Shown: positions 1 to 40,220 of the stretch, one piece after another
Layout of the letters: every line of letters begins with the position of its first letter
Position numbering within the stretch: the stretch's first letter is position 1
Assembly: GCA_902500705.1 (NCBI GenBank)
Contig: CABVRR010000001.1
Span: 5,968 to 46,187, forward strand
DNA: 40,220 nucleotides
Source: an uncultured Nitrospira sp.
Lineage (GTDB): Bacteria; Nitrospirota; Nitrospiria; Nitrospirales; Nitrospiraceae
Reading direction: 5' to 3'
Position numbers and translations under genes: made by a program
The notes under the pieces: model-generated
Told to the model about the DNA's origin: nothing
The model's database searches: none
Seen by the model: only the letters and a program-made list of their open reading frames with translations

Positions 1-431
1 ACCGCCTCGTCTTCGTCCTCCATGGCCTCGAAGACGGCATCAAGTGGAGCGTTGGCGTCTTTCGTATCCCAATAGTCCAACGCTCGAAGCCTGACGTCAG
101 CCTGAGGAGAGGCGAGACCTGTGAGGACGAGATGAGGAATCGATGGCGGTAATGTCTCCTGACGATTTGCGAGCTGATGACTCACATCCGCCTTGTTAGC
201 CACCTCGCTGCTCCGCTTTTCTCGCACGCCCGGACCGGCAGCGGGCAGTCTTTTAGGAGCGTGGGCATTGCCCCCCTGCCTCACGTCGGCAGTCGACGAC
301 GGTTGAGAACTGGGCGTTTCATCGGACGCAGGTGTCCCGCACCCTCCCCACACCATCACAAACACGAGGGCAGCAACCATGAGCGTGTTGTTGATCAACT
401 GTGAACCCCAGAGGAGACGGCGTATTTGCAT
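1..431 (-). CDS. HEAT-repeat-type lipoprotein, N-terminal part (runs off left edge)
   Basis: An open frame starts at ATG 431 (minus) and continues without a stop through the left edge, giving about 143 residues. Residues about 12-31 form a hydrophobic signal ending in VMVWGGC, a plausible lipobox with the lipidated Cys at 31. The protein should therefore be exported and membrane-anchored. A low-complexity Ser/Pro/Ala linker follows (about 32-95). Then comes a segment with helical-repeat character (PHLVLTGLASPQADVRLRAL, then a run rich in Glu/Asp), which resembles the first HEAT/PBS-lyase repeat. The codon two before the ATG is TAG, so the start cannot lie much further upstream; an internal ATG at 380 would leave a shorter signal. 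No clear Shine-Dalgarno sequence precedes either start. HEAT lipoproteins usually act as protein-interaction scaffolds. The specific role is unknown and most of the gene lies outside the window. Confidence 0.7.
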   Translation of the reverse strand, partial: MQIRRLLWGSQLINNTLMVAALVFVMVWGGCGTPASDETPSSQPSSTADVRQGGNAHAPKRLPAAGPGVREKRSSEVANKADVSHQLANRQETLPPSIPHLVLTGLASPQADVRLRALDYWDTKDANAPLDAVFEAMEDEDEA

Positions 432-573
432 GTACTAAAAATGTATCGCTGATTCGACTCGTGCATTTATTGCTAGTTTCATTCCTGACAACCACAAGCG
501 AGCACGATGTCAGTTGAAAAATTATGCAGGTTCTCTTTTCATGTTGAAGCATAAAAAACTCACGCATTTACAT

Positions 574-588
574 GAGGTAGATTACCTC
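574..588. repeat. Perfect 6-bp inverted repeat, 3-nt spacer
   Basis: GAGGTA (574-579), GAT, TACCTC (583-588). It is a short perfect dyad in the gap upstream of the receptor gene and could be an operator half-site pair. No functional evidence beyond symmetry and location. Confidence 0.35.
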
Positions 589-655
589 TGCGGAATAGAA
601 CAGCCCTCATCTCACAGGGCTACAGGTCCGAAAAGATCGCTTTTGATGGATAAGT

Positions 656-688
656 GTATCCAATTCGATTCAGCATCGAATTGGATAC
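656..688. repeat. Perfect inverted repeat with 14-bp arms upstream of TonB receptor
   Basis: The left arm GTATCCAATTCGAT (656-669), a 5-nt spacer TCAGC and the right arm ATCGAATTGGATAC (675-688) are exactly complementary. No T-tract follows, so it does not look like an intrinsic terminator. It lies about 270 bp upstream of the receptor. A related but diverged copy lies at 4079-4116. An operator or cruciform-type regulatory site is the simplest reading. Confidence 0.7.
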
Positions 689-960
689 AGTCGTAGAAGA
701 AACGCGAACTGCTATAACCTTCCTGCAGAGGAACGCTCGTTGATCGAAAAACCTCGCGTGTGCAAACCAATCGTTGAAATAATTCACTATACGAATAGTA
801 TTTATTACGAACTGTGGATACTTAAATGAAACTTTTGTACAGTCAGCCCGCTTGCTTGCTGAACCTGAACTCCATCGGTCTCGTACGCTGTGCGATACAA
901 CGGAATAGATACGAGATTGCACAATGACAACCTCTTGTACGTGCGAAACATATACTCCGT

Positions 961-2994
961 ATGCGCATGAAATGGATCAGCATCGTTGTCATCACTGCTT
1001 GGCTGAGCCATCCCCTCTATAGCCTGGCTGATACGTCTTTCTCGACCCCTCGCACATCCTCAGCCACTGAGCAGCAGATCCACAACGAAGCGCTCTACTT
1101 GGAGGAAGAAACCGTCAGCATCGCCAGTCGCTACGAACAACCGATTTCCAAGGCCCCCTCTGATGTCTATGTGATTACTGATGACGATATCCGAAACTCA
1201 GGGGCGACGGACATTCCCACCTTGCTGCGACAGGTTCCCGGCATGGAAGTCATGCAAACCAACGCGGCTGACTTCAACGTGAGCGTACGTGGGAATAATC
1301 AGCTGGCAACCAACAAGCTTCTGGTCTTGATCGATGGTCGTTCCATCTATGTCGACCAAGCCGGGATTATCTTCTGGAAACAGCTGCCGATCGCCTTAAC
1401 CGAGATTAAGAAAATTGAAGTCTTGAAGGGCCCGGCATCAGCCGTCTACGGGTTCAATGCGTTTGATGGCGTCGTGAACATCATCACGAAGTCTCCGGAA
1501 GAACTGAGAGGAACCACGCTGCAAGTGGCAGGCGGTGAACTCGGCACGCTACTCACCAACGCTATCCATGCTGGCACTGCTGGGAACTGGGGCTATCGCC
1601 TCTCAGCAGGACATGAACAAACACAGCGCTGGTCGGATCGTCACGCACCAGCGCTGAACGGCCAACGAGTGGGTGGCATGGCGGAGTATCACCTTCCAGG
1701 CGACGGAACAATACGAACCGAAGCGGGGCTTGCACGATCAGCTCCTTACAACGGTATTCTGAATTCCATTTCTACAGGAGACAATGCTCTCGCTCAGACC
1801 TATGCGCTTGTCAGTTATGAACAGAGCGGCCTGTTGGTCCGGGGCTGGTGGAATGGGCTATTTTCTGACGCCACTTCACGTATGCATCCCTTACTACTTC
1901 CGCTGCTTGGGCTCACGGACCGCTTCGGCAGAACAGATCAAGAATACTCTCTGAACACCTACGACATCGAAACTCGGTATCGATTTCGACCGATGGAGAC
2001 ACTGAGCGTAACGGTTGGTGCCAATTATCGCCACATCATCAGTTCATCGACCATGCTCGACAATCGAGCGTCCGAGAATCGTCTCGGGCTCTATGCGCAA
2101 GGAGATTGGCAAGTATGGCCCTCACTGGAGTTGAGCACCGGACTGCGCTATGACCTCGATACCTTTATCAATCCAACCTTGTCTCCTCGCGGAGCTTTGG
2201 TCTACCATGTGACCTCGAATCATGCGATTCGGCTGTCCGGCTCCATTGCCTATCGCCCACCGACAACAAACGAGGTCAGCCTCAGCGCCCTGAACCCCAT
2301 CATGCTGCCCGGATCATCTCCTCTCGTTGCCCTCATACAGGGGTCGAGCGACGTGAGCCCGGAACACATCGCATCCTATGAGTTCGGATATCAAGGTTGG
2401 TGGTGGGGCCACCGCCTCAAGACGAGAATCACCGGATTCTATAACCACATTTCCAATCTGATCGTCTTTCGCAACACGACAGGCAATCTACTCAATGCTG
2501 CGCGTCCCATGAATGGCGGCGTGGCTGATGTGTACGGAGGGGAAGTGGGAGTGGAAATTCTCGTGACCGCGTGGCTCTCAGGGTTCGCCAACTACGCGTA
2601 TCAGGAAGTCGAGCAAACCTCCAGCGGGTTCAGTCGACGGGGCTTTCCTCATCACAAAATCAATCTCGGGCTCCGCGCCAACTGGGACCGGATTCACGGT
2701 GAACTGCTCTACCACCACGTCGGAGACGCTTCGTATCCGTTGGCCGATGCGTTCACAAATCTGGCTCGCTTCTTTCCTGCCGGGACCGTGCTGCCTCAAG
2801 AGGCTGTCGCGAGTTATAACTTGCTGAATCTCCGACTGGGCTACCTCATCTGGCAACAGCAAGCCGGTGACCATCTGCGGGAAGTGGAAGTTGCCATCTC
2901 CGTCTTCAACGCGCTGAACGACAACCACCGAGAACATCCGTTAGGCGATCTGCTCGGCACGCGCGTGATGGGCTGGGTGACGCTGAAGCTCTAA
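961..2994 (+). CDS. TonB-dependent outer-membrane receptor
   Basis: The gene encodes 677 residues. A signal peptide (about 1-24, WISIVVITAWLSHPLYSLAD) is followed by a TonB-box-like stretch (TVSIAS, about 51-56) and then a plug domain (about 62-178) with PSDVYVITDDDIRNSGATDI, VSVRGNN, LVLIDGRSIY and IKKIEVLKGPASAVYG. The rest is a beta-barrel rich in alternating aromatic and polar strands. No STN signalling domain is present. The protein should import a scarce ligand (siderophore, cobalamin or other chelate) across the outer membrane using TonB-ExbBD energy; the ligand cannot be read from the sequence. ATG 961 and ATG 967 are both possible. The decayed paralogue at 5410 aligns with 967 (CGCATGA then ATGG), while its equivalent of 961 is not a start codon, which favours 967. 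No Shine-Dalgarno sequence is visible. The convergent response regulator ends 26 bp downstream. Confidence 0.93.
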   Translation: MRMKWISIVVITAWLSHPLYSLADTSFSTPRTSSATEQQIHNEALYLEEETVSIASRYEQPISKAPSDVYVITDDDIRNSGATDIPTLLRQVPGMEVMQTNAADFNVSVRGNNQLATNKLLVLIDGRSIYVDQAGIIFWKQLPIALTEIKKIEVLKGPASAVYGFNAFDGVVNIITKSPEELRGTTLQVAGGELGTLLTNAIHAGTAGNWGYRLSAGHEQTQRWSDRHAPALNGQRVGGMAEYHLPGDGTIRTEAGLARSAPYNGILNSISTGDNALAQTYALVSYEQSGLLVRGWWNGLFSDATSRMHPLLLPLLGLTDRFGRTDQEYSLNTYDIETRYRFRPMETLSVTVGANYRHIISSSTMLDNRASENRLGLYAQGDWQVWPSLELSTGLRYDLDTFINPTLSPRGALVYHVTSNHAIRLSGSIAYRPPTTNEVSLSALNPIMLPGSSPLVALIQGSSDVSPEHIASYEFGYQGWWWGHRLKTRITGFYNHISNLIVFRNTTGNLLNAARPMNGGVADVYGGEVGVEILVTAWLSGFANYAYQEVEQTSSGFSRRGFPHHKINLGLRANWDRIHGELLYHHVGDASYPLADAFTNLARFFPAGTVLPQEAVASYNLLNLRLGYLIWQQQAGDHLREVEVAISVFNALNDNHREHPLGDLLGTRVMGWVTLKL

Positions 2995-3020
2995 TGACTC
3001 TACACCACACAAACAGCCTC

Positions 3021-3707
3021 TTAGTCATCCTTTCGGCTTGAGATTCTTTTTTCCCACTGCGCATAGTATCTGGCTGCTTCCGATCTCCGTGAGATATTCA
3101 ACCGTTTATACACGGCTCTGAGGTGGGTCGTCATGACGCTGGGAGTAACATTCAGATCTTGTGCGATCTCTTTGTTGCTTTTTCCGGCTGCAATCAGTGC
3201 AAGGACTCGAAGATCGGGTTTTGAGCAACCATCCATGTGCTCGCATTGCATCAGTTGCTTCCCATCTCGAACCCAGGTGAGGAGTTGTGAGGTCAAGCGC
3301 TGATCCATCATGGCCTGGCCGTCTGCCAACACCTCAATGCTTTTGACAATGGCCTCCCTCGACGCTCCCTTCAACAGATACCCACGAGCGCCGGCAAGAA
3401 TAGCGGACCGTAGGACGGCCTTATCGTCATTCTCGGTAAAAAAGAGGACGGCGGCCTTGGAATAGGACTCACGAATAACTCGGCAGAGATCAATTCCGCT
3501 TGCCTTCCCGACTCGGACATCCAGCACCACGACATCCGGCTGATAGGCCTCCAGAAGCGTCAGGGCTTCATCTTCGCTTCGTGCGGTACCGGCGACAACG
3601 ACGCGATGACTCTTCGACACCGCCACCCGCAGCCCTGCAAGCACCAAACTCGAGTCGTCGATCAACACCACCTGTGCGCGTTCTCGTATTTGAAAAGATG
3701 GCTCCAT
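3021..3707 (-). CDS. LuxR/NarL-family response regulator
   Basis: The protein has 228 residues with the two-domain layout of NarL-type regulators. The receiver (about 12-128) has the acidic pair in VVLIDDSS, phosphoacceptor Asp63 (VVVLDVRVGKASG) and the conserved Lys in YLLKG. The C-terminal LuxR-type helix-turn-helix (about 160-220) contains LIAAGKSNKEIAQDLNVT and HLRAVYKRLNI. It is probably a phosphorylation-controlled transcription factor. ATG 3707 is preceded by AGGAAG; a GTG at 3710 is an alternative. It converges on the TonB receptor (26 bp between stops), and no kinase is adjacent. The receptor gene or the regulator's own promoter are natural candidate targets. The long gap on its 5' side carries repeats shared with the receptor's upstream region. 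Confidence 0.9.
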   Translation of the reverse strand: MEPSFQIRERAQVVLIDDSSLVLAGLRVAVSKSHRVVVAGTARSEDEALTLLEAYQPDVVVLDVRVGKASGIDLCRVIRESYSKAAVLFFTENDDKAVLRSAILAGARGYLLKGASREAIVKSIEVLADGQAMMDQRLTSQLLTWVRDGKQLMQCEHMDGCSKPDLRVLALIAAGKSNKEIAQDLNVTPSVMTTHLRAVYKRLNISRRSEAARYYAQWEKRISSRKDD

Positions 3708-4171
3708 CACTTCCTGTTTGGATCGGCAAGGACCGACGCGTGCAGCGTAGGTCTACACGGATGACTCATTGCATTCTTCAAGAGATGCGATGTGCTTGCG
3801 TGCGATTGCACTATACTTTCCAGAAAATAACGGGATTCAAGCTCATACCGCGCTACCGATATGCAAGTGGCATTCCCTGCGGAGAATGTGAGTGTTCTGG
3901 TGTAACTACTTATAATTTCATTTACTTGCTATCGGGCGATGAGCCACGGAAAGCTGAACAAGAGGTTGATAACTTGCGGATTTGCCTTGCACGCGAACCC
4001 TATTGCTTCGCCGCCTGCTTGCGCCGCATTGAAGAGCCAGTGTTGCAAAACTACTGGACGCACATGCAGAGGATCTGAGTGTATCGAAATAGATCCAGCA
4101 TCCAATTGGATTCACTTATTGTGGTGCAGATCTCAAACTCATTCCCTCTCTAGGACGGAAAACCTTCGGCA
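3708..4171. other. Intergenic region upstream of the LuxR regulator
   Basis: No convincing gene is seen. The gap lies between two minus-strand regulators and should hold the promoter of the one ending at 3021. It contains a diverged copy (4079-4116) of the palindrome found upstream of the TonB receptor, including CGAAATAGATCC (4085-4096) and the exact 12-bp palindrome ATCCAATTGGAT. Short open frames here show no family resemblance and no ribosome-binding site. Confidence 0.5.
4079..4116. repeat. Diverged second copy of the 656-688 palindrome region
   Basis: Aligned with 654-691, about 31 of 38 positions match, including GTGTATC at the left, CAGCATC in the centre and AATTGGAT at the right. 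The left arm has changed to GTATCGAAATAGAT, while the right half keeps the self-complementary ATCCAATTGGAT. Shared position relative to the receptor/regulator genes suggests a common regulator. Confidence 0.55.
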
Positions 4172-4894
4172 TCATGAGCCGCTACGAACCGTTGCTTTCT
4201 TACGCTGGACAGAAGAGAAAAAATACTGTGCGTGGATCAGAAGCTTCTGCCGATTAGACACTCCGACCTTGTCGAAAATATCGGTGAGGTGTTGACGAAC
4301 CGTGCTGTCTGAAATACATAACCGATCTGCGATGTCCTTGTTTGAAAGTCCTTGCCCCACTAACCGGATAATCTCCAGCTTGCGTTCAGTGAGTCCATCC
4401 GGCCACTCAGATGCCGGTTCCCTGGCAAGATCAACATTCTGTGCGGGGAGCGCCTTCCAATCAAGGTTCCTCACGTCTTGAGTCGTGATGAAATCATATT
4501 TATTTGCGGTAACGGATAGCGCGTCGATCGCCGCGAGCACGACGGCAGGAGGTTGAACTTTTAGAATGACACCGTCAACGCCGCAGGCAAACGCGTCACG
4601 CATGCGCTGCCCGTCTTCCAGCCCGCTCAACAACAGAATCTTGCTGTTCGGGGCTGATTCATGAATCTGATAAATCGTGCCGGTGACATCGAGCTTTGTC
4701 TCGATATCGAGAATGATGATGTCCGGCTGCATTTCTGTAAGGAATGCACCTGACTCGATCCTCCAATGCGATTGCGAGACGACCCTGATGTCTTTTCTGC
4801 ATTCAAACATGCGCTCAAATCCGAGTCTTACGAAAGGCTGATCACTGATAATCGCCATGATGAGAGCGGACAATGTTGCGTGTGTCTCTACCAT
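4172..4894 (-). CDS. LuxR-family response regulator
   Basis: The protein has 240 residues from ATG 4894, which has a good ribosome-binding site (AGGAG, 5 nt before the ATG). A longer frame to 4954 lacks one. The receiver is somewhat diverged: only one acidic residue is seen at the N-terminal pocket (IISDQP), while phosphoacceptor Asp63 (IIILDIETKLDVTG) and Lys in GVILK are kept. The C-terminal LuxR helix-turn-helix (about 165-225) has GLTERKLEIIRLVGQGLSNK, DIADRLCISDSTVRQHL and FDKVGV. It is divergently oriented from the decayed receptor at 5410, mirroring the regulator/receptor association to its left. The two regulators share the family layout but are not close duplicates. The cognate kinase and target are unknown. 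Confidence 0.88.
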   Translation of the reverse strand: MVETHATLSALIMAIISDQPFVRLGFERMFECRKDIRVVSQSHWRIESGAFLTEMQPDIIILDIETKLDVTGTIYQIHESAPNSKILLLSGLEDGQRMRDAFACGVDGVILKVQPPAVVLAAIDALSVTANKYDFITTQDVRNLDWKALPAQNVDLAREPASEWPDGLTERKLEIIRLVGQGLSNKDIADRLCISDSTVRQHLTDIFDKVGVSNRQKLLIHAQYFFSSVQRKKATVRSGS

Positions 4895-5409
4895 AAAGTC
4901 TCCTGTATAAGACGGACGACGGTATGCGCCCTGTGCGACACACCGGCTCACCACCCCTGCTACGCAAATAGCGTTCCACAGAGCTAAGTCTTTTTTGACT
5001 GGCTAGCCATAAAAAATTCGGCGTTGAACCTAATTTATCTTGCAGATTGCCGAGCTAGAATCATGCATGCTGCTGCGGGGCGCCTGAATCCAACCCCTTC
5101 ATCAGGAGAAGCGCAGCACACTTCAGATAGTCGCAGTAAACGAGTTAAAGACGCTCCTTCCGTCCTGTATCGAAATAGATACTACGTCAAGCTGGAGACA
5201 CGGCATCGAGGGAGAACACCGGCCAACCTGCTCACTTACGCATACAAATACTGTGCGTTCCTCATTGTAAATAATCTATTCATTCTTAGCGTAAATTCCC
5301 TAGTTTTACTTTTTAAGTCAATCGAATCTCTCCATTGGTATCTAAAAGATGCTGGAGCGCCGGTGCGTCCTGAATGTTCAAGCATCCGCACCAAAGAACC
5401 TCAAGTCGC
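4895..5409. other. Intergenic region between regulator and receptor remnant
   Basis: No supported gene is seen. This AT-rich stretch separates the divergent LuxR regulator and the remnant receptor, so it once had to drive both. It contains GTATCGAAATAGATAC (5167-5182), the clearest member of a short motif that also occurs at 901-912 and 4085-4096. Confidence 0.5.
5167..5182. promoter_or_regulatory. Candidate operator GTATC-N6-GATAC
   Basis: GTATCGAAATAGATAC has 5-bp inverted arms around a 6-nt spacer. Its right 12 bases recur as CGGAATAGATAC (901-912) and CGAAATAGATCC (4085-4096), each time upstream of a receptor or LuxR regulator gene. This is a candidate binding site by pattern only. Confidence 0.35.
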
Positions 5410-5794
5410 ATGAGATGGTGCACGCTCGTCATCATGGTCTGTCGGTTACAGGGACTGTCCCTGAGTCTGGCCGAGCCGTTATTCGCAGTTCCTCACACCT
5501 CCTCGGCAATGGAGAAGCAACTCTAGGAAGAATCGCTCTACTTGAAGAAGAAACCGTCAGCATCGCCAGCTGGTATGAACGGCGGATTTCCCGTGCGCTA
5601 TCCGATGTCTCCGGTATCACTACTGAAGACATCCGGAGCTGTGGCGCGATGAACCTTCCCACCCCGCTGCGGCAAGTCCCAGGCATGAAAATCATACATC
5701 GACCTTCAACGCGCTGAACGACAACCACCACGAGCATCCGTTAGGCAATCTCCTCGGAACCTGGGTAATGGGCTGGTTGACGGCAACACTCTAA
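5410..5794 (+). pseudogene. Decayed TonB-dependent receptor (internal deletion, stop, frameshift)
   Basis: The sequence aligns end to end with the intact receptor at 961-2994 but keeps only its two ends. The N-terminal part starts at ATG 5410 and keeps the TonB-box/early plug region (EEETVSIASWYERRISRALS, then PTPLRQVPGMK). The C-terminal part keeps the last strand (FNALNDNH, GTWVMGWLTATL, stop 5792-5794). An in-frame TAG lies near 5525, a 1-bp loss near 5543 shifts the frame, and about 1.65 kb is missing between the two ends. The pieces are joined out of frame at TTCAACGCGCTGA near 5705-5717. In the intact paralogue both deletion borders carry CAACGCG, so loss between short direct repeats is likely. 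The gene cannot make a functional receptor. Confidence 0.88.
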
Positions 5795-5915
5795 ACTAGA
5801 GGCGGGGCCATATCTGATCGTTCGTCTCACAAGAGAGTTCTGCTACAGCCTTTAGCCTTGCCAAGCGAATGATCATCTTGTTTCCTTCTTACGCGATCAT
5901 GGTCAAGCGTCTCGC

Positions 5916-7274
5916 TTACCACCAATGCTCCACATGTGCGCCGAACGTCCACCCGGACGTCTCGGCTCCATACGGTGCATCTTCCGGTCCGTTTCCTACC
6001 AAGCCTTTGAAGCTCTGACTCCAGATCGCATGCGTGGCAAAGAGATAAAAAATGGGCCTCGCAAAAAACCTTCGATCCACCGAAAGCTGAAGACCGATGG
6101 TGGACTTTTGCACGCCGCCCGACCGATTCTGTTGTTGATCATGGACATAGTCATACCCGACTTCGCCGATCGCATTGACATAGTCTGAAAAAAAGTAGCG
6201 GACGTGCGCTCCCGTGGATCCCCAAAGCACGGATCGACCGGACGCCCCCTTCCGACCGAAACTTTCCAGACGGACGATGCTGCCCCATTGCAGCGCGAGG
6301 TTGAGCGAAGGGCATTCATACAGCAGATCATTATTGGCTTCCAAGGAATACGAATTTTTCAGGTCGTACCCTTGTCCCTCCTGGACGGGACGCGGATTAA
6401 ACGTGCCTTGCACCATGGCCGCTCCTTGACGAAACAACAGCGCAGAAATATTTCGGCTCCCATTCGGCAAATCGCGCTGAATCCACCCTCCAACTCCAAA
6501 TCCATACCGCTCAGAAAGGCCCAGTTCATCGGAACCATTTCGATGCGTCATATTCGCCCACAAGGCCAAGGTCCAGCCCTTGTCCAGCACTATCCCGGTA
6601 TACCGGATATCCAAGGCGCGTGCGTCCGTTCGTCCCAGTTCGCCTGCTTCCTTCAGAGAGGGCATCATTTTATCTTTGAGATGAAAGATCGCGATATTCA
6701 GGCGACCTGGACCAATCGCCATCTCCTCCACCCCCATTCCTGAATCAGCGTTTTGCCCCGCATTGAGCCAGAAGTGGTCGTTCAAGTAGATCAATCGTCG
6801 ATTATAGAAACGCCGCCCTGCCCAGAGATGGAAGCCTGCCCCACCGACATTGGCATATTTCACATAGAGTTCCGCGACATTATCCATACGAAACTCTTTC
6901 TCGATCTTGCCGTTAATGGCGTAATCATCCAGCGTGAATGCGGCTTGAAGAAACGACGGATTCTCCTGTGAGTGACGAAGAATATAGCGGTAATCCAACC
7001 ACAAAATGGCATTCATATCGGGCTCATTGCCCAACCGATACTTCGATTGGGCTCCAGGCGCGCCAAATGCGGCTTGTGCGTGGCCGCCTCGACTCCAACC
7101 CACTCCCGCCCGCATATATCCGTGAAATCCAACCTGATGATTGCCGATCTGAAGGTCCGTCCCCGATCGCTCATAGGCCTTAGTCGCTGACTTCCCATGG
7201 GCCACGGAACTAGAGAGGTGTACCACCACACTCAGTAGCAGCAGACTCCACAGACGAAACGCCTTGTTCGGCAT
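5916..7274 (-). CDS. LamB/maltoporin-family outer-membrane porin
   Basis: The protein has 452 residues from ATG 7274. A classical signal peptide (about 1-27, AFRLWSLLLLSVVVHLSSSV) precedes a mature beta-barrel. The start of the mature part (HGYMRAGVGWSRGG) matches the LamB/ScrY type, with further family-like stretches YVKYANVGG, LWAGRRFYNR and ALWANMTHRN. The C-terminal aromatic end (VEHWW) fits outer-membrane assembly. The open frame extends to 7409, but that extension lacks a ribosome-binding site and would bury the signal peptide. LamB-type porins pass sugars, typically oligosaccharides. It lies downstream of and on the same strand as the binding protein, permease and kinase-fusion genes, with a 176-nt gap. 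It may be their target or part of the same unit. Confidence 0.82.
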   Translation of the reverse strand: MPNKAFRLWSLLLLSVVVHLSSSVAHGKSATKAYERSGTDLQIGNHQVGFHGYMRAGVGWSRGGHAQAAFGAPGAQSKYRLGNEPDMNAILWLDYRYILRHSQENPSFLQAAFTLDDYAINGKIEKEFRMDNVAELYVKYANVGGAGFHLWAGRRFYNRRLIYLNDHFWLNAGQNADSGMGVEEMAIGPGRLNIAIFHLKDKMMPSLKEAGELGRTDARALDIRYTGIVLDKGWTLALWANMTHRNGSDELGLSERYGFGVGGWIQRDLPNGSRNISALLFRQGAAMVQGTFNPRPVQEGQGYDLKNSYSLEANNDLLYECPSLNLALQWGSIVRLESFGRKGASGRSVLWGSTGAHVRYFFSDYVNAIGEVGYDYVHDQQQNRSGGVQKSTIGLQLSVDRRFFARPIFYLFATHAIWSQSFKGLVGNGPEDAPYGAETSGWTFGAHVEHWW

Positions 7275-7450
7275 GGGGTGTACGGTGCGTGCGGGGAGGA
7301 CGGAGAAGACGTAAACAAAAACCAAACGAACCGGACTGAGCGACCAGGCGAGAGGGCCTATCCCGACGAATATCGAAAAAGCCTCTCGACCTTTCGTCCA
7401 TCGGGCCATATCGTACCGGCAATGAAGATCACAGCAGGACCCGAGAGAAT

Positions 7451-9775
7451 TCAGCTCAGGGAATGAGGTTGCCCCAACGCTTTCGTCAAGGCTTCAGAGA
7501 GCTCCTCAAGGCGAACCGGCTTTCGCAAAAATCCATAGATGCCCGTCCTTGTGATGTCATCTCCAAAATCAGACCGACGATACCCTGAAACGATCAAGAC
7601 CTTAACTCTCGGGCACAGAACACGCAATTGTTGAAAACAGGCATACCCTGACATCCCGGGCATCAAATCATCGAGCAGGACCGCGTCAAACAAGCCCTGT
7701 TGGGCATGAAACACATCGATGCATTCAGCTCCGCGTGAGGTCGACGTAACCTCGTACCCAAGTTCCTCCAACATGGACGTCAGCACAAACCGGATCCGGT
7801 CATCATCATCACAGATCAGAATTCTGGCCTGGCCGTGAGAGATAACCGGGGGCGTCGCAACGGGCACTACAGCAGGAGTGGCCTGAGAGATCGGAAACCG
7901 CAAGGAAAATCGCGCCCCTCCTCCAACGACATTTTGTACACCAATACTGCCGTTGTGCTCTTTCACCGTCCCATAGACAACCGACAAGCCAAGGCCATTG
8001 CCGCCACTTGCCAATTTGGTGGACACAAACGGCTCAAAAATTCGCTCGATGACATCCGAACGGACTCCTGGTCCGTTGTCCGTTATCGTCATTTCCAGCA
8101 TAGAGGGTTGAACGCCTCTGTCATTTTGAAGCCCATCTTCCGCGATCGCATTGGTCGTCGCAAAGAGCACCGTTCCGGCCTGAGCATCCACGGCATGAAT
8201 AGCGTTCAGTCCGATATTCACGACCATATTCTTCAACTCAGCGGCATCACCCAAGATCGTGGATTCCTGGGCTTTCAATTCCAGTCGCATCTCAACTTTT
8301 TTGGACGTGCCGCTGTGCAAAAGGGAGAGTGCGTCTGTGATCACGGCGTGCAGATCCACCCTCTGAAACGTGGTTGTTCCTTTTTGGGAAAAGCTGAGCA
8401 GTTTCCGCGTGAGGGTTTCGGCGCTGCCGGTTGCCCGCAAGATGATATCAAGAAATTGGGTCAGCGTCGGATCGATCATCTTTTTCTGGAGAACGGTGGT
8501 CGCGCCCTGAATAGCAAAGAGCGAGTTATTAAAGTCATGGGCGACGCCGCTGGCCATCATGCCCAATGAGTCCAACCGTTCTCGATGCTTGATTTCACTT
8601 TCTAAGTCGCGCTCCAGCAGGAGAGAACACACGGATGTCTCGAAATCACGCAGCAGCGCATTCAGAGGAAACTCGAACGGCAGCTCAGGCAGGATACATC
8701 CGAACACCGCAATAATCTTTGATGCGGCTCCTCGTTGCGCAAAGAATTCCGGAGCATACAGGAGAGAAATCTTGTACTCCAATTCTCCCCATCGGCACGT
8801 GTGACAACCATCGCTCTCTCCACGAAGAAAAGGTTGAACGGTCGTCTGCAAACGCTCGACGTCTTGCGGCGCGATCTGAGACGTATGATAAAAATGCTCA
8901 TTCTGTTGAAGATCGCGATACAGACAAAACATGGGCACATCTTTCCCCATAAATCTTGTGATGAGGCGGAAGACGTTCGTGATAAACACATCCGGTTGAT
9001 TGGCTTCATGTCGCTCACGATGGAGTTCGCGGCCGATCACCTTCCTGGCGTTGCTCGTACTGTTCACCAATCGACACTCGATGTCCAGAAGGCTCAAGGC
9101 GCTGGGATCTCCATAAAAGACTTTGCGCCCGCACGAAAGCAACAGCGTTCTGGTGCACACGGAGCGGATTTCCTGTAGTTTTCCGGTCGAAATGACCACC
9201 GTGACAGCCTGTTGCGTCAACACCTGTAATTTCTGCAAGACCCGCAATAAGGTCTTCTCGTCGAGGGCATCAAGCGTACGATCGAAGAGATACAGAGAGG
9301 CCGGGCGAAGAAGGGCACGGACGATCAAGGCGATCACACGCTCATGAGGCGACATCGTGTGACAGCTCTGATGCCAGACGAGCGGAGTATCCAATTCTTC
9401 ATACAGGTATTCAGCGCGTTGATACATCTCATGGTGATGCCGCAATTCCTTGCACCACGGTTGTGGAACTCCGAGGAACACGTTATCGAACAACGACCAT
9501 TCCGGGAAAAATCCCTTATCCTCCCACGTCACGGACACAGTGGGGAACTGCTTTGTTTTCCTGGCTCCGTCATACAGGACCGTTCCGATGGTCGGACGGA
9601 CTCGCTCAGCAAGCACTTCCAGGCATGCCGTCGTTTCACGAACATTGGTGCTGGCGATGCCCAGGATCGATCCTTGAGAAATCTCGAGCGTCAAGGAATC
9701 CAACAGAGGACGTCCCGATGCCTCCGACGCAACGGTGACGTTATTCAGTGCCATGGTGGGGCATGGCTTACCCAT
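7451..9775 (-). CDS. Degenerate ABC ATPase fused to histidine kinase and receiver
   Basis: The protein has 774 residues. Residues about 8-235 align with a sugar-type (RbsA-like) ABC ATPase, but the catalytic motifs are lost. The Walker A region reads GIASTNVRETT (39-49; no P-loop Lys). The signature is MSPHE (141-145). Walker B reads LYLFDR (161-166; Asp kept, catalytic Glu is Arg). The switch His is replaced by Thr (VVISTGKL). Residues about 255-390 form a linker of unclear fold. A kinase core follows: H-box GVAHDFNNS with His413, N-box NIGLNAIHAV, TDNGPG (565-570), GGNGLGLS (591-598). The C-terminal receiver (about 650-768) has CDDDD, phosphoacceptor Asp702 (LLDDLMPGMSG) and Lys752. The start overlaps the permease stop by 8 nt, which indicates translational coupling. 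I infer that the dead ATPase docks on the permease and relays ligand state to the kinase. Confidence 0.9.
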   Translation of the reverse strand: MGKPCPTMALNNVTVASEASGRPLLDSLTLEISQGSILGIASTNVRETTACLEVLAERVRPTIGTVLYDGARKTKQFPTVSVTWEDKGFFPEWSLFDNVFLGVPQPWCKELRHHHEMYQRAEYLYEELDTPLVWHQSCHTMSPHERVIALIVRALLRPASLYLFDRTLDALDEKTLLRVLQKLQVLTQQAVTVVISTGKLQEIRSVCTRTLLLSCGRKVFYGDPSALSLLDIECRLVNSTSNARKVIGRELHRERHEANQPDVFITNVFRLITRFMGKDVPMFCLYRDLQQNEHFYHTSQIAPQDVERLQTTVQPFLRGESDGCHTCRWGELEYKISLLYAPEFFAQRGAASKIIAVFGCILPELPFEFPLNALLRDFETSVCSLLLERDLESEIKHRERLDSLGMMASGVAHDFNNSLFAIQGATTVLQKKMIDPTLTQFLDIILRATGSAETLTRKLLSFSQKGTTTFQRVDLHAVITDALSLLHSGTSKKVEMRLELKAQESTILGDAAELKNMVVNIGLNAIHAVDAQAGTVLFATTNAIAEDGLQNDRGVQPSMLEMTITDNGPGVRSDVIERIFEPFVSTKLASGGNGLGLSVVYGTVKEHNGSIGVQNVVGGGARFSLRFPISQATPAVVPVATPPVISHGQARILICDDDDRIRFVLTSMLEELGYEVTSTSRGAECIDVFHAQQGLFDAVLLDDLMPGMSGYACFQQLRVLCPRVKVLIVSGYRRSDFGDDITRTGIYGFLRKPVRLEELSEALTKALGQPHSLS

Positions 9776-10766
9776 GGATGGGTTGCCTCTCTTCTTCGAT
9801 CTGATCCAGACTTCGTATGTGCCGAATGAGCAAGGTGTAGAGGATCAGGAAACCGGTCAGAAGAAAACGGGTGTTCGGCAACAGTCCTAAGACTTCAATT
9901 CGCGTGTAAATCTCTGCCAAGAGAAAGGTGACGACGACTAATCGAACCAGCGACGGCGCTCTCCGTTTTGTTCCCCCGTTACTGATGATGACGATCGCAA
10001 GCGCATCAAAGGGGATACCCACCCCAAGGTCAGGACTTACGGTCTGAAGGCGTGCGTAGTAGAGGACGCTCGCCATTCCTGCCATTTCAGCTGCAAAGAT
10101 AAACGCGCCAATCTTATACGGGCGAGTGCTCAGCCCACCGTCCTGAGCCGCACGGCTATCGATACCGATCGCCCGAATACTTCTTCCCCACGTACTGTGA
10201 TAGAAAAACGTGTGCAGACCTACGGTCATCCCCAGAAAAATCCACGTGGCAACGGGGAGCCCCAGGATCGACTGCCAGCCGATGGCATATAGCAGAGAGC
10301 CTCGTGGGTGCGCGGCATGGGTGATCGGCATGCCATTGCTCAGAAAACTCGCGATGCCCTGCAGGATAAACATCATGACAAAGGTGATGAGCAGTCCGGA
10401 ACGCAACGTGGCGGTAAACCACCCATTGACATACCCGATCAGACCGATCAGGCCGAAAACCAATAACCAGGTCAACAATGAGGGGATGAATCCCTCAAGA
10501 GAGGCCACGGCAATCAGGCAGAGGGCAAAGATCGATCCCACGGAAAAATCATATTCATTGACGTAAAAGACGACTAACACCCCTAAGGCAACGACGCCCA
10601 AGACTGAGGCTTTATACCCGAGTGCGACAAGGTCTCCGAACGTGAAAGCATGCGCGCCGATGTAGGACAAGACGGCGAGCGTGTTGGCCAGAACAAAGAT
10701 AATGACCCACTCTAGATAGGGAAAATTATTTCCTTGCGTACTCGGCATCACTGCACACCTCACCAC
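9768..10766 (-). CDS. RbsC-like ABC permease (membrane partner of the kinase fusion)
   Basis: The protein has 332 residues counted from GTG 10766, which overlaps the upstream stop. ATG 10748, with GAGGTG before it, is the other good start. It has eight to ten hydrophobic segments in the BPD_transp_2 pattern. Family landmarks are YDFSVGSIFALCLIAVASLE (canonical DLSVGS) and GIDSRAAQDGGLS followed by GIPFDALAIVIISNGGTKRR. The last stretch corresponds to the usual VIGGTSLxGG region and is altered. The protein sits in the inner membrane. In an ordinary importer it would be driven by an RbsA-type ATPase; here its only neighbouring ATPase domain has lost its catalytic residues and is fused to a kinase. 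It may therefore be a signal-transmitting channel relic rather than a pump, though pairing with an ATPase encoded elsewhere cannot be excluded. Confidence 0.88.
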   Translation of the reverse strand: MVRCAVMPSTQGNNFPYLEWVIIFVLANTLAVLSYIGAHAFTFGDLVALGYKASVLGVVALGVLVVFYVNEYDFSVGSIFALCLIAVASLEGFIPSLLTWLLVFGLIGLIGYVNGWFTATLRSGLLITFVMMFILQGIASFLSNGMPITHAAHPRGSLLYAIGWQSILGLPVATWIFLGMTVGLHTFFYHSTWGRSIRAIGIDSRAAQDGGLSTRPYKIGAFIFAAEMAGMASVLYYARLQTVSPDLGVGIPFDALAIVIISNGGTKRRAPSLVRLVVVTFLLAEIYTRIEVLGLLPNTRFLLTGFLILYTLLIRHIRSLDQIEEERQPIHG

Positions 10767-11911
10767 TCAGGGGGAGTGGATTGAGCATCTTCGGCAGACA
10801 ACACTGTTTGAGGGATTTCCACGAATTTGGGAACGTCCTCTTTTTTGAGGATCTTGGCCACGGTGACGATCGTTTGGCGACCTTCTTCAGCGACGGAAAA
10901 ATTTGTAGTGGATTGGGCGGTTCCCGCCATCAGTAACTTTTGAAGCTCGCGAGTGTACTCTAGACTGACAATTTTGACGTCGGTGACATGATTACTCTGA
11001 AGCGTATGGGCCGCTGCCGTGGCAGCTCCTGCCCATTGCGTGGCAATCACATCAAAGTCCAATTTCAAATCGAGGGCTTGCTGAACCTCGCGTTCGACGT
11101 CTGCGGCATCCCAGGCAGGAATCAGAATATCTTTCACAATAGTCCATTGTGGGTGCTTGGCCATGATCATCCGAAATCCCCGATCACGAAACCGTTGCGG
11201 GGGCGTTCCGGGTGCCCCTTGAATGAGTAAAATTTTTGGAGGATGCGGTAAGGCCAATTGCTCGATCGCCGTTCCTATCATTTGACCCGCCTTGACTTCG
11301 TCTCGTCCCACATGAGCCTGTACGCCATTGATCAGGCCGTGTGGATCATGCCCGATTCCATTGGTAAAGGTGATGAGCGGCAGGTCATGGTTTTCTACCA
11401 GCGTCGAGGCAACCATTAACGCTTCATTATTCACCGCGCAGAGCGCAATGGCCGCGATGCCATGCATGGACAAGACCTTTTCAAGCTGATGAATTTGCTG
11501 ATAGGAATCCCATCCCGCATTAAAAAAGAGCAGGTCAAAGGCATAGCCCTGTGCCGCTGTACGCATCGCTTCCCGTTCAAGCGAAAAAAATTCGACGGAC
11601 CCGGGCAGGAGCACGGCAATTCGCTTCCGATCTGTCGCTTCTGGACGGTTCCACTGATGAAAGATATTTGCCAGGACCAGCAGGATAAAGAGACAGGCCA
11701 TTCCGATGAAGAGGCCTTTTTCACCTATGTGTTGTCTTAATGCCCGTACACTGCTGAGGGGATAGTGATGCCAAGGAATTGGCTCAGGAACATCTCCTTG
11801 ATTGGTGGACCTACGTAAGCGAGCCATAGGTAATCGAGCACGCGTGATGGTCTGATGACCATGGGGCATGGAGGCTATGTGCGTTTCTCTAGCTAAAGAT
11901 TCCGACGTCAT
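10760..11911 (-). CDS. Membrane-anchored periplasmic sugar-binding-type protein (RbsB-like)
   Basis: The protein has 383 residues. About 65 polar, Arg-rich N-terminal residues precede one transmembrane helix (about 66-86, GLFIGMACLFILLVLANIF). A type I periplasmic-binding fold of the Peripla_BP_4 class follows (about 95-360: RKRIAVLLPGSVEFF, then repeated beta-alpha units such as HGIAAIALCAVNNEALM, PKILLIQGAPGTP and FDVIATQWAGAATAAA). There is no cleavable signal or lipobox, so the binding domain is tethered with a cytoplasmic tail, which is unusual for a transport binding protein. It is first in the minus-strand operon and overlaps the permease start. A good promoter lies at 11974-12001. Internal Met15 and Met29 are alternative starts. 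The ligand is probably a sugar by family, but this is not established. Confidence 0.85.
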   Translation of the reverse strand: MTSESLARETHIASMPHGHQTITRARLPMARLRRSTNQGDVPEPIPWHHYPLSSVRALRQHIGEKGLFIGMACLFILLVLANIFHQWNRPEATDRKRIAVLLPGSVEFFSLEREAMRTAAQGYAFDLLFFNAGWDSYQQIHQLEKVLSMHGIAAIALCAVNNEALMVASTLVENHDLPLITFTNGIGHDPHGLINGVQAHVGRDEVKAGQMIGTAIEQLALPHPPKILLIQGAPGTPPQRFRDRGFRMIMAKHPQWTIVKDILIPAWDAADVEREVQQALDLKLDFDVIATQWAGAATAAAHTLQSNHVTDVKIVSLEYTRELQKLLMAGTAQSTTNFSVAEEGRQTIVTVAKILKKEDVPKFVEIPQTVLSAEDAQSTPPEW

Positions 11912-12257
11912 CTTACACCAAATGTCATAATGGCTTCACACCGGCTAAATGGACAGGGGCTATTCGGCGCCATACTATAACGGACGCTCGTACAATTCCA
12001 AGAGCGTTTCACAACACACGACGCATCCGGATCTAGTGTCAGCACTGAGGGAAAAGTTTGCAGGACTTGGGCGATGCTCATTCAACCAGATGCGACGAAT
12101 GGCGTGAACGGCAATAACGACGGGAACTTACGATGACTCAGACGGAGGATGTTAGGACCCATCACCTCGCAATAGCTGCAAATGGCTCTCTTGTCAAAGA
12201 ATCGTCATTGGCGTAGCATTCTTTCATCACTCCGTTTTATGCTGACGGAGGTAACTC
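11912..12257. other. Divergent intergenic region between the ABC-kinase operon and the hybrid kinase
   Basis: This 346-bp gap contains promoters for both directions. The minus-direction promoter is at 11974-12001. The right end carries GGAGGT 6 nt before ATG 12258. No gene or clear terminator is seen. Confidence 0.5.
11974..12001 (-). promoter_or_regulatory. Putative sigma-70 promoter of the binding protein/permease/kinase operon
   Basis: Read on the minus strand: TTGGAA (-35), a 16-bp spacer and TATAGT (-10). The -10 matches consensus at five of six positions and the -35 at four of six. Transcription would begin about 55 nt before ATG 11911. Confidence 0.5.
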
Positions 12258-13865
12258 ATGACATCCTCTCCTCATTCCGATCTCCCTCACGCGCCAATGA
12301 GCAATCGGCCCGAAGAGGCAGGGTGGTTTTCGAGTCACCTCATTGAGACCATGCCCGTTGGCGTCTGCGTCTGTGAGATGAACGGCTTCGTGGTGGCCTA
12401 TAATACACGCGCGGCCGAGCTGTGGGGCCAGACACCGCCGGTGGAGGGACCGGAGCGTGCCAAATATTGCGGTTCGAAAAACATCTGCCAACTCGATGGC
12501 ACCTTGCTGCGCCGTGAGCAATTCCCGGTTGTACAAGTACTGGCCGACGGACAGGCGCAACGAGATCTTCAGTTCCTGATCGAACAACCGTCAGGAGCCC
12601 ATGTGACGACCGTCGCCAATATCAATCCGATCCTGAATGCCGACGGAACTCAAATCGGAGCCGTGGTCTGTTTTCAGGATATCAGTTTCAAGCTCCGCTA
12701 CGAACAGCAGCAATTGGAATTGATGAGATCGCTCCAGCATGGCGCCAGACTGGCGGCCATCACCCACATGGCGGCTGAATGGGCGCACGACTTCAATAAT
12801 CTCCTGCATGGCGTCCGGTGGGGGCTCAATCTCATCCGGCGCCGGCTCGTGAGGGTGAATGATACTGACAGTTGCCAGGATGTCGATGTCGCCCTCCTAG
12901 AAATCAGCAAGGCCAAACCGCTCGTCCAGCAGCTTCTGACACTGGCGCGTGGATCATCCTCGGAGCAAACACCCTGTCCGGTCGATTCGACCGTGGTCGC
13001 CCTGGCCAACCTGATGCAGCATGTGCTTGGCCCGGACATCCGACTGACTCTTGATCTGAAGACCCCGGACGCGACGGTCCAGATGAACCGGAGTGTATTC
13101 GAGGATGTGTTGATGAATTTGTGCGTAAGTGCGCGTGAGACCATGCCGACCGGCGGTGAAGTCGTGATGGCCTCCCGCATGGACCTGACTCCCAGAGAAA
13201 CGCCACCAGACTTGATGGCTCCGTATCTCGCGCTCTCGGTCAGAGACAACGGCCGAGGCATGTCGCACGAGCAGTTGCGACTTGCCTTGGATCCGTCATC
13301 CTTGGGCAAACAAGGCTGCGAAAGTTCCATCGTAGGATTTGCCATGGCGAAGCGCTTTACGACATTATCCGGTGGAACCTTCGATCTCCGCAGTCAGAGC
13401 GAAACCGGCACCAATGCGACGCTGTTCCTGCCGGTGAGCAATCGGCTCGCATCACAACAGTCTCTCGACTGTGCACCGCTCGTCGAGCCGGAACAGCCGC
13501 ACCCGACCATCTCGTCGAGTCAACACCTTCGGATACTCCTGGTGGAGGACGATCTCAACATTCAACGCGGACTCACGGCCATGCTCCAAATATCCGGACA
13601 TGAAGTGATGGCGTGCTCATTGGGCGAAGACGCCATTGACATTCTTCGAAGTGAACAACCACTCGACCTACTCATTTCGGATCACGCCTTGCCTGGCACC
13701 TTACAAGGCACCGATGTGCTGGAGATTGCAGCGAGCCGACGTCGGGGTCTCAAAACCATCTTGATCACCGGGCTGCCTCCTCGTCATATCGCCCGAAATC
13801 GCTATCAGGTCCTGATCAAACCGTTCACGTTTGAAGAACTGGAGCAGGCCATGTTCACGACATAA
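12258..13865 (+). CDS. Soluble PAS-hybrid histidine kinase with C-terminal receiver
   Basis: The protein has 535 residues and no transmembrane segment, so it is cytoplasmic. A PAS-like sensor (about 28-145, ETMPVGVCVCEMNGFVVAYN) is followed by an H-box (WAHDFNNLLHGV, His177), an ATPase domain and a receiver (about 424-532: acidic LLVEDD, Asp475 in LISDHALPG, Lys521). The ATPase domain is irregular. The N-box reads NLCVSARETMP, with Ser291 where the Mg-ATP-binding Asn is expected. The G1 box is intact (RDNGRGM), but the G2 box is unrecognisable (ESSIVGFAMAKRF in place of GxGLGL). Kinase activity may be weak or absent, leaving a phosphatase or phosphotransfer role. The start is well supported by GGAGGT. 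It is divergent from the ABC-kinase operon and may act with it. Confidence 0.9.
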   Translation: MTSSPHSDLPHAPMSNRPEEAGWFSSHLIETMPVGVCVCEMNGFVVAYNTRAAELWGQTPPVEGPERAKYCGSKNICQLDGTLLRREQFPVVQVLADGQAQRDLQFLIEQPSGAHVTTVANINPILNADGTQIGAVVCFQDISFKLRYEQQQLELMRSLQHGARLAAITHMAAEWAHDFNNLLHGVRWGLNLIRRRLVRVNDTDSCQDVDVALLEISKAKPLVQQLLTLARGSSSEQTPCPVDSTVVALANLMQHVLGPDIRLTLDLKTPDATVQMNRSVFEDVLMNLCVSARETMPTGGEVVMASRMDLTPRETPPDLMAPYLALSVRDNGRGMSHEQLRLALDPSSLGKQGCESSIVGFAMAKRFTTLSGGTFDLRSQSETGTNATLFLPVSNRLASQQSLDCAPLVEPEQPHPTISSSQHLRILLVEDDLNIQRGLTAMLQISGHEVMACSLGEDAIDILRSEQPLDLLISDHALPGTLQGTDVLEIAASRRRGLKTILITGLPPRHIARNRYQVLIKPFTFEELEQAMFTT

Positions 13866-13947
13866 CGTGCGCCTCTCCACGCCTGACCGGAGATCACAGG
13901 GAACAGGACAACGAGCATGATCGGGAAAGAATGCAGGAGAGACGACC

Positions 13948-14349
13948 ATGAGTGAACCGTTACCACAATCGACCCAGGTGAGAATCTTAGTCGCCGATGA
14001 CAATGTCGATATCACGACAACCACCTCAATGCTGCTTGAATTGGAGGGGTATCAGGTGAAAACCGCCGTGACGAGCGCGGAGGTACTGTCGATCGCCGAA
14101 GAGTTTGCTCCTCACGTGATACTTCTCGACATCAAAATGCCTGGCATGGACGGATACGAAATCTGCCGGCGCATCAAATCGCACGACTGGGGCGCATCCA
14201 TTCGCTTAGTCGCACAAAGCGGATGGTCTCCCCCAGGCGAGCGGGAACGGGCGGCTAGGGCTGGGTTCAGCAGCTATTTGGCCAAACCCTATTCAGTCGA
14301 GGAGCTTCAAACGGCGATGCGCAATATTCTCGAGACCACCACTACGTAA
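13948..14349 (+). CDS. Single-domain response regulator (CheY-like receiver)
   Basis: The protein has 133 residues and is only a receiver domain. It has acidic ILVADDN, phosphoacceptor Asp61 (VILLDIKMPGMDG), a Ser in the switch position (AQSGW) and the conserved Lys in LAKPYSVEEL. A Shine-Dalgarno-like GGAGAG precedes ATG 13948. It lies 82 bp after the hybrid kinase in the same direction and is its most likely phosphorylation partner. No output domain is present, so it probably acts by protein contact or as a phosphate sink or relay. Confidence 0.9.
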   Translation: MSEPLPQSTQVRILVADDNVDITTTTSMLLELEGYQVKTAVTSAEVLSIAEEFAPHVILLDIKMPGMDGYEICRRIKSHDWGASIRLVAQSGWSPPGERERAARAGFSSYLAKPYSVEELQTAMRNILETTTT

Positions 14350-14763
14350 GACATTGCAGAAACACTAGGTTACATTTATCCTGCTGCTGAGAATCTCCTG
14401 GTGCGTGGAAAGAGATCCTCAGGACTCAACCTGTGAGACTGTGAGGGAACTTGAACGGCTTATGCTATGCAGCTAGTAGCACAAACAAAAAATTACAGTA
14501 GAATTACATCTTAGTTGCAGTAGAATTACAGGTGTCGCCCCTAAAACAATGATATACGTTAGCTAAGGTAACTAACCTAAGTTGATGAATTGGTGACACT
14601 GCAGCCACAACTTCTGAACGAGAGCTGAGCGACGTGATCGGCAGACTGAAACGTGACCAGGATGACACGCGATCCCCACTGTGACGGTGACCGACCCCGT
14701 CGGTGAGGGCTAGGCCAGGCACACCGGAACGGTGCAAGGGGACGCCTCATTCGAGTAGAGAGT
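14350..14763. other. Intergenic region with direct repeats upstream of LuxR regulator
   Basis: No gene is seen. It holds an imperfect hairpin at 14387-14422 without a T-tract, two exact 13-bp direct repeats at 14496-14530, and GTTAG/CTAAC dyad arms at 14558-14576. All could be regulatory sites for the regulator starting at 14764. Confidence 0.45.
14496..14530. repeat. Two direct copies of CAGTAGAATTACA, 22 bp apart
   Basis: CAGTAGAATTACA occurs at 14496-14508 and 14518-14530. The 22-bp period is about two helical turns, so a regulator could bind both on the same DNA face. They lie about 235 bp upstream of the next gene. Confidence 0.5.
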
Positions 14764-15405
14764 ATGCCTCAAACCTGCAGATGCCTCATCGTTGATGATC
14801 ACCCGATGATTCGCAAGGGAGTCAAGGGTCTGTTGCTGGAGGAGGAGCAGAACTTTACGGTCGCTGAGGCCGACAGTGCTGAAGCCGCCTTGGAGGCCAT
14901 TCGGCAAGAAAACTGGGACATCCTGATTCTTGATGTGTCGCTTCCCGACAAGCACGGCCTGGAAGTGTTGAAAGAGGCGCGTTTGCTGCGCCCGAGCTTG
15001 TCGGTGCTGATATGGAGTCAGTATCCTGAACAGGAGTTCGCGCTCCGCACGATCCAAGCCGGTGCAGCAGGCTATCTCTCCAAAGACTGTGCGCCGTCCG
15101 AGTTACTGGCGGCCATTCGACACATCACGTCCGGGCATCGCTATATCACGCACACATTAGCCGAAAATATCGTAGGGTTTATGAAGGATGGGCAGCCCGC
15201 GTCCCCTCATGATCGACTCTCCGACCGGGAGATGGAAGTGCTTCGGCTTCTTGGACAGGGTAAGACGGTTTCGCTGATTGCCGATGACATGGCGCTCAGC
15301 GTCAAGACGATCAGTACGTACCGAGCCCGGATTCTTGAGAAACTCAACCTCCACACCACCGCTGATTTGATACGGTACGCCATCAACCACCGGCTGACAA
15401 TCTGA
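14764..15405 (+). CDS. NarL/FixJ-type response regulator
   Basis: The protein has 213 residues. The receiver (about 5-125) has LIVDDHP, phosphoacceptor Asp57 (ILILDVSLPDKHG) and Lys in YLSKD. The LuxR helix-turn-helix (about 147-207) has LSDREMEVLRLLGQGKTVSL, ADDMALSVKTISTYRARILE and KLNLHTTADLIRYA. All phosphorylation residues are present, so this looks like a conventional phosphorylation-activated transcription factor. The ribosome-binding site is weak (AGAG). It belongs to the plus-strand signalling cluster that begins with the hybrid kinase, but a 414-bp gap gives it its own promoter region. Confidence 0.92.
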   Translation: MPQTCRCLIVDDHPMIRKGVKGLLLEEEQNFTVAEADSAEAALEAIRQENWDILILDVSLPDKHGLEVLKEARLLRPSLSVLIWSQYPEQEFALRTIQAGAAGYLSKDCAPSELLAAIRHITSGHRYITHTLAENIVGFMKDGQPASPHDRLSDREMEVLRLLGQGKTVSLIADDMALSVKTISTYRARILEKLNLHTTADLIRYAINHRLTI

Positions 15406-15625
15406 CACGTGACGCATTCCGGTTCCCACGTTTTCTACCACTCATTTCCTGTGTCGAGGCACTGAGGATCGGCTGTCCAAAGCCGATACGCGTCGGAGGT
15501 CCGCTGGGCCTTCCTTCATAGTGTCTTTGATTGTCAGACAAACACGGACATCTCCATCGCTAGTTATCTGATAGATCGTTCACATCCGAGCTTGTAGTGT
15601 CTCTCGCGAACAAGCGGATACACAC

Positions 15626-15985
15626 ATGCATGTTTTGATTACGATCAACCATCCTCCCCTCAGACACGCGATTCGAGCGGTCATCAAGGACGAGTTTCAT
15701 GCGTCAGCGGTTCAAACCGCCACGACCGAGCAGGACGCGCGTCATATCGTAAGCACGCCACACATCGATGGAGCAATTTTTCGCATCAGACTCTGGGAGC
15801 ACGGTGGGTTGAGGCACTTACGGCAGATAAAACACGTACAACCTTCCGTCACGTGCTTGGTGCTACACCTGGACGCCAGGCCTCACGACACATGGTGCGC
15901 CATGGTTCACGAGGCTTCAGGCGATCTCATTACAGGTGCCACTCCCGAAGAATTGCGCTCGGCCTTACGAGTGATGATGACATGA
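15626..15985 (+). CDS. Phosphorylation-dead receiver-like protein
   Basis: The protein has 119 residues and follows the receiver fold by pattern: MHVLITINHPPLRHAIRAVI for beta1/alpha1, IDGAIFRIRLWEHGGLRHLR for the beta3/alpha3 part, and ITGATPEELRSALRVM at the end. Every phosphorylation residue is missing. The acidic pair is replaced (INHP), the phosphoacceptor position is Arg53, and the conserved Lys is Thr103. There is no DNA-binding domain. It is either a pseudo-receiver that works by binding a partner or a truncated NarL-type regulator on its way out. The frame is intact and surrounded by regulators on the same strand, which favours a retained small protein. No good ribosome-binding site is seen. 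Confidence 0.65.
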   Translation: MHVLITINHPPLRHAIRAVIKDEFHASAVQTATTEQDARHIVSTPHIDGAIFRIRLWEHGGLRHLRQIKHVQPSVTCLVLHLDARPHDTWCAMVHEASGDLITGATPEELRSALRVMMT

Positions 15986-16300
15986 GGACTGTGGGAGCCT
16001 GCGGTAACCTTCTCACTCGTTCCTCGATATATCGTCACCTGAACTCGCTTCTCATCTTCACGTCTGTTCACACACAGTGTCTGCCCAATTGAGATGGCCT
16101 GACGTTAGGGCAGATCCCTGTGCAGAAAAGCATCGAGGCCCTACGATAGCAGCGGGTGACCCGCCAGATCAGCATAGGACAAACCCTGACATACTTTTCG
16201 GCTTCGAACTGATACCTAAGATTACTGTCTCTGGTACCGTTATGTACTGATACAAGCAGATGATGTGTGCTGATCATTCTTCCCACCGTAGGAGGCCCCC
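15986..16300. other. Intergenic region upstream of atypical LuxR regulator
   Basis: No gene is seen. It contains a near-continuous palindrome GCGGGT-G-ACCCGC (16152-16164) and ends in GGAGG 6 nt before ATG 16301. Confidence 0.4.
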
Positions 16301-17053
16301 ATGAGACATGACAATCTTGAGGACAGACGTACTGCCAGCCAGGAAACGTGGATGACCAATCATCCGATCTCTGGTCGCCATCCCATTCGTGTCTTGCTTG
16401 CGGAGAGCCGTGAAGTGGTACGGGCCGGCCTGCGTGCGTTTCTTCACGGTGAGGAATCCCTTGAGGTGGTCGGGGAGGCCGACAATGCGACCACCCTGCT
16501 GTCTCAATTACAACACACCAAGCCGGACGTCATCGTGCTGGAGTCTCAGCTGACCAGCGGAACAGACGCCGACACGTGCAAAACGCTGTTGAGCATTCTT
16601 CCGGCGACCCGGATCATTTTCATTGGGTCAAGCGACGGCCCAATAGGATTCCGCAAGAGGTTAGAAGCCGGCGCGCATGGTTTCCTGTTGACAAACATTC
16701 ATCGGGAAGAACTTGTTCAGGCCATTCACACGGTTGCCGAAGGAATCCCTTACTTGTGTTCCGAGGCCACCATTGAAACCTTTCGCCTCTTGAGACGTCA
16801 GCCAAGCGAAACTACCGTCTCTTCCCCCATACAGGCCCTGTCACCACAAGAGCAGCGGGTCATCGCGCTCATCGCCGAGGGATACACGAATAAAGAAATT
16901 GCCTCGAAACTGACCCTGTCGGACAAGACGGTCAAAAACTATGTTGCCAACCTCTATACCAAGCTGGAAATCGAACGCCGTAGTCAAGCCGCCGTCATTT
17001 ATGTCAAAGCTCAGTTCCAGGATGCGTCCATGAGTACGGGCGTTCGCGCATAA
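16301..17053 (+). CDS. Atypical NarL-type regulator with Asp-to-Glu receiver site
   Basis: The protein has 250 residues, and GGAGG sits 6 nt before ATG. About 28 extra residues precede the receiver (about 29-150). The pocket is altered: the acidic pair is Glu35-Ser36 (LLAESREVV), the phosphoacceptor position is Glu81 (DVIVLESQLTSG) and the conserved Lys is Thr131 (FLLTN). The LuxR helix-turn-helix (about 180-240) is well preserved (LSPQEQRVIALIAEGYTNKE, then KLTLSDKTVKNYVANLYTKL). The DNA-binding part should work, but control by aspartyl phosphorylation is unlikely. Glu can mimic a phosphorylated Asp, so the protein may be constitutively active or controlled another way. A single-domain receiver follows 16 bp downstream, probably cotranscribed. 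Confidence 0.9.
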   Translation: MRHDNLEDRRTASQETWMTNHPISGRHPIRVLLAESREVVRAGLRAFLHGEESLEVVGEADNATTLLSQLQHTKPDVIVLESQLTSGTDADTCKTLLSILPATRIIFIGSSDGPIGFRKRLEAGAHGFLLTNIHREELVQAIHTVAEGIPYLCSEATIETFRLLRRQPSETTVSSPIQALSPQEQRVIALIAEGYTNKEIASKLTLSDKTVKNYVANLYTKLEIERRSQAAVIYVKAQFQDASMSTGVRA

Positions 17054-17069
17054 ATCTGGAGCTCGCGTT

Positions 17070-17438
17070 GTGCCGACGATACTCGTGGTGGATGAGAACC
17101 TGCAGATCCGGGAGTTGGTACGCTATATTCTTGAGATCCAGGGCTACCGAGTTGAGGAGGCCAGTAATGGGAAGGCCGCACTGGCCTACCTCAAACAGGT
17201 TGAACCCAATCTCATCGTACTGGATCTGTTTTTGGGTGGGATCGATGGTCGGGAAATCATCGCCTATGCTCGATCTCGAAGTCGGTCCATTAAGATTCTG
17301 GCGGTATCCGGCATACCGTTTGACGGGCACAAGATGGGGGAAACGGCAAAATTTCTCGGCGCTCATGATGTCCTGGCTAAACCATTCGACACGACAACCT
17401 TGTTACAACGGATAGAGACCCTATTGGCTCATCCATGA
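17070..17438 (+). CDS. Single-domain response regulator (receiver)
   Basis: The protein has 122 residues starting at GTG 17070, with GGAG 9 nt upstream. Its receiver is normal: VVDEN acidic pair, phosphoacceptor Asp52 (LIVLDLFLGGIDG), switch Ser in AVSG, Lys in VLAKPFD. There is no output domain. It follows the atypical NarL-type regulator by 16 bp and so may supply the phosphorylatable receiver that its neighbour lacks. This is an inference from gene order. Confidence 0.9.
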   Translation: MPTILVVDENLQIRELVRYILEIQGYRVEEASNGKAALAYLKQVEPNLIVLDLFLGGIDGREIIAYARSRSRSIKILAVSGIPFDGHKMGETAKFLGAHDVLAKPFDTTTLLQRIETLLAHP

Positions 17439-17897
17439 ACAAATGCCCTGGTACGGCTAAGGTAGTCATGAACCATGTTGCCGCCGCATAGAACCCACCT
17501 GATTCATCCGAGTTGTCCGTCCAAATCCTTCACAAGATTGTAACGTCTTGTGCCAGCAAACCTTCAGCCGACACTTCATCACCGTCAACCGCATAGCGAC
17601 CTGAGATCAATCGAACACCGACGATGAATATGGCGTGAACGATCCTGCACGGTCATTCTTGCATCGCATAGGGTCGCGTTTCGGACACAACCATATTGTC
17701 TAACCGGGTGACATCGGGAAGAATTTCAGGCAAGGGCTCCATAGCGTACAAGTTGCTGGTATTTTTTGGCAACTTACTCAGGTCTCACTATTATGAGGCT
17801 TCATCGGTAGGTACTTTCTTGATACGGAAAACCTGTTCGTGCTAATAATATTTGTTGCCCTATACTACGGGCTCGGTGGACAGTACGAGGTCGACTG
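17439..17897. other. Intergenic region upstream of the second binding-protein/kinase operon
   Basis: No gene is supported in these 459 bp. It contains a 7-bp inverted repeat AAGTTGC/GCAACTT (17750-17775, 12-nt T-rich loop), and a possible promoter near 17819-17848 just before the operon. Confidence 0.45.
17819..17848 (+). promoter_or_regulatory. Possible promoter of the ABC_sub_bind/kinase operon
   Basis: TTGATA, an 18-bp spacer and TAATAA, with a further TATACT at 17861-17866. This AT-rich stretch is the best promoter-like sequence before ATG 17898. The spacing is slightly long, so the assignment is tentative. Confidence 0.3.
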
Positions 17898-18863
17898 ATG
17901 CTCTACGTTCTGGTGCTTCTCTCTCTGATCTGGGCCACACCGCCTATAATCCCAGCGAGCGCAGCAGACATTGCCATCCTCAGCTCTGCACAGTTGCCCT
18001 ACTACGAGCAAGCCGTTCTGGGTTTCAAAGCGGGCATCCCCACTGCGACCAAAGTAAGAGAATACAACCTTGACGGTCGGCTCGCGCGAGGACGAGAGAT
18101 CGGCAAGGCATTGCGTGCCTCTCCACCTGATCTGGTTCTTGCCGTCGGGCTCAAAGCAGCCATAGCCGCCAAACTGGAGATCTTCGATACCCCGGTTGTG
18201 TTCTGTTTGGTCCTCAATCCCGAAGCCCATGGACTCCCCGCCTCCAACATGATCGGGATCGCTGTCCGGACATCTGCGGATACGCAACTCACCGCACTTC
18301 GCTCCGTCATGCCTGGTCGTCATCGGATCGGTGTGCTCTATGACAACGAACTCAGCGGACACTTCATCCGCGACGCACGTCGGGCAGCCCACCAGCAGGG
18401 ACTGGAGCTCGTCGCGATGGCGATTCGCAAACACGACGACATTCCCAAAGCGGTTCGAGCACTACTGCCCACTATTGATGCACTCTGGTTGATTCAGGAT
18501 CAAACCGTCATTTCGGAATCGGCGATTCCATTTTTTCTGGAAACGACGTTGGAAGCGAAAGTGCCGCTCTTCACCTTTTCATCAACCTTGGTCCAGCAAG
18601 GCGCCGTCGGCGCGTTGGTCGTTGATGCGTGGACTGTCGGACAGCAAGCCGCCCGCATCGCTCAATCACGGCTCAAGGATTCCCGTACCGCCATGGGTTC
18701 CATGCAGATCCCCGATCGCCCCCAACTCGCCGTGAACTTACACTCCGCCGAATATCTAGGTCTTACTCCGTCCCCCGATGCGATTCGCCTTGCCGGCCAC
18801 GTGTTCGGCGGACCGGGAGCCCTGGCCAAGAAATCCGGTTCATCATGGGAATTAATTCCTTAA
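17898..18863 (+). CDS. ABC_sub_bind-family periplasmic binding protein
   Basis: The protein has 321 residues. A signal peptide (about 1-22, LYVLVLLSLIWATPPIIPAS then AA) precedes a two-lobed binding fold of the ABC_sub_bind/TrpX type: DIAILSSAQLPYYEQAVLGF, PPDLVLAVGLKAAIA, the TPVVFCLVLNPEAHGL segment, then HRIGVLYDN and VPLFTFSSTLVQQGAVGALV in the second lobe. In other bacteria this family includes tryptophan-type and other small-molecule binding proteins with ABC permeases. Here no permease or ATPase is adjacent. The next gene, 51 bp on, is a membrane histidine kinase, so a role as ligand sensor is more likely than transport. Confidence 0.85.
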   Translation: MLYVLVLLSLIWATPPIIPASAADIAILSSAQLPYYEQAVLGFKAGIPTATKVREYNLDGRLARGREIGKALRASPPDLVLAVGLKAAIAAKLEIFDTPVVFCLVLNPEAHGLPASNMIGIAVRTSADTQLTALRSVMPGRHRIGVLYDNELSGHFIRDARRAAHQQGLELVAMAIRKHDDIPKAVRALLPTIDALWLIQDQTVISESAIPFFLETTLEAKVPLFTFSSTLVQQGAVGALVVDAWTVGQQAARIAQSRLKDSRTAMGSMQIPDRPQLAVNLHSAEYLGLTPSPDAIRLAGHVFGGPGALAKKSGSSWELIP

Positions 18864-18914
18864 GCCCTAGCTCACAGTGAACCGACCGCTGTCACGGTCT
18901 TGAGATGAACGGCA

Positions 18915-20705
18915 ATGAGTAGACTCCACAATCCGACTCGCACTCCGTTTTCCATCAGCCTGAGAACGAAACTGCTCCTCAGCATTGCGCTGATTCTGAC
19001 CGTAGCCTGCCTCCTCTTGAGCTGGCTGTTTATTCGACAGCAAGTTCGATCGGTTGCCGAAAGTTTGGCACACAGCGGAACCCTGCTCGCACAACACTTG
19101 GCGCATATGGGCCGATTCAGCATCGTGGCAGGCGATACGCATCGCTTGGATCAGTTGGTTCAAGAAATTATCGAGGTCGACCCGGTCGTCTACGCGGCGG
19201 TCATGTCCTCCGACGGAGAACTCCACGCAGGTTTGGGAAAAGGCATATGGGCGCAGCAGTTCTCCACTCAGCCAGGGGGTCGACGTGAGTTTTCATTGAA
19301 CTCGATGACGATCCCTCCGCATCTGCGCACCGAGACTGAGGAGTCACTCGTCAGCGCCGTCCAGTTCAATGGCGACCTGCCCCAATTGCGTCACAGAATC
19401 GAATTTACGCTAGGAGAATTAGCACGCATCGTGGGAGGATTCGAGTTGTCCATCGTATACGACGTCATTGTGCGAATCCCGCAACGCCCGTTCATGACTG
19501 TGCGCGACCCCGCCCTCAGTCTGACACTCGACGAACGATTGGATGGCTCTCAAGACAGTGGGCTGCCTGGCAATATGGCTCCAGTCCTGGTACAGATCGG
19601 ACTCTCGACAACACACCTCCAACATGCGCTACGGAAATTGTTGTGGCAGGCGGTCGCGATTACTCTCAGCATTATTGTTGTCGGCCTCCTGATCGCCTTG
19701 TTATTGGCCAGACGGATCACCACGCCGTTGCGAGCGCTGATAGGAGCGGCCACCCGCCTCACCGCCGGAGAAACCGTCCCACCCGTCACAGGCCGCACCG
19801 GTGATGAAATCGGCGCCTTGACCGACGTCTTTAATGCCATGACCGAGACATTGCAGTCCCGCGAACACGAGCTCCGCGAGCTGACCCATACCTTGGAAGG
19901 CCGCATCGACGCCCGGACCAAAGAGTTGCTCGCGGCGAATGTCAAGCTGCAAGAGCTTGATCGACGGAAATCGTTCTTTGTCTCCACGGCCTCACACGAA
20001 CTCCGCACGCCGCTCACCTCCATGAAAGTCCACTTAGCGAATCTACGGGATGGAGTAGATGGAACGATCACCGGCGATCAACGACGCTCGCTTGTGCGCA
20101 TCGAGGCCAATCTCTCTCGTCTTCAGATCTTAATCGATGAGCTGTTGGACCTTTCCCAAATCGAGATGGGCCAAGCCACACTGCGTTTGGAGCCGGTGAT
20201 GGTCGGAAGCGTGATCGGCAAAGCCGTCGAGGATCTTCTCTCATTCGCGTCCGACCGGCAAGTGAGAATCGTGATCACGCTCCCGTCCAACCTTCCCATG
20301 GTGTCCGCTGATCCCGACAAGTTGCACCAGATCGTCCTCAATCTTCTCCACAATGCACTCAAATTCAGCCCCCCGCAGTCGACGATCGATATCATGGTCA
20401 CCCTCTTACGGAGCGGCGAGATTCAAATCTCGGTGCAGGATGCAGGTCCGGGCCTCGCTCCTGAGGAGATTGCAAAGGTCTTTCAACCGTTCTATCGTGT
20501 GCTTGGAGGCCCAAAACAGGCAAAAGGGGCTGGGCTCGGTTTGACGATCGTCAAACTCCTCGTCGAGCTCCATCACGGCCGACTCTGGGTCGAAGCGGCC
20601 CTCGGCAAAGGAAGCTGTTTCTCTGTTGCACTCCCTTCAGTGGCACCCCAAAAAGGATTGCCGTCTCTTCAGGTCGTCCCTTTTTCGGAAACGCACGGAG
20701 TGTAA
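18915..20705 (+). CDS. Membrane sensor histidine kinase (HAMP-HisKA-HATPase)
   Basis: The protein has 596 residues. Transmembrane helix 1 (about 19-41) and helix 2 (about 242-265) enclose a periplasmic sensor of about 200 residues. HAMP (about 266-318) is followed by a coiled linker, then an H-box (FVSTASHELRTPLTSMK, His361) and an ATPase domain with N-box LNLLHNALKFS, QDAGPGL and KGAGLGLTIVK. All kinase motifs are intact. It should autophosphorylate in response to a periplasmic signal, perhaps delivered by the binding protein encoded just upstream. The sigma-54 response regulator that converges on it (7 bp between stops) is the likely partner. Confidence 0.93.
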   Translation: MSRLHNPTRTPFSISLRTKLLLSIALILTVACLLLSWLFIRQQVRSVAESLAHSGTLLAQHLAHMGRFSIVAGDTHRLDQLVQEIIEVDPVVYAAVMSSDGELHAGLGKGIWAQQFSTQPGGRREFSLNSMTIPPHLRTETEESLVSAVQFNGDLPQLRHRIEFTLGELARIVGGFELSIVYDVIVRIPQRPFMTVRDPALSLTLDERLDGSQDSGLPGNMAPVLVQIGLSTTHLQHALRKLLWQAVAITLSIIVVGLLIALLLARRITTPLRALIGAATRLTAGETVPPVTGRTGDEIGALTDVFNAMTETLQSREHELRELTHTLEGRIDARTKELLAANVKLQELDRRKSFFVSTASHELRTPLTSMKVHLANLRDGVDGTITGDQRRSLVRIEANLSRLQILIDELLDLSQIEMGQATLRLEPVMVGSVIGKAVEDLLSFASDRQVRIVITLPSNLPMVSADPDKLHQIVLNLLHNALKFSPPQSTIDIMVTLLRSGEIQISVQDAGPGLAPEEIAKVFQPFYRVLGGPKQAKGAGLGLTIVKLLVELHHGRLWVEAALGKGSCFSVALPSVAPQKGLPSLQVVPFSETHGV

Positions 20706-20712
20706 CCGACTG

Positions 20713-22104
20713 TCAGGTGGAAGGCGGTTTGATGGTCACGCCTCTCTGTTTGATGAGCCTGGTGAGATAGGTCCGTTGTAGGCCGAGCAGTTCCGCGGCT
20801 TTTGTTTGATTGCCCCCTGTTCGTCGCAACGCTTCTTCGATCACCTTTCGACTATACAGCTCCATCACGGCATGGTAATCCAGATTGTCTTCTTCCGCGA
20901 AATTTGTCTCGACCGGCAGTTTCCGTCGAACGGTGATCCCGAGATGTTCAGGTTCAATGCAGTCGCCTTCACACAGAGCGACGGCGCGGATCAGGATATT
21001 CTCCAACTCGCGTACGTTTCCTGGCCAATGATACTCACGAATCAGGTCCAAGGTATCTTGGCTCACGGCGAACGGACGCCGACTGATCGCCGCTCCATGT
21101 CGACGGACAAAATGATCCACCAAAGCGGGCAAGTCATCCGATCGTTTTCGCAACGGCGGTAACGTGAGCGAGATCACGTTAAGACGATAAAACAAATCCT
21201 GTCGGAACCTTCCATCCTGAATTGCTTCGGTCAGGTCTTTGTTCGTGGCCGCCACGAACCGCACCTCGGTGCGAATGGGTTGCGTTCCGCCTACACGGTA
21301 AAACTCCTGGTCCTGAAGCAGTCTGAGAAAGCGTGTTTGCAATCCCAACGGCATGTCGCCGATCTCATCGAGGAACACGGTCCCGCCTTCCGCCGCTTCG
21401 ATTTTCCCGGGCTCGCGTTTCACCGCTCCGGTATAGGCCCCCTTCTCGTGACCGAACAATTCATTTTCCAATAAACTCTCGGGGAGGGCCGCGCAATTCA
21501 CGACGACAAACGGCCTCGCCGCGCGCGGACTCCATCGATGGAGGGCGCGGGCAATCACTTCTTTTCCCGTCCCTGTTTCGCCTAAGAGGAGAATCGTCGC
21601 CGAAGAGCCGGCCGCGCGTCGCGCCGTATCAAGTAGGTACAGCATCTGTGGGCTCTGCCCGACGATGTGCTCGTACCGCCCTTCCACTTCCGCCTGCAAG
21701 AGGCCGATTTGACGGGTGAGGGCCACCTGCCCCATGGCCTTTTCGATCACGATCGAAAGGTGGTCCGGTTCGAATGGCTTCGTGAGGAAATCACAGGCTC
21801 CCAGTCGCACCGCCTCGACGGCACGCCCGATGGTTCCAAACGCCGTGATCACGACGACCTCCGGCAGACTCTGCTGCGGGACGGTCGCACGTTTCTCTGC
21901 AAGTTGTTTGAGCACGTCGATCCCACTGATGCCCGGCAACTCGATGTCGAGCAGCATCACCTCAGGTTGGTCCTCTACGATCAGCCGAAGCGCCTGTTCG
22001 CCGTCCTCAGCCGTGAGCACCTCGTGGCCCATCCACGTCAGACGCTTCTTCAGCGCACCGAGAATATCCGGGTCATCGTCGACAATGAGGATCCGTGCGT
22101 GCAT
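20713..22104 (-). CDS. NtrC-family sigma-54-dependent response regulator
   Basis: The protein has 463 residues from ATG 22104; the frame continues to 22194, but MHARILIVDDD is the normal receiver start. The receiver has Asp53 (LLDIELPGISG) and Lys109 (LTKPF). The AAA+ domain (about 145-375) has Walker A GETGTGKE (175-182), the sigma-54 contact loop GAYTGA (222-227), Walker B GGTVFLDEIGD and RFRQDLFYRLNV. The GAFTGA loop with Tyr in place of Phe is a common active variant. A Fis-type helix-turn-helix closes the protein (TGGNQTKAAELLGLQRTYLT). It activates sigma-54 promoters when phosphorylated, probably by the convergent kinase. I found no convincing -24/-12 promoter in the window. Confidence 0.95.
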   Translation of the reverse strand: MHARILIVDDDPDILGALKKRLTWMGHEVLTAEDGEQALRLIVEDQPEVMLLDIELPGISGIDVLKQLAEKRATVPQQSLPEVVVITAFGTIGRAVEAVRLGACDFLTKPFEPDHLSIVIEKAMGQVALTRQIGLLQAEVEGRYEHIVGQSPQMLYLLDTARRAAGSSATILLLGETGTGKEVIARALHRWSPRAARPFVVVNCAALPESLLENELFGHEKGAYTGAVKREPGKIEAAEGGTVFLDEIGDMPLGLQTRFLRLLQDQEFYRVGGTQPIRTEVRFVAATNKDLTEAIQDGRFRQDLFYRLNVISLTLPPLRKRSDDLPALVDHFVRRHGAAISRRPFAVSQDTLDLIREYHWPGNVRELENILIRAVALCEGDCIEPEHLGITVRRKLPVETNFAEEDNLDYHAVMELYSRKVIEEALRRTGGNQTKAAELLGLQRTYLTRLIKQRGVTIKPPST

Positions 22105-22201
22105 GGTCTCTTCACTCGGACAAGCTTCGCAAGGCGTTATTGTAGTGGAATCGAGAGGTGAAGGGAAAGTATGACGACGACCGGTCTCTTGCAAACTCTA
22201 T

Positions 22202-25200
22202 TCAGTCAGGCTCATAGTTGAGATTCGGCGAGAGCCATCGCTCAACCACACGGGTGTCCAGTCCCTTGCGGCGGGCGTAGTCGTCGACTTGGTCTTTGCC
22301 GATTTTGCCGACCGCAAAGTACTTGGCCTCCGGATGGGAAAAATAGAACCCGCTTACCGAGGCGGCCGGCCACATGGCAAAGCTTTCGGTCAGTGTAATG
22401 CCGGTGTTCTGCTCCACGGACAAGAGATCAAACAACAACCGCTTTTCCGTATGATCCGGACAGGCGGGATATCCCGGCGCCGGGCGAATCCCCCGGTATC
22501 GCTCGCGGATCAGATCGTCATTCGTGAGCTGTTCTTGCTTCCCGTATCCCCATTCGCTTCGAACTCTCTTATGGAGACATTCGGCAAAGGCTTCGGCCAG
22601 CCGATCCGCGAGAGCCTTGGCCATGATCGAATTATAGTCGTCATGGTCTTTGTCGAATCGTCGGCAGAGTTCGTCCAACCCGATGCCGGCCGTTACGGCA
22701 AACGCTCCGATGTAATCTTCTCGATCCGAGCCTTTCGGAGCGACATAGTCGGCGAGCGAGAGATTGGGCTGGCCCGCCGGCTTCTCCGACTGCTGTCGCA
22801 GATAATGGAGCGTCGTCATCAGCGTTTTCCGTGAGGCATTCGTGTACAGCTCGATGTCATCACCGACCGACGCAGCCACAAAGAACCCGTAGACACCCGT
22901 GGCTTTGAGTTGTCGCGTCGTGACGATCTCGTCGAGGAGACGTTGCGCATCGTCATAGAGTTCCTTGGCTTTGGGTCCAACGGTTGGGTCTTCAAAGATC
23001 GTCGGATAACGTCCTTTCAATTCCCAGGTGTGGAAGAAGGGCGACCAGTCGATGTAGGGAATGAGTTCATCCAGCGATTGATCAGCGATGGTCTGAGTGC
23101 CGAACATCGCGGGCGTTGGAATATCGGTCTTCGCCCAGTCTGGCATGAACCGATTGGCACGTGCTTGGGCGATCTGGAGTAGCGGTTTCGCTCCACGCTC
23201 GTGGTGCGATTGTCTCATCCGCTCGTAGTCATCTCTCACTTGCCGGACAAAACCTGCCTTCTGAGTTTGACTCACCAGGCTTCCCACAACACCGACTGCG
23301 CGGGACGCATCGAGCACATGGACGACACCCGACTCATAGGATGGGGCGATCTTGACCGCCGTATGCGCTTTACTGGTTGTCGCGCCACCGATGAGGAGGG
23401 GCACATCGAATCCTTCGCGCGTCATCTCCTTTGCCACATACACCATCTCGTCGAGAGAAGGAGTAATGAGTCCGCTCAATCCGATGATATCCGCCTGGTG
23501 CTCTCGAGCTGCGGCTAAAATCTTCTCGCAAGGCACCATCACGCCAAGATCGATGACCTCATAGTTGTTGCAGCCGAGGACGACGCCGACGATATTTTTC
23601 CCGATGTCGTGCACATCCCCCTTCACCGTGGCGAGCAACACTTTCCCCTGCGACCGGAAATTACCGGACCGCTTTTTCTCTTCTTCCATGAAAGGCATGA
23701 GATAGGCGACGGCCTTTTTCATGACGCGGGCGCTCTTGACGACCTGTGGCAGAAACATCTTTCCGGAACCGAACAGGTCTCCGACAATATTCATCCCCGC
23801 CATCAGCGGCCCTTCGATCACCTCCAGAGGCTTCGCATAGTGCGTCCGCGCCTCCTCGGTATCCTGCTCGATATAATCCGTGATGCCCTTGACCAACGCA
23901 TGTGACAACCGCGCTTCAACCGTTCCCTGGCGCCACTCATCGTCCTTGACCGCCACTTTGCCCTTCGCCTTCACCGTTTCGGCAAAGTTCACCAGACGCT
24001 CGGTCGCATCAGATCGACGATTGAACAGCACATCTTCAACCAGCTCAAGCAAGTTCTTGGGAATTTCTTCGTACACCGCCAGCTGACCGGCATTCACGAT
24101 CCCCATATCTAACCCGGCTTTGATGGCGTGGTAGAGAAACGCGGCATGCATCGCTTCTCGCACCACGTTGTTGCCACGGAAGGAAAAGGAAATATTGCTG
24201 ATGCCGCCGCTGACTTTCGCACCAGGCAGATTGTGCTTGATCCAGCGCGTCGCCTCGATGAAATTGATGGCGTAATTATTGTGCTCTTCAATCCCTGTCG
24301 CCACAGTCAAAATATTGGGATCGAAAATAATATCCTGCGGAGGAAATCCGACCTGTTCGGTCAGAATGGTATAGGAGCGGGCGCAGATCTCCTGCTTCCG
24401 TGCCAATGTATCAGCCTGCCCCTTTTCATCGAACGCCATCACCACGACCGCAGCACCGTACCGACGAATCAACGTCGCTTGATCGATGAACTTCTGCTCG
24501 CCTTCTTTCAAGCTGACACTGTTCACAACCGCCTTACCCTGAATATTCTTCAATCCGGTCTCCAGCACCTCCCACCTGGAACTGTCGACCATGAGCGGCA
24601 CTTTGCAGATATCCGGCTCCGAAGCCACCAAGCGAAGAAATGTTTCCATGGCGCCCTTGGAGTCGAGCATGCCCTCATCCATGTTCACATCGACAATCTG
24701 TGCGCCACCCTCTACTTGCTGACGCGCCACCGACAGAGCCGCTTCATACTCACCGGCCAGAATAAGTTTTGCGAAGGCCGGGGAACCGGTCACATTCGTT
24801 CGCTCACCGATATTGACGAAATTCGAGTCCGGCCTGATCGTGACAGCTTCCAGACCGCTCAATCGTGTATAGGGCGCGACCGTCGAAAGCGCGTGCGGTT
24901 TCACTCCACGCACGGCTTCGGCAATGCGCGTGATATGGGCCGGAGTCGTGCCGCAACAACCTCCCACGATGTTCAGCCACCCATTGTCCACCCAATCCCG
25001 TAGCTGAGGCGCCAACGTGTCCGGCGTTTCTGGAAACCCGGTCGGCAACAACGGATTCGGCAGGCCGGCATTGGGATGGGCGCTGATGTATATCGGCGCG
25101 ATCTGCGACAGTTCTTCGATCAGCGGACGCATTTCCTTAGGACCGAGCGCACAGTTCATTCCGACGCTCAACAGCGGCACATGGGAGATAGAATTCCAAA

Positions 25201-25897
25201 ACGCTTCGACGGTCTGCCCGGTCACACCGCGATTGCTGCCAGCTTGGATGAACGTCACCGACGCCATAATCGGGACTCGGCGCGCACCGGACGCGAACGC
25301 CTCCTGAATCGCAAAGAACGCCGCCTTGGCGTTCAAGGTGTCGAAGATGGTTTCCACGAGCAGCACGTCGACACCGCCGTCGAGCAAGCCTCGAACTTGC
25401 TCACCATACGCCTGCACCAACTGGTCGTACGTCGTCCCGCGCGCTGCCGGGCTGTTGACGTCCGTGGAGATCGATGAGGTCTTGGTCGTTGGTCCGATCG
25501 CCCCGGCAACGAAACAACGCCGCCCCGGCTGGGCCTGCTGTACCGCGACCACGGCCCGTGTGGCGCATTCCGCCCCGGCTCTGGACAATTCATAGCCCAG
25601 CGTCTCCATCTGGTAATCAGCCAGCGAGATCGACTGAGAATTGAACGTATTGGTTTCAATGATGTCCGCGCCCGCTTCCAGATACCGTCGATGAATCGCT
25701 TCGATAATCGCCGGTTGCGTGATATTCAGCAGGTCGTTGTGTCCCTTGAGGTCCTTCGTCCAGTCTTTGAACCGCTCTCCCCGAAAAGCCTTCTCATCCA
25801 AATTTTGTTGCTGGATCATTGTCCCCATCGCGCCATCCAGGATAAGGATGCGTTCACGCAACAGCGCCGCGATGGGATGTTCGTTCAATATCGACAT
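22202..25897 (-). CDS. metH: Cobalamin-dependent methionine synthase
   Basis: The protein has 1231 residues from ATG 25897 (AAGGTG just upstream; GTG 25903 is less likely), close to the usual full length. Domains in order: homocysteine-binding barrel with zinc-ligand Cys249 (GMNCALGP) and Cys314/315 (GGCCGTTP); methyltetrahydrofolate barrel ([26 protein letters not shown]); cobalamin cap and binding domain with DVHDIGK, His763 being the lower cobalt ligand; and the AdoMet-dependent reactivation domain ([14 protein letters not shown]). It transfers the methyl group from methyltetrahydrofolate to homocysteine in the cytoplasm. It needs vitamin B12. A sigma-70-like promoter lies at 25945-25974. 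No cobalamin riboswitch is evident in the short leader. Confidence 0.98.
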
Positions 25898-25944
25898 GAT
25901 CACCTTATGAAATCACCGAGGGGTTGTTCGATCGACTCTGCGCG

Positions 25945-25974
25945 ATCATACTGGAAGGTCTTCAGATCGGGCAA
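25945..25974 (-). promoter_or_regulatory. Putative metH promoter
   Basis: On the minus strand: TTGCCC, an 18-bp spacer and TATGAT. The -10 is one base from consensus and the -35 is weaker. Transcription would start about 40 nt before the metH ATG. Confidence 0.4.
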
Positions 25975-25989
25975 GCAGACACACCTTCC

Positions 25990-26019
25990 TTGACATAAAA
26001 TTCTGAGTCTGGATACGAT
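25990..26019 (+). promoter_or_regulatory. Putative promoter just before the exported protein at 26025
   Basis: Perfect -35 TTGACA (25990-25995), an 18-bp spacer and TACGAT (26014-26019). The expected transcription start coincides with ATG 26025, so the message may be leaderless or the true start may be further in. Confidence 0.4.
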
Positions 26020-26024
26020 GCCCC

Positions 26025-26816
26025 ATGAGACACGTGTCGATCCTCTTACGACGAGTCTCGATAGTGATCTTTCTCTTCGGCGTAGTCTTCTGTTCTGCAG
26101 AACCTGCTCTACTCTCTGCTGCTCCTTATTTCGAAGATGGGCTATTGGGACTATCGCAGAAAGAACTCCACGAAAAACTCGGCATGCCGCAGGCCGTGCG
26201 GGACCGAAAATCTGCACTGCGCGTCTTTACCTATTACCCGATCGCCGATTGGTCGACGTACTTCAGTAAATTGGTGTCGCCTGAAAATGGGGAAGATGTC
26301 TACACGTTCACACGCGAGGGCATCGATATCCGCTATTCCTTCAGTTACGCCGTTGACCCGAATGATCAACAGGAGAATAGAGCGCTGACCGTACGGCTCG
26401 TGGACATCGAGTTTTCACCGGCTGTGCCGATCAGTCGGCTCCTGGGCCTGATCCCGGAATTTCGTCCTTCAACTGATTCGACCATCCCTTCCTTTCGATC
26501 CAACATTTGGGTGCTGTTATTCAAAGGCCCCCCGTCGCCGGATGCCCGCTTCATCGTGCGAGAGAATGGGAAAGAACAGCTCGAATGGACGCTCTGCTAT
26601 CAACTCTTTTCGATGCAAGGACTTCCCGATCGCTTGACGACTGAGGCACTGATAGACCGTATGGAAATCAGCACGCAGAGCCTGGAAGTCGTGATTCACC
26701 GACAGCGGCACACGCATGAACGGATTCTGAATCCCTACTCCCTCCAATTCGACAGAGAATCTGCCCTCAGCAAGCCATCACCAAAATCAATACCGGTTCC
26801 CACATACGCAGAGTAG
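26025..26816 (+). CDS. Exported protein of unknown function
   Basis: The protein has 263 residues with an N-terminal signal (about 8-32, SIVIFLFGVVFCSAEPALLS then AA). The mature part begins GLLGLSQKELHEKLGMPQAV, which resembles the short turn-helix seen in BamE/SmpA-type proteins where a residue pair guides a later structural repeat. The remainder is not recognised. The tail is basic and proline-containing. No Shine-Dalgarno sequence precedes the ATG, and a TTGACA promoter lies directly upstream. It is divergent from metH, with 127 bp between starts, and no functional link is evident. Confidence 0.75.
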   Translation: MRHVSILLRRVSIVIFLFGVVFCSAEPALLSAAPYFEDGLLGLSQKELHEKLGMPQAVRDRKSALRVFTYYPIADWSTYFSKLVSPENGEDVYTFTREGIDIRYSFSYAVDPNDQQENRALTVRLVDIEFSPAVPISRLLGLIPEFRPSTDSTIPSFRSNIWVLLFKGPPSPDARFIVRENGKEQLEWTLCYQLFSMQGLPDRLTTEALIDRMEISTQSLEVVIHRQRHTHERILNPYSLQFDRESALSKPSPKSIPVPTYAE

Positions 26817-26846
26817 TGTAACGGGGAGCCACCAGAAGAGATGGGA

Positions 26847-27398
26847 TTATCGAGGGGAGGCTTGCGGAAGCCGGTCGTGCTGCGCCTGCCCGGACGCAGC
26901 AGCTTTCTTTCTTATGGTATCCATAGGACCGCTCTCACTGACATAGACCAACAACGGGGCTCCGATTCCGATCACGACGAGCAGGCAAAATCCCAACATC
27001 CGCGTGAACTGACTCTTGCTGAGATACATCATCAACAGCAACACGACCGCCGCGATACTGGCATAGGTCACGATCTTGGATTGCGCCGGAGTGAGACCGT
27101 CCAGCGCCACATGAAATGACGGCATGCTCCATCCATAACTCTGGACCTGTCCTTTAATCTTCTGCTGCATCGATTGCATCATCGAAGGAGCTTTTGAGAC
27201 GGAATCAGGCTGCTGATGCGTCTTGACTTTCGCCCGGTATTTTTCAGGGATTTCCTCAGGAGCATCCGTGTACACAAGATTGCCTCGATCATCGATATAC
27301 GAATAGATGGTCGCAGCCCAGGCTTCCACACAGATCCCCTGTCCTGGTACAAGGCAGAGATACAGAAGCACGATCCAATAGAGAAGTTTTATAACCAT
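26847..27398 (-). CDS. DUF4124-domain membrane protein
   Basis: The protein has 183 residues. An N-terminal signal or anchor (about 1-28) precedes a DUF4124-like segment (IYSYIDDRGNLVYTDAPEEI, about 31-55), typical of small envelope proteins. A Gln/Ser-rich linker follows, then two hydrophobic helices (about 107-125 and 134-152) and a charged tail. It is probably an inner-membrane protein with a periplasmic DUF4124 part. The function of the domain is unknown. It converges on the gene at 26025, with 30 bp between stops. Confidence 0.78.
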   Translation of the reverse strand: MVIKLLYWIVLLYLCLVPGQGICVEAWAATIYSYIDDRGNLVYTDAPEEIPEKYRAKVKTHQQPDSVSKAPSMMQSMQQKIKGQVQSYGWSMPSFHVALDGLTPAQSKIVTYASIAAVVLLLMMYLSKSQFTRMLGFCLLVVIGIGAPLLVYVSESGPMDTIRKKAAASGQAQHDRLPQASPR

Positions 27399-27567
27399 CT
27401 AGTTACGGTCTAGTTTCGCAAACAATGGTGGAACACACAGGAACTGCTCGGATTAAGTATAGCTCACTACATATCACAATGATTTTATTATGTATTTTCA
27501 GCATCTTCTTGACTCGTGGTGTAACCCACTGCTATCGTTCAACACTTTTTTGTTCACTTTTTGCGCC

Positions 27568-28008
27568 ATGACGACCGAATTCCAACCCCTCGCCCTGGAT
27601 CCCAACACAACTGAGCCGTCGTTCATCCGTCGGCGTCCGGTCAGAATCATTATTTATTCGGGACTTGCTCTGTTTGTCCTTATGGTGGTGATCTGGCCGA
27701 TGATCGTTCAGCTAGGCGATCCGGACTTTCAACAACACATCGAACAACACCGAGTCATGGTCGGCATGACCAAAGACCAGGTGTTGCGATCATGGGGAGG
27801 GCCGCAAACGATCAATACGACCTTTACCAATGACGGAATCCGCCAAGAGGAATGGATTTTCGAGGATTGGGAAAGTTCGGCGATTGTTCGCCACCGCTAC
27901 CTCTATTTCGAAGAAGGAGTCCTGATGGGAGGATGGTACGAAGGATCCCGCGAACGCCGATCCGGTGATTTTCCAGCCGAGAAACCTCACCCCAAAATAC
28001 AACCGTAG
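27568..28008 (+). CDS. Small membrane protein with SmpA/BamE-like repeat
   Basis: The protein has 146 residues from ATG 27568 (frame open to 27490; neither start has a clear ribosome-binding site). A single transmembrane helix (about 25-47, IIIYSGLALFVLMVVIW) precedes a soluble part. VMVGMTKDQVLRSWGGPQ is the characteristic helix-turn of the SmpA/OmlA fold, and YLYFEEGVLMGGWYEGSRER matches its closing strand. Such domains bind envelope assembly or lipid partners. No operon partner is obvious. Confidence 0.72.
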   Translation: MTTEFQPLALDPNTTEPSFIRRRPVRIIIYSGLALFVLMVVIWPMIVQLGDPDFQQHIEQHRVMVGMTKDQVLRSWGGPQTINTTFTNDGIRQEEWIFEDWESSAIVRHRYLYFEEGVLMGGWYEGSRERRSGDFPAEKPHPKIQP

Positions 28009-28063
28009 GGACACGCGACCTACACACGATCAACGCCGCTCACCTGGCGATCAAGAAAAACAT

Positions 28064-28294
28064 CTATGTCGGCGTTTCGCGAATCGAGAGCCTCAAGCGG
28101 CTGAGCAAGACTTCGGCGCGAACTTGATCGGCTGCATCGACCATGACGCGGCTCACAAAGAACGGCATGCCGGGGTAGAGACTGCTGACATGCTCTCCAT
28201 GGACTACATAGGCAATACGATTGCCGTCGAGCAAGCTCTTGATCATCGCCAGCTCACCGACATCCTGCGCATTGGTGAGATGAATCATCCGCAT
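28064..28294 (-). CDS. DUF2007-family small protein
   Basis: The protein has 76 residues: MIHLTNAQDVGELAMIKSLL followed by NRIAYVVHGEHVSS and VMVDAADQVRAEVLLSRL. This is the compact alpha/beta pattern of DUF2007, a GlnB-like putative signalling fold. GAGGG lies just before ATG 28294; a second Met two codons on is possible. It converges on the SmpA-like gene (55 bp between stops). The cellular role is not known. Confidence 0.75.
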   Translation of the reverse strand: MRMIHLTNAQDVGELAMIKSLLDGNRIAYVVHGEHVSSLYPGMPFFVSRVMVDAADQVRAEVLLSRLRLSIRETPT

Positions 28295-28377
28295 GCGCCC
28301 TCACCGTAATGGTCCGCGTTTAAAACCGACCCCTCGATTGCAGTTTGTCGCCTATCCCTCTACACTCATACCAGAGG

Positions 28378-28662
28378 TTACGGCGTTTCTGTAATTCTCG
28401 CGCGTCGTTCCTGACCTGGACCACCAGAAATCGTGAGCACGCGTTTCCACTCGCGGATCTGGTAAATCGCCCAGGCATTCGGTTGGCCCTTGAAGAACGC
28501 GTTCGGGTCTTCGCCGCTGGCATTGAGGAAGATTGGTTCAGTAAACCCTTCTTCCAGCACATAGTCGAGCAATGATTCTGTCGTAAAACCTGCTCCGCGC
28601 AGGGTCACGTCGGCCAACACATCGAGAATGTCGTCAGGATTTTGGATCGTGAGTGGATTCAT
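28378..28662 (-). CDS. Conserved hypothetical protein, 94 aa
   Basis: Only the last 94 codons of a much longer frame are judged real, starting at ATG 28662 (MNPLTIQNPDDILDVLADVT). The upstream part is the shadow of the oxidase gene on the other strand. The protein is acidic at the start and ends with a basic tail. The middle (WAIYQIREWKRVLTI) looks like a short beta-hairpin. It is divergent from the CADD/PqqC-like gene at 28720, with 57 bp between starts, which may share a promoter region. The family is not recognised. Confidence 0.6.
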   Translation of the reverse strand: MNPLTIQNPDDILDVLADVTLRGAGFTTESLLDYVLEEGFTEPIFLNASGEDPNAFFKGQPNAWAIYQIREWKRVLTISGGPGQERRARITETP

Positions 28663-28719
28663 CGGATAGTGCTCTGCAATCCGAATTGTAGCGACGCACC
28701 ACCTGGAAGGCAAGCCATT

Positions 28720-29469
28720 GTGGCCACACACATAAAAAAGTCTGCGTTTCTTGACGCGCTCCTCCGAATCATGGACGAGAAGCATCACTGGGCCTGGGAT
28801 TATTTTTCTTCCGGACGACTCAGCAACGCTCGACTCAAACCGCACTTTCAGCATGAGTACGCCGTGTACGTTCGTGACTTCCCCGTTTTCCTGGCCCGAA
28901 TCCTTGGGAAGAACCCGCCTCCTTCGGTTCGTCACATGTTGGCTGAAAATATCTATGAGGAAGAAACCGGAGGCCTCTCGCTTGGGAAATCTCATCCAGA
29001 ACTGTTTCTGACGATGATGGAGGGAGTGGGATTCCGCCAAAGGGATTTCGAGCAGATCCATCTCTTGCCGGCAGCCCGAACCTATCGCGCCTGGCTCGAT
29101 CGCATGTCGGACCATCGCCATTGGGTCATGGCTGCGGCAACGTTGACGATCTTCGTGGAAGGCAGCGTGAAAGATCGCCGGGAGATTCTTGCGCCCCCGG
29201 AAAGGAAAAATCAGGACGATATTGAATCCATCATCAGCCTTCATCCCTTGGTCCGGCACCATGGCGTTTCACCAAGCCAAATGGACCTGATACGAGCCCA
29301 TCAGCTGGTCGAGGCAGGCCATCGGCACGATGCGTACGACATGGTCGTCAATTACACCCCGCCCGCACTGCGGCAATCAGTCCTGACATGCGTCAAAAAG
29401 AGCTTGTCGCTGTGGCTGAACTATCGCGATGCCGTCGCCAGGGCTTGCGGCATCACGCTGCCGTCATGA
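28720..29469 (+). CDS. CADD/PqqC-like heme-oxygenase-fold oxidase
   Basis: The protein has 249 residues starting at GTG 28720, with GGAAGG 9 nt upstream; an upstream TTG frame is less likely. It has the helical heme-oxygenase-like fold of PqqC/CADD proteins: HEYAVYVRDFPVFLARIL, ENIYEEETGG and SHPELFLTMMEGVGF carry the Glu/His metal-ligand positions. Later stretches include MAAATLTIFVEGS and EAGHRHDAYDMV. Members are non-heme iron oxidases; CADD makes p-aminobenzoate from its own Tyr in Chlamydia, and PqqC closes the PQQ ring. No pqqA or folate genes are adjacent, so the substrate is open. Its stop overlaps the next ATG (ATGA), indicating translational coupling. Confidence 0.8.
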   Translation: MATHIKKSAFLDALLRIMDEKHHWAWDYFSSGRLSNARLKPHFQHEYAVYVRDFPVFLARILGKNPPPSVRHMLAENIYEEETGGLSLGKSHPELFLTMMEGVGFRQRDFEQIHLLPAARTYRAWLDRMSDHRHWVMAAATLTIFVEGSVKDRREILAPPERKNQDDIESIISLHPLVRHHGVSPSQMDLIRAHQLVEAGHRHDAYDMVVNYTPPALRQSVLTCVKKSLSLWLNYRDAVARACGITLPS

Positions 29470-30350
29470 CGGCATACTTTCTCCCCTTATGTGTTCTCTT
29501 CATCGCGATCAGCTTCCATCCGTCTTATGTCAGCTCCGAAATACCCAAAGATATGGCATTGGTTCCTACCGGAGAGTTTCTCATGGGCAGCCCGGACGAC
29601 GGCCGCAGTTTTGATGATGAACGGCCGCAGCGCCGAATCTTCATGAGCGCCTTCTTGATCGACCGCCACGAAGTGACCAATGCCCGCTATGCACAATTCG
29701 TGGCTGCCACCGGGCATCACACACCAAGCCACACCAGCCCACACTTCACGCTGTGGGTTCACAATGCACCGTTCCCCGGTAGTGAACAACATCCGGTCGT
29801 CAATGTCAGCTGGCACGATGCCGTCGCCTACTGCCGATGGGATGGGAAACGACTCCCGACTGAAGCCGAATGGGAAAAGGCTGCTCGCGGCACGGATGGT
29901 CGCCGTTACCCGTGGGGTGGGGACTGGGATGTGCTGAAAGCAAACAGCGCCAGCTATTGGGCCGGCCGCACCATCGAGTTCAAGGATGGAGAAGAGTGGA
30001 CAACGTTTTGGGTACACGGTGACGGTGCGCGCATCTCTCGTGAGCGAGGACTCAACGGGGAGGTCTTAACGTTGCCGGTCGGGACGTTTCCGGAAGGTGC
30101 CAGTCCCTATGGCCTGTTCGATATGACCGGAAATGCCTCGGAGTGGGTACAGGATTGGTATGAGCCCTATTCCTATCTCAATGCCCCACTATCCGATCCA
30201 GCGGGACCTGACGGACAACTGCTCAAAGTGGTACGGGGAGGGTCCTGGCTCAAACCAGCGCGAAATATTCGTGCGTCAGACCGCGACTACGCCTTCCCAG
30301 CCGACCGTGCCAGCGGCATCGGCTTCCGTTGCGCCAAAGATGCCTATTGA
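29466..30350 (+). CDS. Exported SUMF1/FGE-like domain protein
   Basis: The protein has 294 residues from ATG 29466, overlapping the previous stop by 4 nt. A signal peptide (about 1-24) precedes a formylglycine-generating-enzyme fold: MALVPTGEFLMGSPDDG, DRHEVTNARYAQFV, PVVNVSWHDAVAYCRWDGKR, LPTEAEWEKAARG, DMTGNASEWVQDWY and RGGSW, ending GIGFRCA. The catalytic Cys pair of true FGE is absent (the segment after RGGSW reads LKPARNIRASD). It is therefore not a sulfatase-maturing enzyme; related domains serve as binding or redox-partner modules. Periplasmic location is expected. Coupling to a cytoplasmic-type oxidase gene is odd and may reflect a shared pathway. Confidence 0.88.
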   Translation: MTAYFLPLCVLFIAISFHPSYVSSEIPKDMALVPTGEFLMGSPDDGRSFDDERPQRRIFMSAFLIDRHEVTNARYAQFVAATGHHTPSHTSPHFTLWVHNAPFPGSEQHPVVNVSWHDAVAYCRWDGKRLPTEAEWEKAARGTDGRRYPWGGDWDVLKANSASYWAGRTIEFKDGEEWTTFWVHGDGARISRERGLNGEVLTLPVGTFPEGASPYGLFDMTGNASEWVQDWYEPYSYLNAPLSDPAGPDGQLLKVVRGGSWLKPARNIRASDRDYAFPADRASGIGFRCAKDAY

Positions 30351-30385
30351 CAGGCACCAGCAATGTCCGGAAACCCATGATAGGC

Positions 30386-30712
30386 CTACTCGACTGATGC
30401 ACGAGCGATCGCGCGATCATAGGCAGCCCTGAGCGAACAGACACCCGAGTGGTTATCGGCGAGGACACCACGATCAATGAGTACTGCCAGCCGAGGCGCC
30501 GGGTTCAGTCGGCGCAGGCCGAATTGAGTCAGGCCATCCGTGGCCAAGGCCTTCTCATACGTCCCTATCCACGACTCCGTCACGGCGCGTAACCCCGCAT
30601 CCGTCGGTTTCATGCGGTTTAATTGCACCTGTTGCAGCAGCTTGATCAACGGATCGGATTGCAAGATGACCGAGATCGCGCGTTGCACTGCCTGCTCATC
30701 CAGCGTGTCCAT
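30386..30712 (-). CDS. Conserved hypothetical protein, 108 aa
   Basis: A mostly helical protein (LDEQAVQRAISVILQSDPLI, then LLQQVQLNRMKPTDAGL and AVLIDRGVLADNHSGVCSLR). No signal or membrane segment is seen. It begins 8 nt after the stop of the FmdB-type gene on the same strand, so the two form a small operon. The family is not recognised. Confidence 0.65.
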   Translation of the reverse strand: MDTLDEQAVQRAISVILQSDPLIKLLQQVQLNRMKPTDAGLRAVTESWIGTYEKALATDGLTQFGLRRLNPAPRLAVLIDRGVLADNHSGVCSLRAAYDRAIARASVE

Positions 30713-30719
30713 GGCCTGC

Positions 30720-30947
30720 TCAGTTCATCGAGCAGGAGCCGGGGCCGCGAGGATCGCCGCAACTGCCGCAGGCACCGGGACCGGCTGAGGATGATGCCCA
30801 GCTGGTCGTGGCTCCGACCCCAAAGGCGGAAAACTGCTTGTCGAGCTTGGTCGTGTGGCACTGCGGACAGGCCGCCTCCGCAGATCCTTGGACCAGCAGC
30901 TCAAACCGATGATTGCATTCACGGCACACATATTCGAAGATAGGCAT
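30720..30947 (-). CDS. FmdB-type zinc-ribbon protein
   Basis: The protein has 75 residues from ATG 30947; a frame to 30977 is less likely because MPIFEYVC is the standard FmdB start. It has two CxxC knuckles (CREC, CPQC) in MPIFEYVCRECNHRFE and ACPQCHTTKLDKQF. The Gly/Ser/Ala-rich tail ends in a Cys-containing stretch (GACGSCGDP). This is a small zinc-ribbon regulator family of poorly defined function. It is divergent from the gene at 31019. Confidence 0.9.
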   Translation of the reverse strand: MPIFEYVCRECNHRFELLVQGSAEAACPQCHTTKLDKQFSAFGVGATTSWASSSAGPGACGSCGDPRGPGSCSMN

Positions 30948-31018
30948 AGCGACGACTCCTTGGTTGACGGTACGCATTATAAAATCACCTCAGACGGAAT
31001 CGCAACGACAGAGGCCTT

Positions 31019-31291
31019 ATGTACCAAGAAGAAAAGACGTTTACCCTTCGTTTCACGCTTGAAGCCGCATTTCCGGGCGACTATGCCGGGGACGAAGACG
31101 AGCAGGCATGGGTACGAGAGTGGGAGGCTCGGATCAAACCGCAATTGATCAAGTCGGTCTTCGAATCGCTCCGCCGACATGACGGGTGGACCTCGCATAT
31201 CCGCAACCGAGGTGTCTCGCCGGACAATGAAATCGAGATCGTCTTGGCCAAGGATTTCTCGCAACCTCTTCCCTTCACGTTGAAACGATGA
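31019..31291 (+). CDS. Conserved hypothetical protein upstream of hemW
   Basis: The protein has 90 residues, acidic N-terminally (GDYAGDEDEQAWVREWEARI) and predicted alpha/beta. GAGG lies 4 nt before ATG. The stop overlaps the hemW start by 4 nt (ATGA), so expression is coupled. The family is not recognised. Confidence 0.75.
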   Translation: MYQEEKTFTLRFTLEAAFPGDYAGDEDEQAWVREWEARIKPQLIKSVFESLRRHDGWTSHIRNRGVSPDNEIEIVLAKDFSQPLPFTLKR

Positions 31292-32418
31292 GTCGTTCCG
31301 AAGCAGACATTGGCCTGTATGTCCATATTCCCTTCTGTCGCCACCGTTGCCACTTTTGCGCCTTCTATCTCGAAATTGCTCAACCCGATCGCATGGCGGC
31401 GTTTCACACGGCACTCACCCGAGAGATTTCACTCGTGTATCGGCAAGCATTCCTGCACGGTCGCACGCTGCAGAGCATTTACTTCGGCGGAGGAACGCCG
31501 ACCGCCCTCCCCGCCGATCAGCTGGCCTCGCTGCTGAGGCTGATTCGAGCGACCTGGCCGACCAGCGCCACAGCGGAGATCACGGTGGAGGCGCACCCTT
31601 CTTTCGTCAACCAGCACGATCTCGCTGTCTTGGCTGATGCGGGCTTCAATCGGATCAGCTTTGGAGCGGAATCCATGGCGGACAAGGATTTCCCTGCAAT
31701 GGGACGCGTGGGACAGGTGCATGATACGGGGATCGCAGTTCACGCCGCGCGTCGCGTGGGATTCAGCAACATCAATCTCGATCTCATGTACGGACTGCCG
31801 GGCCAATCGTTGCGAGATTGGACCCATACCGTGGAATCGCTCTTGACGCTTTCTCCATCACATATCTCCTGTTACGCATTGACCATCGAGGAGGACACCA
31901 GGCTCGCTCAGGATGTCGCTCGGAATCTTACTGTGCCACCGGACGAGCAACTTCAACTCGACATGGAGGCGGTGACGGAACAGTTCCTTGCCGAAGCGGG
32001 ATTCTCCCGCTATGAAATTTCCAACTACGCCAAGCTCGACTATGCCTGTCGCCATAATCTCCTCTACTGGAGCGGTGGTGAGTATCTGGGACTCGGACCA
32101 AGCGCGCAGTCCTACCTCCAGGGAAGCCGGTTTGGAAATATTGCAGACCTCGAAGCCTATACCGCATGCGTGAATGACGACCGCCTGCCGATGACCGACC
32201 GCACCGTCCTCTCAACAGCCGAGCGTCAGCGAGATGCCCTTGTGTTCGGCCTACGTCTGCTCCGTGGTGTCCCTCGAACATCCATCACGGCGGCGGAACG
32301 AGATCGGCAGATCGATGAGCTGGTCGCGAAAGGCCTACTCGACGCCGACCATGATCGAGTACGCCTGACTTCCTTCGGACGGCGGTATGCAGATACGGTC
32401 GCCGAACAGCTTTTCTGA
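31288..32418 (+). CDS. hemW: Radical SAM protein HemW (heme chaperone, CPO-like)
   Basis: The protein has 376 residues. The radical-SAM cluster motif is Cys17-x3-Cys21-x2-Cys24 (HIPFCRHRCHFCAF). Further motifs are YFGGGTPT, RISFGAES, NLDLMYGLPGQ, a HemN/HemW-like CYALTIEEDT and YEISNYA, with a C-terminal winged-helix-like segment (DELVAKGLLDADHDRVRLTS). HemW binds heme and a 4Fe-4S cluster and acts as a heme chaperone rather than the HemN oxidase. The short length and lack of the HemN N-terminal extension favour HemW. It overlaps the preceding small gene. Confidence 0.92.
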   Translation: MSRSEADIGLYVHIPFCRHRCHFCAFYLEIAQPDRMAAFHTALTREISLVYRQAFLHGRTLQSIYFGGGTPTALPADQLASLLRLIRATWPTSATAEITVEAHPSFVNQHDLAVLADAGFNRISFGAESMADKDFPAMGRVGQVHDTGIAVHAARRVGFSNINLDLMYGLPGQSLRDWTHTVESLLTLSPSHISCYALTIEEDTRLAQDVARNLTVPPDEQLQLDMEAVTEQFLAEAGFSRYEISNYAKLDYACRHNLLYWSGGEYLGLGPSAQSYLQGSRFGNIADLEAYTACVNDDRLPMTDRTVLSTAERQRDALVFGLRLLRGVPRTSITAAERDRQIDELVAKGLLDADHDRVRLTSFGRRYADTVAEQLF

Positions 32419-32556
32419 ATGAGGGAGAAGAACCGGTCTCTCGAATAAAACGCAGGGCCGTCACACTCATATGGATTCACACTATCGAATGTGCATCGCC
32501 GATTGACAAGGCAGCCACAATTAGAGAAGACTAGGACGGTCCTGAGGAGAACTCGC

Positions 32557-32769
32557 ATGCCGGTCAACATGGATCCGTCAAAGAAGCGGCGCCGCACACA
32601 GGCGACCACCACATCAGCCGCTGGGGACCAACCCACAGACGCGGCATCGATACCGGCACGTCAAACGTTTGGAGAGGAAACGGACATAGATCGCGAACGA
32701 GATTTGGCGGAAGCTGAGTTGAAAAACTTATGGGATGCGACCGAAGTGATCGATATGGACAAAGTTTGA
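32557..32769 (+). CDS. Small hypothetical protein, 70 aa
   Basis: ATG 32557 has GAGGAG 8 nt upstream; a longer frame from 32491 lacks one. The protein is Lys/Arg/Thr-rich at the start (DPSKKRRRTQATTTS) and acidic at the end (IDRERDLAEAELKNLWDATE). It looks largely disordered with one helix. It precedes the ClpS-like gene by 68 bp. The family is not recognised. Confidence 0.6.
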   Translation: MPVNMDPSKKRRRTQATTTSAAGDQPTDAASIPARQTFGEETDIDRERDLAEAELKNLWDATEVIDMDKV

Positions 32770-32837
32770 CCCTCCGTATGACATCCGGCAACCCAGAATT
32801 GAACTGTTTCTGCCAGCTCTGCTAAAACCCTTGGTCC

Positions 32838-33134
32838 ATGCCGACACCTTCCACACCACAAACAATTCCGGAAACCACCGAAGACGTGCAAATCGGTTCG
32901 GGAAGCGGACTTGAGTCTCGTGTCGTCGTCTACAATTGCGACTGTCACACCTATCAACAAGTGATCGAGCTCTTTTGCCGATTTATTCCCGGAATGACCT
33001 CGACGAAGGCATTTGAGTTAGCCTATCGAATCGATCACGATGGGGAGGCCATCGTCTTTTCCGGAGCGACGGAACAGGCGGATGATATTGCCGCAAAACT
33101 TGCAGGCGGTGGGCTAAAAGTGGTCGTACAATAA
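32838..33134 (+). CDS. ClpS-like adaptor protein
   Basis: The protein has 98 residues. A flexible N-terminal 25 residues precede the ClpS fold (VVVYNCDCHTYQQVIELFCR, then GMTSTKAFELAYRIDHDGEA and ADDIAAKLAGGGLKVVV). ClpS delivers N-degron substrates to ClpAP. The normal Asn-Asp-Asp before Thr is here Asn-Cys-Asp-Cys-His-Thr, and no clpA is next to it. It is a diverged ClpS-type protein, probably with a different ligand preference. No ribosome-binding site stands out. Confidence 0.75.
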   Translation: MPTPSTPQTIPETTEDVQIGSGSGLESRVVVYNCDCHTYQQVIELFCRFIPGMTSTKAFELAYRIDHDGEAIVFSGATEQADDIAAKLAGGGLKVVVQ

Positions 33135-33146
33135 TCCAGTCTTCGC

Positions 33147-33497
33147 TTATTTATGCGGGGCTGAGCTCTTGGACGGTTTCTTCGTGGTACTTTTCGGTTC
33201 TTTGGAGGGCGCGAGCTTCGGAGACGCCTTCCCCGTTTTCTTCGCGGCCATCGACGTGTTTGGCTTGGTATTTTTCCCCGCAGCTTTTGACTTGCTGCTC
33301 TGTGAATGCTTAACGGGCGTCATATACACCGCAGTGCGGTTCACCTTGGCCAATTGGTCCCCGCTGAGTACACGCACTTGATAGAGCTCGAACAGTTTGC
33401 TGATGGCTTTGGTATCGCCTCGTCTCGCCGCATTCAAGAGCTTGCGGCGTTGATTCATCTCTTCTTCTTCGGTATGCGAAGCAGCTCGTCGTTCCAT
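33147..33497 (-). CDS. Lysine-rich, histone-H1-like-tailed protein
   Basis: The protein has 116 residues from ATG 33497; GAGGAAGG sits 6 nt upstream, whereas for ATG 33503 it would directly abut the start. An N-terminal helical part (EEEMNQRRKLLNAARRGDTK) is followed by a tail of Lys, Ser, Ala, Pro and Thr (KSKAAGKNTKPNTSMAAKKT, then SKEPKSTTKKPSKSSA). Such tails bind DNA or RNA non-specifically, as in bacterial H1-like proteins. It converges on the ClpS-like gene (12 bp between stops). An 8-bp perfect dyad lies just upstream (33523-33541). Confidence 0.72.
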   Translation of the reverse strand: MERRAASHTEEEEMNQRRKLLNAARRGDTKAISKLFELYQVRVLSGDQLAKVNRTAVYMTPVKHSQSSKSKAAGKNTKPNTSMAAKKTGKASPKLAPSKEPKSTTKKPSKSSAPHK

Positions 33498-33522
33498 ACC
33501 CATCCTTCCTCAACACAGGCTG

Positions 33523-33541
33523 ATTGACTGACACAGTCAAT
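33523..33541. repeat. Perfect inverted repeat ATTGACTG-ACA-CAGTCAAT
   Basis: 8-bp arms around a 3-nt spacer, 26 bp upstream of the lysine-rich protein gene, where its promoter or leader should lie. It is typical of a dimeric regulator's operator. The gap 33542-33751 also holds TGTGTT/AACACA (33607-33625). Confidence 0.5.
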
Positions 33542-33751
33542 ACTACGATCACGCTGAAAATCGTCGAAGTATATCAGAATTATGATGATTTTGGGAATAT
33601 CGAATGTGTGTTATTACACAACACAGCATCAGACTGCTCCTGTATAGAAGAAAAGAAGAGGCGGCAGTCCATGATTTTGCTATTGAGCGCCGCCACACAC
33701 ACCGGTATATAAGTATCGAATGACTCAATCAGCCTGAAGAGGAGATCCATC

Positions 33752-34423
33752 ATGGAGCAGAAGCAAGATTCTTCAACCGTCGCCGATGACCCTCAAGCAC
33801 GTGCGCTCCTTCGCCAAGCGTTTGAAGGGACGGCACGGTGGCAGCCGGATTTTAAGGGATTTACCGCCGACCTCACGGTCAATGTAAACGGAAAAGAAAC
33901 CAGCGGCCCGGTCATCGTCAAAGGCCCACGCGAGGTCTCCGTTCAGCTCAGCGACGGCGAGACCCAAAAGTGGGCGCAAGAGCAACTGGGTATGATCGCC
34001 GTTCACCGTGGGCCACGAAGCTTCGAGGAATCAGACGGTAAGTACTCACTCACGAAGGAGGAAGACGGTCATTCCTTCGGCACCAAGCTGACGATCCATG
34101 GCTCAAACTCTTTTTACCGGATCAAGGATAACCGCATCACGCAGATCAATCGCAAGATGGCTCATCCCGGCATGAATCCGTTTGCCTTTACGATTAATGT
34201 CGAAGAGAGCGCAGTCACGCAAGACAAAAAACACCTCACGACCAAGTATACGGTCTATTACTATTCGCCGACCGACGGCAAACTGACCAACGTGGAAAGC
34301 TTCACCGACACGCACGTCCGGGTCGGCGCCTCCGACCTACCGGCCACCAGGCGGATCATCACATACGAAAACAACCAGGTCGTCGTGAAAAACCTGACCT
34401 TTAAGAATCACAAGTTGCTGTAA
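33752..34423 (+). CDS. DUF3386-family protein
   Basis: The protein has 223 residues; GAGGAG precedes ATG. There is no signal peptide. DARALLRQAFEGTARWQPDF-like N-terminal pattern, then GFTADLTVNVNGKETSGPVI, RKMAHPGMNPFAFTINVEES and ARRIITY-like TRRIITYENNQVV near the end match the all-beta DUF3386 family known from cyanobacteria and plastids. Its function is not established. The next gene starts 2 nt after its stop, so the two form an operon. Confidence 0.82.
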   Translation: MEQKQDSSTVADDPQARALLRQAFEGTARWQPDFKGFTADLTVNVNGKETSGPVIVKGPREVSVQLSDGETQKWAQEQLGMIAVHRGPRSFEESDGKYSLTKEEDGHSFGTKLTIHGSNSFYRIKDNRITQINRKMAHPGMNPFAFTINVEESAVTQDKKHLTTKYTVYYYSPTDGKLTNVESFTDTHVRVGASDLPATRRIITYENNQVVVKNLTFKNHKLL

Positions 34424-34425
34424 CG

Positions 34426-34854
34426 ATGGACTTACGAAAAGATGTTCCCCGCAGTATGCGAGTCAAGCTGGCAGGGCATGCCCATCTCGCGCGCATGATC
34501 GACAAATGCCGGGCCGTCCTCACTGGAACAGAGGGGGAGTATATCTACCCCTGTCCGATGGATGAACGGCTGATGGAGTTTGCTGAGATTACAAGTGAGC
34601 AATTCACCGCCGCAGTCAAAGCCAACGCGACCGATGAAGAGGTCGCACGGTGGTTTGAGCAGAAGGCCACACCGCACACAACCGCCGAATTGGAAGCATG
34701 GAACCATGACCTGTTAGCGCGTGGGCCGAGTTCCGGCGAGAGCGCGGCCAAGTTCAAAAAATACTTGGCCGCCATCGATCCATCACGGACTGATCTCACC
34801 GCCTGGTCGGATCTGCAAGATCTGGAAGAAGGACGGGAAGTGCCACGACGATGA
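34426..34854 (+). CDS. DUF5069-family protein
   Basis: The protein has 142 residues with the DUF5069 pattern: DLRKDVPRSMRVKLAGHAHL, ARMIDKCRAVLTGTEGEYIY, PCPMDERLMEF, VARWFEQKA. It is soluble. Its start is 2 nt after the DUF3386 stop, so it is cotranslated. The function is unknown. Confidence 0.82.
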   Translation: MDLRKDVPRSMRVKLAGHAHLARMIDKCRAVLTGTEGEYIYPCPMDERLMEFAEITSEQFTAAVKANATDEEVARWFEQKATPHTTAELEAWNHDLLARGPSSGESAAKFKKYLAAIDPSRTDLTAWSDLQDLEEGREVPRR

Positions 34855-34988
34855 CCAGCCTCTCAAACCACCACGAATAGTTAGTCTTTCCCCCTACACT
34901 AACAATCTGCACAAGCTGTAAACCTTCGACTTCCTGTTGTCTGAAACACCTTCCTACCTAACCGTGGAGATGCCTTCCCCACGATTCG

Positions 34989-35759
34989 TCATTTCCCATG
35001 TCCCGCCCGGGCGATCAACTCCTTCAGTCCCTTCAAATCCAACCACCCAGCCGCTAATTCATTCCCCACGATGAAGCCGGGTGTCCCCGAGAGGCCGAGC
35101 TCGCGGGCGAGGGCTCGATTCTTGTCGATGACGGCTTGCCATTTCGGATTGGTCAGGTCGGCTTCTAATCGTTTCGCATCGAGGCCGACAGACCCGGCGA
35201 TCTTCAAGATCTCGCTCTTCGTCAATTCTCCATGGGAAGCAAGCAGCGCTTCATGGAAGGCTTGGTGCTTGCCTTGCGCATGAGACGCCAGCGCGGCCTT
35301 GGCTGCGAGCACCGAGGGTTCTCCGAGAATGGGAAAGTCCTTGTAGACGACGCGCACCCGGCGATCTTCCTTTTGAAGCTCCGTGACTGACGACGCTGCT
35401 TTTTTACAAAAGCCGCAGCGGTAGTCGTAGAACTCGACGACGCTAATTTCACCCTTCGGATTGCCGCTGATCGGTGATGCCGGATCGTGCAATAATTCTT
35501 CTTGTTTCGTCGCAAGAACGGCTTTTTGACGCTCCCGCAGTTCTGCTTCACGTTTGACTTCCAGTGCTTGCAGCGATTGCTCGATCACTTCCGGGTGGTC
35601 ACGGAGATAACGTTCGATCACAGCATCAGTAGGGCTTTGAGAAACGGTTGATCCGGTCTTGGTCTCATGAGTGGTGCCACAACCAGTTGCCAGTAGGATA
35701 AGAGTACCGAGAACGCTCCACGAAAATGGAGAACAACTCTTGGAATATGAACCATTCAT
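34989..35759 (-). CDS. DsbA/DsbG-like thioredoxin-fold lipoprotein
   Basis: The protein has 256 residues from ATG 35759 (GGAG 8 nt upstream; the longer frame to 35900 is not supported). The lipobox LATGC places the lipidated Cys at 27. A helical arm rich in Glu/Arg (about 45-95) precedes the DsbA thioredoxin fold with active-site Cys115-x-x-Cys118 (YRCGFCKK) and the cis-Pro loop (LSGTPGFIVG). It is a membrane-tethered periplasmic thiol oxidoreductase, probably an oxidase or isomerase. It is the last gene of a minus-strand run and follows the TPM-domain gene by 55 bp. Confidence 0.88.
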   Translation of the reverse strand: MNGSYSKSCSPFSWSVLGTLILLATGCGTTHETKTGSTVSQSPTDAVIERYLRDHPEVIEQSLQALEVKREAELRERQKAVLATKQEELLHDPASPISGNPKGEISVVEFYDYRCGFCKKAASSVTELQKEDRRVRVVYKDFPILGEPSVLAAKAALASHAQGKHQAFHEALLASHGELTKSEILKIAGSVGLDAKRLEADLTNPKWQAVIDKNRALARELGLSGTPGFIVGNELAAGWLDLKGLKELIARAGHGK

Positions 35760-35814
35760 GGATGAATCTCCTGTCCAGTGCCGGTTGGAAGATTGGAAAC
35801 CAACAAGATGGATG

Positions 35815-36570
35815 CTACCGATACCCCTCTCCGCTGGTACCGCCGCCGAAGCCACCCCAGTTTCCACCGAAGCCGCCTTGGCCGGTTCCCCAGTATTCAC
35901 CGGCCTGGATGCGCCGATACGGATGTCGAAGATCCGGTCGGCTCAGCCACCAGAAAAACGACACGACCGCAGCCGTGGTGCCCAATGTAATCCAGACTCC
36001 TAATCCCTTGATGCGAGGCCGCGAGGGCGTATTGAGTCGTACTTCTTGCGCCGGGGTCGCCAGCGCGACCACGGTGCGATACAGCCCTTCCCCAAAGTTG
36101 CCTCGCTCGATCGCCGGTTGAAGATAGACGCGACTGACTTCGTTTCTCACAGCCGGCGTGATGACCGGAAACATTTGACGCCCCAACGCCATGGCCGCCT
36201 GCCGCTCTTGCACGGCCACCAAGATCATCAGCCCATGCTCTTGCTGTGTCGAGCCGATTTGCCATTTTTCATACAGCGCGTCCGCATAGTGTTTGGCCGA
36301 GGGATAGGGCTTGATGCTGGGCACCGTCACGATCACCAGTTCCACGCCGCTTTTCTTTTCCAGATCGATGCAGACTGATCGGATACGCTCCTTCCACTCC
36401 GGTTCCATCACCTGTGCATGGTCACTGACATACCCGATAGGGCTGGGAAGCGGCACACGCTCTTTGGGACGGTCATAGAGCGCAGCTTGCGCAGCAGCCG
36501 TCCATATCAAAACCGCCAGTCCCACCCACACTGTGCCCAGCCATTGCCGTTTCAGTCGTAACACGATCAT
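35815..36570 (-). CDS. TPM-domain protein (YgcG-like)
   Basis: The protein has 251 residues from ATG 36570, overlapping the upstream stop by 4 nt (ATGA). A signal peptide (about 1-29) precedes the TPM domain (YVSDHAQVMEPEWKERIRSV, GVELVIVTVPSIKPYPS, EHGLMILVAVQERQAAMALG, ERGNFGEGLYRTVVAL). A transmembrane helix (about 193-210) and a glycine-rich tail (GTGQGGFGGNWGGFGGG) follow. This family lies in the envelope; some members have acid phosphatase activity, others help photosystem or envelope repair. The long open frame to 36972 is mostly a shadow. Confidence 0.85.
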   Translation of the reverse strand: MIVLRLKRQWLGTVWVGLAVLIWTAAAQAALYDRPKERVPLPSPIGYVSDHAQVMEPEWKERIRSVCIDLEKKSGVELVIVTVPSIKPYPSAKHYADALYEKWQIGSTQQEHGLMILVAVQERQAAMALGRQMFPVITPAVRNEVSRVYLQPAIERGNFGEGLYRTVVALATPAQEVRLNTPSRPRIKGLGVWITLGTTAAVVSFFWWLSRPDLRHPYRRIQAGEYWGTGQGGFGGNWGGFGGGTSGEGYR

Positions 36571-37319
36571 GTCGTCCTGGCTTCTGCGACTCTGACAAGT
36601 TGAGCCAAACTTTCCAGGTACCGATCCATCAGTCGTGGCGTCTCGCTCTGGCCTGGAGAAATCTGGCCACGCTTGAGCAACAACGCATCGTGAAGGCCGG
36701 TGAGATCGACTTCCAGAGATGACTCGAGGTCCTTTAGGAGAGGCTCGCCGTGCGCAAGCACGGGGCGCTTCAGCAATCGTTGGAGCCCTCGCAGGACCGG
36801 CAACAGTACCGTAATGGACAGCGGCAAGAGGATCGTCATCGCTTCTTCGGTACCGCGCCCTTCCACGAGACGCTGGCGAAGACGGAGGAGATTGCCCCGT
36901 AATCCCTGTACGACTTCGGCCGTCAAATGTCGTGAATCGATTTTGAGTCCGACGAAGGGATCTTGCCCCCACAACAGCCGATGGTAATCGAGGATATCGT
37001 GATATTCCAGAGGGAAGGCGAACGAAGCGGATGGGAGATCATCCGCTGTCAGGAACAATGGAACAACGATCTGCTCTTTACTCCACCGCTTGTGAATCTC
37101 ATTGTATTTTTTTAAGACTTGAAGATCATAGGAAGCCATCACCAACAGTATGTTGAGATTGGAACGGCCGGGCAAAAACTCTCCTCGCACCGCGCTGCCG
37201 TACAGGATCATCCCTTCCAGCTCTTCTCCATACACCTTGACCGTATCCTTGACATAGAGCCTTAGCGTCTTCTGCGCCTCCTCCGGCAAACCGTCTATCG
37301 TCCAGTCGATCGATTGCAT
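36567..37319 (-). CDS. Degenerate nucleotidyltransferase-domain protein
   Basis: The protein has 250 residues. The N-terminal part has the polymerase-beta-like fold signature GMILYGSAVRGEFLPGRSNL, but the catalytic S-D-x-D pair is S-N-L-N (Asn54, Asn56), so metal-dependent nucleotidyl transfer is unlikely. The C-terminal part (about 120-245) is helical, with a hydrophobic stretch (MTILLPLSITVLLPVLRGLQ). Its start is 4 nt after the FAD-monooxygenase stop and its stop overlaps the TPM start, so it is tightly embedded in the operon. It may bind nucleotides or an RNA/protein partner without catalysis. Confidence 0.82.
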   Translation of the reverse strand: MQSIDWTIDGLPEEAQKTLRLYVKDTVKVYGEELEGMILYGSAVRGEFLPGRSNLNILLVMASYDLQVLKKYNEIHKRWSKEQIVVPLFLTADDLPSASFAFPLEYHDILDYHRLLWGQDPFVGLKIDSRHLTAEVVQGLRGNLLRLRQRLVEGRGTEEAMTILLPLSITVLLPVLRGLQRLLKRPVLAHGEPLLKDLESSLEVDLTGLHDALLLKRGQISPGQSETPRLMDRYLESLAQLVRVAEARTT

Positions 37320-37323
37320 GAGG

Positions 37324-38595
37324 TTACTGCAGGCCTCTCACCGCTTGATTGCGAGTCGAGAAGTCCGGCAAGAACCCCGCGGCCATCAGACGATCCAACG
37401 GGCCGAACGGAGGAGTCTTGCGGAGTCCGGCGGTCGTCGACAAGACACGATAGCGAAGGCGTGGGTTCCGATCCAACGTGCTGAAAACCCGATCACGAAG
37501 AAACCCAATAACCGGATTCGCCGTGTTCCAGAACAGCACCTGTTCGTCGGCCAACTTTTGGAGCATCGTGACCTGAGGCCGACGTGCGTCTTCGTAGCGC
37601 TTGAGGACTGTCGCGGAATAATCGCCTGTCGCCAGACATTCCGGCAACAGATCGGCCAGTGCCATTGCATCAACCATGGCCTGCATCCGTCCCTGTGAGG
37701 CATGGGGATTCATCGCATGCGCAGCATCCCCGATCAGCACCGCCCCGTCGGCCACCCAGGTCGGAGTGCGGACCCGCCCGGTCGGCATGAAGGCCGTGTG
37801 CTTCCAGTCGGTCAAGGCTCGAAAGATCGGCTCACTCGAAGGATCAATAGCCACCCAGGCGTCCTGTAAAGCCGTGAGGCCTTGCTCCTTTACCTGTTCA
37901 TACGACCCGGCCTTGATCATGTAGAAGATATAGACTTTATTTCCGGCGGCGGGAAACATCCCGAGAATCGTTCGCGTTCCCACAAAATACTTGGCCTCGT
38001 TCATGGGAATCGTGGCATCGACCATAGCGATCAGATACCCCTGTGGGTAGAGGTGCAGATCAGCCGGAATCTGCAGCGCCTCCCGAACCTTGGAAAAGGC
38101 TCCGTCGGCGCCCACGACCACCTTGGCCTTCACGCTCACGTGATCGTCATCTTGTTTTGCCGTCAGCCCAACGACTCGGCCATGCTCTCGAAGCAGCCCT
38201 GTAAAAGCCGATCGATAGCGTAACGAAACAGACGAATTGTGTTCGATGGCGTTCAGAATGGCATGGTGCGCGATATTGGGAAGTGTCACGACGGCGCGAT
38301 TGTAGGGCGGGGGCAGATCGCTGTAGTCGACCGTGCACAGCCGCTCGCCGCCGACTCGACAGAAATGGAACTTGTGGACCGTGCGCGTGGACTCAACGGG
38401 CAACGTATTCAGCAGCCCCAACTGATCGAGCACGTGTTGCCCGTTCGGCTGAAGAATCTCCCCGCGCAAGCCCTGCGGTGGCCCAGGCGCTTGCTCAAGG
38501 ACGATCGTCTTGATGCCTTTCTGAGCCAAGGCGAGCGCCAGCACAGCGCCACCTCCACCGGCCCCAACTACGGCAATGTCGGTTTCTTCGATCAT
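37324..38595 (-). CDS. FAD-dependent monooxygenase (UbiH/PHBH-like)
   Basis: The protein has 423 residues; GAGGA lies just before ATG 38595. The Rossmann FAD-binding start is AVVGAGGGGAVLALALAQKG (GxGxxG at 11-16), the second motif GADG is at 162-165 and the FAD ribityl motif GDAAHAMNPHASQG at 289-302. Family members hydroxylate aromatic rings or reduce isoprenoid chains using NAD(P)H and oxygen. The C-terminal 80 residues are helical. The substrate is unknown and no quinone genes are adjacent. It is part of the minus-strand run. Confidence 0.88.
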   Translation of the reverse strand: MIEETDIAVVGAGGGGAVLALALAQKGIKTIVLEQAPGPPQGLRGEILQPNGQHVLDQLGLLNTLPVESTRTVHKFHFCRVGGERLCTVDYSDLPPPYNRAVVTLPNIAHHAILNAIEHNSSVSLRYRSAFTGLLREHGRVVGLTAKQDDDHVSVKAKVVVGADGAFSKVREALQIPADLHLYPQGYLIAMVDATIPMNEAKYFVGTRTILGMFPAAGNKVYIFYMIKAGSYEQVKEQGLTALQDAWVAIDPSSEPIFRALTDWKHTAFMPTGRVRTPTWVADGAVLIGDAAHAMNPHASQGRMQAMVDAMALADLLPECLATGDYSATVLKRYEDARRPQVTMLQKLADEQVLFWNTANPVIGFLRDRVFSTLDRNPRLRYRVLSTTAGLRKTPPFGPLDRLMAAGFLPDFSTRNQAVRGLQ

Positions 38596-38644
38596 GCGTC
38601 CTCAGCGGCAACACTGCGTTGCCACCTTACCCTCAACATTCCTG

Positions 38645-39208
38645 CTATTTCCACTCCTGGAATCGCTCCTGATCGTTCCAGAGCGACAGAAACTTGTCCC
38701 GCGTTTTGACGGCAATCGCCGAGTCGCTGATGATATCCAGCCGCTCATCATTGTACCGATTCCCACTGGTCGTCTGATTCATGGACCCGTTGGTATTGAT
38801 CTCGTCGTCGATCACCACCTGTTTCAAATGCATCAGGCTATCATGGCGATTGATCTTGATCGGAATCCCGGCTTCGCGCAATGCCGAGAGGGCCGTCCGC
38901 TGCTTGAGGTCCCTCTGCCGCTCGCGGTCCGTCACGATCCGAACATCCACTCCACGCCGTTTGGCCTCGACCAGCGCCTTGACCGTGAGTGGAGAGGTCA
39001 ACCCGTAGACAGCAACAAAGATGTATCGTTTCGCGTGATCGTACAGCCGCACGAGATGTTCGAGCGGCCTCTCCTCAGGGCCATACCAGACTTCTATTGA
39101 AGCAGCTGAGACTGCACCGCTCGGTCCAAGCAGAACCGCCGTCAGGAGCCAGAGGATCACCCCTCGGCACCACCAGGTAGATGAGTGGAACGGCGACGGC
39201 GAAATCAT
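38645..39208 (-). CDS. Exported phospholipase-D-type nuclease (Nuc-like)
   Basis: The protein has 187 residues. A signal peptide (about 15-36) precedes a single PLD domain with the HKD motif His127-x-Lys129-x4-Asp134 followed by GSMN (141-144): MHLKQVVIDDEINTNGSMNQ. Single-domain members such as Nuc are dimeric, non-specific endonucleases in the periplasm. All catalytic residues are present. Its ATG overlaps the preceding stop (ATGA). Confidence 0.9.
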   Translation of the reverse strand: MISPSPFHSSTWWCRGVILWLLTAVLLGPSGAVSAASIEVWYGPEERPLEHLVRLYDHAKRYIFVAVYGLTSPLTVKALVEAKRRGVDVRIVTDRERQRDLKQRTALSALREAGIPIKINRHDSLMHLKQVVIDDEINTNGSMNQTTSGNRYNDERLDIISDSAIAVKTRDKFLSLWNDQERFQEWK

Positions 39209-39654
39209 GCTAGGTCAAAGAGGTCACGGAAGTGGTCGTCGGAGGATTCCCAGGCCTGCGGCGCATGTGCCTGAAGCCATTGTCGGAGAAATTGCTTCTG
39301 GGCCGGCGTGAGAAGTTGCTTGATCTGATGTGAGCGTCCTTGAAGCGGTTGCAGGAGGCTGATGTGCTTCTTCACGTCCAGCATCGCGGTTCGGACATAC
39401 AGACTCGTAAAGACCGACGGTGCCTCCTCCGTCCCGTCGCCCTGTACCCAAACCGAGAGAAACTTGTCTAGAACGAGGCCCGCACTGTCCAGAGCCGGTT
39501 CCGTATCATGAAACAGCTCATTCTCGGACTCGGTTAACGGAGTCGATTCCTCGGCACGAAAGAGAAAGTTTTTTTTCCACATCTTGGCGGTCTTTCCTGC
39601 GATCCTTGCAGGCGGCATAGTGGCGGCGAGCCGGATCAAAGTCAAGCAATCCAC
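39205..39654 (-). CDS. Conserved hypothetical protein, up to 149 aa
   Basis: A soluble, mostly helical protein with acidic NELFHDTEPALDSAGLVLDK and a C-terminal Gln-rich helical part (LTPAQKQFLRQWLQAHAPQA). The stop overlaps the PLD nuclease start by 4 nt. GTG 39654 has GGGAGAT about 9 nt upstream; ATG 39582 with GGAAAG is the alternative, giving 125 residues. The family is not recognised. It appears to be the first gene of the minus-strand run ending at 34989. Confidence 0.68.
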   Translation of the reverse strand: MDCLTLIRLAATMPPARIAGKTAKMWKKNFLFRAEESTPLTESENELFHDTEPALDSAGLVLDKFLSVWVQGDGTEEAPSVFTSLYVRTAMLDVKKHISLLQPLQGRSHQIKQLLTPAQKQFLRQWLQAHAPQAWESSDDHFRDLFDLA

Positions 39655-39740
39655 GCAGGACTATCTCCCTACACTCGGTAAGAATCGGTGAGGCATGAAT
39701 CCTCCTGCCTATTCCAGGCTCTCATGTGAATAACGCAACC

Positions 39741-39770
39741 TTGACAAGCAGCGCATGCCTTTGCTATTTT
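39741..39770 (+). promoter_or_regulatory. Putative sigma-70 promoter of the sulfur-carrier operon
   Basis: Perfect TTGACA, an 18-bp spacer and TATTTT (four of six), placing the start about 30 nt before GTG 39809. Confidence 0.5.
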
Positions 39771-39808
39771 CAAAATTCTTTAATTTATAAGCCAACTTGG
39801 GAGAATCC

Positions 39809-40009
39809 GTGCAGGTCAAGATCAATGGAAAGTCAGAGGAGGTTCAGAACGGAACCGTCCTTGATTTATTAAAGGCAAAGAGCATCGAGCCGCAAATGGT
39901 CGCCGTCGAAATCAACGACAAAGTGCTGGATCGTGACCATCTTGCCACAACCCATCTCAATGAAGGAGACCACGTGGAGTTTCTCTTTTACATGGGAGGG
40001 GGGCGATGA
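39809..40009 (+). CDS. ThiS/MoaD-type sulfur carrier protein with GGGR end
   Basis: The protein has 66 residues from GTG 39809; GGGAG is 5 nt upstream and would overlap the alternative TTG 39797. It has the beta-grasp pattern of ThiS: VQVKINGKSEEV, TVLDLLKAKSIEPQMVAVEI, HLNEGDHVEFLFYMGGGR. ThiS proteins end in Gly-Gly, which is adenylated and thiocarboxylated. Here one Arg follows the glycines, so a C-terminal trimming step may be needed, as described for Wolinella HcyS and its protease HcyD. The stop overlaps the next ATG (ATGA), which links it to a cysteine synthase and suggests a CysO-like role in cysteine synthesis rather than thiamine synthesis. Confidence 0.88.
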   Translation: MQVKINGKSEEVQNGTVLDLLKAKSIEPQMVAVEINDKVLDRDHLATTHLNEGDHVEFLFYMGGGR

Positions 40010-40220
40010 GCACGGCATCGTACGCGGATATCACCGAGCTGATCGGAAAGACTCCGCTTGTCCGGTTGAACCGCCTGTCAAGGCCCGGTTCAGCGACGAT
40101 GTACGGGAAGGTTGAGTTTTTCAACCCCGGCGGCAGCGTCAAGGACCGGATCTGCCTCAACATGATCAACGAGGCTGAACGTCAAGGAAAGCTCAAGCCG
40201 GGCGGAACGATCGTTGAACC
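40006..40220 (+). CDS. Cysteine synthase family protein, N-terminal part (runs off right edge)
   Basis: From ATG 40006 the frame is open to the window end, giving 71 full codons. It begins with MSTASYADITELIGKTPLVR and continues with FFNPGGSVKDR, the PLP-lysine motif of O-acetylserine or O-phosphoserine sulfhydrylases (CysK/CysM). The enzyme replaces the side-chain acetyl or phosphate of a serine derivative with sulfur. It overlaps the sulfur-carrier gene by 4 nt, so the sulfur donor may be a protein thiocarboxylate. CysK and CysM cannot be told apart from this part. Confidence 0.9.
   Translation, partial: MSTASYADITELIGKTPLVRLNRLSRPGSATMYGKVEFFNPGGSVKDRICLNMINEAERQGKLKPGGTIVE

Follow-up and report, generated by a model that had tools for sequence, protein, structure and literature searches.

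A sugar ABC importer probably converted into a ligand receptor in Nitrospira, with a degenerate ATPase domain fused to a hybrid histidine kinase

We describe a gene cluster of an uncultured Nitrospira sp. in which a sugar ABC importer of the CUT2 type has probably been turned into a ligand receptor, with a pseudo-ATPase domain that would link the permease to a histidine kinase (Table 1). We also favor, with somewhat more reserve, the fuller reading that transport has been abandoned and that a complete ABC importer now serves as a transmembrane sensor in which the pseudo-ATPase is the adaptor between permease and kinase.

Gene organization and distribution of the cluster

The window (the whole stretch of 40,220 nucleotides that was analyzed) contains the three overlapping minus-strand genes that a sequence-only reading of this DNA had reported, and the open reading frames match in their coordinates. 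Pfam domains confirm its description of an RbsB-like substrate-binding protein (SBP), an RbsC-like permease and a chain that joins an ABC domain to a kinase and a receiver. The SBP and permease are thus encoded together, as in CUT2 importers. Adjacent frames overlap (SBP and permease by 7 bases, permease and fusion by 8), which suggests translational coupling. As a description of the locus, the trio stands; what had been omitted is the same-strand LamB porin gene just downstream.

Table 1. Coordinates of the cluster and of the domains of the fusion protein within the window
Feature	Position	Strand	Description
SBP gene	10760-11911	-	383 aa, RbsB-like; Peripla_BP_4, 99 bits (Pfam)
Permease gene	9768-10766	-	332 aa, RbsC/AraH-like; BPD_transp_2, 86 bits (Pfam)
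Fusion gene	7451-9775	-	774 residues; ABC_tran, HisKA, HATPase_c and Response_reg in one chain (Pfam)
Pseudo-ABC domain, fusion residues 1-230	9086-9775	-	Related to NBD1 of CUT2 ATPases (LsrA/AraG/RbsA type)
Most conserved pseudo-ABC stretch, residues 92-104, EWSLFDNVFLGVP	9464-9502	-	11/13 invariant
GAF-like middle domain, residues 231-385	8621-9085	-	AlphaFold and Foldseek; long helix to DHp
Histidine kinase DHp and CA, residues 386-640	7856-8620	-	AHDFNN class, NtrB/CckA-like
C-terminal receiver, residues 645-774	7451-7843	-	Asp702 and Lys752 intact
LamB-family porin gene	5916-7409	-	191.5 bits (Pfam); 41 bases downstream of the fusion gene

The same order of SBP, permease and fusion genes recurs in two other genomes: that of the uncultured Nitrospira sp. 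RBC069 MAG (locus L051), from the same genus, and a 98% complete genome from another family of the order, on a 3.77-Mb contig (locus L052). Identities to the window, for L051 and L052 respectively, are 77 and 37 to 38% for the fusion, 83 and 43% for the permease, and 76 and 43 to 45% for the SBP. Because three separate assemblies, representing two families, carry the trio, the fusion is not an assembly join, an objection that the sequence-only reading had itself raised, and a chimera is excluded. The cluster is rare, and a search of 236 genomes from the order recovered the fusion in 3. The SBP, sought in 396 genomes of the phylum, was found in the same three, with one further, distant match (E 1.5e-5); among 198 phylum genomes, permease matches with E below 1e-170 are confined to the three that bear the fusion, the next best being 1.7e-21. 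Both genes adjoin the fusion in all three members, and the expected conservation of SBP and permease with the fusion therefore holds.

The homologue set consists of three members, two of them from one genus. A scan of public genome contigs for further members returned only the RBC069 MAG and ordinary ABC ATPases; plasmids likewise yielded ordinary ATPases only, and viral contigs none. No members were found in samples of 349 and 398 Pseudomonadota genomes, with few candidates scored in each, or in samples of 60 Bacillota genomes and 60 genomes from the phylum of G492. Since genomes were sampled and few candidates were scored per genome, absence outside the phylum is not proved.

Flanking genes differ among the three genomes, and no conserved neighboring response regulator was found as an output partner. 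Four NarL/LuxR-type response regulators lie within 14 kb in the window (3021-4954 and 14764-17053); they are possible output regulators for the fusion, but none was seen near it in L051 or L052. Immediately upstream of the SBP gene are a divergent PAS-HisKA-HATPase-REC hybrid kinase and a single-domain receiver (12258-14349), a pair that is not conserved at the homologous loci of the other two genomes. The window also holds a second SBP-plus-kinase set (17898-22194), comprising an ABC_sub_bind protein, a HAMP histidine kinase and a convergent sigma-54 response regulator; the adjoining SBP and kinase suggest another SBP-dependent sensor. Upstream of the SBP gene at L052 is a 517-aa Peripla_BP_5 protein of the urea/amide-binding type (L052:11664-13217), which has no obvious signal peptide and bears Cys pairs in a C-terminal extension. 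TonB receptors near the locus in the window and L051 were rejected as close orthologues (27% identity).

The degenerate ATPase domain

ABC_tran matches the window fusion at 26.9 bits (Pfam cut-off, 25) and the two homologous fusions at 43.1 and 35.4 bits. Alignment with E. coli RbsA NBD1, the motif reference and a check that had been proposed earlier, reveals motifs that are degenerate throughout. The Walker A motif GENGAGKST has become STNVRETTA in the window, SANPRETTT in L051 and SENPDESSA in L052, with every glycine and the lysine gone in all three (in the window, Lys to Thr48). In the same order, the Q-loop Gln is replaced by Glu, Glu and Gly, and the signature LSIGDQQ by MSPHERV, LSPQERV and MSRKERV. 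Walker B DE reads DR, DR and NG, so that the Asp is also lost in the distant homologue; in the window, DEPTDAL has become DRTLDAL, with Glu replaced by Arg166. The switch His is Gly, Glu and Glu (in the window, ISH to STG, with Gly198).

The losses on which the sequence-only reading rested, of the P-loop Lys, Walker B Glu and switch His, thus recur in all three members, and neither homologue retains the Walker residues whose presence would have spoken against a sensor. The decay is greater than it had stated, with the signature and Q-loop lost too. A CUT2 importer has at least one NBD with intact Walker A, Walker B Glu, signature and switch His, which none of the three fusions provides, and a tandem-NBD ATPase of about 500 aa, in place of which we find a single NBD fused to GAF-HK-REC. 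Judged from its motifs, the pseudo-ABC domain would not hydrolyze ATP.

Among the best NCBIfam matches of this domain is the N-terminal half of CUT2-class ATPases (LsrA, B6, AraG, YtfR, AlsA, RbsA), with other NBD families scoring alongside them; the apparent CUT2-type affinity matches the class of the permease. Matches to the CFTR NBD1 profile were discounted as general NBD similarity. Neither the near-complete L052 genome nor the window genome yielded a tandem RbsA-type ATPase, although the latter, at only 86% completeness, could still encode a separate ATPase that escaped detection. The L051 genome has one 554-residue tandem-ABC match, 27% identical and with stops inside it, which is probably an ABC-F protein, given its size and low identity.

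Conservation within the pseudo-ABC domain peaks at residues 92 to 104, where 11 of 13 positions are invariant among the three members versus 70 of 230 for the whole domain; when the domain was shuffled 20000 times, this level was reached 110 times. The shared sequence, SLFDNxFLGVP, lies just past the Q-loop. In ABC transporters, the region after the Q-loop touches the coupling helices of the permease, and this stretch is the expected permease-contact site.

Membrane components, middle domain and kinase

The SBP begins with a 65-residue N-terminal extension followed by a strong hydrophobic helix at residues 66 to 84. Hydropathy places this transmembrane helix in all three members, which bears out the tethering proposed for the window protein; the helix looks uncleaved, and the SBP would be membrane-anchored. 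Among solved structures, ribose/CUT2 binding proteins lie closest to it. Of the RbsB pocket, F16 and R141 are retained, N190 is replaced by W, D215 by E and Q235 by F or S, and the comparison at N13 and D89 is unreliable owing to nearby alignment gaps. A ribose receptor is unsupported, as most RbsB ligand positions differ. Judging from this partly kept, partly changed pocket, the SBP likely binds a sugar or a comparable polar solute, though probably not ribose. LamB porins were found in 2 of the 236 genomes of the order, in both cases adjoining the fusion (window and L051), and the third member, L052, has none. Porin and fusion probably share an operon.

The permease holds most RbsC-family landmarks. 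Its coupling region, G-R...A.G...G....KI, is shared with E. coli RbsC. Conservation in this region (15 of 30 positions) does not significantly exceed that elsewhere in the permease (P 0.14). Where RbsC has its GGTSLAGG loop, the region is shorter and altered. Residues 252 to 272 (PFDALAIVIISNGGTKRRAPS), which correspond to this loop (four residues longer in RbsC), are themselves strongly conserved, with 17 of 21 invariant.

The retained landmarks, and an operon porin that suggests uptake, would suit a transceptor, in which the SBP and permease still transport through a separate ATPase or residual non-canonical activity while the pseudo-ABC-kinase monitors them. Shared ATPases of the MsmK/MsmX type energize importers encoded elsewhere, and other single-NBD ABC ATPases do occur in these host genomes. 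However, no tandem CUT2 ATPase was found there, the natural docking site would be occupied by the pseudo-ABC domain, and the changed loop region also argues against continued transport. We consider a transceptor unlikely.

Between the ABC domain and the kinase lies a domain absent from the sequence-only reading. Fusion residues 228 to 400 have no Pfam match; an AlphaFold model of the middle domain (mean pLDDT 69.5) matched the Aquifex NlhH1 GAF domain in Foldseek (TMq 0.64), as well as GAF-like LuxR-type ligand domains. The domain is predicted to be GAF-like and to close in a long helix leading into the kinase. Modeling of the complete fusion with AlphaFold, using three sequences, gave a poor result (pLDDT 47.9). 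Ligand binding is common among GAF domains, and this one could be the true signal input of the fusion. The position of this domain, next to the kinase, would fit a cytoplasmic sensor in which the ABC-like domain, the GAF domain or both detect a nucleotide or small molecule off the permease, the SBP and permease forming a separate transporter of low activity. Yet no P-loop remains for nucleotide binding, conservation peaks at the permease-contact stretch, the permease would be left without an ATPase, and the genes overlap and are co-inherited in all three genomes. The GAF-like region is moreover the least conserved domain of the fusion (26 of 155 positions invariant among the three members), and this speaks somewhat against a common cytoplasmic ligand at that site. 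We regard such a sensor as more doubtful still.

The signaling modules are intact, as had been claimed. All three kinases keep AHDFNN, GPG and GLGLS (in the window, H413 and the N and G boxes), and all three receivers keep LLDDLMP and KP; the fusion thus has the H, N and G boxes and receiver Asp and Lys of a hybrid histidine kinase. No transmembrane helix was found in the fusion, and it is therefore the permease that should connect it with the membrane.

Compared between the two Nitrospira genomes, the pseudo-ABC domain has a dN/dS of about 0.33 (dN 0.187, dS 0.563); the corresponding approximate ratios are 0.18 (middle domain), 0.21 (kinase), 0.09 (receiver), 0.14 (permease) and 0.24 (SBP). 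Purifying selection acts on all domains, pseudo-ABC included; the dead ABC domain is maintained, less tightly than the others. A pseudogene is excluded by these ratios and the intact frames. That the cluster is a decaying importer whose ATPase was fused to a kinase by chance and has no present function is very improbable: the pseudo-ABC is the least constrained domain, but dN/dS is well below 1 throughout, frames and kinase motifs are intact, and the fusion is conserved across families at about 38% identity.

Proposed signaling and relation to known systems

In the receptor that we favor, the ligand, probably carried across the outer membrane by the LamB porin in the two Nitrospira genomes, would load the anchored SBP, which would dock on the outer side of the permease dimer. 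On the inner side, the coupling helices would grip two pseudo-ABC domains; histidine kinases are dimeric, so one fusion dimer would supply exactly two ABC domains for the permease pair. SBP docking would shift the permease and move the pseudo-ABC pair, and this movement, passed along the GAF/long-helix linker, would switch the kinase between kinase and phosphatase states. Phosphate would then pass from H413 to D702 and on to some Hpt or regulator. We infer both the docking of the fusion on the permease and the ligand-dependent control of the kinase from sequence.

This receptor reading draws on the trio conserved in three assemblies, with no strong SBP or permease match away from the fusion, and on the loss of ATPase motifs where kinase and receiver motifs are retained. 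Purifying selection, the conservation peak at the permease-contact stretch and the coupling region shared with RbsC also speak for it, as do the soluble fusion, the lack of any tandem RbsA-like ATPase among those found, the anchored SBP and the cluster-limited LamB. The sensor interpretation of the sequence-only reading is supported: neither an assembly join, nor homologues with Walker residues, nor neighbors that fail to accompany the fusion, each of which it had named as fatal, was found.

RbsABC and other CUT2 importers have homologues of the SBP, the permease and the (NBD1-type) ABC domain, likewise encoded in one operon, but their tandem-NBD ATPase is active, their SBP is soluble and periplasmic, and they have no kinase. 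In LuxP-LuxQ and TorT-TorS, a periplasmic protein of the RbsB family controls a hybrid histidine kinase, and our SBP has a weak TorT match. Those kinases, however, have transmembrane and periplasmic sensor domains of their own, without a permease or ABC domain. BceA is an active ATPase. The BceAB transporter acts as a co-sensor of the histidine kinase BceS (PMC3023708); unlike our cluster, it is a resistance-type transporter with a large extracytoplasmic loop, no SBP and a separate intramembrane-sensing kinase, whereas here a BPD_transp_2 permease accompanies a degenerate ATPase fused to a soluble kinase. CbrA has been called a rare transceptor (PMC13022988), and CrbS is likewise a transporter-kinase fusion (PMC5715377), with a hybrid kinase. 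In both, as in our fusion, a transporter-derived module feeds a histidine kinase; theirs is an SLC5 secondary symporter-STAC module in the same polypeptide, with transmembrane helices and neither SBP nor ABC domain. The Kuenenia ammonium sensor histidine kinase Ks-Amt5 (PMC10433425) similarly joins a transporter fold to a kinase for signaling, but the fold is an Amt channel, the kinase is fused to the membrane protein itself, and there is no SBP or ABC domain. Our fusion has no transmembrane helix and no SLC5 or Amt Pfam domain.

CbrA, Ks-Amt5 and BceAB-BceS are functional relatives, none with the architecture of this cluster. We found no description of an ABC ATPase-histidine kinase fusion with an SBP and permease in the open-access literature (subscription papers were outside our scope), and therefore class the cluster among transporter-derived sensors as a new variation. 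When an importer also serves as a sensor, sensing is usually bound up with transport, which makes readouts of flux and of binding hard to separate. Here hydrolysis has apparently been removed, so the conformational signal of an SBP through an ABC permease would be isolated. If the receptor reading is true, ABC permeases can act as ligand-gated signal transducers without ATP hydrolysis, and the fusion would be a natural pseudo-ATPase adaptor, offering a modular route from sugar-binding proteins to two-component signaling. It would also bear on which organic solutes Nitrospira detect.
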